Shown here: positions 1 through 64,000 of the stretch, piece by piece
Layout of the letters: each line of letters opens with the position of its first letter
How positions within the stretch are numbered: position 1 is the first letter of the stretch
DNA from: Nesterenkonia lutea
GTDB lineage: Bacteria > Actinomycetota > Actinomycetes > Actinomycetales > Micrococcaceae
Assembly (NCBI RefSeq): GCF_014873955.1
Contig: NZ_JADBED010000001.1
Location: forward strand, 248,001 to 312,000
DNA: 64,000 nt
Direction of reading: 5' to 3'
The notes under the pieces: generated by a model
Databases searched by the model: none
Told to the model about the DNA's origin: nothing
The model's input: only the letters and a program-made list of their open reading frames with translations
Made by a program: the position numbers and the translations under genes

Positions 1-57
1 CGCTGACACCCGCCGGAGCGGGTTCGCAGGAGCAGTCTGTACCGCCCCTGGTGAGTC

Positions 58-723
58 TCAGTGGTGCGCCGCCGGTGACGGCGCGGACCAGAAATCTGTG
101 ATGGACTGCCCGAGCTCGGCGAGCATCGCGCGCAGCGCCGCGGGGGAGACCCCGATGACCGAGAGGTGGTCGCCTTCAACCTTCTCGATGAAGGCGGACC
201 CGCGTCCGTCGATGGTGAACGCCCCGGCGCAGTGCAGCGGCTCCCCGGATTCGGCGTAGAGCTGGATCTCCGCATCGGTGGGCTCCCCGAAGCTGACCAG
301 GGTGGACACCGTCCGCTGGGCGCGGCGGCCGGTGCTGGCATCGATGAGCGTATGGCCGGAGTGCAGCACCCCGGTGCGACCGCGCATGAGTCTCCAGCGC
401 GCCACGGCCACGCCCACCTCATAGGGCTTGCCGTAGCTGACGCCGTCGAGCTCGAAGACAGAGTCACAGCCGAGCACCACCGTCGCGGTGGTCCCCGCCG
501 CAGCGCGCACCTCGGGCAGGTCGACGACGGCGGCCGCCTTCAGGTCGGCCAGCAGCTGAGCCTCCGCCGCCGGCGTGATCGCCTGACCCTCGGCGCGCGC
601 CCCCGCGGCCGCAACGGCCGCCGGTTCGTCCACATGGGAGACACGCACCGTGAAACCGATGCCGGCCTGGTTCAGGATGCGGGCGCGGCTCGTGGAGGCG
701 GAGCCCAGGACGAGTCTGGTCAT
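58..723 (-). CDS. maf: Maf-family nucleoside triphosphate pyrophosphatase
   Basis: A 221-residue cytosolic Maf/HAM1-fold pyrophosphatase. The family hydrolyses non-canonical or methylated nucleoside triphosphates to monophosphate plus pyrophosphate (house-cleaning). The N-terminus LVLGSASTSRARIL matches the family's nucleotide-binding S-S-R signature. The VLGCDSVFELDG and GKP segments (about residues 84-103) carry the conserved catalytic aspartate. The length is slightly above the usual 190-210. ATG at 723 overlaps the accE stop as ATGA, so it is translationally coupled and the last gene of accD-accE-maf, an order common in actinobacteria. Substrate preference within the family cannot be read from sequence. 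Confidence 0.93.
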   Translation of the reverse strand: MTRLVLGSASTSRARILNQAGIGFTVRVSHVDEPAAVAAAGARAEGQAITPAAEAQLLADLKAAAVVDLPEVRAAAGTTATVVLGCDSVFELDGVSYGKPYEVGVAVARWRLMRGRTGVLHSGHTLIDASTGRRAQRTVSTLVSFGEPTDAEIQLYAESGEPLHCAGAFTIDGRGSAFIEKVEGDHLSVIGVSPAALRAMLAELGQSITDFWSAPSPAAHH

Positions 724-1058
724 CGCAGTCCCGCCGCATGCTTCCAGGAGTCAGCCCCGGGACGTCCCCACAGTCCCAGCCGTCGACGCCGCTGCAGGGT
801 CCGGTCCGCCGGACCGGCCGTGCCGGCACCGCTGTCCTCGGCCTCCGCCGAGGCCGACAGCGTGCCGAGCAGCGCGGTGACCGCAGCCAGCTCCTCGTCC
901 GCCAGCCCGGCCCCACGGAGGTCCAGGTCAGAACCCGGGGCCTCATCCTGCTCGACGTCCTGGGCCGCATCCTGAGCGGCGGACTCGGCCTCGTCCGACG
1001 GGTCTGTCGGGCCCGTCTGTCGGGGCTGGTCTGTTGAGTTCACAGGTGCACCGGTCAT
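720..1058 (-). CDS. accE: Acyl-CoA carboxylase epsilon subunit
   Basis: A 112-residue acidic, disordered protein with a central helix (DEELAAVTALLGTLSA, about residues 53-69) and a C-terminal tryptophan/glycine segment (LGLWGRPGADSWKH). This layout is typical of the actinobacterial acyl-CoA carboxylase epsilon subunit, which stabilises the carboxyltransferase/biotin carboxylase complex. It starts 14 bases after accD with an AGGAGG Shine-Dalgarno 10 bases before ATG, and its stop overlaps maf. Similarity in this family is low, so the call rests on the W/G tail, the size and the position beside accD. Confidence 0.8.
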   Translation of the reverse strand: MTGAPVNSTDQPRQTGPTDPSDEAESAAQDAAQDVEQDEAPGSDLDLRGAGLADEELAAVTALLGTLSASAEAEDSGAGTAGPADRTLQRRRRLGLWGRPGADSWKHAAGLR

Positions 1059-1072
1059 GTTCTCAGCCCCTC

Positions 1073-2656
1073 CTAGAGCGGAATGTTCCCGTGCTTCTTG
1101 GCCGGCAGAGCCTCACGCTTATGCTGCGTGGCGCGCAGAGCGTGGCAGATCTGCCAGCGGGTCTCAGCGGGCTCGATCACGGCATCGATGTAGCCGAGCT
1201 CGGCCGCCTGATAGGGGTTGAGCAGCTCCGCCTCATAGTCCTCGATCAGCGACTTCCGGCGCCCCTCGACATCGCCTCCCGATTTCTCCACAGCGGCGAG
1301 GTCGCGCCGGTAGAGGATGTTCACGGCACCCTGGGCGCCCATCACGCCGATCTGCGCCGTGGGCCAGGCCAGGTTCACATCGGCGCCGAGCTTCTTGGAG
1401 CCCATCACGATGTACGCCCCGCCGAAGGCTTTGCGGGTGATGACCGTGATCTTCGGGACTGTCGCCTCGGCATAGGCGTAGAGCAGCTTGGCTCCGCGGC
1501 GGATGATGCCGTTGAACTCCTGATCGGTGCCGGGCAGGAAGCCGGGGACATCGACCAGGGTCAGGATCGGGATGTTGAAGGCGTCGCAGAAGCGCACGAA
1601 CCGGGCGGCCTTCTCCGAGGCGGCGATGTCCAGGGTCCCTGCGAACTGGGTGGGCTGGTTGGCGACGACGCCGACGGAGCGCCCTTCGACCCGGCCGAAG
1701 CCGATGGTCACGTTCGGCGCGTAGAGGCTCTGCAGCTCCAGGAAGTGCCCCTCGTCGAGGATCTGCTCGATGAGCGTGCGCATGTCATAGGGCGCGGAGG
1801 AGGAGTCGGGGATCAGCGAGTTCAACGCCTCGTCCCCGGTCTCGATCTTGGGCCGCTCCTCATGGTCCTCGATGGGGGCCTCCGCCAGGTTGTTCAGCGG
1901 CAGGAACTCCAGGAGCTCCTTGGCGAACTCGATGGCGTCCTCCTCATCGGTGGCCATATAGGCGGCGGTGCCGGTGGTCGTGGAATGCGAGCGCGCCCCG
2001 CCGAGCGTCTCCATGTCCACATCCTCACCGGTGACGGACTTGATCACGTCAGGGCCGGTGATGAACATGTGCGAGGTCTTGTCCACCATGATCACGAAAT
2101 CGGTCAGCGCCGGCGAGTAGGCCGCGCCGCCCGCGGAGGGTCCCATGATCAGCGTGATCTGGGGGATCACTCCGGAGGAATGGACGTTGTTCCGGAAGAT
2201 GTCGGCGAACATCGCCAGCGAGGAGACGCCCTCCTGGATGCGGGCGCCCCCGCCGTCGTTGATCCCGATGACCGGGCAGCCGTTGCGGGCCGCGAACTCC
2301 TGGACCTTGACGATCTTCTCCCCGTTCACCTTGGAGAGCGAGCCCCCGAAGACGGTGAAGTCCTGGGCGTAGACGGCGACGAGCCGCCCGTCGATCGTGC
2401 CGTAGCCGGAGACCAGACCGTCGCCCAGCGGATGGCGGGTCTCCATTCCGAAGGAGGTGGAGCGGTGCACGGCCATGGCGTCGAACTCCACGAAGGAGTC
2501 CTGGTCCAGAAGCATGTCGATGCGCTCGCGAGCGGTGTTCTTGCCGCGGCTGTGCTGCCTGGCCACGGCCTCCTCGCCCGCGGGGGCCTGAGTCTTGTCG
2601 CGGCGGCGGCGGAAGTCAGCGAGTTTGCCGGCGGTGGTGGTGAGATCTGACGTCAT
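1073..2656 (-). CDS. accD: Acyl-CoA carboxylase beta subunit (carboxyltransferase)
   Basis: A 527-residue carboxyltransferase of the PccB/AccD5 type. It moves CO2 from carboxybiotin to acetyl- or propionyl-CoA for fatty-acid precursor or methylmalonyl-CoA supply. The N-half crotonase domain has [13 protein letters not shown] and [16 protein letters not shown] (oxyanion and CoA pocket). The C-half has [13 protein letters not shown] and [10 protein letters not shown], the usual two-domain layout. I chose the ATG at 2656 ([15 protein letters not shown]) because residues upstream of it look like leader. It heads accD-accE-maf and is divergent from the SDR gene. The biotin carboxylase partner is not adjacent; 44228-46042 encodes one possible alpha subunit. 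Acetyl versus propionyl specificity is not resolved. Confidence 0.93.
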
Positions 2657-2835
2657 GGCTGCGCGGGGGCACCTTTCCGATCGCAGGCTGGAGGAAGTCC
2701 ACAATTCAGCGGCCAGTCTATCCACGGATCAGGGCTCATCCGCTGTGGACTCTCTACAAGATCCCACGTGAGATCCCATGCAGCAGTTGCGCCGGGAGTC
2801 GGACACGGCCGCTTCCGTCCCAGGTTACCCACCGG

Positions 2836-2841
2836 TAGGGT
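2836..2841 (+). promoter_or_regulatory. -10 box of a leaderless promoter for the SDR gene
   Basis: TAGGGT ends six bases before ATG 2848 with no Shine-Dalgarno between, the typical geometry of an actinobacterial leaderless transcript. It lies in a 191-bp divergent gap with accD. Confidence 0.55.
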
Positions 2842-2847
2842 GGGGCT

Positions 2848-3831
2848 ATGACCCAGTTCACATCCTCAGACGCAGCCTCCTCCGCAGAGACGGTCACCCC
2901 CGTCTCCGCCGATCTCACCGGGCGGACGGCACTGATCTCCGGCGGCTCACGCGGGATCGGCCATGCGATCGCCGTGGCTCTGGCCGCCCGAGGAGCCAAC
3001 GTGGCGCTGGTGGCGAAGACCGACACTCCGCATCCGAAGCTCGCCGGCACCGTCCACACCGCCGTGGAAGACATCTGCGCCGCGGGCGGCAACGGACTGG
3101 CCGTGGTCGGAGACGTGCGTCGTGATGAAGACGTGAGCGCCGCCGTCGAACGCACCGTGGAGACCTTCGGCGGAATCGACATCCTGATCAACAACGCCTC
3201 GGCCATCGATCTGTCCCCCACCGAGGGGCTGGACATGAAGCGCTACGACCTGATGCATGACATCAATGTCCGGGGAACGTTTCTGCTCTCCAAGCTGGCG
3301 GCCCCGCACCTGCGCGCCAGCGCCGCCAGGCATCGGGCTGATGCCCCCGCGGGCGGGGGCGAGTCCGGCTTCACGCCGCAGATTCTCACGCTCTCCCCGC
3401 CGCTGGCGCTGGCTGAGGCGGGACTGGACCCTGTCTGGCTGGGCAAGCACCTGGCCTACACGATGTCGAAGTACGGGATGTCGATGACCACCGTGGGCCT
3501 GGCTGAGGAGCTCGCCGCCGACGGCGTGGTCGTGAACTCGCTGTGGCCCGCGACCTATATCGACACCGCCGCGATCAGGAACCTGGCGACGCTCGCCGGT
3601 GAACAGGGCGAGGCCATGATCCGGGGGGCCCGCCGGGTGGAGATCGTCGCCGACGCCGCAGTGGCCGTGCTCTCCGGACAGATGACGAGCCGCGACGGCG
3701 AGGGCGGACAACGTCCGATCAGCGGAGCCTTCCTCACCGATGAGCAGGTGCTGCGCCACCTGGGCATCACCGACCTCGCCGACTATGCCGTGGATCCGGG
3801 GAGCGAGCTGATTCCCGACGCGTTCCTCTGA
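2848..3831 (+). CDS. SDR-family oxidoreductase (HSDL2-like)
   Basis: A 327-residue classical short-chain dehydrogenase. The Rossmann motif is ISGGSRGIGHAIAVALA (TGxxxGIG variant, about residues 31-47). INNASA is the NNAG-type motif, and the active site YTMSKYGMS provides Tyr-x-x-x-Lys. The region after KTDTPHPKL and the long C-terminal segment resemble the hydroxysteroid-dehydrogenase-like 2 group rather than FabG. This is an NAD(P)-dependent reductase or dehydrogenase of unknown substrate, probably in lipid or acyl metabolism given the carboxylase neighbours. ATG 2848 is supported by the TAGGGT box just upstream. Confidence 0.88.
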   Translation: MTQFTSSDAASSAETVTPVSADLTGRTALISGGSRGIGHAIAVALAARGANVALVAKTDTPHPKLAGTVHTAVEDICAAGGNGLAVVGDVRRDEDVSAAVERTVETFGGIDILINNASAIDLSPTEGLDMKRYDLMHDINVRGTFLLSKLAAPHLRASAARHRADAPAGGGESGFTPQILTLSPPLALAEAGLDPVWLGKHLAYTMSKYGMSMTTVGLAEELAADGVVVNSLWPATYIDTAAIRNLATLAGEQGEAMIRGARRVEIVADAAVAVLSGQMTSRDGEGGQRPISGAFLTDEQVLRHLGITDLADYAVDPGSELIPDAFL

Positions 3832-3903
3832 GCAGCTGGCTGCTCGGCGGCGCGGCTCGCTCCCGGCCATGAGTCGTCTGCACCGGTGGCCTACTCTTGG
3901 CCC

Positions 3904-4893
3904 ATGACCGCCGCTCCGCCTCCGCTGCACGCCCTGCCTGCTCTGGACATCGACCTGCTGCGGCGACGACTGCTTCGCGGCGCCGGCGGCGGCTATGCCC
4001 GCGTGGAGCGGATCGAGTCCGTGGGCTCCACGAATCAGCACCTCCTCGATGCCCTGGCCGCTGATGACGCGGCAACGGCGTCCTGGCCGCATCTGTCCGT
4101 GCTGACAGCAGAGGAGCAGACAGGAGGCCGCGGACGTCTCGGCCGGGTCTGGACCTCACCCAGGGGCGCCTCGCTGTCCACCTCGATCGTGCTGCGGCCC
4201 CGGCTTGACCCGACCCATCTGGGCTGGCTCTCGATGCTGGCAGGCAGGACCCTGGTGGACACGCTGCGCGAGGACCACGGGCTGGACACGGCGTCCCAGC
4301 GTGCGGTGCTGAAGTGGCCCAATGATGTCCAGGTGACCCAGCCCGTCGGTGCGGAGAAGAAGATCAGCGGGATCCTCGCCGCCGCGGTGCCAGCCATGGC
4401 TGGGAGCGGACCGAGCGCCGTCGTCCTGGGCATCGGCATCAATGTGCTGCTTCAGGACACGCAGCTGCCCACCGAGAACGCGACGTCGGTGCTGATCGAG
4501 CTGCGGCGCGCCGCGAACGGGCCGGTCCCCGCGGAGCTGGGCGGAGAAGAGGCCGCGCGACTGCGCACCGAGCTGCTCTGCGGCTTCCTGGAGCGCTTCG
4601 CGCTGCGGCTGCACGCGGTGGAGGAGCTGGCGTCGCGGGACCCCGAGGGGGTGTCGGTGCTGCTGCGCGAGCAGGTCGGGGAGGTGCTGAGCACACTCGG
4701 CCAGCAGGTCCGGGTGGAGCTTCCCCACGGCGGCGCTGAACGCGGGGTGGCGCGGTCACTGGGACCGGATGGCTCCCTCCAGGTGCAGGTGAGCCATGTT
4801 CGGTCGGGCCTGGAGCGGGACTGGACGGTCTGCGAGCCGGTGCTGAGATCGTTCTCCGCGGGCGACGTCGTCCATCTCCGCCCGTCCCCCTAG
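3904..4893 (+). CDS. birA: Biotin--[acetyl-CoA-carboxylase] ligase
   Basis: A 329-residue monofunctional biotin protein ligase, without the N-terminal DNA-binding domain of E. coli BirA. It makes biotinyl-AMP and transfers biotin to the BCCP lysine. EEQTGGRGRLGRVWTSP (about residues 64-80) is the biotinyl-AMP loop. LKWPNDVQV carries the catalytic lysine, and GIGINV is the following conserved strand. A C-terminal SH3-like domain ends the protein. ATG 3904 is preceded by TACTCT ending six bases upstream (leaderless). It lies near accD-accE and would act on carrier domains such as the one encoded at 44228-46042. Confidence 0.93.
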   Translation: MTAAPPPLHALPALDIDLLRRRLLRGAGGGYARVERIESVGSTNQHLLDALAADDAATASWPHLSVLTAEEQTGGRGRLGRVWTSPRGASLSTSIVLRPRLDPTHLGWLSMLAGRTLVDTLREDHGLDTASQRAVLKWPNDVQVTQPVGAEKKISGILAAAVPAMAGSGPSAVVLGIGINVLLQDTQLPTENATSVLIELRRAANGPVPAELGGEEAARLRTELLCGFLERFALRLHAVEELASRDPEGVSVLLREQVGEVLSTLGQQVRVELPHGGAERGVARSLGPDGSLQVQVSHVRSGLERDWTVCEPVLRSFSAGDVVHLRPSP

Positions 4894-4967
4894 CGTTTTA
4901 CCGGGCCCTGCGTGCTTTACCGGCGCTGCGGTCGCGCAGGTAGTTTGCGCAGGGGGCGGTAAAACGC
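4893..4967. repeat. Large imperfect palindrome after birA
   Basis: The outer arms GCGTTTTACCG (4893-4903) and CGGTAAAACGC (4957-4967) are perfect 11-bp complements. Inner arms CCCTGCG (4906-4912) and CGCAGGG (4948-4954) add seven pairs after a GG/GG internal loop. The element starts on the last base of birA and ends just before the promoter of the next gene. It could be a terminator for birA or an interspersed REP-like element; there is no U-tract after it. Confidence 0.6.
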
Positions 4968-4984
4968 AGGGAAATGCTCCCCGG

Positions 4985-4990
4985 TAGACT
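4985..4990 (+). promoter_or_regulatory. -10 box upstream of the PH-domain/cyclase genes
   Basis: TAGACT lies about 60 bases before the start of the PH-domain gene. An AGGAGG Shine-Dalgarno at 5036-5041 follows, so this would be a leadered transcript carrying at least the PH-domain and cyclase genes. Confidence 0.45.
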
Positions 4991-5053
4991 GAGCGGCGAG
5001 AACCGTTGTGATGATGAGTTGTGATGATGACCGGCAGGAGGCTGTGGCTGACC

Positions 5054-5629
5054 ATGAAGCTCAAGCTGGTCGAGGGTGAACAGGTGGTCATTCGGACCCG
5101 CGCCCACCACCGCGCGCTGCTGCCGGCGCTGATCAGCTTCCTGGTCACCGTGGCGATCATGAGCTTCCTGCTGGGCTACATCGCCCGCGCCGATCAGCCC
5201 GAGTTCATCGAGCACTACCACCACATCGGCGTGTTCGTCATCTGGGCCGGAGGACTCCTGGGCCTGGCGTTCGGCTCGCTCAAGCCCGCACTGAGCTGGG
5301 CCAACCGACTCACCTACCTGACCAGTCATCGCCTGGTGCAGAAGAACGTCATCGGTGCCGCCCAGGCGACCGTGGTTCCGCTGGGGCTGCTCTCCGAGGT
5401 GCAGATGAAGCAGTCGCGGCTGCAGTCCATGTCCGACTCGGGGGACCTGCTGCTGCTCCACGGCGCCTACGGCCAGCACCAGCGCACGCGCCTGAACAAC
5501 ATGCCCGACGCCCAGCACTTCCAGACCGTCATCGCCGAGCAGCTGAGCGAGTACCGTCGCAACGTGGCCGCCCAGTACGCGAACCAGGCCCCCGCTCCGG
5601 GCGGATATGGAGAAGCCCACTATGCCTGA
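5054..5629 (+). CDS. PH-domain-containing membrane protein
   Basis: A 191-residue bacterial PH-like (bPH2/DUF304) membrane protein. The order is a short cytosolic N-terminus (KLKLVEGEQVVIRTRAHHR), two hydrophobic segments (about residues 20-43 and 57-75), then a PH-like beta domain with YLTSHRLVQKNVIGA and SEVQMKQSRLQSMSDSGDLLLLHG. The last part matches the family's 'V..V..S...R..G.G.I.L' pattern. ATG 5054 is chosen because homology begins there and AGGAGG lies 12 bases upstream. It overlaps the cyclase gene by eight bases, so the two are co-translated. The molecular role of these proteins is unknown. Confidence 0.82.
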   Translation: MKLKLVEGEQVVIRTRAHHRALLPALISFLVTVAIMSFLLGYIARADQPEFIEHYHHIGVFVIWAGGLLGLAFGSLKPALSWANRLTYLTSHRLVQKNVIGAAQATVVPLGLLSEVQMKQSRLQSMSDSGDLLLLHGAYGQHQRTRLNNMPDAQHFQTVIAEQLSEYRRNVAAQYANQAPAPGGYGEAHYA

Positions 5630-7169
5630 ACCGCGTGACCGCAGCAGAGACAACGATCCGCGCCCGGTCTACCTCGGCGGGGAGGACCCCGACGTCTCCT
5701 GGCGCGCCGTCCGGCATGACCCTGCGCCCAGCAGCTCGGGGGCCGCGGCGGGATCCGGCGGTCCGGGTTCCGGTTCTGGAGACGTGGACCAGTCCGCGGC
5801 ACAGACCGGAACAGAGCCGGTCTCGCCCTCCGGGGCGGAATCGGCGGACTACACCTCCGCAGAGCTGGAGGCCGCCCGCAGAGACTGGTCAGACTTCAAC
5901 TCTCCGCGGCTGCATGGCCAGGTGCGCCAGGCCATGCTCCAGGAGGCCGGGGGCCGCAGCATCAGCGCCGGTCCCGATGCGGCCGCACCCGCGGAGGGAC
6001 TCGCCGACCGCACGGTCAGCCGCGCCGCCCGCGAGGCTCAGACGGCTCGGACGCGTTCCGCGGATGCCGCGGCAGGCCATGAGCGCTCCCCGGAGACCGC
6101 CGCGATCCCCATTCCGAGCATGGAGCAGCGCCAGTGGCACCGGACCATCCGCGAGCTGGAACATCGGCTCCTCGGCGCCGAACGGACCCTGACCTACCGC
6201 GAGATGGCCCGGCAGCTCGGCGTCTCCACCCGCTCCGCCCGCCGACTCTGGCGCGCGCTGGGCTTCCCGAACCTCGACGACGACGTCAAGGCCTTCACCC
6301 AGGCCGATGTGGAGGCCCTGGCCACCATGATCGAACTGGTCCGCGATCAGCACCTCAACGAGGAGACCGCCATCTCGCTGACCCGCTCCGTGGGCCAGAT
6401 GACCGACCGCATGGTCGTCTGGCAGATCGAGGCGCTGGTGGAGGACAAGATCGCCAACGACCAGCTCTCGGACGCAGTGGCACGCACCCAGGTGGTGGAG
6501 ACGCTGCCGAAGCTCATCGAACCCATCCAGAAGCTGATGGGCTACACCTGGCGCCGGCAGCTCTCCGCGGCGCTGCAGCGGCTGACCGTGCGGGTCGAGT
6601 CCGGCCTGGCCGCCAGCGCCCACGGGCGCACCGGCGAGGAGAACGACTCGGCGCTGCCGCTGGCCCGTGCTGTGGGCTTCGCCGATCTCGTCTCCTACAC
6701 CTCACTCTCCCGACAGATGAACGAGCGCACCCTGGCGCACATGGTCCAGCACTTCGAGTCAAAATGTGCCGAGATCATCTCCATCGGCGGCGGCCGACTG
6801 GTCAAGACGGTCGGGGACGAGGTCCTCTACAACGCGGAGACCCCCGAGGCAGGTGCCGAGATCGCCCTGGCACTGGCCGAATCCATAGCCGCCGACGGCG
6901 TGCTCCCCGAGGCGCGGGTATCGGTGGTCTGGGGACGGGTGCTCTCCCGGATGGGGGACATCTACGGACCCACGGTGAACCTCGCCGCAAGACTCACCTC
7001 GCTGGCCGACCCGGGGACGATCCTGGTGGACCAGGTGACCGCCCAGACGCTGGAGACCAACCCCGACTATCTGCTGGTGCCCCAGCCCCCACGCATCGTG
7101 CGAGGCTTCGGAGAGGTCCAGCCGAACATGCTGCTGCGCGGCCAGGGAGCCGGCATGGAGCGGGACTGA
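5622..7169 (+). CDS. Class III adenylate/guanylate cyclase with N-terminal regulatory domain
   Basis: A 515-residue soluble cyclase. Residues 1 to about 165 are a low-complexity, probably disordered region. Then comes an HTH-like regulatory domain (TYREMARQLGVSTRSARRLWRALGF, then FTQADVEALATM), resembling the regulatory domain of mycobacterial Rv1264-type cyclases. The catalytic domain begins near VGFADLVSYTSLSRQ, whose Asp binds metal. VKTVGDEVLYN carries the second metal Asp, and YGPTVNLAARLTS supplies the transition-state Asn and Arg. Catalytic residues therefore look intact, giving ATP (or GTP) to cyclic nucleotide. GGAGAAG seven bases before ATG 5622 decides the start. A PP2C phosphatase follows. 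Confidence 0.9.
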   Translation: MPEPRDRSRDNDPRPVYLGGEDPDVSWRAVRHDPAPSSSGAAAGSGGPGSGSGDVDQSAAQTGTEPVSPSGAESADYTSAELEAARRDWSDFNSPRLHGQVRQAMLQEAGGRSISAGPDAAAPAEGLADRTVSRAAREAQTARTRSADAAAGHERSPETAAIPIPSMEQRQWHRTIRELEHRLLGAERTLTYREMARQLGVSTRSARRLWRALGFPNLDDDVKAFTQADVEALATMIELVRDQHLNEETAISLTRSVGQMTDRMVVWQIEALVEDKIANDQLSDAVARTQVVETLPKLIEPIQKLMGYTWRRQLSAALQRLTVRVESGLAASAHGRTGEENDSALPLARAVGFADLVSYTSLSRQMNERTLAHMVQHFESKCAEIISIGGGRLVKTVGDEVLYNAETPEAGAEIALALAESIAADGVLPEARVSVVWGRVLSRMGDIYGPTVNLAARLTSLADPGTILVDQVTAQTLETNPDYLLVPQPPRIVRGFGEVQPNMLLRGQGAGMERD

Positions 7170-7193
7170 CGCCGCGCCTGCCTCGCGCTTTCC

Positions 7194-7248
7194 GCCTCAC
7201 TGTCAGCTGCGCACCGTCAGGTGCGCACCGGCAGGTCGACGGTGAGGC
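7194..7248 (+). terminator. Probable stem-loop terminator after the cyclase gene
   Basis: GCCTCAC at 7194-7200 pairs with GTGAGGC at 7242-7248, and a second nested pair (TGCGCAC/GTGCGCA) lies inside. It sits between the cyclase stop and the PP2C start, and there is no clear U-tract. Confidence 0.45.
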
Positions 7249-7313
7249 AACGGGAGGGCGGCGGCCGTGCAATGTGTCCACCGTGATCAGCCGCCCCGTG
7301 ACAAGATAGAGAT

Positions 7314-8168
7314 GTGGCAGCCAGCGCAGAAGGTCCAGAAGAAGCCCAGGAGTCCCGCCAGGAGCCTGCGGGCCTGTACCTGGACTATGGCTACGGGTCT
7401 CATGTGGGCCTGCGCCGAGAGCTCAACGAGGACTCTTCGGTCATCACCGACACCCTCTTCGCCGTGGCCGACGGCATGGGCGGTCACGAGGCCGGTGAAG
7501 TCGCCTCGGCCCTGGCCGTGCAGACCCTCGCGGACGGCTGGAACCGCGCCGAGGGCCGCGTCTCACGGGACCAGATCCAGGCCTACCTGGGCGAGGCCGA
7601 TCAGCGCATCCGTGAGGCCACGGACTCCAAGGCGGGGACCACCGTCTCGGGCGCCCTGTTGGAGGACCATGAGGACGGTCTGAGTTGGGTCGTGTTCAAC
7701 ATCGGTGACTCCAGGACCTACCTCTACGAGCAGGCCGAGCTGCGCCAGCTGACCAGGGACCACTCCCAGGTCCAGGACATGTTCGACTCCGGCCTGATCA
7801 CTGCCGAGGAGCTGCACAGCCATCCGCAGCGCAATGTCATCACCAGGGCCCTCGGCGCCGGCGAGATGTGGGACGCCGACTTCACCACTGCGGCCGTGCG
7901 CGCCGGACAGCGGCTGATGATCTGCTCCGACGGGCTCAGCGGAGAGCTCACCGACGATGAGATCGGCCGCATCCTCGGAGCCGGGCGCAATGCCCAGGAC
8001 ACCGTGGATTGGCTGATCCACCAGTCGCTGCGGGCCGGCGGGCGTGACAACGTCACCGTCGTCGTCGTCGATGTCCAGCAGCAGGATGTCCAGCAGCAGG
8101 ATGCCCGGCAGCAGGATGTCCAGCAGCATGACTCCCCGAAGCAGGACGGCCCGCCGCAGGAGGATTGA
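7314..8168 (+). CDS. PP2C-family serine/threonine phosphatase
   Basis: A 284-residue soluble PP2C (PstP/PrpC-like) protein phosphatase that removes phosphate from Ser/Thr in a metal-dependent reaction. Visible motifs in order are GLRRELNEDSSV, VADGMGGHEAGEVAS (metal-binding Asp and Gly), GDSRTYLY, MICSDGLSGELTDDEI and GGRDNVTVVVVDV (final metal Asp). The core is complete. Beyond it is a Gln/Asp-rich tail built from five-residue repeats. The start is GTG 7314; CAAGAT ends six bases upstream and suggests a leaderless transcript. No kinase gene is adjacent. Confidence 0.92.
   Translation: MAASAEGPEEAQESRQEPAGLYLDYGYGSHVGLRRELNEDSSVITDTLFAVADGMGGHEAGEVASALAVQTLADGWNRAEGRVSRDQIQAYLGEADQRIREATDSKAGTTVSGALLEDHEDGLSWVVFNIGDSRTYLYEQAELRQLTRDHSQVQDMFDSGLITAEELHSHPQRNVITRALGAGEMWDADFTTAAVRAGQRLMICSDGLSGELTDDEIGRILGAGRNAQDTVDWLIHQSLRAGGRDNVTVVVVDVQQQDVQQQDARQQDVQQHDSPKQDGPPQED
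8070..8129 (+). repeat. Four 15-bp tandem repeats in the PP2C tail
   Basis: The unit GATGTCCAGCAGCAG occurs four times in tandem (the third and fourth units slightly diverged), encoding D-V/A-Q/R-Q-Q repeats. It is a likely site of slippage and length polymorphism. Confidence 0.85.
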
Positions 8169-8282
8169 CGTGCTCCCGGCGTCTCGCTAGCGTCAGACAG
8201 AGACATCCGCTGTCACCGACGCTCGCGTCGGGCGGTCACGGAGCACCTCCGCCGCCGCCTTCGGACGCAGGAAGGAGCAACC

Positions 8283-9341
8283 ATGCAGCTGACCACACTC
8301 CGAGGCGTCTATGAGGCCCAGGGCCCATTCGCCACCGTCTATCTCGAAGCGCGTTCCCCGGCCGCTGACGCCGAGGACCAGCTTCGCCTCCGTTGGCAGG
8401 ATCTGCGCTCCCAGCTCGCCGACGCGGGCACTCCCGAGCCGGCGCTGACCGCACTGGACGAGGCGCTCGCCGAGGCCACCCCGACCGAGGTCCACGCCGA
8501 AGGCCGAGTCCTCGTGGCCGACCAGACCCGCGTGGTCCTGAACGAGCACTTCGATGCCGCGCAGGGATCCGGGGATCTCGCCGTGGTCGGCGAGCCTCCG
8601 CAGCTCGGGGACTACGTCCGCCAACGCCTCGGTGCTGTGCGGATGCTCGTGGCCATCGCCGACCAGAAGCAGGCCGTCATCCGTCGTCTTGTCGTCGCCG
8701 GCGAGGAGCTGCTGGCCTCCGGCGCCGAGGAATCGGTGCAGGGCAGCAGCGTCGAATCGGTGCACAAGCCGCGCGAGGGCGCGCTGAGCCATAAGCAGAT
8801 CCAGCGCACGGCCGATGAGGCTGCCGCCCAGAACATCCGGGACATCTCCGCCCGCGTGGCCAAGATCGCTGACTCCTGGCACCCTGACGTGATCGTGATC
8901 GCCGGCGAGACGCAGGGCCGCCGCGGCCTGCACGAGGAGCTGCCCAAGGCTCTGCAGGACTCCACAGTGGAGGCCGAGTCCGGCGGCGGCATCCCGTCCG
9001 GCCACGCTGATGAGGGGACCGAGCAGGCCCTGAGCGAGGAGCTGACCGTCATCGCCCGCCGCGTGGTGATCCAGCGCAGCAAGGACCAGACCGACCGCTA
9101 TGGCGAGGCACACGGACACGGACGCGCCGCAGAGGGCGCCGAGGCAGTCCGCGCCGCCGTGCGACTGGGCGCCGTCGAGACGCTGCTGCTGCGACAGCAC
9201 GAGAAGGCCACCGACGAGGACGAGCTGCTCGCCGCCGCCGCCGGAGTGGGTGCCTCGGTCGGCCTGCTCGGCACATCCGCCGAGGACTCCGTCGCCGCGA
9301 TCCTGCGCTACGAGGCCCCGATCGAGGACGTCGCCGACTGA
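8283..9341 (+). CDS. baeRF2/Vms1-like protein (release-factor-related)
   Basis: A 352-residue soluble protein resembling mycobacterial Rv2629 and the bacterial eRF1-related (baeRF family 2, Vms1/ANKZF1-like) group. The N-terminal domain begins QLTTLRGVYEAQGPFATVYLEARS. A central domain contains VRMLVAIADQKQAVIRRLVVAGEE, and the C-terminal part ends with AVRLGAVETLLL and a small hydrophobic domain. Family members are predicted peptidyl-tRNA hydrolases or ribosome-associated factors, but the function here is inferred from fold only. AAGGAG lies seven bases before ATG 8283. It is monocistronic, with a strong hairpin after it. Confidence 0.75.
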   Translation: MQLTTLRGVYEAQGPFATVYLEARSPAADAEDQLRLRWQDLRSQLADAGTPEPALTALDEALAEATPTEVHAEGRVLVADQTRVVLNEHFDAAQGSGDLAVVGEPPQLGDYVRQRLGAVRMLVAIADQKQAVIRRLVVAGEELLASGAEESVQGSSVESVHKPREGALSHKQIQRTADEAAAQNIRDISARVAKIADSWHPDVIVIAGETQGRRGLHEELPKALQDSTVEAESGGGIPSGHADEGTEQALSEELTVIARRVVIQRSKDQTDRYGEAHGHGRAAEGAEAVRAAVRLGAVETLLLRQHEKATDEDELLAAAAGVGASVGLLGTSAEDSVAAILRYEAPIEDVAD

Positions 9342-9400
9342 TCACCGAACAGCCTGGCCGAGAGTCCCGGCGCACGGCGCAGGACTGAGAAGTCGGGTCG

Positions 9401-9444
9401 ACGACGGCGGCCGCTCACCACGCCAGGTGAGCGGCCGCCGTCGT
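9401..9444 (+). terminator. Perfect 19-bp stem-loop terminator
   Basis: ACGACGGCGGCCGCTCACC (9401-9419) is followed by a six-base loop and its exact complement (9426-9444). There is no U-tract, as is common in high-GC actinobacteria. It separates the baeRF gene from gatCAB. Confidence 0.8.
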
Positions 9445-9488
9445 GTCTGCGGGTCCTGCGCCTCGCCTTTGAGGATGGCCCCGACCGA

Positions 9489-9494
9489 TAGACT
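9489..9494 (+). promoter_or_regulatory. -10 box of the gatCAB operon
   Basis: TAGACT lies 38 bases before gatC. A GAGGGAG Shine-Dalgarno follows, so the transcript has a short leader. Confidence 0.5.
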
Positions 9495-9532
9495 GGGTCG
9501 AGTTCATCCACCACCGATCCCGAGGGAGCTGC

Positions 9533-9829
9533 ATGTCTGAGATCTCGCGCGCCGACGTTGAGCATCTGGCAAAACTTGCGCACATCAGCATGACTGAGCA
9601 GGAACTGGAGAAGATGGCCGGTGAGCTGGCCGTCATCGTGGATTCCGTGGCGACCGTCTCTGAGGCCGTCTCCGGCGAGGTCCCAGCCACCAGCCATCCG
9701 CTGCCGCTGACCAACGTGTTCCGCGAGGACGAGGTCGGCCATGTCTTCACCGCTGAACAGTCGCTGCTCAATGCACCCGACGCTGAAGCCGGCCGTTTCA
9801 AGGTCCCGGCCATCCTGGACGAGGAGTGA
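9533..9829 (+). CDS. gatC: Asp-tRNA(Asn)/Glu-tRNA(Gln) amidotransferase subunit C
   Basis: A 98-residue subunit that wraps around GatA and stabilises the amidotransferase. [31 protein letters not shown] is the family's N-terminal helix pattern, and [11 protein letters not shown] is the conserved central loop. It is the first gene of gatC-gatA-gatB, with a GAGGGAG site upstream. Confidence 0.95.
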
Positions 9830-9837
9830 CCCCAGAC

Positions 9838-11418
9838 ATGACCACCCACACCCATGAGCTGATCCGGCTGACCGCCGCCGAGATGGCAGCGAAGCTGCGC
9901 GCCGGGGAGATCACCTCCGTGGCGCTGACCCAGGCACACCTGGATCGGATTGACACCGTCGACGGCGGCGAAGTCGGCATCCACGCCTTCCTGCACGTCT
10001 CTGCCGAGGAGGCCCTGCGCACCGCAGCCGAGGTGGACGCGATCCGCACGACCGGCGGTGCCGAGGCCGATGCCCTGCACCCGTTGGCCGGCGTGCCCAT
10101 CGCAGTCAAAGACCTGATCGTCACCGAAGGTCAGCCCACCACCGCCGGATCCGCGATGCTTCAGGGCTGGATGAGCCCCTACGACGCCACCGTGGTGACC
10201 AAGCTGCGCGCGGCGAAGCTGCCGATCCTGGGCAAGACGAACCTGGACGAGTTTGCGATGGGCTCCTCCACCGAGCACTCCGCCTACGGCGTGACCCGCA
10301 ACCCCTGGGACATCACCCGGATCCCCGGCGGATCAGGAGGCGGATCAGCCGCCGCCGTGGCCGCCTTCGAGGCGCCACTGGCGCTGGGCACCGACACCGG
10401 TGGGTCGATCCGCCAGCCCGGCGCCATGACCGGCACCGTCGGCGGCAAGCCCACCTATGGCGCGGTCTCCCGCTATGGGGCCATCGCGATGGCCTCCTCG
10501 CTGGACCAGATCGGTCCGGTGGCGCGCACCACCGAAGATGCCGCGCTGCTCCATGAGCTGATCGCCGGGCATGACCCCAGGGACTCCACCTCGCTGTCCG
10601 GCGAGGTCCCGGCCCTCGCCGAGGCCGTCCGCAGCGCTGACGTGTCGGGTCTGCGGATCGGAGTGATCAAGCAGCTCCAGGGCGAGGGATACCAGGAGGG
10701 CGTGCTGGCGCGCTTCCATGAGGCCCTCGACGCGCTGCGCGCGGCCGGTGCCGAGATCGTGGAGGTGGACTGTCCCAGCTTCGAGTATGCGCTGGGCGCG
10801 TACTACCTGATCATGCCCTCCGAGGCCTCCTCCAACCTCGCGAAGTTCGACGGCGTGCGCTACGGCACCCGGGTGCTCCCCGAGGGCGGGCCGCTGACCA
10901 TCGAACGAGTGATGGGCTCCACCCGCGCCGCCGGATTCGGTGATGAGGTCAAGCGACGGATCATCCTGGGCACCTACGCGCTATCGGCGGGCTACTACGA
11001 CGCCTACTACGGCTCCGCGCAGAAGGTCCGCACGCTGATCCAGCAGGACTTCGACGCCGCCTTCACCAAGGCCGACGTGCTGATCTCCCCGACCTCGCCC
11101 ACGGTGGCGTTCCCGCTGGGTGAGAAGGACGACGACCCGCTGGCGATGTACCTCAACGACGTCGCCACCATCCCCGCCAACCTTGCCGGCATCCCCGGCC
11201 TCTCGGTGCCGGGCGGTCTCTCCGAAGGGCTGCCCGTGGGCATCCAGTTCCTCGCGCCGATCCGCGAGGACGCACGCGCCTACCGGGCCGGAGCGGCGCT
11301 GGAGAAGCTGCTCGCCCACAAGACGGGACCGTTCTGGGCCCAGGCGCCGGAGCTGTCCGAGGCATCGGAACTGACCCAGGCACCGGCGGAGGCGGCGGCT
11401 CAGCCCGCCGGGAAGTGA
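9838..11418 (+). CDS. gatA: Asp-tRNA(Asn)/Glu-tRNA(Gln) amidotransferase subunit A
   Basis: A 526-residue amidase that releases ammonia from glutamine for transamidation of misacylated tRNA. The amidase signature contains [21 protein letters not shown], followed by [12 protein letters not shown]. The Ser-cisSer-Lys triad is visible as the Lys of VPIAVKDLI plus serines in these two motifs. The chosen start is ATG 9838 ([11 protein letters not shown]), where family similarity begins and GAGGAG sits 11 bases upstream. A GTG at 9826 overlapping the gatC stop as GTGA is the alternative and would add four residues. Confidence 0.95.
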
Positions 11419-11426
11419 AGGAAGAG

Positions 11427-12947
11427 ATGACTGACACGCTGACTGATGCAGAACCACTGAGCTACGAGGCGGCACTGGAGCAGTTCGATCCGGTGCTCGG
11501 CTTCGAGGTCCATGTGGAGCTGAACACCAAGACCAAGATGTTCTCCTCGGCACCCAATGCCTTCGGCGACGAGCCCAACACCAATGTCAACGAGGTCTGC
11601 CTGGGCCTGCCCGGCACGCTGCCGGTGGTCAACGGCAAGGCCGTGGAGTACGCGGTCAAGCTCGGCCTCGCGCTGAACTGCGAGATCGCCGAGAGGTGCC
11701 GCTTCGCGCGCAAGCAGTACTTCTACCCGGACACCCCGAAGAACTGGCAGACCTCCCAGTATGACGAGCCCATCGCCTTCGACGGCTACCTGGACATCGA
11801 ACTGGACGACGGTGAGGTCTTCCGAGTGGAGATCGAACGCGCCCATATGGAGGAAGATGCAGGCAAGCTCACCCACGCCGGCACCTCAGGACGGATCCAG
11901 GGCGCGGACTATTCCCTGGTGGACTACAACCGGTCCGGCATCCCGCTGGTGGAGATCGTCACCAAGCCGATAGTCGGCGCCGGCGCCCGCGCCCCGGAGC
12001 TGGCCCGGGCCTATGTCTCGGCCGTGCGGGACATCGTCAAGGGGCTGGGGATCTCCGACGCCCGCATGGAGCGCGGCAACGTCCGCTGTGACGCCAACGT
12101 CTCGATGATGCCCAAGGGGACCACGACCTTCGGCACGCGCTCCGAGACGAAGAACGTGAACTCGCTGCGCGCCGTCGAGCATGCGGTGACCTACGAGATG
12201 CGCCGCCACGCCGGCATCCTGGCTGCCGGAGGGTCCATCGTGCAGGAGACCCGCCACTGGCAGGAGGGCACGCGGACCACGAGCTCGGGTCGCCCGAAGT
12301 CCGATGCTGATGACTACCGCTACTTCCCGGAGCCGGACCTGGTCCCGATCGTCACCACGTCCGCCTGGGTGGAGCAGCTGCGCGCTCAGCTGCCCGAGCC
12401 GCCGGCAGAGCGCCGCCGCCGGCTGCTGGCCGACTGGGGCTTCTCTGAGCAGGAGTTCCGTGATGTGGTCGCCGCAGATCTGCTGGATGAGATCCAGGAG
12501 ACTGTCGCCTCCGGCGTCTCTCCTGCGGTGGCGCGCAAATGGTGGATGGGAGAGATCTCCCGGCTGGCCAACGCCCGCGATCTCGAACCGGCCGCCCTGG
12601 GTGTGCAGCCGGCGACCATCGGCGCACTGAACGCGCTGATCGAAGAGGGGCGGATCAACGACAAGATCGCCCGTCAGGTCCTGGAGCATGTCATCGCGGG
12701 GGAGGGCACCCCCGGCGAGATCGTCACCGCCCGCGGTCTGGAAGTCGTCTCCGACGATTCCGGCGCGCTGACGGCGGCCGTGGAGAAGGCCATGGCCGAG
12801 AACCCGGACGTGGTGGAGAAGATCGCTGGTGGCAAGCTCAAGGCCATCGGCGCACTGATCGGACCGGTCATGAAGGAGACCCGCGGCCAGGCCGATGCCG
12901 GCAAGGTCCGCGAGATCGTCCTCGCCAAGCTCGACATCGAAAGCTGA
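11427..12947 (+). CDS. gatB: Asp-tRNA(Asn)/Glu-tRNA(Gln) amidotransferase subunit B
   Basis: A 506-residue subunit that phosphorylates Glu-tRNA(Gln)/Asp-tRNA(Asn) and completes amidation. It has the N-terminal cradle (VLGFEVHVELNTKTKMFSSAPNAFG), the PDTPKNWQTSQYDEPIAFDGYL motif and LVDYNRSGIPLVEIVTKP. A helical and C-terminal YqeY-like tail domain (about residues 360-506) binds tRNA. ATG 11427 has GAAGGAAG just upstream and lies nine bases after gatA. A strong terminator follows, closing the operon. Confidence 0.95.
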   Translation: MTDTLTDAEPLSYEAALEQFDPVLGFEVHVELNTKTKMFSSAPNAFGDEPNTNVNEVCLGLPGTLPVVNGKAVEYAVKLGLALNCEIAERCRFARKQYFYPDTPKNWQTSQYDEPIAFDGYLDIELDDGEVFRVEIERAHMEEDAGKLTHAGTSGRIQGADYSLVDYNRSGIPLVEIVTKPIVGAGARAPELARAYVSAVRDIVKGLGISDARMERGNVRCDANVSMMPKGTTTFGTRSETKNVNSLRAVEHAVTYEMRRHAGILAAGGSIVQETRHWQEGTRTTSSGRPKSDADDYRYFPEPDLVPIVTTSAWVEQLRAQLPEPPAERRRRLLADWGFSEQEFRDVVAADLLDEIQETVASGVSPAVARKWWMGEISRLANARDLEPAALGVQPATIGALNALIEEGRINDKIARQVLEHVIAGEGTPGEIVTARGLEVVSDDSGALTAAVEKAMAENPDVVEKIAGGKLKAIGALIGPVMKETRGQADAGKVREIVLAKLDIES

Positions 12948-12991
12948 ACCCGTCCCGACACGCTGGCTGACCGGCAGCTGAATATTTTCTG

Positions 12992-13035
12992 AACGGCCTG
13001 AGATCCGCGCCCCGGCGCGGGTCTCAGGCCGTTTT
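12992..13035 (+). terminator. Terminator of gatCAB
   Basis: AACGGCCTGAGATCCGCGC (12992-13010) pairs through one G-T wobble with GCGCGGGTCTCAGGCCGTT, and a TTTT run follows. It is a canonical intrinsic terminator. Confidence 0.9.
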
Positions 13036-13047
13036 GTGTGTTCTATG

Positions 13048-13155
13048 GCACAATCCTCTCTTGTGCAATATTCCACCACCTGGAAACATGCACGATACAC
13101 ATTCATTGCGTGTCGCAAACTGACTGAAACAGTCGGGGAGTAGATTATTGCGCAA
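13048..13155 (+). promoter_or_regulatory. Cluster of dyads upstream of the alanine/glycine symporter
   Basis: Between the gatB terminator and the symporter lie four short palindromes. They are GCACAA-N7-TTGTGC (13048-13066), TTGCG-TGT-CGCAA (13106-13118), GACTG-AAA-CAGTC (13122-13134) and TTGCGCAA (13148-13155). Three share a TTGYGC/GCRCAA core, which suggests repeated binding of one regulator. No known operator consensus was recognised, and the rest of this 274-bp gap shows nothing else. Confidence 0.45.
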
Positions 13156-13221
13156 CCCGGGGCTGCACCCCGGAGCGCAGTGTCACACGCGCTTGCACCG
13201 ATCTTCGAATGAGGGAATCAC

Positions 13222-14775
13222 ATGAGCACCACGAGTGCATACATCACGGCGGCTGCCGCGGAGGAATCCGTTCTGCAGCAGACCGCCAACACCGTCGACG
13301 GGTGGTTCGCGGGAATCGCAGAGGGTTTCGCGAACATCATCTTCGCCACCATCCCGCTGGGCGGCTACGACGCTCCTGTCGTCGTGCTCTGGTCCATCCT
13401 CGCGGCCATAGGCTTCACGATCTACTTCGGCTTCGTCCAGTTCCGCACACCGAAGGTGAGCATCGAGGTGCTCCGCGGCAAGTGGACCACAAAGAAGGAT
13501 CCGGGCGAGGTCTCCCACTTCCAGGCGCTGACCTCCGCAGTCTCCGCAACTGTGGGACTCGGCAACATCGCTGGCGTGGCCGCTGCAGTCTCCATCGGCG
13601 GCCCGGGTGCCACCTTCTGGATGATCATCGCCGGGCTGTTCGGCATGTGCACCAAGTTCGTCGAGTGCACGCTCGGCGTGAAGTACCGCTACATCGATGA
13701 GAACGGCATCGTCCACGGCGGACCGTTCCAGTATCTCAAGGTTGCCTTCCACAAGCTCGGCCGCATCCCGGTGGCGATCATCACCGGACTGTTCGCCATC
13801 GCCATCATGCTCTTCGGCGTGGTCGGCGGCGGCATGTTCCAGTCGAACCAGGCGTTCGGCCAGCTGCGTGCAGCCACCGGCGGCGAAGAGGGAATCTTCG
13901 GCTCTGAACTGGCGGCGCTGATCTTCGGCCTCATCTTCGCGGCGCTGGTCGGTGTGGTCATCATCGGTGGCATCAAGTCCATCGGCGCGGTCACCGCCAA
14001 GCTGGTCCCTGCCATGGCGCTCATCTACGTGGTGGCCTGCCTGATCGTCATCGCGGTGAACTTCGCCAACATCGGTGACGCTTTCGGCGCGATCATCGGT
14101 GGAGCCTTCTCTCCTGAGGGAATCTCCGGCGGCGTGCTCGGCGTCATCATCATCGGTGTCACCCGCGCGGCGTTCTCCAACGAGGCCGGCATCGGCTCGG
14201 CTCCGATCGCCCACTCGGCGGTCAAGACCCGTCGTCCGGTCTCCGAGGGCTTCAACGCGGCACTCGAGCCCTTCATCGACACCGTGGTGGTCTGCACCAT
14301 GACCGCCCTGGTCATCATCTTCGCCTGGACCCCCGAGTACCAGGAGGCTCTGGACGCCGGTGGCGCGGAGAACCCGGTGGCGCTGACCTCGGCGGCCTTC
14401 GACTCCTTCCTGCCCGGCTTCAACATCGTGCTGACCGTCGCAGTCCTGCTGTTCGCCTACTCCACGCTGATCACCTGGGCCTACTACGGGATCCAGGCCT
14501 GGCGGCACCTCTTCGGCACCTCCAAGGTCGGTGACGCGATCTTCCGTGTGATGTTGCTCGTCCTGGTGATCCTGGGCTGCCTCGTCTCCGTCGGGAACAT
14601 CTTCAGCTTTGCCGACTCGGCGCTGTTCATGTGCATCTTCATCAACGTGATCGGTCTGGTCATCCTGGCCCCGAAGGTCAAGGAAGAGATGAAGCAGTAC
14701 CTGGCAGACCGCAAGGCAGGCCGCCTGCTGGAGGATCCGGAGCCGCTGCCCCACGAGCTGGCAGAGCGCCGCTGA
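13222..14775 (+). CDS. Sodium:alanine/glycine symporter (AGCS family)
   Basis: A 517-residue integral membrane carrier of the alanine or glycine:cation symporter family. It has about ten to eleven hydrophobic segments. The family signature region is SATVGLGNIAGVAAAVSIGG, continuing into GPGATFWMIIAGLFGMCTKF (about residues 105-150). SNEAGIGSAPIAHSAVK is the second conserved motif. It imports alanine or glycine with Na+. GAGGGAAT lies upstream of ATG 13222. It is monocistronic and preceded by an unusual dyad-rich leader. A glycine cleavage operon is present later in the window, so glycine is a plausible substrate. Confidence 0.92.
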   Translation: MSTTSAYITAAAAEESVLQQTANTVDGWFAGIAEGFANIIFATIPLGGYDAPVVVLWSILAAIGFTIYFGFVQFRTPKVSIEVLRGKWTTKKDPGEVSHFQALTSAVSATVGLGNIAGVAAAVSIGGPGATFWMIIAGLFGMCTKFVECTLGVKYRYIDENGIVHGGPFQYLKVAFHKLGRIPVAIITGLFAIAIMLFGVVGGGMFQSNQAFGQLRAATGGEEGIFGSELAALIFGLIFAALVGVVIIGGIKSIGAVTAKLVPAMALIYVVACLIVIAVNFANIGDAFGAIIGGAFSPEGISGGVLGVIIIGVTRAAFSNEAGIGSAPIAHSAVKTRRPVSEGFNAALEPFIDTVVVCTMTALVIIFAWTPEYQEALDAGGAENPVALTSAAFDSFLPGFNIVLTVAVLLFAYSTLITWAYYGIQAWRHLFGTSKVGDAIFRVMLLVLVILGCLVSVGNIFSFADSALFMCIFINVIGLVILAPKVKEEMKQYLADRKAGRLLEDPEPLPHELAERR

Positions 14776-14812
14776 TTCCAGCAGCAGTGAGCATCTCCGC
14801 CCACTGAGCACA

Positions 14813-14858
14813 GAAGCCCGCCGGTTCCTCTCGAGGGGAGGGGATTCCGGCGGGCTTC
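14813..14858. terminator. Bidirectional terminator between convergent genes
   Basis: GAAGCCCGCCGG (14813-14824) and its exact complement CCGGCGGGCTTC (14847-14858) flank a 22-base loop. It lies between the symporter stop and the GNAT stop. Confidence 0.8.
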
Positions 14859-14882
14859 TCCATGCCCTCGAGAGCGGGGCGC

Positions 14883-15404
14883 TCAGACCCTGCGGAGGAA
14901 GAAGGGGAACCGGGCATCCTTTGCTTCGAGCCAGAAGTCCCGCTCAGGCACTTCGCAGAAGCCCTCGGAGCGGTACAGGGCATGCGCGGTCGTCATGGAG
15001 GTCAGGCTGCACAGGGTGAGCCCATGGATCTCGGGGCGAGACTCGGCCTCGGCGATGATGTGTCGGACCATCCGCCGAGCGATCCCGCGCCCCTGGTGCT
15101 CCGGAGCCACAGCGAGCATCCGGAACTCCATCTCTCCGGCACGCGCGACCTCCGCCATCGGCCCGCCGGCATCGGTGACCGCCACGGAGGCTGCGATGTC
15201 GGTGCCGCTGCCGGCCGGCACCTCGGCCACCAGCAGCCTGGAGCCGGAGGCACGGGTCGCCACATCGGCGAGATGACTGACGTAGGAGTCCTCGGGGGTG
15301 AGAAATCCACCGTCCACGTAGGCGGACACGGTCAGCTCGGCGATCCGATCCCAGTCTGCCCGGGCGGCCTCGCGGATGAGCAGTTCAGGCCCGTTCTGCG
15401 CCAT
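14883..15404 (-). CDS. GNAT-family N-acetyltransferase
   Basis: A 173-residue acetyl-CoA-dependent acyltransferase of unknown substrate. The acetyl-CoA loop is visible as MLAVAPEHQGRGIARRMVRH (Q/R-x-x-G-x-G/A). A C-terminal ALYRSEGFCEVPERDFWL segment is the typical GNAT ending. ATG 15404 (MAQNGPELLIREA) starts five bases after the inositol monophosphatase gene, so it is the last gene of ligA-IMPase-GNAT. Confidence 0.85.
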   Translation of the reverse strand: MAQNGPELLIREAARADWDRIAELTVSAYVDGGFLTPEDSYVSHLADVATRASGSRLLVAEVPAGSGTDIAASVAVTDAGGPMAEVARAGEMEFRMLAVAPEHQGRGIARRMVRHIIAEAESRPEIHGLTLCSLTSMTTAHALYRSEGFCEVPERDFWLEAKDARFPFFLRRV

Positions 15405-15409
15405 CACGC

Positions 15410-16252
15410 TCAGCGGGCCAGCGGGGCGGGGGAGAGCTCGCTGAGCTCCATCCCGATATCGCCGATCACGCACCAGTCGGGGCTCACGCTGCTGTCAGCT
15501 GCGGCGGGGCGGTGCACCGGCACCCCCGATTCCTCGGCGATGAGTGCGGCGGCGGCCCAGTCATGCTCCCAGATGCCGTATTCGGCGTAGGCGTCCTGGG
15601 TGCCGTCGGCGACCATGCAGATGTCCAATGCCGCAGCGCCGAGACGACGCATATTGCCGAAGGCCGGGAGCATCGCTGCCACGGCACGCGTCTGCTCCGC
15701 CCGCCGTGCAGGGTCATAGCCGTAGCCGGTGGAGAGCAGGCCCGCGGCGAGGTCCCCGGTGGGGCCGCTCAGTCGGACTGGTTCCGAGTCCCTATTGGTG
15801 CTGAAGGCGCCCTGACCGCGGCTGGCCCACCAGATGCGGCCCAGGGCCGGAGCGACGACGACGCCGGCCAGCCAGTTCCCATCGGGGCCCTGCAGCCCCA
15901 CGGAGGTGCCGTAGTAGACGATCCCGCGGACGAAGTTCGTGGTCCCGTCGAGCGGATCGATCGACCAGCGGTGACCGCTGGGCTCCTGCGGGGTGGTGGT
16001 GCCGTACTCCTCGCCGGAGACCTCATCGTCGGGACGCCGCCGGTTGATGACCTCGCGGACCGCCTGCTCGGCACGCCGGTCGAAGTCGGTCACCAGATCC
16101 GAGGCGGAGGACTTCGTCTCGACCCCTGACTGCTCCTGTCCCAGGATCAGGCCCGAGGGGGAGACCTCCTCACGTTCGGCCAGGACGGCGGCGCCCGCCG
16201 CAGCGGCCTCGTGAGCGATCTCCAGCAGGTCCTGCAGCTTCTGAGCATTCAT
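15410..16252 (-). CDS. Inositol monophosphatase family protein
   Basis: A 280-residue Mg2+-dependent sugar phosphatase (IMPase/FIG superfamily). VSGEEYG supplies the first metal Glu. WSIDPLDGTTNFVRG is the DPxDGT signature. GIWEHDWAAAALIAEESG carries the C-terminal W-D motif. All metal ligands appear present, so it is likely active on inositol-1-phosphate or a related phosphate. ATG 16252 is used. A GTG at 16261 overlapping the ligA stop as GTGA would add three residues and is almost equally likely. Confidence 0.9.
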   Translation of the reverse strand: MNAQKLQDLLEIAHEAAAAGAAVLAEREEVSPSGLILGQEQSGVETKSSASDLVTDFDRRAEQAVREVINRRRPDDEVSGEEYGTTTPQEPSGHRWSIDPLDGTTNFVRGIVYYGTSVGLQGPDGNWLAGVVVAPALGRIWWASRGQGAFSTNRDSEPVRLSGPTGDLAAGLLSTGYGYDPARRAEQTRAVAAMLPAFGNMRRLGAAALDICMVADGTQDAYAEYGIWEHDWAAAALIAEESGVPVHRPAAADSSVSPDWCVIGDIGMELSELSPAPLAR

Positions 16253-16257
16253 CGTCG

Positions 16258-19480
<3,223 letters not shown>

Positions 19481-19490
19481 CCTCCGCGGC

Positions 19491-20066
19491 TCAGGCCTCC
19501 AGCACCTCGCGCAGGCGCTCCACCGGCTCCCGGATCTGGGCGAAGGAGGCGTCAAAGACGTCGTCAGGCATCATATAGGGGTCCACCACGTCATCGTCCT
19601 GGCCCGCAGCTTCATCGTGATCACGCTGTGCCGCCACGAGCGGCACCAGCGCAGTGAGCTTCTCCGCGGTCGAGGCGGCGCCTGCAAGCGCATCGCGCAG
19701 TGCAGCCTCGTCCACCGCGTCGAGCAGCCGGGTGAACTCCCGCAGGGTGAACACCTTCTGGGCACTGTCCGGGACATCGGTGAGGATGTCCTCCACGTGT
19801 TCATGGGAGGCGGTCAGGACCAGATCGCTCGAGCGGACCATCTCGGCGCTGAGCTGCACGGCCTGGAAATCCGCGGTATCGGCCCCCGCCGCGTCCAGCC
19901 GCTCCTTCATCTGAGGCTCCATGTCGTCACCGACATGGGCGTGGGTGCCGGCGGAGCGGACATCGATCTGATCTTCGCCCACGGCTTCCACCAGCAGACG
20001 ATCCATCGCGGGGGAGCGGCAGATGTTCCCGGTGCAGACGGCGAGCAGAGTGTAGGTCTCAGTCAT
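19491..20066 (-). CDS. Low-molecular-weight protein-tyrosine phosphatase
   Basis: A 191-residue cytosolic phosphatase. The P-loop CTGNICRSP (C-x5-R-S, residues 11-19) is at the N-terminus as required. The general-acid loop is represented by DDVVDPYMMPDDVF near residue 165. LMW-PTPs of this Etp/PtpA-like type counter tyrosine kinases in exopolysaccharide control, or act as arsenate reductases. The body (about 190 residues) is longer than classical 150-residue enzymes. No tyrosine kinase or polysaccharide genes are adjacent, so the pathway is open. Confidence 0.88.
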   Translation of the reverse strand: MTETYTLLAVCTGNICRSPAMDRLLVEAVGEDQIDVRSAGTHAHVGDDMEPQMKERLDAAGADTADFQAVQLSAEMVRSSDLVLTASHEHVEDILTDVPDSAQKVFTLREFTRLLDAVDEAALRDALAGAASTAEKLTALVPLVAAQRDHDEAAGQDDDVVDPYMMPDDVFDASFAQIREPVERLREVLEA

Positions 20067-20118
20067 GGAATCTATCTGATCACACCTGCCGCCTCCCCGC
20101 AGATCTAGACTCTTCCTC

Positions 20119-20997
20119 GTGAAGAGAACGACGCCGCAGACCTCCGCTCAGGATGCTGTGACCCCGCCCGGCTCCGCCCAGGATGCTGTGACCCCGCCGG
20201 ACCCCGCTCAACCGGACCAGCCTCGGGCCCGGCCAGCCCCGGGCCCGGGCCTTCCGCGAAGGTTCTATGGGTGGGAGCTGGCGACCGTGCTGGGCCTGTC
20301 ACTGGGTCGCGCCGCGATCTATTCCGTGCTCCAGCTGGCCGAGCGGCTGACCCTGGCTCCGCTGGCAGAGCAGAGCGCCACGGTGCAGTCGTCGCGCTCG
20401 CGGGCCGAGTTCTTCGACTTCAGCTACCAGGTGCTGGACTCCGTCTTCGCCCTGGTGCCTGTGGTGCTGGTCTTCTATCTGTTCTTCCTGCATGGCGTGA
20501 ATCCGTTCCGCAGGTTCGGCTTCGATCTCCGCGCCCCGGGCAGAGACGTGATGTTCGGCGGGGGACTCTTTGTGCTGATCGGTCTGGGCACGCTGGTGAT
20601 CTATGGAGCCGGCCGCGCCGCCGGAATCACCGCGGAGCTCATCCCGGCGGACGTCGGGGATCAGTGGTGGACCGTCCCGGTGCTGGTGCTCACCGCACTG
20701 CGCCATTCACTGCTGGAGGAGGTGATCATGGTCGCCTATCTCTTCGACCGGGTCCGGCGGATCTGGCCCAGGGCCGGGATCTGGATGATCATCGGCGGCT
20801 CGGCCCTGCTGCGCGGGGCCTATCACCTCTATCAGGGGTTCGGCCCGGGAATCGGCAACCTGCTGATGGGACTGATCTTCGGCTGGATCTATCACCGCTA
20901 TGGACGCGTGATGCCGCTGGTGATCGCCCACCTGCTGCTGGATGTGGTGGCGTTCCTCGCCTTCCCCCTGGTGGTGCAGCTGATCCCGGGGCTCTAG
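20119..20997 (+). CDS. CPBP-family intramembrane metalloprotease
   Basis: A 292-residue membrane protein of the CPBP/Abi (CaaX-protease) family, with six to eight hydrophobic segments. The conserved motif 1 appears as LLEEVIMVAYLFDRV (EExxx pattern). Motif 2 is around RGAYHLYQGF with its histidine, and motif 3 is IAHLLLDVVAFL. The first ~45 residues are a Pro/Gln-rich cytosolic tail with two 10-residue repeats (SAQDAVTPPG/D). GTG 20119 follows TAGACT by seven bases (leaderless). The substrate is unknown. Confidence 0.87.
   Translation: MKRTTPQTSAQDAVTPPGSAQDAVTPPDPAQPDQPRARPAPGPGLPRRFYGWELATVLGLSLGRAAIYSVLQLAERLTLAPLAEQSATVQSSRSRAEFFDFSYQVLDSVFALVPVVLVFYLFFLHGVNPFRRFGFDLRAPGRDVMFGGGLFVLIGLGTLVIYGAGRAAGITAELIPADVGDQWWTVPVLVLTALRHSLLEEVIMVAYLFDRVRRIWPRAGIWMIIGGSALLRGAYHLYQGFGPGIGNLLMGLIFGWIYHRYGRVMPLVIAHLLLDVVAFLAFPLVVQLIPGL
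20142..20198 (+). repeat. Two 27-bp direct repeats, 30-bp period, in the CPBP gene
   Basis: Bases 20142-20168 and 20172-20198 are identical except for one position. They encode the duplicated SAQDAVTPP block in the N-terminal tail. Confidence 0.9.
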
Positions 20998-21050
20998 CAG
21001 ATCGGGGCTGCGGCAGGGCTGCGGCAGGGCTGACGGCGAAAAGAGCTGCC

Positions 21051-21098
21051 GACGAGTAGAGGCCCTAACGAGAAGAGGCCCTGACGAGAAGGGGCCCC
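21051..21098 (+). repeat. Three 16-bp tandem repeats running into a terminator
   Basis: Units of the form RACGAGNAGRGGCCCY occur at 21051-21066, 21067-21082 and 21083-21098. The last unit forms part of the left arm of the following hairpin. A GCGGCAGGGCT duplication lies just upstream. This suggests local slippage or terminator duplication. Confidence 0.8.
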
Positions 21099-21122
21099 GA
21101 CCGAAAACGGTCGGGGCCCCTT
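21089..21122. terminator. Bidirectional terminator between the CPBP gene and groL
   Basis: AAGGGGCCCCGACCG and its exact 15-bp complement are separated by AAAA. It is located between convergent genes, just after the groL stop. Confidence 0.9.
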
Positions 21123-21141
21123 CCACGGGTGTCAGACGAGG

Positions 21142-22737
<1,596 letters not shown>

Positions 22738-22810
22738 TTATTGCTGCTCCTTTGAGAGTGTGAGAATTGGATCCAGATGAGGTCCGTGTAGAGACTTCAG
22801 CGGTCCGTTC

Positions 22811-23107
22811 TTACTTCTCGATGATGGCGAGGACGTCGCGAGCGTTGAGCACGAGGTACTCTTCGCCGCTGACCTTGACCTCAGTGCCGCCGAACTTGGA
22901 GTAGATGACGACGTCGCCCTCGGAGACGTCGACGGGGATGCGCTTGCCCTTTTCGTCGAAGCGACCTGGGCCCACGGCGACGACCTTGCCCTCCTGGGGC
23001 TTTTCCTTCGCGGTGTCGGGGATGACCAGACCGGAAGCGGTGGTCTGCTCTGCTTCCAGGGGGCGGACAACGATGCGATCCTCGAGAGGCTTGATGGAGA
23101 CTGACAC
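22811..23107 (-). CDS. groES: Co-chaperonin GroES
   Basis: A 98-residue 10-kDa co-chaperonin that caps the GroEL ring. [26 protein letters not shown] is the signature, the mobile loop is [12 protein letters not shown], and [21 protein letters not shown] is the C-terminal half. It is the first gene of groES-groL. The -10 box is about 220 bases upstream, giving an unusually long leader of roughly 210 bases. Confidence 0.97.
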
Positions 23108-23295
23108 GTCAGTACTCTCCTTTGCGTGGTGTGGATACGGATTATCAGCACAGGCCCGTGCTGAGCCTCCCGGTGCGTCCGGGGTGCTCGACGAGCCGAA
23201 ATCTGTCGCACGCCTTGGGAGTGGCCAACCGTCGTCGCGGTGCCGGATGGTGCCCCGTCAGGCTGATATCCGCAGGTTGACGACCTGCGGACAAG

Positions 23296-23322
23296 CTGGC
23301 ACCCGAGGGTCTCGAGTGCTAA
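23296..23322 (-). promoter_or_regulatory. Second, degenerate CIRCE operator (groESL)
   Basis: The right half GAGTGCTAA is perfect. Nine bases away, the left half CTGGCACCC matches six of nine positions of TTAGCACTC. It overlaps the expected transcription start of groES, consistent with HrcA repression. Confidence 0.7.
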
Positions 23323-23327
23323 CTGAA

Positions 23328-23356
23328 ACTTTAGGACGGCCTTAGCACTCGGTCAA
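23328..23356 (-). promoter_or_regulatory. groESL promoter
   Basis: On the minus strand, TTGACC (23356-23351), a 17-base spacer and TAAAGT (23333-23328) form a near-consensus housekeeping promoter. The -35 box lies within the spacer of the perfect CIRCE, and the start site falls at the edge of the second CIRCE. Confidence 0.8.
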
Positions 23357-23368
23357 GCAGAGTGCTAA
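23342..23368. promoter_or_regulatory. Perfect CIRCE operator (HrcA site)
   Basis: TTAGCACTC, nine bases, GAGTGCTAA is an exact match to the CIRCE consensus bound by the HrcA heat-shock repressor. It lies between groES and guaB. Confidence 0.95.
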
Positions 23369-23400
23369 GGCTTTGGCTCCGGGCGGACGGGGACGGCACG

Positions 23401-23406
23401 TAGACT
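23401..23406 (+). promoter_or_regulatory. -10 box of guaB
   Basis: TAGACT lies 42 bases before the guaB start, downstream of the CIRCE. The divergent CIRCE could in principle also affect this promoter. Confidence 0.45.
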
Positions 23407-23430
23407 TGTCGCTGAGCCACCCCTTTTTGA

Positions 23431-24987
<1,557 letters not shown>

Positions 24988-25000
24988 TAAAGGAGCTGTT

Positions 25001-26143
25001 TTGAGCAACGAGATCCCTATTGGCCTGGCAAAGAACGGACGCCGGGCCTGGGCGCTCGACGATGTCGCCATCGTCCCGAACCGACGTACTCGCAGCCCGC
25101 AGGATGTGAGCCTGGACTGGCGCATCGACGCGTACTCCTTCACCATGCCGGTGATCGGAGCCCCGATGGACTCTGTGATGTCCCCGGCCACCGCCATCGA
25201 GCTGGGCAGGCAGGGCGGATTGGGCGTGCTGAACCTCGAGGGTCTGTGGACCCGCTACGAGGATCCTGAGCCGGTGCTCGCCGAGATCGCAGCGCTGGGC
25301 GCCGATGAGGTCTCCGCGGAGAACACCCGACGTCTGCAGCAGCTCTACTCCGAGCCGATCAGGGCCGAGCTGATCACTGCACGGCTCGCGGAGATCCGTG
25401 AGGCCGGCGTCGTCGTCTCAGGCTCGCTGACGCCCCAGCGCACGCAGGAGTTCTACCGCACGGTCATCGAGGCCGGGGTGGACATGTTCGTCATCCGGGG
25501 CACCACAGTCTCCGCGGAGCACGTGGCGCAGAACGGCGACCCGCTGAACCTCAAGGAGTTCATCTACGAACTCGATGTGCCCGTGATCGTCGGCGGTGCC
25601 GCCGGGTACACGCCCGCGCTGCACCTGATGCGCACCGGTGCCGCCGGCGTGCTGGTGGGCTTCGGAGGCGGAGCCGCCACCACCACCCGCCGAGCCATGG
25701 GGATCCGCGTGCCGATGGCCACCGCCATCAGTGACATCGCCGCCGCACGCCGGGACTACCTCGATGAATCCGGAGGCCGCTACGTCCACGTCATCGCCGA
25801 CGGCGGCATGGGCTCCTCCGGAGACCTGGTCAAGGCACTGGCCATGGGGGCCGACGCCGTCATGCTCGGCACCACGCTGGCCCGCGCCGAAGAGGCGCCG
25901 GGCAGAGGCTGGCACTGGGGACTCGAAGCGGTCCACCCGGACTTCCCGCGCGGACACCGCACCCGGGTCGGGACCGTGGCGCCGCTGCAAGAGGTGCTGT
26001 GGGGCCCCGCCCACCACACGGACGGCTCCTCGAACCTGATGGGCGGCCTGCGCCACGCGATGGCCTCCACCGGCTACGTGGACCTGAAATCCTTCCAGCG
26101 CGTGGACGCCATCGTCTCCCCGATGGGCCAGCAGACCCGCTGA
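25001..26143 (+). CDS. guaB3: GuaB3-family IMP dehydrogenase-related protein
   Basis: A 380-residue TIM-barrel protein without CBS domains, starting at TTG 25001 behind AGGAG. MPVIGAPMDSVMSPATAIELGRQGGLGVLNLEG and DVPVIVGGAAGYTPALHLMRTGAAGVLVG show the purine-nucleotide barrel. The IMPDH cysteine loop (SICTTR) is replaced by GGAATTTRR, so the catalytic cysteine of IMPDH is missing. GuaB3 proteins are conserved beside guaB in actinobacteria and have been linked to GMP reductase-like activity in other lineages; that is not shown here. It is cotranscribed with guaB. Confidence 0.9.
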   Translation: MSNEIPIGLAKNGRRAWALDDVAIVPNRRTRSPQDVSLDWRIDAYSFTMPVIGAPMDSVMSPATAIELGRQGGLGVLNLEGLWTRYEDPEPVLAEIAALGADEVSAENTRRLQQLYSEPIRAELITARLAEIREAGVVVSGSLTPQRTQEFYRTVIEAGVDMFVIRGTTVSAEHVAQNGDPLNLKEFIYELDVPVIVGGAAGYTPALHLMRTGAAGVLVGFGGGAATTTRRAMGIRVPMATAISDIAAARRDYLDESGGRYVHVIADGGMGSSGDLVKALAMGADAVMLGTTLARAEEAPGRGWHWGLEAVHPDFPRGHRTRVGTVAPLQEVLWGPAHHTDGSSNLMGGLRHAMASTGYVDLKSFQRVDAIVSPMGQQTR

Positions 26144-26174
26144 CCGCCCTCACAGACTGGGTAGTATGCGGTGC

Positions 26175-26630
26175 ATGACGCATGACTTGGCCCCGGCGGC
26201 CCGCAGAATAGTGGGCCTCGACGCGCTGGTGTGCCTCGCCGCTGTCGGGCTGGGTGTTGCTGGCGGGCTCGTGCTGACAGCTTTAGGTGAGACGCTCATC
26301 GCTGGGTCGATCAGCGGTGAATCGTTGAGTTTCTACCCCGTGCTCTTCATCATGATCATGTTTCCCGCGTTCGTGAGTGCAGGTGTTGCCGTCGTCGCGA
26401 TACAGGTCCTTCGACGAGTCTCTGGGACGAAGAAGACCGCGCGGTGGGAAGCCCTTCTGGGGGCTGCTGTGGTCGCGCTGGGCATCTCGCTCGGGATCTA
26501 CTCGTGGGGCGGTATGGGAAGCATCCTCGCTATGGCGCTGACGGGCTTGCCCGCCGCATTCCTGACCTGGCTGGGCCTGCGCAGAACCGGCGCGATCGCC
26601 GCTCGCAGGGCCGTACCGGGTCTCTCTTAG
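26175..26630 (+). CDS. Hypothetical four-helix membrane protein
   Basis: A 151-residue protein with four hydrophobic segments (about residues 13-35, 48-76, 92-110 and 117-135) and no recognised domain. ATG 26175 follows TAGTAT by seven bases, the clearest leaderless signal here; ATG 26166 overlaps that box and is less likely. Codon use is less GC-biased at third positions than in neighbours (GTT, GCT and TTA codons), hinting at recent acquisition. A strong terminator begins at its stop. Confidence 0.65.
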   Translation: MTHDLAPAARRIVGLDALVCLAAVGLGVAGGLVLTALGETLIAGSISGESLSFYPVLFIMIMFPAFVSAGVAVVAIQVLRRVSGTKKTARWEALLGAAVVALGISLGIYSWGGMGSILAMALTGLPAAFLTWLGLRRTGAIAARRAVPGLS

Positions 26631-26678
26631 AGCTGCGGGGTGTCGCAGGACCTCAGCCCTGCGACACCCCACAGCTCT
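26629..26678. terminator. Long terminator stem between convergent genes
   Basis: Twenty-base arms at 26629-26648 and 26659-26678 are complementary except at one position, around a ten-base loop. It lies between the small membrane protein and the secreted nuclease. Confidence 0.85.
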
Positions 26679-26707
26679 GCGTCTTCCTGCCAGCAGGATC
26701 AAGCAGC

Positions 26708-29700
26708 TCAGCAGCTGCCTGTCTCCTCCCAGGGACCGTAGGGGTCTCCGGGCTCCTGATTCCGGGTGTGCCACTTCGCCGAGTAGCTGACGCCCTCGTG
26801 CACGATGGTCTCGCCGCCGTCGAACTGTGAGCTCGGTGCCCACTGCGGCAGGGTCGCGTCGCCACATTCCGCAGGCGTCCCCACCTCGGACCAGGCGCTC
26901 CATGGGGATGCCCCGGGGACCTGATTCTGGGAGTACCAGAGTGCGGTGTAGACGCCGCCCTCGTAGGTCACGGTGTCGCCGTTGGTGTAGACCGCGGCTG
27001 CGTCCCAGGCCTCGTCGCTGGGAGGCTCCTCGCCGCCGTCGTCGTCTCCATCCTCGTCCTCATCACTGTCGCCGGGGGTGCCGGCTTCGGAGAGGGCGAG
27101 GTCGGCCAGGATCGGATCGTGATCCGAGGAGCGCCACTGATCTGGTGCGTGGAGCAGGGTTCCCACGGAGTTGTAGCGGCTGTACTCCAGCGCGAGCGGT
27201 TCCACGGCGTTGATGTTCCAGATCTGCGTCTGGGCCACATCGCCGGCGGCGGCTTCGGTGGCGAAGAGGTGGTCCAGGGACCCCACGGCGCCGTCGTACA
27301 TGTAGCTGTAGCCGCCGGTCTCCGCGGAGAGGTTCGTGTACCCGGCCTCGGTGATGACCTGGATCGGGTCCTCCAGCTCGTAGGAGTTGAAATCGCCCAT
27401 CAGGAAGAGCTTCTCGGTTCCGGCATCGGCCTGCAGGGCGTCGGCGAAGGCCACCAGCGCCTCGGCCTGCCGGACCCGGTCCCCGTTGAAGGAGCCCTGC
27501 CCGTTCGTGTCGGCGTTGTCACCGGTGCCGCTGCCACCCTTGGACTTGAAGTGGTTCACGACGGCGAGGAAGCTCTCCGCGTCGTCGGTCGTCTCGCCGG
27601 AGCCGTCTACCTCCGTGAACTCCTGGGCCAGCGGTTCGCGTGCGTTGGAGAAGATCGCGTCCAGGTCCAGCTCCCCGAGCTGGCTCTGATCGAGGTCATC
27701 GACCCCGTCTTCGAAGAGGATGCGCGAATCGCCCTCGGGGGCGACCCGATCGGTGCGGTAGATGAACCCGTTGCGGATCACATCTTCTTCGGCGGGAACC
27801 TCCTCGGGAGATTCGACGTAGTCCCAGGTGCCGGCGCTGTTCTCGGCGCTGTTGAGCGCCTCGACCAGGGCTGCCAGCGCCCGGTCCCGATCACCGTCCT
27901 CGAAGAAGTACCGGGTGTTCTCGATCTCCTGGAGAGCGACGACGTCGGCATCGAGCCCGTCGATCGCCGCCACGATCTTGTCCTCCTGGCGTTCGAAGCT
28001 CTCCTGGCTGTAGGCGCCACGCGCGTCGCAGTAGTCGTTGGTGGTGGGGTTGCCGTCGATGTCGGTGTAGTACTCACATCCGGCCTCGTCCTCGCCGAGG
28101 GAGATGAAGTAGTTGAGCACGTTGAATCCGGCGATGCGCACATCTCCGGTCCGTTCCGCAGGGGACTCATTGCCCTCGCGGGTGTTCTCGAACTCTGCGG
28201 GCTGGACCTGCTCGGCCGTCTCCGGGGTGAGCTTGCTCAGCGGCTGCAGCCGCCATTCCTCGAACCGGTAGTCCATGATCACGTCGGTCTGCCACAGCAC
28301 CTCGGCGCCGATGCGGATCGGATCCTCAAGCGTGAGATACGGCAGCGGCTGGTCACGGTCCTCGCTCCAGGCCTGCCAGGAGGTCGACGCCGCGTCGTCG
28401 AGGTAGATGACGCGCTCAGCGTTCTCAGCGGCCAGCGCCTCAGCCTCGGGGCCCGGGCGGAACGCCGAGGTGGGGTTCACCAGCGGCTCCTCTCCCACAA
28501 CGATGCCGATCTCGCCGTACTGGTTCAGCGTGTAGTGGTCGGTGACCGTGTAGGTGCCCTGCGGGTCGATCAGCATGCCCAGCAGGGATTCGCGGTCCTC
28601 CGCGTTCTCCGGAACCTCCACGGAGGCGGGCTTGACCGCCTCGAAGGGCTCATCTTCGATCAGGCTGAACTCGTGGTGCGGGGTCTGCGTGGACTCCGGG
28701 TAGAGGCTGATCTGCGGAGCGTCGTAGTAGACCTCGGCGTCGCCGGTGATCTCGACGAAGTCGCCGACCTGCACGCGCTGCTCGGAGACCGACCACGGCG
28801 AATACACGAAGATCGCGTCCGAGGTCTCGTGCGTGCTCAGATCCACGTCCCCGCCGGACCCTGTGGTCTGCAGATAGAAGCCGTTGAAGCTCTGCTCCGC
28901 GGGGTACACGGCGGTCACCACGCCGCGAGTGGTCACGGCGAACTCCTCGTCATCGCCTGCCAACGTGGAGTTGATCTCGTCGATCTCCAGCTCCGTGGGA
29001 TCCGTCTCGGGATCTGTGGGTTCTGGGTCGGTCGGCTCCGGGTCGGTCGGCTCGGGATCCGTGGGTTCAGGATCCGTAGGTTCCTCACCGGGCTCAGAGG
29101 GTTCAGGATCTGTGGGCTCAGGCTCAGGCTCCGCGCCGGGGCTGGTCTCGCCCGCGGCGTTGGTGGGCGAGGGAGTCCCTCGGGTGAAGTCCGCGGAGTT
29201 GTCGTCGGTATCGGATCCCCCGGTGCGGTTGAGCGACTGGGTGTTGGTCCCCGAGGTCGCCGCAGCGGTCTCGAAGGTGTTGGTGCTGCCGAAGCCCAGC
29301 AGGTCTGCCACCCCTTCGTGATCCACCACTGACTCCAGCGGCAGCCCCTCCAGAGTCTCGGCGGTGGTGGCGAGGATCAACGTCCCGCCAGCACCCGCAC
29401 CGATCGCCGCACCGGTCTCGGCGTCAGCTGCCGGGAGCCCCGCGCCGTCGCCGCTGTTGCCTCCGCCCTGGATCAGGTAGTGCCCGTCGGGCTGGATCTC
29501 TCCGCTGAGCTCCACCGTGGATGTCGGCGCGCCGGTGGAGGACCGGGCACGGTACTGCAGCGACCAGTCGGTGAGGCTCACCGTCTCCTCGCAGGTGTTC
29601 AGCAGTTCGACGAAGCGGTGGGACAGTGCCGCCGAGCCGCTGCCGCCGTTGGGGAACGCCTCGTTGATCACGACGCAGTCTGCGCCGGAGACCTTCTCCG

Positions 29701-29827
29701 GGGCAGGAGTCTCGGGGGTGGCGAAGGCCGGGGCGGGTGCCAGCAGCGCGGTGCTCAGACCGACAGCTGCGAGTCCGCGGGCGAGGCGTCGTGGTCCTGG
29801 TGGGGGAGCATGGCTGGGGGATCTCAT
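26708..29827 (-). CDS. Secreted multidomain ExeM/NucH-type nuclease
   Basis: A 1039-residue exported protein. A Sec signal peptide (RRLARGLAAVGLSTALLAPAPAFA) is followed by a lamin-tail-like domain (CVVINEAFPNGGSGSAALSHRFVELLN, about residues 50-215). A TDPEP-repeat linker comes next (about 230-275), then an OB-fold nuclease-accessory domain (about 280-560). The endonuclease/exonuclease/phosphatase domain (RIAGFNVLNYF, ALQEIEN, FKSKGGSG, LMGDFNSYE, SSDHDPI) shows the catalytic Asn, Glu, Asp and His. Two C-terminal chitin/cellulose-binding type 5/12 modules (YTNGDTVTYEGGVYTALWYSQNQ and FDGGETIVHEGVSYSAKWHTRNQ) replace the LPXTG anchor seen in many relatives. It is probably an extracellular DNase for nutrient or matrix turnover. 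The start is ATG 29827 with GAGGA upstream. Confidence 0.9.
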   Translation of the reverse strand: MRSPSHAPPPGPRRLARGLAAVGLSTALLAPAPAFATPETPAPEKVSGADCVVINEAFPNGGSGSAALSHRFVELLNTCEETVSLTDWSLQYRARSSTGAPTSTVELSGEIQPDGHYLIQGGGNSGDGAGLPAADAETGAAIGAGAGGTLILATTAETLEGLPLESVVDHEGVADLLGFGSTNTFETAAATSGTNTQSLNRTGGSDTDDNSADFTRGTPSPTNAAGETSPGAEPEPEPTDPEPSEPGEEPTDPEPTDPEPTDPEPTDPEPTDPETDPTELEIDEINSTLAGDDEEFAVTTRGVVTAVYPAEQSFNGFYLQTTGSGGDVDLSTHETSDAIFVYSPWSVSEQRVQVGDFVEITGDAEVYYDAPQISLYPESTQTPHHEFSLIEDEPFEAVKPASVEVPENAEDRESLLGMLIDPQGTYTVTDHYTLNQYGEIGIVVGEEPLVNPTSAFRPGPEAEALAAENAERVIYLDDAASTSWQAWSEDRDQPLPYLTLEDPIRIGAEVLWQTDVIMDYRFEEWRLQPLSKLTPETAEQVQPAEFENTREGNESPAERTGDVRIAGFNVLNYFISLGEDEAGCEYYTDIDGNPTTNDYCDARGAYSQESFERQEDKIVAAIDGLDADVVALQEIENTRYFFEDGDRDRALAALVEALNSAENSAGTWDYVESPEEVPAEEDVIRNGFIYRTDRVAPEGDSRILFEDGVDDLDQSQLGELDLDAIFSNAREPLAQEFTEVDGSGETTDDAESFLAVVNHFKSKGGSGTGDNADTNGQGSFNGDRVRQAEALVAFADALQADAGTEKLFLMGDFNSYELEDPIQVITEAGYTNLSAETGGYSYMYDGAVGSLDHLFATEAAAGDVAQTQIWNINAVEPLALEYSRYNSVGTLLHAPDQWRSSDHDPILADLALSEAGTPGDSDEDEDGDDDGGEEPPSDEAWDAAAVYTNGDTVTYEGGVYTALWYSQNQVPGASPWSAWSEVGTPAECGDATLPQWAPSSQFDGGETIVHEGVSYSAKWHTRNQEPGDPYGPWEETGSC
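29000..29115 (-). repeat. TDPEP-coding tandem repeats in the nuclease linker
   Basis: A degenerate 15-bp unit encoding T-D-P-E-P recurs about six times in a Pro/Glu/Asp linker between the N-terminal domain and the OB-fold region. The number of units is likely to vary among strains. Confidence 0.8.
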
Positions 29828-30036
29828 CAAGGCATAGTCCTCAGGTCAGTGCGAATGATCGGGCCGTGTTTCCTGGGTGAGCGAGTGAGCGCAGCCACAT
29901 CGCGTCCCAGATCGCATCAAAGCAGTGTCATGTGAACGGCGTGCTACATGAAGGGAAATGTCCGACTCTCCCGGGCAGGACGGGCTGATCTGGGACCTCA
30001 TATGTCCGACCGGACGACGCCGGCTGGACGCCTCGT

Positions 30037-30052
30037 ATACCCCCTGGGGTAT
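30037..30052. promoter_or_regulatory. CsoR/CstR-type operator upstream of the small cysteine-rich gene
   Basis: ATACCCCCTGGGGTAT is a G/C-tract dyad with ATAC...GTAT ends, the form bound by CsoR-family repressors (copper, or persulfide for CstR). A TATTAT -10-like box (30050-30055) overlaps its right end, and a GGGAG site and ATG follow. No csoR-like gene is in the window, so the regulator must be elsewhere. Confidence 0.65.
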
Positions 30053-30086
30053 TATTTGGGTTCAGCATCGACCAAGGGAGAACGCC

Positions 30087-30248
30087 ATGTGCCGTGCAGT
30101 GACCTGCAAGACCTGCGGAAAGACCACCTGGGCAGGCTGTGGCCAGCATGTCGACGAGGTGATGCGCGAGGTGAGCTCCACTCAGCGTTGCCCCGGACAC
30201 GAGCCGGAACCGCGCAGCGGATTCTTCGCCCGCCTGCTCGGTCGCTGA
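30087..30248 (+). CDS. Small cysteine-rich (zinc-ribbon-like) protein
   Basis: A 53-residue protein with an N-terminal C-x4-C-x2-C then C-x-x-H pattern (MCRAVTCKTCGKTTWAGCGQH), a later RCPGH, and a basic FFARLLGR tail. The Cys/His spacing could bind one metal ion or carry reactive thiols. GGGAG lies seven bases before ATG 30087. Similar tiny proteins are widespread hypotheticals in actinobacteria, and I know of no assigned function. The CsoR/CstR-like operator upstream suggests a copper or reactive-sulfur response. Confidence 0.78.
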   Translation: MCRAVTCKTCGKTTWAGCGQHVDEVMREVSSTQRCPGHEPEPRSGFFARLLGR

Positions 30249-30336
30249 GCCTGACCAGGGACCAGGAGCTGAGGACCGGAACAGGAGCCGTTCGCCTTGA
30301 GGGCAGACGCATCGAGCGGCCGAGGCCGACACGCGA

Positions 30337-30379
30337 AAAGGGTCCGTCACCGAGACGCTGTCTCAGTGACGGACCCTTT
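30337..30379 (+). terminator. Terminator downstream of the small cysteine-rich gene
   Basis: AAAGGGTCCGTCAC (30337-30350) pairs with GTGACGGACCCTTT (30366-30379). It lies immediately before the IS target duplication. Confidence 0.85.
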
Positions 30380-30383
30380 CGGT

Positions 30384-30399
30384 TCCGCGGAGGATGGGG
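30384..30399 (+). repeat. Left copy of the IS target-site duplication
   Basis: TCCGCGGAGGATGGGG is identical to 31679-31694 at the other side of the IS. The sequence belongs to the 3' end of tRNA-Ser. Confidence 0.9.
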
Positions 30400-30470
30400 T
30401 GTTGAGTCTCAATACATATTCAAGGGATGTCTCAATACATCGGAAAGGTTCCGGTGGCCGATCATGATTG

Positions 30471-31637
30471 ATGACCAAGCGCAAGCAGATCATCACAGCG
30501 GTCAACAGAGGCACGATGTCTCAAGCCCAGGCTGCACGGGCCTACGGGGTCTCGGAATCGATGGTTTCCAAACTCTTGAGACAGTGGGCCCGAGAAGGCG
30601 AGGCGGCGTTCTACACCAAGACCCGCAGACCCCATTCACACCCTGCCGCGACGGGCCAGGAGGTCATCACCGAGATCACCCGACTGCGGACTGAGCTGGT
30701 GGCCCAGGGCCTGGACGCAGGCCCGGCCACGATCAGAGATCACCTGCGCAAGAACCTCTCCGAGAATCAGACCCCGTCCCGGGCGAGCATCGCGCGGATC
30801 CTGAACCGGCAGAACCTGGTGGCACCCGCGCCGAAGAAACGACCGAAATCCTCGCTGCTCAGATTCGAAGCAGAACTGCCTAACGGGTGCTGGCAATCAG
30901 ATGTCACCAAGATCGTCCTTGCCGACGGGAAGATCGCCGAGGTGATCACCTGGCTCGATGACTACTCCAGAATGGTGGTGCATCTGCAGGCACATCTGCG
31001 GGTCACGGTGGACACTGTGATCTCCTCCTTCACCGTCGCCGCAGGTCAGCACGGGATTCCAGCGGCCACACTGACCGATAACGGGCTGGTCTACACCACC
31101 CGGTTCCGGGGCGGGCCCAACCGGTTCGAGAAGCTGCTGCGCACCCACGACGTGATCCAGCGCAACGGTCGAGGCAATCATCCCCAGACCCAGGGCAAGG
31201 TCGAACGATTCCAACAGACGATGAAGAAATGGATCACTGCCCGCCCCGCGGCGGCCAGCATCACTGAGCTGAACCAGCTGCTGGGGGACTTCACCAGGAT
31301 CTATAACACCGAGCGGATCCACTCAGCACGCCGCGCAACCCCTTATGCGGCCTATATCGGTCGGCCCAAAGACTCTCCGGCACCGCTGCCCGAAGACACC
31401 ACGAGGTACCTACAAGATCGGGTGGATAAGTTCGGCAAGCTCAGCATCCGCTACGACGGGCGGATGCGACATATCGGGATCGGGCGAACCCACGCGGGAA
31501 CCCCCGTGGTGAAGATCATCAAAGATCGCCATGTGATCATCGCGGACAAACGCACCGGAGAGGTCTTGAGGGAACTGATCCTTGATCCCACACGGGACTA
31601 CCAGCCCCGTGGATCCGGGCAAGAAGAAAGGCCCTGA
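30471..31637 (+). CDS. IS481-family transposase
   Basis: A 388-residue DDE transposase. The N-terminal winged/HTH region (MSQAQAARAYGVSESMVSKLLRQWAREG, about residues 15-43) binds the terminal repeats. The rve integrase core has Asp144 (CWQSDVTK), Asp203 (LTDNG) and Glu245 (GKVERFQQ). A beta-rich C-terminal domain of about 90 residues follows. No frameshift or stop interrupts it, so the enzyme is probably active. ATG 30471 is preferred to TTG 30468. Confidence 0.95.
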   Translation: MTKRKQIITAVNRGTMSQAQAARAYGVSESMVSKLLRQWAREGEAAFYTKTRRPHSHPAATGQEVITEITRLRTELVAQGLDAGPATIRDHLRKNLSENQTPSRASIARILNRQNLVAPAPKKRPKSSLLRFEAELPNGCWQSDVTKIVLADGKIAEVITWLDDYSRMVVHLQAHLRVTVDTVISSFTVAAGQHGIPAATLTDNGLVYTTRFRGGPNRFEKLLRTHDVIQRNGRGNHPQTQGKVERFQQTMKKWITARPAAASITELNQLLGDFTRIYNTERIHSARRATPYAAYIGRPKDSPAPLPEDTTRYLQDRVDKFGKLSIRYDGRMRHIGIGRTHAGTPVVKIIKDRHVIIADKRTGEVLRELILDPTRDYQPRGSGQEERP

Positions 31638-31658
31638 ACCGAGGGTTCAGGGCCTTTC
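31626..31658 (+). terminator. Transposase terminator inside the IS right end
   Basis: GAAAGGCCCTGAACC (31626-31640) and its perfect complement (31644-31658) enclose a three-base loop. The stop codon lies in the left arm. Confidence 0.85.
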
Positions 31659-31678
31659 CGATGTACTGAGACATCACA

Positions 31679-31694
31679 TCCGCGGAGGATGGGG
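31679..31694 (+). repeat. Right copy of the IS target-site duplication
   Basis: TCCGCGGAGGATGGGG covers the last 12 bases of tRNA-Ser plus flank. It leaves the tRNA sequence complete after the insertion. Confidence 0.9.
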
Positions 31695-31767
31695 GATTTG
31701 AACCCCCGAGGGCGTGAACCCAACACGCGTTCCAAGCGTGCGCCATAGGCCGCTAGGCGAATCCTCC
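31683..31767 (-). tRNA. tRNA-Ser (GGA anticodon)
   Basis: An 85-nt type II tRNA. The acceptor stem is GGAGGAT/ATCCTCC, the D stem GCC/GGC, and the anticodon stem CACGC/GCGTG with loop TTGGAAC (anticodon GGA, reading UCC/UCU). There is a long variable arm and a GGGGG/CCCCC T stem with TTCAAAT loop. The discriminator is G, as expected for serine, and CCA is not encoded. The 3' end abuts the IS. A TAGTAT -10 box lies at 31826-31821. Confidence 0.95.
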
Positions 31768-31820
31768 TGGCTGCTTCTCGCTGGCCTGCCTGATCGGCGC
31801 GGCCCTCGAGAGCAGACTTC

Positions 31821-31826
31821 ATACTA
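31821..31826 (-). promoter_or_regulatory. -10 box of tRNA-Ser
   Basis: TAGTAT on the minus strand lies 53 bases upstream of the mature tRNA 5' end. The gap between here and gluQ otherwise holds only a plus-strand TAGGAT at 31863-31868, a likely gluQ promoter. Confidence 0.5.
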
Positions 31827-31955
31827 GCGGAGATGCATCCCAGAATGCACATCGACTCCCCGTAGGATGGTCTACCGCCGCTGCGGGACCGAGAACCGAC
31901 GCATGGATCGGCTGGAGCAGCGGTCCCGAGACAACGTCCCAGGAGAGGAGTCCAG

Positions 31956-32888
31956 GTGCACGCAGGACGTTACGCGCCCAGCCCCTCGGGTGACCTGCAC
32001 CTGGGAAACCTGCGCACCGGAATGCTGGCCTGGCTCTTCGCGCGGTGGAGCGGACGGGAGTTCCTGCTGCGGTTCGAGGACTTGGATGCCGAACGCACCG
32101 TCGCCGGTGCCGAGGCCCAGCAGCTGGACGATCTGCGCGCGGTGGGTCTGACCTTCGACTCCCAGAACGGCCACGCCTCCACGAGGCAGTCCGAACGGCT
32201 GAGTCTCTACACAGAAGCCATCGAGCGGCTCACCGAGTCGGGGCTGACCTTTGAATGCTTCTGCTCACGCAGGGACATCCGGGAGGCCACCCGGGCGCCG
32301 CATGCGACTCCTGGGGTCTATCCCGGCACCTGCCGGAACCTCAGCGAGGAGGAACGCGCGCGCCGTCGTGCCGAGCGCCCGGCCTCGCTGCGGCTGCGCG
32401 CCGACCGGGACGACGACGGCGCCGCCCCGCAGGTCAGCGCCCAGGACCTGCTGCTCGGGGAGATCACCACCGGGGTGGATGACTTCGTGCTCCAGCGCAA
32501 CGACGGCGCACCGGCCTACAACCTGGCAGTGGTGGTCGATGACCACCTCACCGGGGTGGATCAGGTGGTCCGCGGGGACGACCTCGCCGCCTCGGCGCCG
32601 AGCCAGGCCTACCTGCGCGGCCTGCTCTACGGGGCCGAGGCGGCGGCGGAGGTCGTCTACGCCCATGTGCCCCTGGTGCTCAATCCCGAGGGACGTCGCC
32701 TGGCCAAGCGGGACGGGGCAGTGACCCGCTCAGCGCTGCGGGGGCAGGGTCTGACGGACGAAGCCCTTCGCGACCTGCTGCTTGACTCGCTGGCCCTCCC
32801 CGCCGGACCGCTGACTGCGGCGTTGGCGTCCTTCGACCCACACAGCCTGCCGCGGGGGCCCTGGGTGTTCCGCCCGGCAGAGCTCTGA
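31956..32888 (+). CDS. gluQ: Glutamyl-Q tRNA(Asp) synthetase
   Basis: A 310-residue truncated GluRS-like enzyme that attaches glutamate to queuosine in tRNA(Asp). It has the Rossmann core without an anticodon-binding domain. The HIGH equivalent is HLGN in APSPSGDLHLGNLRTG. The KMSKS equivalent is LAKRDGA. The zinc site is CFCS plus YPGTC. GTG 31956 has GGAGAGGAG upstream. The active-site elements are complete. Confidence 0.92.
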   Translation: MHAGRYAPSPSGDLHLGNLRTGMLAWLFARWSGREFLLRFEDLDAERTVAGAEAQQLDDLRAVGLTFDSQNGHASTRQSERLSLYTEAIERLTESGLTFECFCSRRDIREATRAPHATPGVYPGTCRNLSEEERARRRAERPASLRLRADRDDDGAAPQVSAQDLLLGEITTGVDDFVLQRNDGAPAYNLAVVVDDHLTGVDQVVRGDDLAASAPSQAYLRGLLYGAEAAAEVVYAHVPLVLNPEGRRLAKRDGAVTRSALRGQGLTDEALRDLLLDSLALPAGPLTAALASFDPHSLPRGPWVFRPAEL

Positions 32889-32909
32889 TCACCGTCGGAA
32901 GAGCTGCAA

Positions 32910-33887
32910 TCATGGGCGGAGCATGATCTTGCCCGTGCGGCCCTCAGCAAAGTTGGCGCGGGCGGCGTCCTGCACCTGCTCGAGGGGGTAGGAGGCCTCG
33001 GTGGTCAGCGGGATCGAACCGTCCGATGCGCGGGTGAGCAGTTCGGAGAAGAGCTCCCCGCGGCGCTGTGCGGAGAGCTCACCCATGACGCGGCTGCCCC
33101 AGAAGCCCCTGACCGTCACGTTCTTGAAGATGATCGTTCCTGAGTTCAACGCCATCGTGCCCCCGGCCATGGCGCCGAAGACCACCAGGGTGGCGTCTTC
33201 GCAGAGCTGAGACAGCACCTGATCGGCAGCCTCTCCGCCCACTGATTCGATGCCGGCGATGATCTTCGCTCCGCCGGTGATCTCAGCGACGCGCTCTTCC
33301 CATCCGGGCGTCTCGGTCGAGACGATCTGGTCGATCCCCTGGGTGGCGAGTTCCTCGACGGCGGCATCCCGGCGCACCAGGCCGAGGACGTTGATGCCTC
33401 GGGTGGGCGCCAGCTGTGCAAGGATCCGTCCCACGGCCCCATTGGCCGCGTTCTGGATGATCCAGTCGCCTTCCTTGAGATCCAGCCAGTCCAGCAGGGC
33501 GAGCGTGGAGAAGGGCATCGCGACGAGCTGAGCGGCGATCTCATCGGGTGCCGCCTCATCCACGGGGATGAGACCAGCGGCGGGAGCGAGGAAGTACTCG
33601 GCCCAGACGCCGAATGTTCCGCCGCTGGCGACTCGTTGACCGACGGCGAGATCCTCGACGCCTTCGCCCACGGCGTCGATCACGCCGACAGCTTCGGTGC
33701 CTGCCCGGGCAGGAAGCTCGGGCTTGAACCCGTAGGAACCTCGGATGGTCCACAGATCGTGGTTGTGGATGGGGGACATCAATGTCCGGATGCGAACCTC
33801 ACCTGGTCCGGGCTCCGGAGTCTCCACATTGCTCACCTGCAGGACGTCCCAGGGTTCGCCGAAAGTCTCGTGGGTCACTGCGCGCAT
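32910..33887 (-). CDS. Zinc-type alcohol dehydrogenase/quinone reductase-like MDR protein
   Basis: A 325-residue medium-chain reductase. The N-terminal GroES-like domain (EPGPGEVRIRTLMSPIHNHDLWTIRG) lacks both catalytic and structural zinc cysteines. The Rossmann domain carries NAANGAVGRILAQLA (AxxGxxG-like). The sequence resembles NADPH:quinone reductases and the enoyl-(ACP/CoA) reductase (MECR/ETR) group, so an NADPH-dependent reduction is likely but the substrate is unknown. It is monocistronic, convergent with gluQ and divergent from the decarboxylase. Confidence 0.85.
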   Translation of the reverse strand: MRAVTHETFGEPWDVLQVSNVETPEPGPGEVRIRTLMSPIHNHDLWTIRGSYGFKPELPARAGTEAVGVIDAVGEGVEDLAVGQRVASGGTFGVWAEYFLAPAAGLIPVDEAAPDEIAAQLVAMPFSTLALLDWLDLKEGDWIIQNAANGAVGRILAQLAPTRGINVLGLVRRDAAVEELATQGIDQIVSTETPGWEERVAEITGGAKIIAGIESVGGEAADQVLSQLCEDATLVVFGAMAGGTMALNSGTIIFKNVTVRGFWGSRVMGELSAQRRGELFSELLTRASDGSIPLTTEASYPLEQVQDAARANFAEGRTGKIMLRP

Positions 33888-34075
33888 AGGTCTCTACTTT
33901 CCTCGGGGGTTGTGCGAGGAGGAACGACTCGACAGAGCGGGGTATTCCGCCCCCTTTGTCGACGAGGAGGTGCCTGCTGGGCGGTGACACCTCCCACGTA
34001 GACTGGCGGCACCGTTGACCGTGGGCCCCGCGATCCACCCCTTCGAGGGCCCCAGAAACCAGAAGGCGAGACCCC

Positions 34076-35758
34076 ATGCCTGAAGACGCGCAGGACCAGC
34101 GCATTGCGAACTACACCATCGGCGATTATCTGCTGGACCGGCTGGCCGAGCTCGGGCTCACCGAGCTGTTCGGCGTCCCCGGTGACTTCAACCTCCACTT
34201 CCTGGACCACGTCGTGGACCACAGCAGCATCCGCTGGGTCGGATCTGCCAATGAGCTCAATGCCGGCTACAGCGCCGACGGCTACGCCCGCATCCGCGGA
34301 ATCGGTGCGTTCCTGACCACCTACGGCGTCGGCGAGCTCTCCGCGATCAACGCAGTTGCCGGATCCTACGCCGAATCTGTTCCCGTGGTGCAGATCGTCG
34401 GAGCCCCACCCAAGGAGACCCAGGCCTCAGGCCGCAAGATTCACCACTCCCTGGGCGACGGGGACTTCAAGCATTTCCTGCGCATGGCCCAGGAGGTGAC
34501 GTGCGCCCACGCCGATCTCGACGCTGCCACGGCCACCTGGGAGATCGACCGGGTCCTGCGCGACGTCGTCTTCCGGCGTCGCCCCGGCTATCTCATGCTC
34601 GCCGCCGACGTGGCCGAGGTCGGCGCCTATCCTCCGGCCGAACCATTGGTCACGGACCTGCCCGTGACCACGCCCCGCGCACTCGCAGCCTTTGAACAGG
34701 CAGTTCGGCGCTTCCTGCCCGGACGCCGGACCGCGGTGCTGGCTGATCTCCTGGTCCATCGGCTCGGGGCCACCGAGGAGCTGGCCTCCTTCCTGACCGA
34801 TTCGCAGCTGCCCTTCGCCACCCTGGCCTGGGGCAAGACGCTGGTCGATGAGTCGGATCCGAACTTCGTGGGCATCTACGCCGGCGCCGCCTCCCAGGAC
34901 CGCGTGCGGGACGTGATCGAAGGCGCCGACGCGCTGATCACCCTGGGCGTGGAATACACCGACAACACCACCGCTGGATTCTCGATGGACCTGGATCCCG
35001 CGCGGCTGATAGATGTCTCGCGCTTCGGCGCCCGGGTGGGGGAGGAGGTCTTCACGCCGATCTCCCTGCAGGACGCGCTCGCCGTGCTGCACCAGGTGAC
35101 GGCCGAGCTCGACGACGTCGCCCCCATGCCTGCGGCGGAGGCCCCCGCCCCGGAGACGCCCCGCGAGCCCTCGGATGAGCCGCTGACCCAGGATGGACTC
35201 TGGCGCGTGCTGGCTTCTCAGCTGGAGTCGGCGAACATCGTCGCGGCAGATCAGGGGACCAGCTATTTCGGGATGGCCTCACATCGGTTCCCGGCGAAGT
35301 CCACGTTCATCGGTCAGCCCATGTGGGGCTCCATCGGCTACACGCTGCCCGCGATCCTCGGTGCGGGACTCGCTGACCGCAGCCGCCGTCCGGTGCTGCT
35401 CATCGGCGACGGCTCCGCCCAGCTCACCATCCAGGAGATGGGGGTGATGATCCGTGAGAAGCTTCCCGCCGTGGTGGTGCTGGTCAACAACGACGGCTAC
35501 ACGGTGGAGCGTGCGATCCACGGGCCCGACGCCGTCTACAACGACATCGCGCCCTGGCGCTGGGAACTGGTGCCCCAGCTCTTCGGGGCTGAGGAGGAGG
35601 ACTACCTCTACCGTCGCGTGACCACGGAGTCGGAGCTGCTGCAGGCCTGTCAGGACACGATGAGCAACCGCGAGAAGCTCGTCTTCATCGAGGCCATCAC
35701 CGATCGGGATGACATTCCGCAGCTGCTCGAGGATGTGGCCAACGCGCTGAAGCGCTGA
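34076..35758 (+). CDS. Thiamine-diphosphate 2-keto acid decarboxylase (PDC/IPDC/KdcA family)
   Basis: A 560-residue ThDP enzyme that decarboxylates a 2-oxo acid to an aldehyde. The N-terminal PYR domain has GVPGDFNLHFLD, and Glu60 (SANELNAG) activates ThDP. The HH motif is His123-His124 (KIHHSLGDGDF), present in the decarboxylases and absent from acetolactate synthases. The C-terminal PP domain has the ThDP motif LIGDGSAQLTIQEMGVMI ending with VVLVNNDGY. A linker rich in Pro/Glu (residues ~340-365) precedes it. The substrate (pyruvate, indolepyruvate or branched 2-oxo acids) is not determinable. The start is ATG 34076. Confidence 0.92.
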   Translation: MPEDAQDQRIANYTIGDYLLDRLAELGLTELFGVPGDFNLHFLDHVVDHSSIRWVGSANELNAGYSADGYARIRGIGAFLTTYGVGELSAINAVAGSYAESVPVVQIVGAPPKETQASGRKIHHSLGDGDFKHFLRMAQEVTCAHADLDAATATWEIDRVLRDVVFRRRPGYLMLAADVAEVGAYPPAEPLVTDLPVTTPRALAAFEQAVRRFLPGRRTAVLADLLVHRLGATEELASFLTDSQLPFATLAWGKTLVDESDPNFVGIYAGAASQDRVRDVIEGADALITLGVEYTDNTTAGFSMDLDPARLIDVSRFGARVGEEVFTPISLQDALAVLHQVTAELDDVAPMPAAEAPAPETPREPSDEPLTQDGLWRVLASQLESANIVAADQGTSYFGMASHRFPAKSTFIGQPMWGSIGYTLPAILGAGLADRSRRPVLLIGDGSAQLTIQEMGVMIREKLPAVVVLVNNDGYTVERAIHGPDAVYNDIAPWRWELVPQLFGAEEEDYLYRRVTTESELLQACQDTMSNREKLVFIEAITDRDDIPQLLEDVANALKR

Positions 35759-35812
35759 TCGGCGTCACTGGCTGTCGGTGCCCACCATTCGCGTTCACGT
35801 GCGGCTCCACGC

Positions 35813-35818
35813 TAAGAT
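35813..35818 (+). promoter_or_regulatory. -10 box of the SRP RNA gene
   Basis: TAAGAT ends seven bases before the predicted first paired base of the RNA. Confidence 0.6.
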
Positions 35819-35825
35819 GATTCCC

Positions 35826-35914
35826 GGCCCCACGTGCGGTGCCATCCTGCTGAACTCCCCCAGGACCGGAAGGTAGCAAGGGTAAGCGGGCTCTGGCAGG
35901 TGCACGTGGGGCTC
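35826..35914 (+). ncRNA. ffs: Signal recognition particle RNA (4.5S, small bacterial type)
   Basis: A hairpin of about 90 nt. The ends GGCCCCACGTGC and GCACGTGGGGCT pair. The conserved apical region contains CTGCTGAACTCCCCCAGG, a GGAA tetraloop (CCGGAAGG) and AGCAAGGGTAAGC, the Ffh-binding internal loop. It is the RNA of the particle that targets membrane and secreted proteins with Ffh and FtsY. Confidence 0.95.
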
Positions 35915-36014
35915 TCAATGTCTTCAGCGGCTTCCGGGTCTCGGACCCGCGCCCGCCAGCGGGATCATTCTCTGGGTGGATGATCTGCCCCTCTCCAGTT
36001 CTTACACTCAGAGC

Positions 36015-36554
36015 ATGGACATGTCACACCAGAGCTCCCCGCCGCAGCGAGCCCATCGTTGGTTCCAGGACCCCTGGGTGCAGGGGCTCGGCACCGGGCT
36101 GAGCGCGCTGGTGCCCGCCCGGAGCTATCCGGTCTGGCTGCGGCAGACCATGATGTGGGTGCCCGCGGTCGGATTCGGCGCGCTGGTGGCGAGCCCCGCG
36201 ACCTGGCGGTTCCTGGCGAAGTCCGCCCAGGCCCAGCCCGGCGATGACTCGCCGGTCGACGAGTCCACCGGATCTGAGACGCAAGAATCCGCTGAGCCGC
36301 CGCCGGGCGCTCTCGACACGGTGGATTCCCGCCGCAGCCCGCTCACGCGGTGGCTCGGGCGAGCCGGTGGAGGAGTCGCTGTCGGAGCGTTGGTCTACGG
36401 CAATATGCGGCTGGCCTTCTGGCTCGACGGAGCCATCGAGCGCGGGCTGCGCAGGCTCCATGTGCCCGCGCCGCGGGTGGTCATGGCTCTCGGTGCTGGA
36501 GCCTTCGCCGCCGGGACCGCCAGGGCGGATGCGCGCCCCGGACAGGGGTCATAG
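36015..36554 (+). CDS. Hypothetical protein with weak hydrophobic segments
   Basis: A 179-residue protein with no recognised domain. A Trp-rich N-terminal half (HRWFQDPWVQGLGTGLSALVPARSYPVWLRQTMMWVPAVGFG) leads to an acidic disordered middle (about 85-115). Two weakly hydrophobic Gly/Ala-rich helices follow in the C-terminal half. ATG 36015 follows TACACT by six bases (leaderless). It is followed 24 bases later by a LytR_C gene that has its own -10 box. Confidence 0.65.
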   Translation: MDMSHQSSPPQRAHRWFQDPWVQGLGTGLSALVPARSYPVWLRQTMMWVPAVGFGALVASPATWRFLAKSAQAQPGDDSPVDESTGSETQESAEPPPGALDTVDSRRSPLTRWLGRAGGGVAVGALVYGNMRLAFWLDGAIERGLRRLHVPAPRVVMALGAGAFAAGTARADARPGQGS

Positions 36555-36578
36555 GGCGGGACTCCTAGAATCGAACCC

Positions 36579-37106
36579 ATGGATCACCGGATCGCCAGCA
36601 CGCGTGCACAGCGGATCCTTCTCTGGCTGGGCACCTTCGCGGTGATCGGGATCATCACCGGGACCAGTTGGCTGTTGATCAACGGCACTGTTCCGCTGAA
36701 CCTCTTCGGCAGGGGCGCCATCCCCGCGGATGATCAGTGCCCCGGGGGAACCCAGCAGCCGGTGGTTCCCGAACGGGTGCAGATCGCCGTGTTCAACACC
36801 ACGAATTCGCCTGGCCTCGCCAGCGAGGTCGCCGATGAGCTGGACGATCGGCGTTTCCGCATCGCCGAGGTCGACAACGACTATCTCGCCGACACCGGCT
36901 TCGCCGCCATCATCCGCGTGGGGGACCGCGGTCTCCGGCAGGCATACACCCTCCAGCAGCACATCCCCGATTCCCTGGTGGACATCGACGAGCGTCCCGA
37001 TTTCAGCGTGGACCTGGTCCTGGGGTCGGAGTTCCACGAGCAGGGCGTGGAAGAGGCCGAGGACGTCGAGATGGTCCCCGGCCTGCTTCACTGCTCCGCG
37101 GAGTGA
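36579..37106 (+). CDS. LytR C-terminal-domain membrane-anchored protein
   Basis: A 175-residue protein. One N-terminal membrane helix (RILLWLGTFAVIGIITGTSWLLI, residues ~12-34) is followed by an extracytoplasmic LytR_C domain (VQIAVFNTTNSPGLASEVADELDDRRFRIAEVDN, about 67-160). Such stand-alone LytR_C proteins are common in actinobacteria and are thought to act at the envelope, perhaps with LytR-CpsA-Psr ligases; no precise role is known. ATG 36579 follows TAGAAT by seven bases. Confidence 0.85.
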   Translation: MDHRIASTRAQRILLWLGTFAVIGIITGTSWLLINGTVPLNLFGRGAIPADDQCPGGTQQPVVPERVQIAVFNTTNSPGLASEVADELDDRRFRIAEVDNDYLADTGFAAIIRVGDRGLRQAYTLQQHIPDSLVDIDERPDFSVDLVLGSEFHEQGVEEAEDVEMVPGLLHCSAE

Positions 37107-37131
37107 GGATCCGCCGGCGCACCGTGCCGGT

Positions 37132-37527
37132 TCAGTGCGCGGCCTTCCACCGACGAGCGGCGATGAAGCTGCGCACGCCGAGGATGATGTAGACGACCAG
37201 AGCGATTACGGTGATCAGTGCGGAGATCACTGCACCGGGATTGTCCGCCTCACCGGCGACGAGGGCCCCCAGGTTCATCAGCGGCATGATCATCCCCAGC
37301 GCACCCAGAACCGCGATGACCAGCGCGATGTGCACCCCGAGCTTGACGTTCTTCTTGGCGATTGCGCCGCTGATCAGCAGCAGCACCCCGACCACGGAGG
37401 GGATCAGCGCGGTCATGCTGGCGAAGGAGGTCGCGATGTAGCCGATGATCCCCACGGCGACCAGCAGGCCTCCGATGATCATGGTCAGGCGCGGCATGGG
37501 ACTGGCGGGTGCGGCGGGGGTGGTCAT
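37132..37527 (-). CDS. Small four-helix membrane protein
   Basis: A 131-residue protein with four predicted membrane helices (about residues 13-33, 37-52, 61-83 and 94-117) and a basic C-terminus (FIAARRWKAAH). No domain was recognised. AAGGAG lies six bases before ATG 37527. It is divergent from isocitrate lyase and shares its upstream region with it. Confidence 0.7.
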   Translation of the reverse strand: MTTPAAPASPMPRLTMIIGGLLVAVGIIGYIATSFASMTALIPSVVGVLLLISGAIAKKNVKLGVHIALVIAVLGALGMIMPLMNLGALVAGEADNPGAVISALITVIALVVYIILGVRSFIAARRWKAAH

Positions 37528-37595
37528 GAGGCTCCTTGCGTGACGGTGTGCGGGGGACAGGGGAAGCAGCATCTCTCAGACGGCTCCCCGTGACT

Positions 37596-37614
37596 CTTCT
37601 ACACAGTGTAGAAG
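37596..37614. promoter_or_regulatory. 19-bp palindrome upstream of isocitrate lyase
   Basis: CTTCTACAC-A-GTGTAGAAG has perfect nine-base arms around one central base, which is strongly operator-like. It sits in the divergent gap, about 70 bases before the small membrane gene and 144 bases before aceA. Confidence 0.6.
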
Positions 37615-37653
37615 ATGGTGATCCGTGAATCTTCCCGGGTTTCTTCGATCATT

Positions 37654-37673
37654 CAAAGAATCGCAGATCTTTG
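37654..37673. promoter_or_regulatory. CAAAGA-N8-TCTTTG dyad before isocitrate lyase
   Basis: Perfect six-base arms flank an eight-base spacer, ending 84 bases before aceA. It is a candidate site for the RamB-like regulator encoded at 39986, but it does not match the Corynebacterium RamB consensus closely. Confidence 0.4.
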
Positions 37674-37757
37674 ATGGAAAAACTGTGGTCTGGGAGCTTC
37701 ACAGGCCGTGAACTGGGGTTGTCCCCAAAAACGGTCCACGATTCAAAGGAGATTCCG

Positions 37758-39116
37758 ATGACCGCGACATTCACTTCCGAGAACCAGACCTCACAGCAGC
37801 GCAACGGGCTGAGCCCGGAGAGCGCCCAGGCCTTTCAGCAGAAGGTCGATGCCCTCCAGCGGGACTGGGACACCAACCCCCGCTGGGCGCAGACCACCCG
37901 CGAATACTCCGCGGCCGACGTGGTGCGGCTGCAGGGCAGCGTGCAGGAGGAGCACACCCTGGCCAAGCGCGGTTCCGAGAAGCTCTGGAGCCAGCTCACC
38001 GAGGAGCATGCGGAGGGGAAGTTCACCAACTCCCTGGGCGCGCTGACCGGAAACATGGCGGTCCAGCAGGTCAAGGCGGGGCTGCGGGCCATCTACCTCT
38101 CCGGCTGGCAGGTTGCCGGTGACGCGAACCTCTCGGGGCACACCTACCCGGATCAGTCGCTCTATCCGGCCAACTCGGTGCCCAGCGTGGTGCGCCGGAT
38201 CAACAATGCCCTGCTGCGCGCGGATCAGATCGACTACCTCGAAGGCACGCGCACGGTCGAGGACTACCTGGTCCCCATCGTCGCCGACGCCGAGGCCGGC
38301 TTCGGCGGACCGCTGAACGCCTATGAGCTGATGAAGTCCATGATCGCCTCGGGCGCGGCCGGCGTGCACTGGGAGGATCAGCTGGCCTCGGAGAAGAAGT
38401 GCGGACACCTCGGCGGGAAGGTGCTGATCCCCACCGGTCAGCACGTGCGCACACTGCAGTCCGCGCGGCTGGCGGCCGATGTGCACAACACGCCCAGCGT
38501 CGTGATCGCCCGCACCGACGCCGAAGCCGCCACGCTGATCACTTCTGACGTCGACGAGCGCGATATGCCCTTCATCACCGGGGAGCGGACGGCCGAAGGC
38601 TTCTACAAGGTGCGCAACGGCATCGAACCCTGCATCGCCCGAGCGAAGGCCTACGCTCCCTATTCGGACCTGATCTGGATGGAGACCGGAACGCCGGACC
38701 TCGAGTACGCCAAGCAGTTCGCCGAGGCGGTCAAGGCGGAGTATCCGGACCAGATGCTGGCGTACAACTGTTCTCCTTCGTTCAACTGGAAGAAGCACCT
38801 CGATGACGAGACCATCGCGAAGTTCCAGCGCGAGCTGGGCAAGATGGGCTTCACCTTCCAGTTCATCACCCTGGCAGGCTTCCACGCGCTGAACTACTCG
38901 ATGTTCGAGCTGGCCCGCGGCTATAAGGACGAGCAGATGAAGGCCTACGTGGAGCTCCAGGAGAAGGAGTTCGCGGCCGAGGCGCAGGGCTACACGGCCA
39001 CCAAGCACCAGCGGGAGGTCGGCACCGGGTACTTCGATGCCATCTCCACCACGTTGAACCCCGAGTCCTCCACGGTGGCCTATAAGGGGTCCACCGAAGC
39101 GGGCCAATTCCACTGA
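37758..39116 (+). CDS. aceA: Isocitrate lyase
   Basis: A 452-residue enzyme that splits isocitrate to glyoxylate and succinate, the first step of the glyoxylate shunt. The [11 protein letters not shown] signature gives catalytic Cys215. [21 protein letters not shown] supplies metal-binding Asp residues, and [14 protein letters not shown] is the late active-site motif. ATG 37758 has AAAGGAG eight bases upstream; longer in-frame starts lack a site. A shortened malate-synthase-like gene follows by 28 bases, then a RamB-like regulator, as in acetate regulons. Confidence 0.96.
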
Positions 39117-39144
39117 TCACACGGCATTGACAAAGGAGTCAGCC

Positions 39145-39828
39145 ATGAACGCCCAGACCAGCACCACTCTTCGCTCCAGCACCACCGTCTACAGCACCAC
39201 AGCGCACAGGAGCGCCCACTCTGAGACCGACACCGGGCGGATCGCCGATCCCGGCAATGCCATCACCATCAACGGGATCACGCTCACTGCAGCACGGGCG
39301 CCTCGGCAGAACGAGGTGTTCACCGCTGATGCGCTGACGTTCCTGAGCTCCCTGCACCGAGAGTTCGGTGCGCGGATCGCAGAGCTGGAGCCGGGGGAGC
39401 CGCAGCCGCAGCAGAACAATCGGGGCGGGGTCACCGGACAGCAGGATCCGGCGGCGGAGGCCGAGGCCTCCTGGAGGGCGCTGGTGGAGAAGCACCTGGC
39501 GCAGACGGACTGTGCCTTCGCGACTCCTCGACGGCTGACCCGTTCCGAGGACCGGATCTTCAGCCAGGGGCAGCCGCTCTCGGGCGGACTGGTCGACTTC
39601 GGCCTGCACATCCACCGCTGCGCGCGTCGGCTGGTCTCCGAAGGAAGGGCTCCGTTCATCTCGCTGCTGGGACTGGAGAGCGAGCAGGAGCTCGAGATCT
39701 GGCAGGAGATGTTCGCGCGGGCCGAAGAGCTGATCGGTCTCCCGGCCGGCACGATCCGGGCCATCACCTTCAGCACGGCGGAGGATGACGGCGGCGGTGC
39801 CATCCTCGTCGAGAAGCGGGCCCGCTGA
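39145..39828 (+). CDS. Truncated malate-synthase-A-like protein, probably non-catalytic
   Basis: A 227-residue product where malate synthase A has about 530-540. After a Ser/Thr-rich N-terminus, FTADALTFLSSLHREFGARIAEL matches the malate synthase N-terminal helix. LSGGLVDFGLHIHRCARRL (about 145-163) and GLPAGTIRA (198-206) match the mid-barrel segments (ISGSLVDFGLY..., LGLPRGTIRAT). The conserved RPRGW strand has decayed to TPRRL, and the LIET metal-site strand to ITFSTAED. The whole catalytic C-terminal half is absent. AAAGGAG precedes ATG 39145, and the frame has no internal stop. This is either a decayed aceB or a repurposed fragment. Confidence 0.72.
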   Translation: MNAQTSTTLRSSTTVYSTTAHRSAHSETDTGRIADPGNAITINGITLTAARAPRQNEVFTADALTFLSSLHREFGARIAELEPGEPQPQQNNRGGVTGQQDPAAEAEASWRALVEKHLAQTDCAFATPRRLTRSEDRIFSQGQPLSGGLVDFGLHIHRCARRLVSEGRAPFISLLGLESEQELEIWQEMFARAEELIGLPAGTIRAITFSTAEDDGGGAILVEKRAR

Positions 39829-39985
39829 GCATGCAGGAATCGACAGGAGAGGCCTTCGGTCTCGGAAGAGCACACTGCTCATCTCGAGGCCGGAGGTCTC
39901 TGTCTGCGGCCCCGGGGCAGTCGGGTGACGTGGCCTGTGACGCGGGCCACCGACCCGGTGTCTGCGGACGGTAAACTGCCCTCGT

Positions 39986-41515
39986 ATGCGCACAGCACGA
40001 GAAACCTCATCGGTGAGGCAGGGGCCGACCCGTCCCCCGCTGCGTCCACTCGAGCGCGCCTCGGCCACTGCAGATGAAGACGGCTTCGACCTGATCGCCC
40101 TGGGTCGGCGGGTGCGTCATCTGCGCAAGCAGGCAGGACTGACCCTGGATGCGCTCGCGGAGTCCCTCGGCACAGCACCGAGTCAGCTCTCTCTGCTGGA
40201 GAACGGTCGACGCGAGCCCAAACTCTCCCAGCTGCAGCAGCTGGCCAAGGTGCTCCACGTCAGCGTCGACGACCTCTTCGGCGCTGAGCCGCCCTCGAAG
40301 CGCGCGGCCCTGGAGATCGAGCTGGAGAAGGCTCAGCGCGGTCCGCTCTATGCGGCGCTGAACCTTCCCACCGTGCGGATCGGCTCTCGGCTGCCCATGG
40401 ACGTCCTGCAGTCGCTGGTGGCTCTGCAGGGTGAGCTGCGCCGTCGTCTGGAGGAACAGGCGGCGACTCCCGAGGAGGCGCGCCGGGCCAACACCGAGCT
40501 GCGCGAAGAGATGCGCGCCAGGAACAACTACTACCCCGAGATCGAGGCGGCCGCCCAGGAGCTTCTGGATGCCGTGGATCACCGGGACGGTCCGCTCTCT
40601 CATCACGTGGTGGCAGACATTGCGGCGCACCTGGGCTTCTCGCTGCGCTTCGTGCCGAACCTGCCGGAGTCCACGCGTTCGGTCACCGATCAGAAGAACC
40701 GGATCATCTACCTCACCCAGGGAAGCTCCCGGCAGTGGGACGCCCGGTCGGTGCTGCTGCAGGCGCTGGGTCACCAGGTGCTGGGTCACACCGAGCCGGG
40801 TGATTATTCGGAGTTCCTGCGTCAGCGGGTCTATACCAACTACTTCGCGGCGAGCCTGCTGATGCCCGAGGCCACCACGGTGCGCTTCCTCAAGGAGGCC
40901 AAGTCACGCAAGGAGCTGGCCATCGAGGATCTGCGGGATGCCTTCGCGGTGTCCTATGAATCGGCCGCCCACCGGTTCACGAATCTCGCCACCGAGCATC
41001 TGGGCATCACCTGCCATTTCCAGAAGGTCCATGAGTCCGGCATCCTGCACAAGGCCTATGAGAACGACGGGGTGAACTTCCCCGCCGATCACTCCGGGGC
41101 CATCGAAGGTCAGACCATCTGCCGACAGTGGACCTCCCGCCAGGTCTTTGACGTGGATGACAAGTTCCGCTCCTTCCATCAGTACACCGACACCACGGTG
41201 GGGACCTTCTGGTGCACGGCACGCACTGAGGCACACTCCTCCGGGGTGTATTCGCTCTCGATCGGAGTGCCCTTCGACCACGTGAAGTGGTTCCGCGGAT
41301 CCGACACCACCTCGCGCTCGGCCTCGCGCTGTCCAGAGGACCCCACCTGCTGCCGCCAACCCCCGGCCGAGCTCGCCGTTCGTTGGGAGGGCAAGGCATG
41401 GCCTGCCGCGCGGGCCAACACCCACCTGCTCGCGGCCATGCCGCAGGGCGCCTTTCCCGGAGTGGACACCACCGAGGTCTACGAGTTCTTGGAACGCCAC
41501 ACACGGCAGGACTGA
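39986..41515 (+). CDS. RamB-like XRE-family regulator with IrrE/ImmA and DUF2083-type domains
   Basis: A 509-residue cytosolic transcription factor. The XRE HTH is near the N-terminus (VRHLRKQAGLTLDALAESLGTAPSQLSLLENGRREP, about residues 45-80). An IrrE/ImmA-like peptidase-fold domain follows (about 195-340). A C-terminal sensory domain contains cysteines (TFWCTARTEAH, SRCPEDPTCC). The peptidase motif is GHQVLGH instead of HExxH, so the general-base Glu is missing and it is a sensor, not a protease. This is the architecture of Corynebacterium RamB, which controls aceA/aceB and acetate genes; a role here is inferred from adjacency to aceA. ATG follows TAAACT (leaderless). Confidence 0.87.
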   Translation: MRTARETSSVRQGPTRPPLRPLERASATADEDGFDLIALGRRVRHLRKQAGLTLDALAESLGTAPSQLSLLENGRREPKLSQLQQLAKVLHVSVDDLFGAEPPSKRAALEIELEKAQRGPLYAALNLPTVRIGSRLPMDVLQSLVALQGELRRRLEEQAATPEEARRANTELREEMRARNNYYPEIEAAAQELLDAVDHRDGPLSHHVVADIAAHLGFSLRFVPNLPESTRSVTDQKNRIIYLTQGSSRQWDARSVLLQALGHQVLGHTEPGDYSEFLRQRVYTNYFAASLLMPEATTVRFLKEAKSRKELAIEDLRDAFAVSYESAAHRFTNLATEHLGITCHFQKVHESGILHKAYENDGVNFPADHSGAIEGQTICRQWTSRQVFDVDDKFRSFHQYTDTTVGTFWCTARTEAHSSGVYSLSIGVPFDHVKWFRGSDTTSRSASRCPEDPTCCRQPPAELAVRWEGKAWPAARANTHLLAAMPQGAFPGVDTTEVYEFLERHTRQD

Positions 41516-41555
41516 TCGCCGGGTCCGGCAGACGAATCCTCACTGACTTCCCTCA

Positions 41556-41570
41556 GATTGTTGAACAATC
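41556..41570. promoter_or_regulatory. GATTGTT-G-AACAATC operator before pxpA
   Basis: A perfect seven-base dyad around one base, 70 bases upstream of pxpA. Near-identical dyads occur before the NRAMP-like gene at 49845 and 49869. It is the form of a GntR-family operator, and the GntR/FCD gene at 46113 is the obvious candidate. Confidence 0.7.
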
Positions 41571-41639
41571 CTCTGGCGTCAGGCATCCTTGACTCAACTC
41601 ACACTGAGACGTGGGCAACATCAGTCCAAGGAGGATCAC

Positions 41640-42410
41640 GTGGCACAGATCGACCTGAACAGTGACGTCGGAGAGTCCTTCGGCAACTGGACCATCGGCG
41701 ACGACGCGGCGATCCTGCGCACCGTCTCGAGCGCGAACATCGCCTGCGGCTTCCACGCCGGGGACCCGCTGACCATTCGTGCCACCGCCACGGAGGCAGC
41801 GGCCAACGACGTCGTCATCGGGGCTCACATCGGCTACCGCGACCTGGCCGGCTTCGGTCGACGGCATCTGGAATGTTCCCCCGATGAGCTCGCCGCCGAT
41901 GTGCTCTACCAGCTGAGCGCCCTGGAAGGAATCGCCTCGGCGGTCGGCTCACAGGTCCGGTATGTGAAGCCCCACGGCGCCCTGTACCACTCGATGATCT
42001 CCCACACCGGGCACGCCCATGCCGTCATCGACACCATCGCGGCCTACTGCGAGAGCACCGGACGCGACCTGCCCGTGCTGCTGCTGCCGGGTTCCATCGC
42101 CCTGGACTACGCTGCGGAGGCCGGTCTGCGCGGGGTCTCCGAGGCCTTCGCCGATCGCAGCTACAACCCTGACGGCACGCTGGTCTCCCGGCGTAAGCCC
42201 GACGCGGTGCTCCATGACACCGAGCAGGTCGTGGAGAACATGCTGCGCCTGGCCGAGGAGTCGGTGCTGATCGCTCGCGACGGCACCCGCATCGAGACCC
42301 AGGCCGAGTCCATCTGCACCCATGGCGATACGGCCGGGGCGGTGGCGATGGCGCAGTCGGTGCGCTCAGCACTGGAGGGCGCCGGAGTCGAGATCCGGAG
42401 CTTCGCATGA
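41640..42410 (+). CDS. pxpA: 5-oxoprolinase subunit A (LamB/YcsF family)
   Basis: A 256-residue LamB/YcsF protein. The N-terminus IDLNSDVGESFGNWTIGDDAAIL and SANIACGFHAGDPLTI are family signatures, and VRYVKPHGALYH is a later one. PxpA acts with PxpBC to hydrolyse 5-oxoproline to glutamate using ATP. The start is GTG 41640 behind a strong AAGGAGG. It overlaps pxpB as ATGA, so translation is coupled. It is the first gene of pxpA-pxpBC-carboxylase, downstream of a GATTGTT dyad. Confidence 0.94.
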   Translation: MAQIDLNSDVGESFGNWTIGDDAAILRTVSSANIACGFHAGDPLTIRATATEAAANDVVIGAHIGYRDLAGFGRRHLECSPDELAADVLYQLSALEGIASAVGSQVRYVKPHGALYHSMISHTGHAHAVIDTIAAYCESTGRDLPVLLLPGSIALDYAAEAGLRGVSEAFADRSYNPDGTLVSRRKPDAVLHDTEQVVENMLRLAEESVLIARDGTRIETQAESICTHGDTAGAVAMAQSVRSALEGAGVEIRSFA

Positions 42411-44212
42411 TCAGCGCCATCCGCGAGGCTGGTCCTCGCGCGCTGCTGCTGGAGTTCGAGACCCTGGACCAGGTGCTGGCCTGCCATCAGCAGCTGCGCC
42501 GGGAGCCCCTTGCCGGTCAGGTCGAGGCGGTGGCCGCGGCACGCACCATCCTGCTGCGCTTCACCGCCCGGTTCGCCCTCCGCGAGGCGCGCCAGCAGCT
42601 GCCCAGCCTTGAACTGGGAGAGTTCTCGGCCGCAGACTCGCGCCGCGTGGAGCTGGAGGTCGTCTACGACGGCGAAGATCTGCCCGATCTGGCCTCTCAC
42701 CTGGCGATGAGCGTCCAGGCGCTGATCAACTGGCACAGCGGAACAACCTGGGCCGGCGCCTTCGGTGGCTTCGCCCCGGGATTCACCTACTGCGTGCCCA
42801 GCACGACTCCCGATGCTGCGGCCCTCGGCAACGTCGGTCCACTCGATGTGCCGCGCCGCAGCAGTCCACGCACGGCCGTGCCCGCCGGCGCCGTCGCCCT
42901 TGCCGGCGAATTCTCCGCGGTCTACCCGCGCGTCTCCCCAGGGGGCTGGCAGCTGATCGGACACACCCCGGCGACCATGTGGGACCTCTCCCGGGAAGCC
43001 GACGGCGAGTCCCCGGCGCTGGTCCGCCCGGGCGACTCGGTGCGGTACAAGCCCGTGACCGCCCGGTCAGTGACCAGCGAAGCCACCGCTCAGCCCGAAG
43101 CCCCGAGCCAGCAGGACTCCCGCCCGGACCACGACGTCGCGCTCACCGTCCTCGACCCGGGACTGCAGACCCTGATCCAAGACTTCGGCCGCAGCGGGTT
43201 CAGCGACCTCGGAGTCTCCCGCGCGGGGGTCGCCGACGAGGACGCGGCGCGCCAGGTGAACAGACTTCTCGGCAATGCTCCACAGGCGGCCGTGCTCGAG
43301 ACGCTGTACGGCGGAGTCAGCCTGCAGGCCGAGACCACCGTGGTGCTCGCGGTCGCCGGCGCACAGGTGACGCTGGACGTCACCGCCCCCGAGGGATCCA
43401 GCCGACGCGTGCGGCTGGGCGCCCCCTTCGCCCTCACCGCAGGAGAGACCCTGACCCTCGGCGCCCCCGAGTGGGGACTGCGCAGCGTGATCGGGCTGCG
43501 CGGAGGCATCGCTGCCACCCCGGTCCTGGGCAGCGTCTCCGCCGACACCATGTCCGGACTGGGCCCCGATCCGCTGGCGCCCGGAGACCAGCTCCGGACT
43601 GCCGGCACTGCCACGGGCGCCGTCGCCGCTGCGGAGCCCCAGAACCGCCGGGCGCAGGACCCCTCCTCCGAGGGCCAGTCCGCCCTGCGTTTCACCTATG
43701 GCCCGCGCGCAGACTGGTTCAGCACCGAGGAGGCGGTGCGGCTGGCGGCTCAACCCTGGGTGGTGAGCCGGTCATCAAACCGGATCGGGATTCGACTCGA
43801 GGTCCCCGAGGACGATGCGGCGCAGGGGGCCGAGAACTCTGCGCACAGGGCCCAGAACTCTGCGCCGGGGGCCCAGGACGAGGCGCCGCGACCGCTGCGC
43901 CGGCTCAAGGAGGGTGAGCTGCCGAGCGAGGGAGTCGTCCGCGGCTCGCTGCAGATGCCGCCATCGGGCACCCCAGTGCTGTTCCTCAACGACCACCCGG
44001 TGACCGGGGGGTATCCCGTGATCGGCGTCGTCATCGACGAGGACCTCCCCCTCGCGGCGCAGCTCGCCCCTGGAGACCAGATCACCCTGGTCTCGGTGGA
44101 CCCCGAGACGCTGGCCCCGCCGCAGCATCCCTCCGCTGACTCCGCTGAACCGGCTGAACCCGCTGACCCGGCAGCGCCGACGCCCCAGACCACCGCGACC
44201 CCTGACGCCTGA
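42407..44212 (+). CDS. Fused 5-oxoprolinase subunits B and C (PxpB-PxpC)
   Basis: A 601-residue fusion. The PxpB/KipI part (about residues 1-215) has SAIREAGPRALLLEFE, the FGGFAPGFTYC signature near residue 120 and GGWQLIGHTP. The PxpC/KipA part (about 235-601) has LTVLDPGLQTLIQDFGRSGFSDLGVSRAGVADEDAARQVNRLL, then VIGLRGGI and LRFTYGPRADWF. A Gln/Ala-rich insertion (about residues 470-490) and a Pro/Ala tail are low-complexity. With PxpA it cleaves 5-oxoproline at ATP expense. B and C are separate genes in E. coli and Bacillus. It is followed after 15 bases by the biotin carboxylase gene. Confidence 0.92.
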   Translation: MISAIREAGPRALLLEFETLDQVLACHQQLRREPLAGQVEAVAAARTILLRFTARFALREARQQLPSLELGEFSAADSRRVELEVVYDGEDLPDLASHLAMSVQALINWHSGTTWAGAFGGFAPGFTYCVPSTTPDAAALGNVGPLDVPRRSSPRTAVPAGAVALAGEFSAVYPRVSPGGWQLIGHTPATMWDLSREADGESPALVRPGDSVRYKPVTARSVTSEATAQPEAPSQQDSRPDHDVALTVLDPGLQTLIQDFGRSGFSDLGVSRAGVADEDAARQVNRLLGNAPQAAVLETLYGGVSLQAETTVVLAVAGAQVTLDVTAPEGSSRRVRLGAPFALTAGETLTLGAPEWGLRSVIGLRGGIAATPVLGSVSADTMSGLGPDPLAPGDQLRTAGTATGAVAAAEPQNRRAQDPSSEGQSALRFTYGPRADWFSTEEAVRLAAQPWVVSRSSNRIGIRLEVPEDDAAQGAENSAHRAQNSAPGAQDEAPRPLRRLKEGELPSEGVVRGSLQMPPSGTPVLFLNDHPVTGGYPVIGVVIDEDLPLAAQLAPGDQITLVSVDPETLAPPQHPSADSAEPAEPADPAAPTPQTTATPDA

Positions 44213-44227
44213 GAGAAGAACCTCACC

Positions 44228-46042
44228 ATGAAGCGCATCCTGATCGCCAACCGCGGCGAGATCGCCGTCCGCATCATCCGCAGCGCGCGGGAATCCGGCT
44301 ACGTCGCCGCGGCGGTCTACGCCGATCAAGACGCCGACGCGCTGCACGTCCAGCTGGCCGATGACGCGGTGGCGCTGCACGGGACGACCCCGGCGCAGAC
44401 CTATCTGGACCAGCAGAAGCTCCTCGCGGCCGCCCTCCAGGTCGACGCCGACGCGATCCACCCCGGCTACGGGTTCCTCTCCGAGAACGCCGACTTCGCC
44501 CGCGCCGTCATCGAGGCTGGACTGACCTGGATCGGCCCGAAGCCCGAGACCATCGAATCCCTCGGGAACAAGGTCACCGCCCGGGCGCTGGCGGTCAAGG
44601 TCGGCGCCCCGCTGGTTCCAGGCACGGACGGTCCGGTCGCCGATGGCGAGGAGATTCGTGAATTCGTGGCCGAACACGGGCTGCCCGTGGCGATCAAGGC
44701 CGCCCACGGCGGGGGCGGGCGCGGCATGCGCATCGTCCGTGAGGAGGCCGAGATCGACGAGGCCTTCGCCTCTGCAGTGCGCGAGGCCGAGTCCGCCTTC
44801 GGTCGTGGGGAGTGCTTCGTGGAGCGGTTCCTGGACCGGCCCCGGCACGTGGAGGCCCAGGTCCTGGCGGACACGCACGGCAACGTCGTCGTTGTCGGCA
44901 CGCGGGACTGCTCGCTGCAGCGGCGCAATCAGAAGCTGGTCGAGGAGGCGCCCGCGCCGTTCCTCAGCGACGATCAGCGCGCCGACATCCACCGCTCCGC
45001 CCGGGCGATCTGCGCCGAGGCCGGCTACGTCGGGGCCGGGACCGTGGAGTATCTGCTCAGCCCGGGCCAGGGGGACCGGCCCGGACTGCTCAGCTTCCTG
45101 GAGGTCAACACCCGGCTGCAGGTGGAGCACCCGGTCACCGAGGAGACCTCCGGGGTGGACCTGGTGGCCGAACAGCTGCGCATCGCCGAGGGCGAGCCGC
45201 TGCGCCTCACGGAGGATCCGCAGCCGCGAGGCCACTCAGTGGAGTTCCGACTCAACGCCGAAGAGCCGGCCCAGGGCTTCCTACCCACCCCGGGTCCGGT
45301 GGAGCTCTTCGCTCCCCCCACGGGGCCCGGCATCCGGGTGGACACCGGCGTGCGCAGCGGTGATGAGATCTCCGGGGCCTTCGACTCGATGCTGGCCAAG
45401 CTCGTGGTCACCGGCCCGGACCGGCCCACCACGCTGCGCCGCGCCCGTATGGCGCTGGCCGAGATGCGCATCGAGGGTCTGCCAACCGTGCTGCCGTTTC
45501 ACCGTCAGGTGCTCGAGGCCGAGGACTTCCTCGCCGCCGAGGGCGAGGACAGCTTCACAGTCCACACGCGGTGGATCGAGACCGAGTTCGAGGCCGCCTA
45601 TGGGGAGTCCATGGCCGAGTCCGAGCATCTCGCCGCCGCGCTTCGTCACCGCAAGCATCGAATGCACCGCACCACCGTGGAGATCGACGGCCGCCCGGTC
45701 ACCCTCGGGCTGCCGGGGGCTCTGCTGAGCCTGCTGGGCAGCGGCACCGGGACAGGTCCCGACAGCCAGAGAGGCTCCGGCAGCGGGACAGGCGAGGACG
45801 AGGAGGCGGACCCCCGCGTCGGAGCGGCACCCGGGGCCGTGGCGTCGAAGCTGGCAGGCAGCCTGGTCAGCTTCTCCACCGCGGACGGCGCCCAGGTCTC
45901 CGCCGGAGACCCGATCGCCGTGGTGGAGGCGATGAAGATGGAGTCCACCGTGGCCGCCCCGCGCAGCGGACGCTTCATTCGCGCCGATCTCGCGCCCGGC
46001 GCGGCGCTGCAGGCCGGCCAGCTCCTCGGCACCATCGAATGA
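44228..46042 (+). CDS. Biotin carboxylase-BCCP (acyl-CoA carboxylase alpha-type subunit)
   Basis: A 604-residue fusion. The biotin carboxylase domain (about 1-450) starts [23 protein letters not shown] and has the ATP-grasp loop [13 protein letters not shown] and [18 protein letters not shown] variable linker follows (about 505-535), then a C-terminal biotinyl domain with Lys570 in VEAMKMEST. It carboxylates biotin, but no carboxyltransferase is in this cluster. Its position after pxpABC mirrors clusters in other bacteria where AccB/AccC-like genes travel with YcsF/KipI/KipA. It might serve the accD at 1073 or an undefined step in oxoproline or urea-derivative use. Confidence 0.9.
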
Positions 46043-46112
46043 GAGACCGAACCCACCTGTGACGTGCAGGTGCAGTGTCTGGCCCGATCGCTGTCTCGAC
46101 TAGGTTGGTGTC

Positions 46113-46790
46113 ATGACCGACGTGTTGTGGAGCTCCTTGTCTGCCGAGGGCCTGAGGGAGCACGCGCATGCCCCGGAGCGGGTCGCGGAGCTGCTGCGCG
46201 GAGCCATCGCGGCCGGGGCGATCCGTCCGGGCACCAAGCTGCCGGAGGTCCAGCTGACCCGTCAGCTGGACATCTCCCGGCACACGCTGCGCAGCGGATT
46301 CCAGATCCTCGCCGCCGAAGGGCTCGTGGAGCGCCATCCCAACCGGGGGGTGTTCGTGCACCAGCCCACCGCGGCAGACATCGCTGAGATCTATCGGGTG
46401 CGCCGGGTGCTCGAGGTCGGTGCGGTGCGCACCGCGGAGTTCCCCGCAGAAGAGCTGGAGCAGCTGCACCGGGTGGTCTCCGCCGCGGAGGTGGCGAGGG
46501 ATCGCGGGGACGTCCCTGCGATGGCCCAGGCCAACCAGGTGTTCCACCGGACCATCGCGGCTCAGGTGCGCAGCGCGCTGATCGATGCACTCATGGAACA
46601 GGTCCTGGCACGGATGCGACTGGCCTTCCACGCGAAATCCGAGCAGCCCAGCTTCCATCACACCTTCATCGAGCGCAACCGGGAGCTGGCCCGGCTGCTC
46701 GGCGAGGGAGACCGGCAGGCGGCGGAGGACTACCTGGTGGACTATCTCGCCGCCGCCGAGGCTGAGCTGCTGGACCACCTGGGAGGCTGA
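46113..46790 (+). CDS. GntR-family regulator, FCD (FadR) subfamily
   Basis: A 225-residue repressor. The N-terminal winged HTH is RVAELLRGAIAAGAIRPGTKLPEVQLTRQLDISRHTLRSGFQILAAEGLVERHPNRGVFV (quoted only to residue ranges ~23-82 for the domain). The all-helical FCD effector domain follows (about 90-215), with Asp/His metal-type residues (NQVFHRTI, SFHHTFIERN). It is probably a dimer that binds the GATTGTT-N-AACAATC dyads before pxpA and the NRAMP-like gene, with oxoproline or a related acid as ligand; this is inference. ATG 46113 follows TAGGTT by six bases. It lies downstream of the carboxylase gene and has its own promoter. Confidence 0.88.
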   Translation: MTDVLWSSLSAEGLREHAHAPERVAELLRGAIAAGAIRPGTKLPEVQLTRQLDISRHTLRSGFQILAAEGLVERHPNRGVFVHQPTAADIAEIYRVRRVLEVGAVRTAEFPAEELEQLHRVVSAAEVARDRGDVPAMAQANQVFHRTIAAQVRSALIDALMEQVLARMRLAFHAKSEQPSFHHTFIERNRELARLLGEGDRQAAEDYLVDYLAAAEAELLDHLGG

Positions 46791-46794
46791 CCGG

Positions 46795-47505
46795 TCAGCT
46801 CAGGCGCTTGGTCCCGACGTAGACGGTGTTTGAGGAGGTGCCCCCGGTGAGGTGGTTGGCGAACTCCACGATATGGGCCCGGCAGTCATCGAAGACCGAA
46901 GCGAGGATGGTCATGAACTCCTCGTCCGGCGGGTCATCGGACCACAGGGTGAAGACCCCGTGCTCACCGAGGTGCTTCGCCAGGGCGGTCAGCCCCTCGG
47001 TGGTGTAGAGATCCGCGTGGCTCGGGTGAAGCGTGTGCCGCGGTGAATGGTCGACGTCGAGCAGGATGACGTCATGGAGGGGCGAACCAGCTTCGGGCGG
47101 CCGCCGCACCACCGCGAAGAAGTCATCGTGGCGCAGAGTCGTCCGCTCGTCCTCGACCAGCTGACTCGAGACCGGGAGCAGCTTGCGCTGGTGCCAGTCG
47201 ATGACGGCTGGGAGAGCGTCGATGACCTGCAGCCGGTGCACCCGCTCATCGCCGAGTGCTGTGACCGCTGTGTAGCCCAGGCCGAGGCCGCCGACGAGCA
47301 CGTCGAGCTTCTCGCCCGTGGCCGCGGCGAGGCCCAGGGTCGACATCTGCTCCTCGGCCACGGTGAACAGGCTCGACATGAGGAACTCCTCGCCCAGCTT
47401 CACCTCATAGATCTGCGTGCCCGTGCCGGGCTCGGTGCGCCGACGCAGCATCAGCTCGCCCATCGGGGTCTGCTGCCAGTCAAGCTCTTCGAACCGTGCG
47501 ATCAT
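46795..47505 (-). CDS. Spermidine-synthase-like (SAM-fold) protein
   Basis: A 236-residue Rossmann-fold protein. TQIYEVKLGEEFLMSSLFTVAEEQMSTLGL resembles the N-terminal part of spermidine synthase-like proteins. LDVLVGGLGLGYTAVTAL is the nucleotide-binding glycine loop. DVILLDVDHSPRHTLHP occupies the aspartate position. The usual aminopropyltransferase GGGDG loop is altered, so it may bind SAM or dcSAM without making spermidine. It converges with the GntR gene five bases apart and lies upstream of an ABC exporter on the minus strand. Confidence 0.8.
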   Translation of the reverse strand: MIARFEELDWQQTPMGELMLRRRTEPGTGTQIYEVKLGEEFLMSSLFTVAEEQMSTLGLAAATGEKLDVLVGGLGLGYTAVTALGDERVHRLQVIDALPAVIDWHQRKLLPVSSQLVEDERTTLRHDDFFAVVRRPPEAGSPLHDVILLDVDHSPRHTLHPSHADLYTTEGLTALAKHLGEHGVFTLWSDDPPDEEFMTILASVFDDCRAHIVEFANHLTGGTSSNTVYVGTKRLS

Positions 47506-47536
47506 GCGGATGCCTCTCCTTCGGGGGGGGGCGGAC

Positions 47537-49405
47537 TCAGGAGTCCTCGGTGGCGAACTGGGTCCGGTAGAGCTCGGCGTAGCGCCCGTCGGCCGCCAGC
47601 AGCTTGGAGTGCGTGCCGCGTTCCACGATCTGGCCCGCCTCGACCACGAGGATCGCGTCGGCGGCGCGCACCGTGGAGAGCCGGTGTGCGATCACCAGCG
47701 CGGTGCGTCCCACCAGCGCCTCGGTCAGCGCGGCCTGTACGGCGGCCTCGGAGGTGGAGTCCAACGCGGCGGTGGCCTCATCGAGGATCACCACCTGGGG
47801 CTGGGCCAGCAGCAGCCGGGCCAGGGTCATCCGCTGGCGCTCTCCGCCGGAGAGTCGATAGCCGCGTTCCCCGACCACGGTGTCCAGCCCATCGGGCATG
47901 GAGTGGACCACCGATTCCAGCCGGGCCCTGCGGATGGCATCCCAGATCTGCGCGTCGGTGGCCCCGGGGGAGGGCAGGGTGAGGTTGGCGCGGATGGTGT
48001 CGTGGAAGAGGTGTCCGTCCTGGGTGACCACGCCCAGGGAAGCGCGCAGCGAGGCGAAGGTGGTGTCGCGGACGTCCACTCCGGCCAGGCGCACCGATCC
48101 GGAGTCGACGTCATAGAGCCGTGCCAGCAGGGCGGCGATGGTGGACTTGCCGGCTCCTGAGGAGCCCACGATGGCGACTGTCTGCCCGGGCTCCACGCGC
48201 AGGCTGACGCCGTGGAGGACCTCTTCGCCACCGCGCTGGTCCAAGGTCGCGACCTCCTCCAGCGAGGCGAGTGAGACCTTCTCCGCAGACGGGTAGGAGA
48301 AGGTGACCTCGTCGAACTCCACGGCGGCAGGGCCCTCCGGCAGCGGCTCGGCGTCCTCCTTCTCTGTGATCAGCGGCTTGAGGTCCAGCACCTCGAAGAC
48401 TCGCTCGAAGCTGACCAGAGCGCTCATCACTTCCACCCGAGCGCTCGCGAGGGCGGTCAGCGGCGCATAGAGGCGGGTGAGCAGCAGCGCCAGGGAGACG
48501 ACCGCCCCGGCTTCGAGATCGCCGACGATGGCGTAGAAGCCGCCCAGGCCGTAGACCAGGGCGAGGGCCAGTGCGGAGACCAGGGTCAGCGCGGTGACAA
48601 AGGTGGACTGCAGCATCGCGGTCTTGACCCCGATGTCCTGCACGCGCCGGGCGCGCCGCTCGAATTCGGCGGACTCCTCCTCGGGACGCCCGAAGAGCTT
48701 GATCAGCGTGGCGCCCGGGGCGGAGAAGCGTTCAGTCATCTGAGTGCCCATGGTGGCGTTGTGGTTCGCCGCCTCGCGCTGCAACACTGCCAGTCGGCTG
48801 CCCATGAGGCGGGCAGGCAGCACGAAGACCGGCAGCAGCACCAGGGCCAGCAGGGTGACCTGCCAGGACAGTGAGAGCATGGCGATGAAGGTGAGGACGA
48901 CCATCACCAGGTTCCCGACGACGCCGGAGAGGGTGCCGCTGAAAGCGCGCTGCGCCCCGATGACATCGTTGTTCAGCCGGCTCACCAGCGCGCCGGTGCG
49001 GGTGCGGGTGAAGAAGGCGATGGGCATCTTCTGCACGTGGTCGAAGACTGCGGTGCGCAGATCAAGGATCAGACCCTCACCGATCCGTGATGAGAGCCAC
49101 CGGCTGAGGATGTTGAACCCCGCATCGGCGACGGCGATGATCGCGATCAGCACGGCCAATCGGATGACGACCTCGACAGCGGCCGAGCTGGTGATCGCAT
49201 TGACGACCTGTCCAGCCAGCAGCGGAGTCGCCACCGCGAGCGCGGCGGTGACCACCGAGAGGATCAGGAACCAGATCAGCCGGGTCCGGTGGGGGCTGGC
49301 GAACTGGCCGATGCGAGTCAGCGTCTCCCGGTTGAGCGGCCGATAGTCCTTCTTCGCATGGGTCATGCTGTACAGCGAGCCCCATGCCGCGCGTTCCATG
49401 CTCAC
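47537..49405 (-). CDS. ABC-type multidrug/lipid exporter (fused permease-ATPase)
   Basis: A 622-residue half-transporter. The type I exporter membrane domain (six helices, about 30-320) is followed by an ATPase domain (about 365-620). Visible motifs are Walker A VGSSGAGKST, Q-loop VTQDGHLF, signature LSGGERQRM, Walker B VVILDEATAALD and H-loop IAHRLS. The substrate is unknown; relatives export drugs or lipids as homo- or heterodimers. GTG 49405 (MSMERAAWGSLY) is chosen by family appearance, with ATG 49366 (MTHAKK) as the alternative. No clear Shine-Dalgarno is seen at any candidate. Confidence 0.9.
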   Translation of the reverse strand: MSMERAAWGSLYSMTHAKKDYRPLNRETLTRIGQFASPHRTRLIWFLILSVVTAALAVATPLLAGQVVNAITSSAAVEVVIRLAVLIAIIAVADAGFNILSRWLSSRIGEGLILDLRTAVFDHVQKMPIAFFTRTRTGALVSRLNNDVIGAQRAFSGTLSGVVGNLVMVVLTFIAMLSLSWQVTLLALVLLPVFVLPARLMGSRLAVLQREAANHNATMGTQMTERFSAPGATLIKLFGRPEEESAEFERRARRVQDIGVKTAMLQSTFVTALTLVSALALALVYGLGGFYAIVGDLEAGAVVSLALLLTRLYAPLTALASARVEVMSALVSFERVFEVLDLKPLITEKEDAEPLPEGPAAVEFDEVTFSYPSAEKVSLASLEEVATLDQRGGEEVLHGVSLRVEPGQTVAIVGSSGAGKSTIAALLARLYDVDSGSVRLAGVDVRDTTFASLRASLGVVTQDGHLFHDTIRANLTLPSPGATDAQIWDAIRRARLESVVHSMPDGLDTVVGERGYRLSGGERQRMTLARLLLAQPQVVILDEATAALDSTSEAAVQAALTEALVGRTALVIAHRLSTVRAADAILVVEAGQIVERGTHSKLLAADGRYAELYRTQFATEDS

Positions 49406-49567
49406 GCACAAACCCCCAAGATCTCCGGTGATGCCGCGCTGGCTGCCACGGCACCGTTGTCAGCACAAGAGACAACCCACGTCACGCTACTCGCATTCCG
49501 GCAGCCCCCTCGCCCCAGAGCGGCCGACCCTTGGGCGTCGCCGGACCACTGACGTAGTGTCGCTGCC

Positions 49568-49798
49568 ATGGATCTTGATCCCATGTCGGTGCTGTTCCTG
49601 CTCTTCGGTCTGGCGGCCGTCGCCGTCGTCGTGGGGTTCATCGTGATCGCGCTGATCCAGGTGCTCCGCGAGCCTCTGCTGCCGCCGGCGCTGCGGATGT
49701 GCTGGGTGATCGTCCTGATTGCTCTTCCGATCCTCGGCACGCTCGTCTGGTTCGTCTTCGGGCAGAGCATCAATGAGCGGATCCTCTCTGCGATCTGA
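49568..49798 (+). CDS. Small PLDc_N-domain membrane protein
   Basis: A 76-residue protein with two hydrophobic helices (about residues 6-32 and 43-66). It resembles the N-terminal membrane domain of cardiolipin synthases (PLDc_N), with MCWVIVLIALPILGTLVWFVFG as the core. Stand-alone copies are common in actinobacteria, with unknown role. ATG follows TAGTGT by nine bases, suggesting a leaderless or very short leader. Confidence 0.8.
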   Translation: MDLDPMSVLFLLFGLAAVAVVVGFIVIALIQVLREPLLPPALRMCWVIVLIALPILGTLVWFVFGQSINERILSAI

Positions 49799-49844
49799 CG
49801 CCAGGTCCGGCCTGGGGATGTGACAGGCGTGTAAAAGGTGGGCC

Positions 49845-49859
49845 GATTGTTCCACAATC
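49845..49859. promoter_or_regulatory. GATTGT-TCC-ACAATC operator (first of a tandem pair)
   Basis: Six-base perfect arms, very close to the pxpA dyad. It starts 24 bases before the second dyad, i.e. on nearly the same face of the helix (about 2.3 turns). Confidence 0.65.
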
Positions 49860-49868
49860 CCTTGCCTG

Positions 49869-49882
49869 GATTGTTGAACAAC
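49869..49882. promoter_or_regulatory. GATTGTTGAACAAC operator (second of a tandem pair)
   Basis: It shares GATTGTTGAACAA with the dyad before pxpA. It lies about 100 bases before the NRAMP-like gene. Confidence 0.65.
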
Positions 49883-49979
49883 AGTACTGTGATCGGTGAT
49901 CCACGGAATAGACGTGCGTCACACGTGCACTGCGCACAGTGCCGCCGCTGTTTCCCCTACTGACCCACGGAGGGCTCCT

Positions 49980-51290
49980 GTGGCTGACGCCTCAACCCCC
50001 AGATCGTCTTCAGCAGATGCACCCCACACCCCCGAGACCCACGGGCCAGATTCGAACGGGCCAGATTCGAACGGGTCGGATTCGAACGGGCCGGTGCTGA
50101 TCCGGACCCGCCGAACCGCGCTGCTCGGGGCGATGTTCCTGATGGCCACCAGTGCCGTGGGCCCGGGCTTCATCACCCAGACCGCCACGTTCACCTATCA
50201 GCTGGGAGCCGCCTTCGGCTTCGCGATTTTGATCTCGGTGCTGGTCGACATCGCTGTGCAGCTCAACGTCTGGCGGGTGCTCGGGGTCTCCGGGCTCTAC
50301 GCCCAGACCCTGGGCAACCGCATCCTGCCCGGCCTGGGCTGGGCGCTCGCGGCACTGATCTTCTTCGGCGGCGTGGTCTTCAACATCGGCAACATCGCCG
50401 GCGCCGGCCTGGGCCTCAACGCCATGACCGGCATGGACGCCCGCATCGGCGGTGCGCTCTCGGTGATCCTCGCGCTGCTGATCTTCCTCTCCAAGAAGGC
50501 CGGGGTCGCGCTGGACCGGATCGTGGTCGGCTGTGGCGCCGTGCTGATCCTGCTGATGATCTTCATGGCCGTCACCACTGCCCCGCCGCTGGGGGAGGCG
50601 CTGCGTCAGACCTTCGTGCCCGACCAGGTGGAGTTCCTGGTGATCACCACGCTGATCGGCGGCACCGTCGGCGGCTATATCACCTATGCCGGCGCCCACC
50701 GGCTCATCGCCTCGGGCAACACCGGGGTCGAGAACGTCAAGGCGATCTCGCAGACCTCGGTGCTCGGGATCATCGTGGCCACCGTCATTCGCTTCCTGCT
50801 CTTCCTGGCGATCCTCGGGGTCGTCTCCACCGGTGCGGTCCTGGCGGAGGACAACGTCGCGGCAGATGCCTTCTCGGTGGCTCTCGGAGAGATCGGTCTG
50901 CGCGTCTTCGGTGCGGTCTTCTGGGTCGCCGCGATCACCTCGATCCTGGGCTGCACCTACACCACGGTGTCCTTCCTGACCACGGAGAACACCAAGGACC
51001 GCACGAAGAACTGGTACTTCCTCGGCTTTCTGGTGCTCACCAGCGGGGTCTTCCTGCTGCTCGGCCAGGCGCCGCAGACCCTGCTGATCATGGCGGGCGC
51101 GTTCAACGGCACTGTGCTCCCGCTGGGATTCGCGGTGATCCTCTACGCCGCATGGCGCCGCCGGGACCTGCTGCAGGGCTATAGGTACCCCAAGTGGCTG
51201 CTCATCCTCGGCGTCCTGGTCTGGCTGCTGACCATCTTCATGGGCTACAGCTCGCTGGGCGGTCTGGCCAGCCTCTGGACCGAAGGGTGA
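49980..51290 (+). CDS. NRAMP-fold carrier lacking the canonical metal-binding motif (YcsG-like)
   Basis: A 436-residue integral membrane protein with about 11 helices of the NRAMP/SLC11 fold. The TM1 motif reads [13 protein letters not shown] where metal transporters have DPGN. The TM6 region reads [16 protein letters not shown] rather than MPHN. The Mn/Fe ligands are therefore absent, and an organic substrate is more plausible. Bacillus ycsG, a similar NRAMP-like gene, sits with ycsF (pxpA), ycsI (DUF1445) and kipI-kipA. The N-terminal tail has GPDSN repeats. The start is GTG 49980 behind GGAGGG. It overlaps the DUF1445 gene as GTGA. Confidence 0.82.
50040..50092 (+). repeat. 15-bp tandem repeats in the NRAMP-like gene
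   Basis: The unit ACGGGCCAGATTCGA recurs about 3.5 times, encoding [10 protein letters not shown] in the cytosolic N-terminal tail. Confidence 0.85.
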
Positions 51291-52111
51291 TCCCGCCGGA
51301 CACAGGCTTCACCCCCGGAGGGGCGCCGCTGAACCCCGCCGCAGCCCGCGCACGCTTCCGTGCCGGGCTGCGGCGGCCCACCAGCGGGATCAGCCCGGGC
51401 TTCGCCCAGGTCAACCTGCTGGCGCTGCCGCGTGAGCTGGCCTTCGACATGCTGCTCTTCGCGCAGCGCAACCCGAAGTCCTGTCCGGTGCTGGGCGTCT
51501 TCGAACCGGGCCAGCACGACGACGCCGGCATCGCACACCCATTGCTGGCCGAGGGTGACCTCCGCACTGATCTCCCCGCCTACCGGGTCTACCGCGACGG
51601 CGAGCTCATCGCTGAACCCGATGACGCCACCGCGCACTGGCGCGAGGATCTGGTCGCCTTCCTGATCGGGTGCAGCTTCACCTTCGAAGCCCCGCTGCTG
51701 GAGGCCGGAATCCCGATCGCCCATATCGAGCAGGGCGTGAACGTGCCGATGTACACGACCGCCATCCGCTGCGCACCGGCGGGCCGGCTCCGCGGCCCTC
51801 TGGTGGTGTCCATGCGTCCGCTGCCGGCGGATCAGATCGCCGACGCCGTGCGGATCACCTCACGCTACCCAGGAGTCCACGGCGCCCCGGTGCACATCGG
51901 CAGTCCCGCAGCACTCGGAATCGATGACCTCGCCTCCCCGGACTTCGGGGATCCGGTGGAGATCCCCGCAGGCTGGACGCCGGTCTTCTGGGCCTGTGGG
52001 GTCACCCCGCAGGCGGAGGTGATGGAGTCCAAGCCGGAGCTGGCGATCAGCCACGCGCCGGGGCACATGCTGATCACCGACCTGCCCGACGCCCAGCTTC
52101 AGGTGCCGTGA
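51287..52111 (+). CDS. DUF1445 putative hydro-lyase (D-glutamate-cyclase-related, YcsI-like)
   Basis: A 274-residue soluble protein. It has [63 protein letters not shown] and [13 protein letters not shown], and ends with [31 protein letters not shown], all typical of DUF1445. The C-terminal C-G-V-T-P-Q and HxPGHM motifs are the conserved active-site-like parts. The related domain is found in vertebrate D-glutamate cyclase (D-glutamate to 5-oxo-D-proline). Beside oxoprolinase genes this supports a glutamate/oxoproline reaction, but the bacterial activity is inference. Its GTG start overlaps the carrier stop. Confidence 0.88.
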
Positions 52112-52161
52112 CACAGCCCTTCGGAGCTGTCAGTGCTCGTGAGGCACTGGAGCGCGGTCCC

Positions 52162-53442
52162 TCAGGGGCGCTGTGGGCCGGGGGCCGCGCCGTCGTCGTC
52201 CTTGGCCCGCGGACCTGAACGAGGGATTCTGCGCGGGACCCCCTGGAGCACGTCGTGGCGACCGTGGACCAGCCAGTACAGGATCAGCGCGACGACGACC
52301 ACGCCTGCGCAGGCGCCATACATGAAGCGATAGTCAGCGAAGCCGACCAGCGGTCCCAGCAGCAGCGGGGAGAAGCCGAAGCCGGTGTCGAGCATGATGA
52401 AGAAGGTCGAGATCCCGATGCTCGTGCGGTGGGCGGGCAGGTCCGAGGCGATGATCGCCTGCAGCACCGGCAGCAGCGAGCCGAACCCGAAGCCGGCCAG
52501 CACCCCGGCGGTGAGCAGGACGCCCTGGTTGGGTGCCCACGCCAGCAGTCCCATGGCCACGATGTAGAAGATCACGGCGGGGTACACGGCGAGGTTGTCC
52601 CCGTAGCGGTCTTGGATCCTGCCCATGAACAGGCGCGACACCAGGACAGCACCGGCGTAGATCACGAAGAACAGCGAGGCCGCGTCCACCATGTCGAGGC
52701 TGCGGGCATAGCCGTTGAGGAAGGTCATCACCGAGGCGAAGCCGATGCCCAGCAGCATCGCCACCAGGGAGATCTTGAACGCGCGCGGCTCGATGATGTC
52801 CCGAGGGCGCAGCGTCAGCTTCTCCCGCAGGCTGGTCCGCCAGGGTCTGTCCTCGGGGAGCTTGAGGAACAGCACCGCGATCAGTCCGAAGACGGAGACG
52901 ATGGTGACCGCCACGAACATCGCCCAGAAGTCATAGCGCTGAGTCAGCTGGATCGCGGCCAGCGGCCCGATCGCCGGGGGCAGGGAGTTGGCGAGCAGAT
53001 AGTATCCGGCGCCCTCACCGCGGCGGGAGGCGGGGATCATCGCGAAGACGCCGGCGTTGAGCGCGGTCTGTCCGAAGCCGAAGGAGATCCCGTGCACGGC
53101 GCGCAGCGCGATGAGCATCTCGTAGCTGTCCACCCAGAGGTACGCCAGGCCGGCGAGGACATAGACCACCAGGCACGCCAGCACAGTGCGGCGCCGACCC
53201 AGGAAGTTCACGTACTTGCCCGCGAAGACCCGCGCACCCAGGGCGCCGACAACGAAGGCCGAGGCCGCGAACCCGGCGGCAGTCTCACCGGCGGCGAACT
53301 CCTCGGCCGCGTAGACCGCCAGCCCGGTCACCAGCACGAAGAAGACGATGGCCAGGAAGAGATTGATGACGATCGCCAGCAGGAAATCTTTGGTGAAGAG
53401 CGGCTCCTTCGGCGTCGCCGCGGGGTGCTTGTTCTGGGCCAT
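52162..53442 (-). CDS. MFS transporter
   Basis: A 426-residue 12-helix major facilitator. The loop 2-3 motif is GKYVNFLGRRRTVL, close to the MFS G-x-L-x-D-R-x-G-R/K signature. RAVHGISFGFGQTALN is the TM4 motif, and a second-half motif is SRLFMGRIQDRYGDN. It resembles arabinose-efflux/drug permeases. ATG 53442 is used; GTG 53445 adds one residue. A GATTGTT half-site lies nine bases upstream, which may link it to the oxoproline regulon, weakly. The cargo is unknown. Confidence 0.88.
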   Translation of the reverse strand: MAQNKHPAATPKEPLFTKDFLLAIVINLFLAIVFFVLVTGLAVYAAEEFAAGETAAGFAASAFVVGALGARVFAGKYVNFLGRRRTVLACLVVYVLAGLAYLWVDSYEMLIALRAVHGISFGFGQTALNAGVFAMIPASRRGEGAGYYLLANSLPPAIGPLAAIQLTQRYDFWAMFVAVTIVSVFGLIAVLFLKLPEDRPWRTSLREKLTLRPRDIIEPRAFKISLVAMLLGIGFASVMTFLNGYARSLDMVDAASLFFVIYAGAVLVSRLFMGRIQDRYGDNLAVYPAVIFYIVAMGLLAWAPNQGVLLTAGVLAGFGFGSLLPVLQAIIASDLPAHRTSIGISTFFIMLDTGFGFSPLLLGPLVGFADYRFMYGACAGVVVVALILYWLVHGRHDVLQGVPRRIPRSGPRAKDDDGAAPGPQRP

Positions 53443-53549
53443 CACAGGCCGATTGTTTCATGGTTCGCAGAAGAAACGACCGAAGGGCGAGCGGAGATCG
53501 GCATGGTGCAGATCACAGCGCGGCGGGCGCCGTATGGGACCCTGGTGGG

Positions 53550-54851
53550 ATGATCCACAGTGTCCGGGAGATGGGACAGCGAGCTCTCCTCATCGAGCTC
53601 GCCACCGAGAAGGACCGCCCCCACCTCTCGGCACATCTCCGGCAGAGTCCCCTCCCCGGTCAGGTGGAAGTGATCCCCGGCACCAGAACGGTGCTGGTGG
53701 ACTTCCGCCGACGCCGGGACGCCCTCGCGGCGATGAAGCTCGCCAAGCGGCTGAAGGTGCGCCGGCGCCGGGACGCCGATGCCGAGCAGGACGCACCGGA
53801 GACCGCGGACGGTGGCCTGATGACCCTGCCCGGGTCCTTCGCGCCGTGCCTGGGGCTGGATGACCGTGAAGCGGTGGTCGAGGTGCTCGACGTCGGCGGA
53901 CGACCAGACCGGGTGCTCGTCCAGGACATGGGCCGCTTCGGCTTCGGTGAGGCAGGCGTTGGCAGATCGGGGTCCGTGGATCTCGTCGCGGCGCGCCAGG
54001 CCAACCGGCTCGTGGGCAATGACGATTCTGCCGCGGTCTTCGAGGTCCGCTCGGGCGAACTCAGCCTGCGGATCTGGCAGACCTCGATCCTGGCCGCAGC
54101 CGGAGCCGAGGTCTCCATGGAGATCATCACCGAGGAGCTCGTGCCGATCTCCCGCGGCGGGACCGATGCCGCGAGGACCGCTTCCCGTTCCCGCGCGGTC
54201 CCGGTGCGAGCGCCCTTCTGGGTCTTCCCCGGGGAGACGCTGCGGCTGGGTCCGGTGCAGCGCGGGGTCTACGCATACCTGGGGATCTCCGGGGGACTCG
54301 ACGCCCCCCTCCGCCTGGGCAGCGCCTCCACCGATCTGGGTGCCCGGATCGGCCCCGCTCCCGTCCAGCCGGGCCACCGCTACGCTCTTGCCGGGGCGGC
54401 CTCGCGGTTCGTGGGCATCGCCTCGGTGGCGCCCACTCCGCTGCCGCCGCTCGATGCCCCCACCGTGCTCCGCTACGTGCCGGGACCTCGTGAGGAGTAC
54501 TTCGGCACCCGCCGGGCTGCAGCTGCGGGACTCTCCCGTCTGGAGGGCCAGCCCTGGGAAGCCATGGAGCCCTCGGGCCGCGCCGGTCTCCGGCTGGACG
54601 GCGACGATCCGATCCGTCGCACACAGTCCGAGCCGCTGGCCGCGGAGCCGCTGATCCGCGGGGCCATCTGCGTCTGCGCCGCGGGCCAGCCGACGATCGC
54701 GCTCGCCGAGCATCCGGTCACGAGCACCGACCCCGTGCTCGGAGTCGTGGTGCGAGAGGATCTTGCCCTGGTCGCGCAGCTGCGTGCAGGCGCGCAGGTC
54801 AGATTTCAGGCCGTGGATCCCGAATCGCTGGGGGCCGTGCGGCCTCGATGA
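53550..54851 (+). CDS. PxpC-like protein with a vestigial PxpB N-terminal stub
   Basis: A 433-residue protein. Residues 1 to about 75 (MIHSVREMGQRALLIELATE) match the first domain of PxpB, but the FGGFAPGF-containing second domain is missing. A short basic linker (KLAKRLKVRRRRDADAEQ) leads to a PxpC/KipA domain (about 110-430) with VLDVGGRPDRVLVQDMGRFGFGEAGVGRSGSVDLVAARQANRL and LGISGGL. It is a divergent paralogue of the 42407 gene. It may be a regulatory or alternative-substrate subunit, or a decaying duplicate. ATG 53550 is weakly supported by GGTGGG. It is divergent from the MFS gene. Confidence 0.8.
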   Translation: MIHSVREMGQRALLIELATEKDRPHLSAHLRQSPLPGQVEVIPGTRTVLVDFRRRRDALAAMKLAKRLKVRRRRDADAEQDAPETADGGLMTLPGSFAPCLGLDDREAVVEVLDVGGRPDRVLVQDMGRFGFGEAGVGRSGSVDLVAARQANRLVGNDDSAAVFEVRSGELSLRIWQTSILAAAGAEVSMEIITEELVPISRGGTDAARTASRSRAVPVRAPFWVFPGETLRLGPVQRGVYAYLGISGGLDAPLRLGSASTDLGARIGPAPVQPGHRYALAGAASRFVGIASVAPTPLPPLDAPTVLRYVPGPREEYFGTRRAAAAGLSRLEGQPWEAMEPSGRAGLRLDGDDPIRRTQSEPLAAEPLIRGAICVCAAGQPTIALAEHPVTSTDPVLGVVVREDLALVAQLRAGAQVRFQAVDPESLGAVRPR

Positions 54852-54986
54852 GACAATGATCGACGACGCGGTGCGCTCGCCCCAGACACCGAGACCGGAT
54901 CCGACGCCGGCGTCCCTGCACCCCTCATCAAGGAGTCCATCATCGCTGCCGAGTCTCCCCACTCCCAGACCAGTCCCCAGGGTGAC

Positions 54987-55931
54987 GTGACGGCCGAAGA
55001 GTCGATCCACGATGCTCCGACCCCGCCCGAGGCGCGGCGCACCTCCATACCGGGAAACCTGGTCCGTGGCGCGCTCATCGGTGCGGTGGAGACCGTCCCC
55101 GGGGTCTCCGGGGGCACCGTGGCGCTCGTGGTCGGGATCTACCGCCAGCTCATCGATTCCGCCTCGCATGTGGTCTCCGCAGGTCGGACGCTGATCACCG
55201 GCCCGGACCGCTGGGCCGGATTCAGGCACCACCTCAGGCTGGTGGACTGGAAGATCATCATCCCAGTGATGCTCGGCATGATCATCACGGTCTTCACCGT
55301 GGCGGGACCGATGTCCACCGCGGTGGAGACCTACCCCGTGCTGACCCGCGCCACGTTCTTCGGCATGGTGCTCGCCTCGATCGCAGTGCCGCTGCGCATG
55401 GCTCTGGAGGACCGGGAAGGTCCCCTCCGCATGCGGCACATCCTGGCCGGAATCCTCGCGGCGGCGGTGGTCTTCTGGCTCGTCTCACTCCCGCCGACCT
55501 CCGTTGAGCCCTCCTGGTACGTGATCCTTCCCGCCGCCGCGATCGCCGTCTCGGCGCTGCTGCTTCCCGGGCTCTCCGGATCCTTCCTGCTGCTGACCTT
55601 CGGTCTGTACGAGCCCACCCTGCGCGCCGCCTCCGAGTTTGACCTCGGCTACCTGGGCATCTTCGCGCTGGGTCTCGCGATAGGGCTGGTCGCGATCGTC
55701 AAGGGGCTGAAGTGGCTGTTGGATCATCACCATCGGATCACCATGGTGGTGCTCACCGGTGTCATGATCGGTGCGCTTCGCACGCTGTGGCCCTGGCAGG
55801 ACGAAGGCCGTGGACTGCAGGGACCGGGGGATGAGCTCGGTCTGGTGCTGCTGCTGGGGGCCGCAGGCTTCGCCGTCGTGCTGGTGCTCGTGCTGCTGGA
55901 CTACCGGCTCTCCCGGCGCCAGATGCGCTGA
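54987..55931 (+). CDS. DUF368 membrane protein (PopT-like polyprenyl-phosphate translocase family)
   Basis: A 314-residue protein with eight or so helices and the DUF368 signatures RGALIGAVETVPGVSGGTVALVVGIYRQLI (residues ~26-55) and LLLPGLSGSFLLLTFGLYEPTL (about 190-211). DUF368 proteins have been reported as undecaprenyl-phosphate translocases recycling the cell-wall carrier lipid. The C-terminal LDYRLSRRQ is cytosolic. The start is uncertain: GTG 54987 has no Shine-Dalgarno. The only strong site, AAGGAG at 54930-54935, lies six bases before an in-frame ATC at 54942. It is downstream of the PxpC-like gene by 135 bases. Confidence 0.87.
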   Translation: MTAEESIHDAPTPPEARRTSIPGNLVRGALIGAVETVPGVSGGTVALVVGIYRQLIDSASHVVSAGRTLITGPDRWAGFRHHLRLVDWKIIIPVMLGMIITVFTVAGPMSTAVETYPVLTRATFFGMVLASIAVPLRMALEDREGPLRMRHILAGILAAAVVFWLVSLPPTSVEPSWYVILPAAAIAVSALLLPGLSGSFLLLTFGLYEPTLRAASEFDLGYLGIFALGLAIGLVAIVKGLKWLLDHHHRITMVVLTGVMIGALRTLWPWQDEGRGLQGPGDELGLVLLLGAAGFAVVLVLVLLDYRLSRRQMR

Positions 55932-56012
55932 CAGCGCCTCGGCGGGGCGGTTCCTCCCTCGAGCACACCGGCCCTTGCCCGTGCGGAAACCCTGCGGGAT
56001 GGTGAAGCCACT

Positions 56013-57350
56013 ATGGACGAGGCTCTTGAACGTGACTGCGTGATCGCCGGAGGAGGACCGGCGGGCATGGTCCTGGGCCTCATCCTGGCCCGGGCCGGTC
56101 TCCGCGTCACGGTGCTGGAGAAGCACGAAGACTTCCTCCGCGACTTCCGTGGGGACACCGTTCACCCGTCGACTCTCACACTTCTGGGCGAACTCGGGCT
56201 GCGTGAGCGGTTCCTGGCGCTGCCGGTCACCGCTCTGAGCACCCTGGACGGTGTCATCGAAGGTCAGCGGATCACCCTCGTCGACTTCGGCGCGCTCCCG
56301 AGCCCTGACGATTTCCTCGTGATGGTCCCGCAGTGGGACTTTCTGAACTTCCTGGCCCGTGAGGCGCGGAGGCTGCCCACCTTCGAGCTGCGGATGGGCA
56401 CCGAAGCGACTGGCCTGCTCCACGAGGACGAAGATCGGCAGCCCCTTGAGGAGAAGGCGTGGGACGTCGACGCCGCGGTCCGAGGTCTGCGCGCGACCTC
56501 GCCTTCCGGGGTGCTGGAGATCCGCGCGACTCTGACGGTGGCTGCGGACGGTCGAGACTCTGGGCTGCGCCGCGCGGCGGGCCTGATTCCCGAGGAATCA
56601 GGAGTGCCCATCGATGTGCTCTGGTTCAGCCTTCCGAAACCCCCCGATCCGACGCCCCCCACTCTGGGTCACCTCTCCTCAGCCGGGATGGTGCTCACGA
56701 TCGATCGCGGGGACAGCTGCCAGTCGGGTCTGATCATCAAGAAGGGCGAGTTCACCCAGATGCGGCGTGCGGGGCTGGATGCCTTCCATGCTCGGCTCAC
56801 TCAGGCCGCTCCGGTGCTGGGCCCGGTGGTGGGCACTCTGACCGAGTGGAGGCAGGTCAAGCTGCTCACGGTGCAGATGAACAGGCTCCCGCACTGGTAC
56901 CGCCCCGGCTTCATCGCCATCGGGGACGCCGCCCACGCGATGTCACCGATGTTCGGTGTGGGGGTCAACTTTGCGATCCAGGACGCGGTCGCGCTGGCCA
57001 ATGCGATCGTGCCCGACCTTCGCCGGGGTGCAGCACCCGTCCGGACCCTCGCCCGCGTCCAGTCCCGCCGGGAGAGACCTGTGAAGGTCATGCAACGGAT
57101 CCAGGGCCGAGGGCACCGGGTGATCGCCCGTTCCACCACGGGACGCCGAGTCCTTCCGCGTCCCATGGTGGCTCTGATCCGCCTCGCCTCACCGGCGCTT
57201 CGCCGTGTGGCCGCCCACGTCATCGGACAGGGGCTGTTCCCGGAACATGTGCACACCGGCTCCGTCACACCGAGGGGCGGGCACGGCGAGGTCGGAGGGG
57301 TTCCTGAAACGTGGTCGAAAACACGCCTGTGGCACAATGAAGGAAACTGA
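56013..57350 (+). CDS. FAD-dependent monooxygenase (PHBH-like)
   Basis: A 445-residue flavoprotein hydroxylase. GGGPAGMVLGLILARAGLRVTVLEKH (about residues 12-37) is the FAD Rossmann motif. ATLTVAADGRDSGLRRAAG is the DG motif shared by NAD(P)H and FAD. GFIAIGDAAHAMSPMFGVGVNFAIQDAVALANAI is the GD motif contacting the FAD ribityl chain. The C-terminal basic helix and tail resemble actinobacterial aromatic or quinone hydroxylases. The substrate is unknown. It is monocistronic and ends just before the glycine riboswitch. Confidence 0.87.
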   Translation: MDEALERDCVIAGGGPAGMVLGLILARAGLRVTVLEKHEDFLRDFRGDTVHPSTLTLLGELGLRERFLALPVTALSTLDGVIEGQRITLVDFGALPSPDDFLVMVPQWDFLNFLAREARRLPTFELRMGTEATGLLHEDEDRQPLEEKAWDVDAAVRGLRATSPSGVLEIRATLTVAADGRDSGLRRAAGLIPEESGVPIDVLWFSLPKPPDPTPPTLGHLSSAGMVLTIDRGDSCQSGLIIKKGEFTQMRRAGLDAFHARLTQAAPVLGPVVGTLTEWRQVKLLTVQMNRLPHWYRPGFIAIGDAAHAMSPMFGVGVNFAIQDAVALANAIVPDLRRGAAPVRTLARVQSRRERPVKVMQRIQGRGHRVIARSTTGRRVLPRPMVALIRLASPALRRVAAHVIGQGLFPEHVHTGSVTPRGGHGEVGGVPETWSKTRLWHNEGN

Positions 57351-57367
57351 ATCAATGCCACGTCCCC

Positions 57368-57615
57368 TGTGTGGGAGAGTCCGGCCGGTGTCCACGGAGC
57401 GCAGAGCTTCTGCAGACACCCGGGTCGGCGCCGAAGGAGCAATATCCTCCCCGGGAACCTCTCAGGCACTCAGTACCGTGCAGGGGTGGCAACTCTGGAA
57501 AGCAGCACGTCAGGTCCCCGGCCCGACGCGCTCACCCAAGGTGCAAGCCGGTCCGAGCCGTCCAGGCGGCGGTGACCGGTGAATCTCTCAGGTCCATCAC
57601 AGAGCGGGGGAGGAA
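57368..57615 (+). promoter_or_regulatory. Tandem glycine riboswitch
   Basis: Two aptamers in series. The first carries GGGAGAG, GCCGAAGGAGCAA and ACCTCTCAGGCA (about 57372-57500). The second carries CTCTGGAAAG, CACCCAAGGTGCAAG and GAATCTCTCAGG (about 57491-57612). These are the conserved glycine-binding cores, linked by a short linker as in cooperative tandem riboswitches. The RNA precedes gcvP and should switch it on at high glycine. The second aptamer reads CACCCAAGGTGC, slightly off the usual CCGAAGGGGC. Confidence 0.9.
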
Positions 57616-57648
57616 CCCTTGTCATCTCCATGCCTGGAAGGTTCCTCC
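57609..57648 (+). promoter_or_regulatory. Ribosome-binding-site-sequestering hairpin (riboswitch expression platform)
   Basis: GGAGGAACC (57609-57617) is an exact complement of GGTTCCTCC (57640-57648), which ends one base before the gcvP ATG. The GGAAGG Shine-Dalgarno (57636-57641) lies at the stem edge and is partly paired. The left arm overlaps the end of aptamer 2, as needed for a glycine-controlled translational switch. Confidence 0.65.
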
Positions 57649-60599
<2,951 letters not shown>

Positions 60600-60603
<4 letters not shown>

Positions 60604-61730
60604 GAGAGACAGCGCTTACTGCCGCCCATGCGGAACTGGGAGCCAGCTTCACCGACTTCGGCGGGTGGAAGATGCCGCTGAAATACAGCTCCGAACTGGA
60701 GGAGCACCACGCGGTGCGGCGCACCGCCGGGCTCTTTGATCTCTCCCACATGGGCGAGATCCGGATCATCGGGCCCGACGCCGCCACCTTTCTGAACACG
60801 GCCCTGGTCGGGAACTTGGCCGCGGTGAAGATCGGCAGGGCCAAGTACTCGCTGATCTGCCGTCAGGACGGCGGAATCCTGGACGATCTGATCGCCTACC
60901 GGATCGACGAGAACGAGTTCCTGCTCGTCCCCAACGCCTCGAACCGGGACGTGGTGGCCGCGGCGCTGACCGAACGTGCCGCCGCTGGCTTCGACGTCGA
61001 GGTCTGGGATGAATCCGAGGGCATCAGTCTGATCGCTGTTCAGGGGCCGGCGTCTGAGACGATCATCAGTTCGGTGGTGCGGGCCAATGAGACCTTCCTG
61101 GTGGAGGAGCTCGGTTACTACGCCTTCACCACGGTGACCATCGGCGGCGATGAGATCCTGCTCGCTCGCACCGGCTACACCGGAGAGGACGGCTTCGAGC
61201 TCTTCCTGCCCAATGACAAGGCTGGGGCTCTGTGGCTGGCCCTCCTCGAGGCTGGATCCGACCACGGTCTGGTCCCGTGCGGGCTGGCCTGCCGGGATTC
61301 GCTGCGCCTGGAAGCGGGGATGCCGCTCTACGGCAATGAGCTCTCCACCGAACGGGTCAGCTTCGAAGCCGGACTGCCGGTGGTGTCCTTCTCCAAGGAG
61401 GAGGATTTCATCGGACGTGCCGCGCTGGAAACGGCTAAAGCCGAAGGACGAGGCAAGACCTCGGGCCAGCGGCTCGTGGGGCTCAAGGGCCTGGGCAAGC
61501 GCGCCGGGCGCAGCGGCTATCCGGTGTTGGCCACTGAGGGGGAGAAGGCCGGCGTCACCGTGGGGGCGGTGACCTCCGGGCTGCCGAGCCCGACGCTGGG
61601 ACACCCGATCGCCATGGCCTACGTGGACATCGATCAGACCGAACCCGGCACCCGCCTGGATATAGATCTGCGGGGCAAGCCGCAGCCCTTCGAAGTGGTC
61701 CCCCTGCCCTTCTACGCCCGTGAGCGCTGA
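60600..61730 (+). CDS. gcvT: Glycine cleavage system aminomethyltransferase, T-protein
   Basis: A 376-residue folate enzyme that releases ammonia from aminomethyl-GcvH and makes 5,10-methylene-THF. The N-terminal [38 protein letters not shown] is typical. [12 protein letters not shown] and the [18 protein letters not shown] segment (about residues 195-245) are the conserved folate-site motifs. The start overlaps the gcvP stop. The gcvH gene that normally accompanies these two is not found before sdaA. Confidence 0.96.
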
Positions 61731-61757
61731 CCGCCGCTTCAGGATTCGAGGCCTCCC

Positions 61758-63236
61758 ATGACCATCAGCATCTTTGACCTTCTCCGGGTGGGGATCGGTC
61801 CCTCCTCCTCCCACACCGTGGGGCCCATGCGAGCTGCTCGACGGTTCGTGATGGAACAGCTCTGCGCGACTGGAGCCCTGGACACGACCGCGTCCCTGCG
61901 CGTGGACCTCTACGGCTCGCTCTCAGCCACCGGGCGCGGCCACGGCACCTTCACCGCGGTCCTGCTGGGCCTCGAGGGCTGGGACCCGGAGAGAATCCTG
62001 CCCGAGCAGGTGGATTCGCGGCTTGCCGCGATGCAGGCCTCCGGCACCATCCAGCTCGCCGCTCAGCAGGACGACGACGGCGCGCAGCGCCATGCGGGCG
62101 GCCGGGAGATCGCCCTGCGCGTAGAGGACATCGTGCAGCGGCCGCTGACCGTCCTGGACCGGCACACCAACGCCATGACCCTCACCGCGCAGGACGCCCA
62201 GGGGCAGGAGCTGGCCAAGGAGACCTACTACTCCATCGGCGGGGGCTTCGTGCTCTCCGAGTCCGACGCGGTCGCCTCCGACGCCTCGCTCGGAGAGGCG
62301 CTCGCCACCGAGGACGCGACCGTTCCCTACCCGTTCACCACAGGCGCTGAACTGATGGACCACTGTGCCCGTTCGGGGCTTCCGGTCTCCCGTCTCATGA
62401 TGGCCAATGAACGCGCCCTGCACCGTGCCCGCCACGGCGGCACCGAGGAAGAGGCGGAGAAGGACATCACGGCGAAGGTGCTGCACCTGTGGCAGGTGAT
62501 GGAGGACTGCAAGAACTCCGCGCTGGAGCGTGAAGGCAGCCTCCCCGGCGGACTCAAGGTGCGCCGTCGTGCTCCTGACTGGCATGACCGGATGTGGAAG
62601 GACGATCCAGGCCGGACCCACGCGTACTGGCAGGAGTGGGTCAATCTGGTGGCGCTCGCGGTCAATGAGGAGAATGCCTCCGGAGGTCGGGTGGTCACCG
62701 CGCCCACGAACGGGGCGGCCGGCATCATCCCCGCGGTGGGCTTCTACGCGACACACTACGGTCCCGGTGCCAGCTACGCGGGGGAGGAGGACCGTGAGGA
62801 CATTGCGGTGCGCTTCCTGCTCACCGCCGCCGCAGTCGGCGTGCTCTATAAGGAGCAGGCCTCGATCTCGGGAGCCGAGGTCGGCTGCCAGGGCGAAGTC
62901 GGATCAGCCTCCTCGATGGCGGCCGCGGGGCTCTGCGAGGTGCTCGGCGGCACTCCGAAGCAGGTGGAGAACGCCGCCGAGATCGCCATGGAGCACAACC
63001 TCGGACTGACCTGTGATCCGATCGGTGGACTGGTGCAGGTGCCCTGCATCGAACGCAACGCCATGGGGGCGACCAAGGCCGTGAACGCCGCGTGCATGGC
63101 GCTGATGGGCGACGGCGATCACCGAGTCTCCCTGGATGAGGTCATCGTGACCATGCGGGAGACCGGCAGAGACATGTCCTCGAAGTACAAGGAGACCGCG
63201 ATGGGCGGGCTGGCGGTCAACGTCGTGGAGTGCTGA
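61758..63236 (+). CDS. sdaA: L-serine ammonia-lyase, iron-sulfur type
   Basis: A 492-residue single-chain [4Fe-4S] enzyme converting serine to pyruvate and ammonia. The beta-like N-terminal domain (about 1-160) is followed by the catalytic alpha domain. [20 protein letters not shown] motif near residue 13 ([13 protein letters not shown]) and cluster cysteines in [15 protein letters not shown] and VPCIERN are visible. It follows gcvT after 27 bases, so glycine, converted to serine by GlyA elsewhere, can be drained to pyruvate. It is probably part of the riboswitch-controlled transcript. Confidence 0.95.
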
Positions 63237-63268
63237 GCGCCCGGTTCCGCTCCTCGCCGCCGGCCGGC

Positions 63269-64000
63269 CTAGGCGAAGGCTGAGTAGCCCGTCAGGTCAC
63301 GTCCGATGATCAGGCTCTGCACGGACTCGGTGCCCTCATAGGTGTGGATGGCCTCGATGTCGGCCATGTGGCGGGGGACCTTGTTCTTCAGCAGGATTCC
63401 ATTGCCGCCGAGCATGTCCCGGGCGACCTGGGCGATCGCCCGCGCCTTCCGCGTGTTGTGATATTTCGCCAGTGAGGCCTGGGGGCCGGTGAGCGTGCCA
63501 GCCATGTCCCGCTCGGTCACCTGGCGCACATGCAGCTGCATGGAGGTCAGCTCGGAGACCATCCAGGTCAGCCGCTCCTGGACCAGTTGAAAGCTGGCCA
63601 GCGGACGGCTGAACTGTTCGCGCTGCTTGGAGTAGCTCAGGGCCGCCTCGACCAGGGCTGAGGCATGGCCGACGGCGGACCAGGCCACCCCCAGCCGAGT
63701 GGCGAAGAGAACCTTGGAAGCGTCCTTGAAGGTCTTCGAGCCGGGCAGGACGGCATGGGCGGGGACCTCGAGGTCCTCGTACTGGATCAGCGCCTGATGG
63801 ATGGCGCGCAGAGAGGCCTTGCCCTGGATGACCTCGGCCTTGTACCCGCGGGTCGCCTGGTCCACCAGGAAGCAGCGGACATTGCCGTCGTGGATGCCGC
63901 CGAGGACCCGCGCCCAGGTGAAGGTGAGACCTCCCGAGGCGCCGTTGCCGATCCACTTCTTGGCGCCGTTGAGGACGTAGTAGCCGGAGTCATCGTCCCC
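63269..64000 (-). CDS. Acyl-CoA dehydrogenase family protein (5' end outside the window)
   Basis: The C-terminal ~243 residues of an acyl-CoA dehydrogenase; the frame continues past base 64000. The visible part begins in the central beta domain ([19 protein letters not shown]). It covers the C-terminal helical domain ([37 protein letters not shown]) and ends [25 protein letters not shown]. The Glu in the Y-E-G-T motif sits at the catalytic-base position of the glutaryl-/isovaleryl-like group. MLGGNGI is the FAD-contact motif. The overall likeness is to glutaryl-CoA dehydrogenases. Confidence 0.9.

Follow-up and report, generated by a model that had tools for sequence, protein, structure and literature searches.

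The 5-oxoprolinase PxpABC was reportedly named in a paper of 2017. In the accessible parts of the literature, phosphorylation by PxpB/C is assumed, and the way in which PxpABC spends ATP is assumed rather than demonstrated. The closest described regulatory system is that of Corynebacterium glutamicum, which grows on 5-oxoproline and whose pxpTABC cluster has no biotin carboxylase (BC) named in the available sections of the report (PMC13274462). Its GntR repressor PxpR binds 5-oxoproline with a KD of 726 nM, does not bind L-glutamate, and acts at an operator, agattgttcaacaatct; when this site was mutated or deleted, a reporter was expressed 6.5-fold more strongly. Deletion of pxpT abolished growth on 5-oxoproline, and this was complemented (PMC13274462, same sections). 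The pxp operon of Bacillus subtilis is also under TnrA, CcpA, AhrC and MntR, according to the accessible text of PMC10448178. A study of 2011 left open, in its available part, whether urea-carboxylase-type transferase domains lacking a BC of their own pair with other BCs (PMC3199775).

Here we analyse a 64-kb stretch of Nesterenkonia lutea DNA (the window), for which the initial annotation had proposed a grouping of pxpA, fused pxpBC, a biotin carboxylase-BCCP and a GntR/FCD regulator. These gene families were confirmed, and the two operons comprise the following genes.

41640..42410, + strand: pxpA, LamB/YcsF (LamB_YcsF), 5-oxoprolinase subunit A, from domain and family profile matches
42407..44212, + strand: pxpBC, fused 5-oxoprolinase subunits B and C (CT_C_D + CT_A_B), with a urea-carboxylase-type carboxyltransferase fold
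44228..46042, + strand: biotin carboxylase with BCCP, AccA-type alpha subunit with AMKM biotin site, within the pxp operon
46113..46790, + strand: pxpR, encoding a GntR/FCD regulator, at the end of the pxpA operon
49896..51290, + strand: pxpT, NRAMP-like carrier, from ORF and domain match
51287..52111, + strand: DUF1445 / PF07286 protein (Pfam name D-Glu_cyclase), 274 aa, its start overlapping the pxpT stop

The start of pxpBC overlaps the stop of pxpA, and the true start of pxpT is probably the GTG at 49980, which follows GGAGGG and gives a protein of 436 aa. PxpA, PxpB and PxpC are all present with their family-specific residues; two NCBIfam PxpA subfamily cut-offs were reached, and the fused protein missed the equivalog cut-offs for PxpB and PxpC. 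The regulator encoded alongside them is of the GntR family with a C-terminal sensor domain; it was aligned not to the C. glutamicum protein itself, but to regulators from loci of C. glutamicum-like layout, to which it is 36-40% identical.

The dyad GATTGTT-N-AACAATC had been reported at 41556, 49845 and 49869, and a genome-wide scan had been suggested. All three sites are there, the third departing from the motif at two positions, and in the 2.96-Mb genome they are the only ones with at most two mismatches. At up to three mismatches the genome holds 18 sites (4 for a reversed control pattern) and the window 4, against 0.32 expected, a number reached in 0 of 100 shuffles. The operator agATTGTTcAACAATct thus found before the pxp genes agrees exactly in its pattern with the C. 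glutamicum PxpR operator, and O1 matches the core of that site exactly (PMC13274462, available sections). From the end of the regulator gene (46790) to the first carrier dyad the distance is about 3 kb. The predicted control elements are as follows.

41556..41570, + strand: predicted PxpR operator O1, GATTGTTGAACAATC, 0 mismatches, overlapping the -35 predicted for pxpA
41561..41566, + strand: predicted -35 of the pxpA promoter, TTGAAC, inside O1; of 68 distinct dyad regions before pxpA, 63 have G as the centre base
41584..41589, + strand: predicted -10 of the pxpA promoter, CATCCT, spacer 17; offsets 27-30 and 32-33 kept at 69-84% in the 68 regions
49845..49859, + strand: predicted PxpR operator O2, 1 mismatch, upstream of the carrier -35
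49862..49867, + strand: predicted -35 of the carrier promoter, TTGCCT, between O2 and O3; each position of TTGC is conserved at 86-98% across 50 distinct tandem regions
49869..49883, + strand: predicted PxpR operator O3, filling the carrier -35/-10 spacer, 24 bp from O2
49885..49890, + strand: predicted -10 of the carrier promoter, TACTGT, spacer 17; TA...T at 84% per position in the 50 regions

Both promoters are predicted from conservation, since a consensus promoter scan of 41300-52200 gave zero matches. The order dyad, -35, dyad, -10 is kept before the carrier among relatives, in regions selected for a dyad spacing of 24; the -10 lies one base farther along in most of them, and 8 of the 50 match the position seen in the window. 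Because the carrier dyads flank the -35 and fill the space up to the -10, and the pxpA dyad contains the -35, PxpR likely represses by promoter occlusion, as judged from this arrangement of sites.

Conservation was followed in two sets, 54 loci picked without regard to the dyad and 80 carrier-anchored loci. Where pxpR and BC were present, the dyad preceded pxpA in 21 of 23 cases in the first set and 47 of 53 in the second; without pxpR it did so in 1 of 31 (first set), on a contig that stops short of the expected place of pxpR. Before the carrier, in loci with pxpR, it was found in 13/16 and 61/71, respectively. Outside the counted stretches dyads numbered 7 in 200, and five control dyads gave 0, 0, 0, 0 and 2 matches in total. 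Tandem dyads were spaced by 24 in 9/9 and 25/30 pairs of the two sets. These counts leave out the short L001-L032 and also L087-L101, each a second stretch from a genome that was already included, as well as two carriers of the first set and seven pxpA genes of the second whose upstream stretch is missing. The sets overlap in four genomic stretches (L102/L077, L103/L074, L104/L064 and L153/L066), contain near copies or close kin (L172/L175, L134/L141 and L155/L157), and may count broken genes twice (pxpA of L085 and L118). The combination of operator and genes is found again in Micrococcaceae, Brevibacterium, Cryobacterium and Corynebacterium.

We therefore regard the window as very probably containing a PxpR regulon for 5-oxoproline, a judgement that covers regulation and uptake and is made apart from the biotin step. 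The initial annotation had postulated such a regulon, and its two gene groups under a single GntR/FCD regulator and a single operator, with 5-oxoproline as the substrate, are supported, as in C. glutamicum (PMC13274462, available sections); its link to D-glutamate found no support. Its proposals that the GntR protein senses the acid and that the carrier imports 5-oxoproline have counterparts in the C. glutamicum repressor, which binds 5-oxoproline and has the same operator, and in the NRAMP-like PxpT required there for growth on this compound (PMC13274462, same sections); by analogy, both roles may be carried over to the window proteins. PxpR bound to the three dyads would block two promoters, covering the -35 of pxpA, flanking the carrier -35 upstream and filling its -35/-10 spacer. 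5-Oxoproline, internal or imported by PxpT, would release PxpR, and thereby turn on both the uptake genes (pxpT-DUF1445) and the genes for its hydrolysis to glutamate (pxpA-pxpBC-BC/BCCP). Lying inside the operon that it controls, pxpR is expected to be self-repressed, which would serve as a brake.

An alternative is that the NRAMP-like protein imports manganese for a metal-dependent PxpA, rather than carrying 5-oxoproline. Metal NRAMPs carry DPGN metal ligands in TM1, whereas the window carrier has GPGF there, a motif shared by 93 of 98 related ORFs, the other five being without a match to the pattern; a second pattern, aimed at TM6, matched 0 of the 98 and was hence uninformative, and a search of the carrier against solved structures gave zero matches. 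It is true that B. subtilis YcsG, 50% identical to PxpT, raised cellular manganese and was reported as a Mn2+ importer and renamed MntG (accessible text of PMC10448178), but the growth defect of the C. glutamicum pxpT mutant on 5-oxoproline, and its complementation, speak against this role (PMC13274462, available sections). The 5-oxoproline operator, which precedes the carrier in 13 of the first set's 16 loci with pxpR, points the same way, and we consider the manganese function unlikely. That the dyads arose by chance or serve another GntR regulator is highly improbable: dyads of the type TTGT-N3-ACAA do fit the general GntR/FCD consensus, and at L243 an exact dyad lies beside a more distant GntR gene with pxp genes absent within the 3 kb examined, but all three genomic sites with at most two mismatches fall at the two operons, conservation of the dyad over families follows pxpR, and 23 of 30 dyad-selected loci contain pxpA or the carrier.

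The suggestion that the DUF1445 protein feeds D-glutamate into the same pool found no support. D-glutamate cyclase activity is published for a mammalian protein with DUF1445 and DUF4392 domains (PMC5339696, accessible part), from which the Pfam name probably stems, and the window protein matches PF07286 alone; an activity test of a lone DUF1445 domain was not found among the matches listed in the literature. Our best guess is that it handles the D-isomer.

Three further features lie between and beside the two operons.

46795..49411, - strand: insert between the operons, a spermidine-synthase-like protein (46795-47505) and an ABC exporter (47537-49411), from locus comparison
52162..53445, - strand: MFS carrier belonging to a degraded second pxp system, from domain match and locus comparison
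53460..54851, + strand: truncated second pxpBC, start possibly ATG 53547, PxpB residues from about 100 on missing

The split layout of the two operons is an insertion in one branch, and the inserted genes are probably not part of the PxpR regulon. The second pxpBC-like gene lies within the range originally described and had been passed over; no pxpA stands beside it. We dropped the idea that it is a decaying pseudogene: its frame is open in eight sister loci (L087-L094), and its median dN/dS is 0.257 (9 sequences, 36 pairs) against 0.242 for pxpBC proper, so that it looks selected despite missing much of PxpB.

A separate problem is the carboxylase gene. By sequence, the window appears to supply all the parts of a biotin-dependent carboxylase, namely a BC, a BCCP with a biotin site and a partner with the carboxyltransferase fold, PxpBC matching the fold of urea carboxylase/amidolyase. 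BC adjoins PxpABC in 87 of 115 rows, and the biotin lysine is present in all 82 full-length proteins (79 AMKM, 3 MKT). In the BC tree, 12 housekeeping AccA rows without pxp neighbours form one clade (SH-aLRT 100), which includes the other AccA-like protein of the same genome (L212) and excludes the window BC; the pxp-linked BCs do not form a clade by themselves, the housekeeping rows sitting among them, and of the rows grouped as 'other', six are pxp-linked and one is BCx. BC presence on the PxpA tree (109 rows, FastTree), which is rough because of long branches, requires seven changes. PxpB-PxpC is fused in 82 rows with BC and split in 5 (3 of these being broken frames, in L085 and L118), and is also fused in 16 of 28 rows without it. 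At L054, BC and PxpABC are present, and pxpR and the dyad are absent.

It is possible, and we put it forward tentatively, that PxpABC and BC-BCCP form a biotin-dependent 5-oxoprolinase of the urea amidolyase kind. BC-BCCP would spend ATP in making carboxybiotin, PxpBC would move the carboxyl group onto the nitrogen of the 5-oxoproline lactam ring, in the way that urea carboxylase carboxylates urea, and PxpA would open the activated ring; the AccA-type BC-BCCP would be operon-encoded in this case and elsewhere taken from housekeeping carboxylases. If so, the ATP of PxpABC would not be used by phosphorylation. BC-BCCP may thus act as the biotin arm in an enzyme resembling urea carboxylase, which would answer what the initial annotation had left unexplained, and the locus offers a candidate cognate pair of PxpBC and its own biotin carboxylase. 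Among the matches listed, mostly open-licence literature, a biotin-dependent 5-oxoprolinase is in no title or abstract. Besides the sequence features above, PDB entry 9yx5 speaks for the proposal, in that AccA3 and PxpB/C homologues occur together in it. Against it count the scatter of the pxp-linked BCs in the tree, the L054 locus, the loci that keep PxpABC but show no BC, the Pxp-specific residues common to PxpBC with and without a neighbouring BC, and the phosphorylation assumed in the literature.

It is equally conceivable that PxpABC phosphorylates 5-oxoproline and that BC-BCCP is a bystander, e.g. an acyl-CoA carboxylase alpha subunit co-induced with glutamate catabolism. No BC is named in the accessible account of the C. 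glutamicum cluster, and two closely related Arthrobacter loci (L134 and L141) keep pxpR, dyads and PxpABC, with BC absent from the stretch examined. A residue signature of carboxylation in PxpBC accompanied by BC was sought and rejected: at the thresholds used only columns 38, 43 and 120 were flagged, rows with BC and urea carboxylases disagree at column 43, and the one weak column left is 120, with G in 77/81 rows with BC and 21/21 urea carboxylases against 14/28 rows without. The lack of a signature therefore argues against chemistry special to enzymes accompanied by BC, not against one common to all. PDB entry 9yx5, by its title and chain names, holds Mycobacterium smegmatis AccA3 with PxpB/C homologues; as the partner of PxpB/C in that entry is an acyl-CoA carboxylase, their contact might have a regulatory role. 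Against a bystander speak the position of BC, with pxpBC on one side and pxpR on the other in Micrococcaceae, Brevibacterium, Cryobacterium and Corynebacterium, the placement of the window BC outside the housekeeping AccA clade, the absence of an acyl-CoA carboxylase beta subunit among the ten window proteins scanned, and the carboxyltransferase fold of PxpBC.

Finally, the true substrate of the carboxylase complex might be a different one, such as a urea-like compound, hydantoin or another lactam, with 5-oxoproline as an inducer or side substrate. Several likely 5-oxoprolinase loci have no BC partner, and the BCx type, pxpA-BC-pxpB-pxpC (L044 and L051; n=2), carries the residues of urea carboxylase at columns 387, 504 and 507, so that PxpA homologues may accompany other carboxyl acceptors. 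This reading is unlikely, as the operator and the kind of regulator match the 5-oxoproline regulon, and the Pxp-specific residues, common to PxpBC with BC (82 rows) and without it (29 rows), differ from those of 22 urea-carboxylase-family proteins. The residue comparison omits L049, L085, L086, L118 and L121, together with second copies that are truncated (in L102 and L103) and any domain hit shorter than 230 residues.

With the B. subtilis pxpA(ycsF)-ycsG-ycsI-kipI-kipA operon the window shares PxpA, NRAMP-like, PxpB and PxpC genes (PMC10448178, accessible text). The initial annotation also gave ycsI as a DUF1445 gene. The B. subtilis regulator is KipR, an IclR-type protein, in place of the GntR protein, PxpB and PxpC are separate there, and we know of no BC in that operon. 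Urea carboxylase and urea amidolyase have in common with the window a BC, a BCCP, carboxyltransferase parts and a hydrolase acting afterwards, but the window has separate chains, another domain order and PxpA for allophanate hydrolase. Its best protein scores about 512 bits against the TIGR02712 cut-off of 1303.85 for the single BC+CT+BCCP chain, the CT residues of its pxpBC differ from those of urea carboxylase rows, and 50 columns were flagged as Pxp-specific (18 PxpC, 32 PxpB). The M. smegmatis complex of AccA3 with MSMEG_0435-0436 (entry record of PDB 9yx5; no accompanying paper was found in the literature searched) likewise combines an AccA-type BC-BCCP with PxpC/PxpB homologues; its alpha subunit is AccA3 of the long-chain acyl-CoA carboxylase, whereas in the window a paralogue lies in the pxp operon. 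Common with C. glutamicum are the operator, the GntR repressor type, the NRAMP-like carrier, PxpA, PxpB and PxpC; unlike there, pxpB-pxpC is fused, BC-BCCP and DUF1445 genes are added, pxpR lies inside the regulated operon instead of divergently, and the carrier belongs to a second operon with two operators (PMC13274462, available sections). The regulon thus widens a system described in 2026 in one organism to Micrococcaceae, Brevibacterium, Cryobacterium and Corynebacterium.

The dyad GATTGTT-N-AACAATC lies in the window before pxpA (at 41556), in front of the following genes, and twice more, at 49845 and 49869 (24 bases apart), upstream of an NRAMP-like carrier gene (pxpT) and a DUF1445 gene, the GTG start of which overlaps the carrier's stop.

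41640-42410, + strand: pxpA, downstream of the dyad at 41556
42407-44212, + strand: fused pxpB-pxpC, overlapping pxpA by 4 bases
44228-46042, + strand: biotin carboxylase-BCCP gene (BC), 15-base gap after pxpB-pxpC
46113-46790, + strand: GntR/FCD regulator gene (pxpR), 70-base gap after BC

The dyad pattern holds across Micrococcaceae, Microbacteriaceae, Brevibacteriaceae and Corynebacteriaceae. A first set of 54 loci around pxpA-family genes was picked blind to the dyad (58 genomes searched, own included; matches in 49 others). The dyad was found there at 21 of 23 pxpA genes whose locus has pxpR and a neighbouring BC (misses L056 and L066; the broken pxpA of L085 enters twice), and at 1 of 31 in loci without pxpR, namely in L061, whose stretch stops short of where pxpR would stand. 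The one pxpA with pxpR but without BC (L049) had no dyad, which stands there at the carrier. Carriers accompanied by pxpR bore it in 13 of 16 cases (misses L056, L064 and L075, the last with a dyad just beyond the counted stretch), nine of them bearing two, spaced 24 in every case; the single carrier without pxpR bore none. In the second set, 80 loci retrieved via the carrier, the dyad occurred at 61/71 carriers with pxpR and 6/10 without it in the examined stretch, and at pxpA in 47/53 cases with pxpR and BC, 2/4 with pxpR without BC and 1/4 without pxpR; the first two dyads were spaced 24 in 25 of 30 pairs. These counts are not independent, because the two sets have four stretches in common and contain close kin. 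Beyond the counted stretches lay 4 of 49 dyads (first set) and 3 of 151 (second set), six of these seven where the carrier gene begins (a position read, for L072 and L074, from the overlapping L089 and L090); the seventh, in L170, precedes pxpA by about 1.4 kb. Of five control dyads, four had no match and one had 2.

The window occupies positions 248001-312000 of its contig, and its nearest named proteins and loci belong to Nesterenkonia. A scan of the whole 2.96 Mb genome found the dyad at 18 places with up to 3 mismatches (4 for the reversed control pattern); up to 2 mismatches, only the three window dyads appeared. With at most 1 mismatch it was present in 37 of 61 genomes of the family, and the reversed control in 1. 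Among the matches listed from this 61-genome search, pxpA or the carrier lay within about 1.5 kb of the dyad in 23 of 30 loci, and neither within that distance in seven (L235, L243, L245, L253, L254, L259, L260). L243 has an exact dyad adjoining a GntR gene that shares 35% identity with PxpR, and the 3 kb examined there contain no pxp gene; judging from this locus, the operator may be common to PxpR and a sister regulator with other targets.

Conservation around the dyads points to the following promoter elements.

41561-41566: predicted pxpA -35, TTGAAC, inside the dyad
41584-41589: predicted pxpA -10
49862-49867: predicted carrier -35, TTGCCT
49885-49890: predicted carrier -10, TACTGT

The centre base of the pxpA dyad is G in 63 of 68 distinct regions, which argues for TTGAAC as the -35; GCATnCT is conserved 3' of the dyad, with the -10 at 17 bases. 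Among 50 distinct tandem-dyad regions, selected for spacing 24, a conserved CTTGC between the dyads was read as the -35 box and TA..gT after the second as the -10 box, spaced 18 (17 in 8 window-like regions). A regulator dimer on the pxpA dyad, or on both carrier dyads, would cover the promoter. A simple consensus scan of 41300-52200 found no promoter. The carrier ORF is open from 49896; GTG 49980, preceded by GGAGGG, is the likelier start and gives 436 residues. In some relatives (e.g. L115, L121, L158), a TGTGAC..GTCAC-like palindrome, noticed by eye and uncounted, follows the carrier -10 and resembles a CRP/GlxR site; a GlxR site is predicted near the pxpT -10 of Corynebacterium glutamicum (PMC13274462).

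BC was in the examined stretch of 63 carrier-anchored loci and was not seen there in 17. The pxpA operon faced the carrier operon in 56 of the 63, shared a strand with it in 4 and stood head to head with it in 3 (L115, L118, L128). Across the facing loci the gap to pxpR was 27-290 bases in 39 and 541-7128 in 14, pxpR not lying between in 3. Two PxpR-like genes occur in L115 and L118, one between pxpA and carrier, the other after DUF1445. Since both operons follow in direct succession on one strand in several Nesterenkonia (L069, L070, L073, L075, L080), and a spermidine-synthase-like gene plus an ABC exporter separate them in the window and its eight sister genomes, the split layout is an insertion in one branch. 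The exporter is probably outside the regulon.

A separate problem is the role of BC. It could make carboxybiotin, with which PxpBC would carboxylate 5-oxoproline before PxpA opens the ring, a mechanism we regard as somewhat doubtful. We compared 82 PxpBC rows with BC (81 for the PxpB part), 29 without (28) and 22 urea-carboxylase-family proteins (21). Residues D380, R434, E504, S507, E508 and H530, and in the PxpB part H110, W115, the F119-Y128 motif and R150, are common to both PxpBC groups with few exceptions, and the urea-carboxylase family differs there; by sequence, the enzymes with BC are thus ordinary PxpBC. Either every PxpABC uses some BC, a shared one where it has no own gene, or BC is auxiliary. 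Two closely related Arthrobacter loci (L134, L141), which retain pxpR, the dyads, PxpA and a fused PxpBC and have no BC gene in the examined stretch, are natural test cases of whether BC is needed. BC was present in 4 of the 31 first-set loci without pxpR (L044, L051, L054, L086); L054 has PxpABC and BC without pxpR or dyad within the 20 kb examined, so the BC partner occurs independently of PxpR control.

Two further pxp-like systems were encountered. One, an MFS gene diverging from pxpA-pxpBC-DUF368 (L035, L040, L041, L042, L046, L079; rearranged in L059), has no pxpR, BC or dyad in these loci; L095, L096 and L099 retain MFS and pxpBC without adjoining pxpA. In the window and the eight sister loci it is reduced as follows.

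52162-53445: MFS carrier
53460-54851: remnant PxpC-like protein, much of PxpB missing
54987-55931: DUF368

The remnant gene has an intact reading frame in 8 sister loci and, at dN/dS 0.257, looks to be under purifying selection; it may thus do something other than take part in the usual PxpABC reaction. The other type (L044, L051, L086, L220) joins pxpA with a biotin carboxylase that is about 450-490 aa long, with no BCCP motif in that of L051, and split pxpB/pxpC, which in L044 and L051 resemble urea carboxylase at several alignment columns. L044, L051 and L086 have neither pxpR nor a dyad. The type is possibly another lactam or urea-like carboxylase.

Elsewhere in the window, a malate synthase-like ORF (39127-39828, 233 aa), the next one along from an ORF resembling isocitrate lyase, looks truncated, its match to the TIM-barrel model being confined to positions 13-84 of 248. 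A glycine riboswitch aptamer (57362-57488; RF00504, 49.7 bits) and a bacterial small SRP RNA (35823-35919; RF00169, 68.4 bits) match Rfam models.

In 66 of 80 loci DUF1445 is the gene immediately after the carrier; in 4 it has another place on that strand, and 10 gave no match. Its Pfam name probably goes back to a two-domain protein of mammals whose DUF4392 domain is the racemase-like one (PMC5339696). DUF1445 may be linked with D-glutamate or 5-oxo-D-proline.

In C. glutamicum, pxpTABC is repressed by the GntR protein PxpR at the site agattgttcaacaatct, mutation or deletion of which raised reporter activity 6.5-fold (PMC13274462). PxpR binds 5-oxoproline with a KD of 726 nM and does not bind L-proline, L-glutamate, L-glutamine or L-aspartate; growth on 5-oxoproline requires pxpT and pxpABC, and BC is not named among the genes of the cluster. 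Therefore, the initial annotation, which proposed a GntR-linked 5-oxoproline regulon with a common operator, was correct in its main lines. The reported PxpT length, 436 residues, equals that of the window carrier started at GTG 49980. The regulon is largely known already, though from a different organism and layout.
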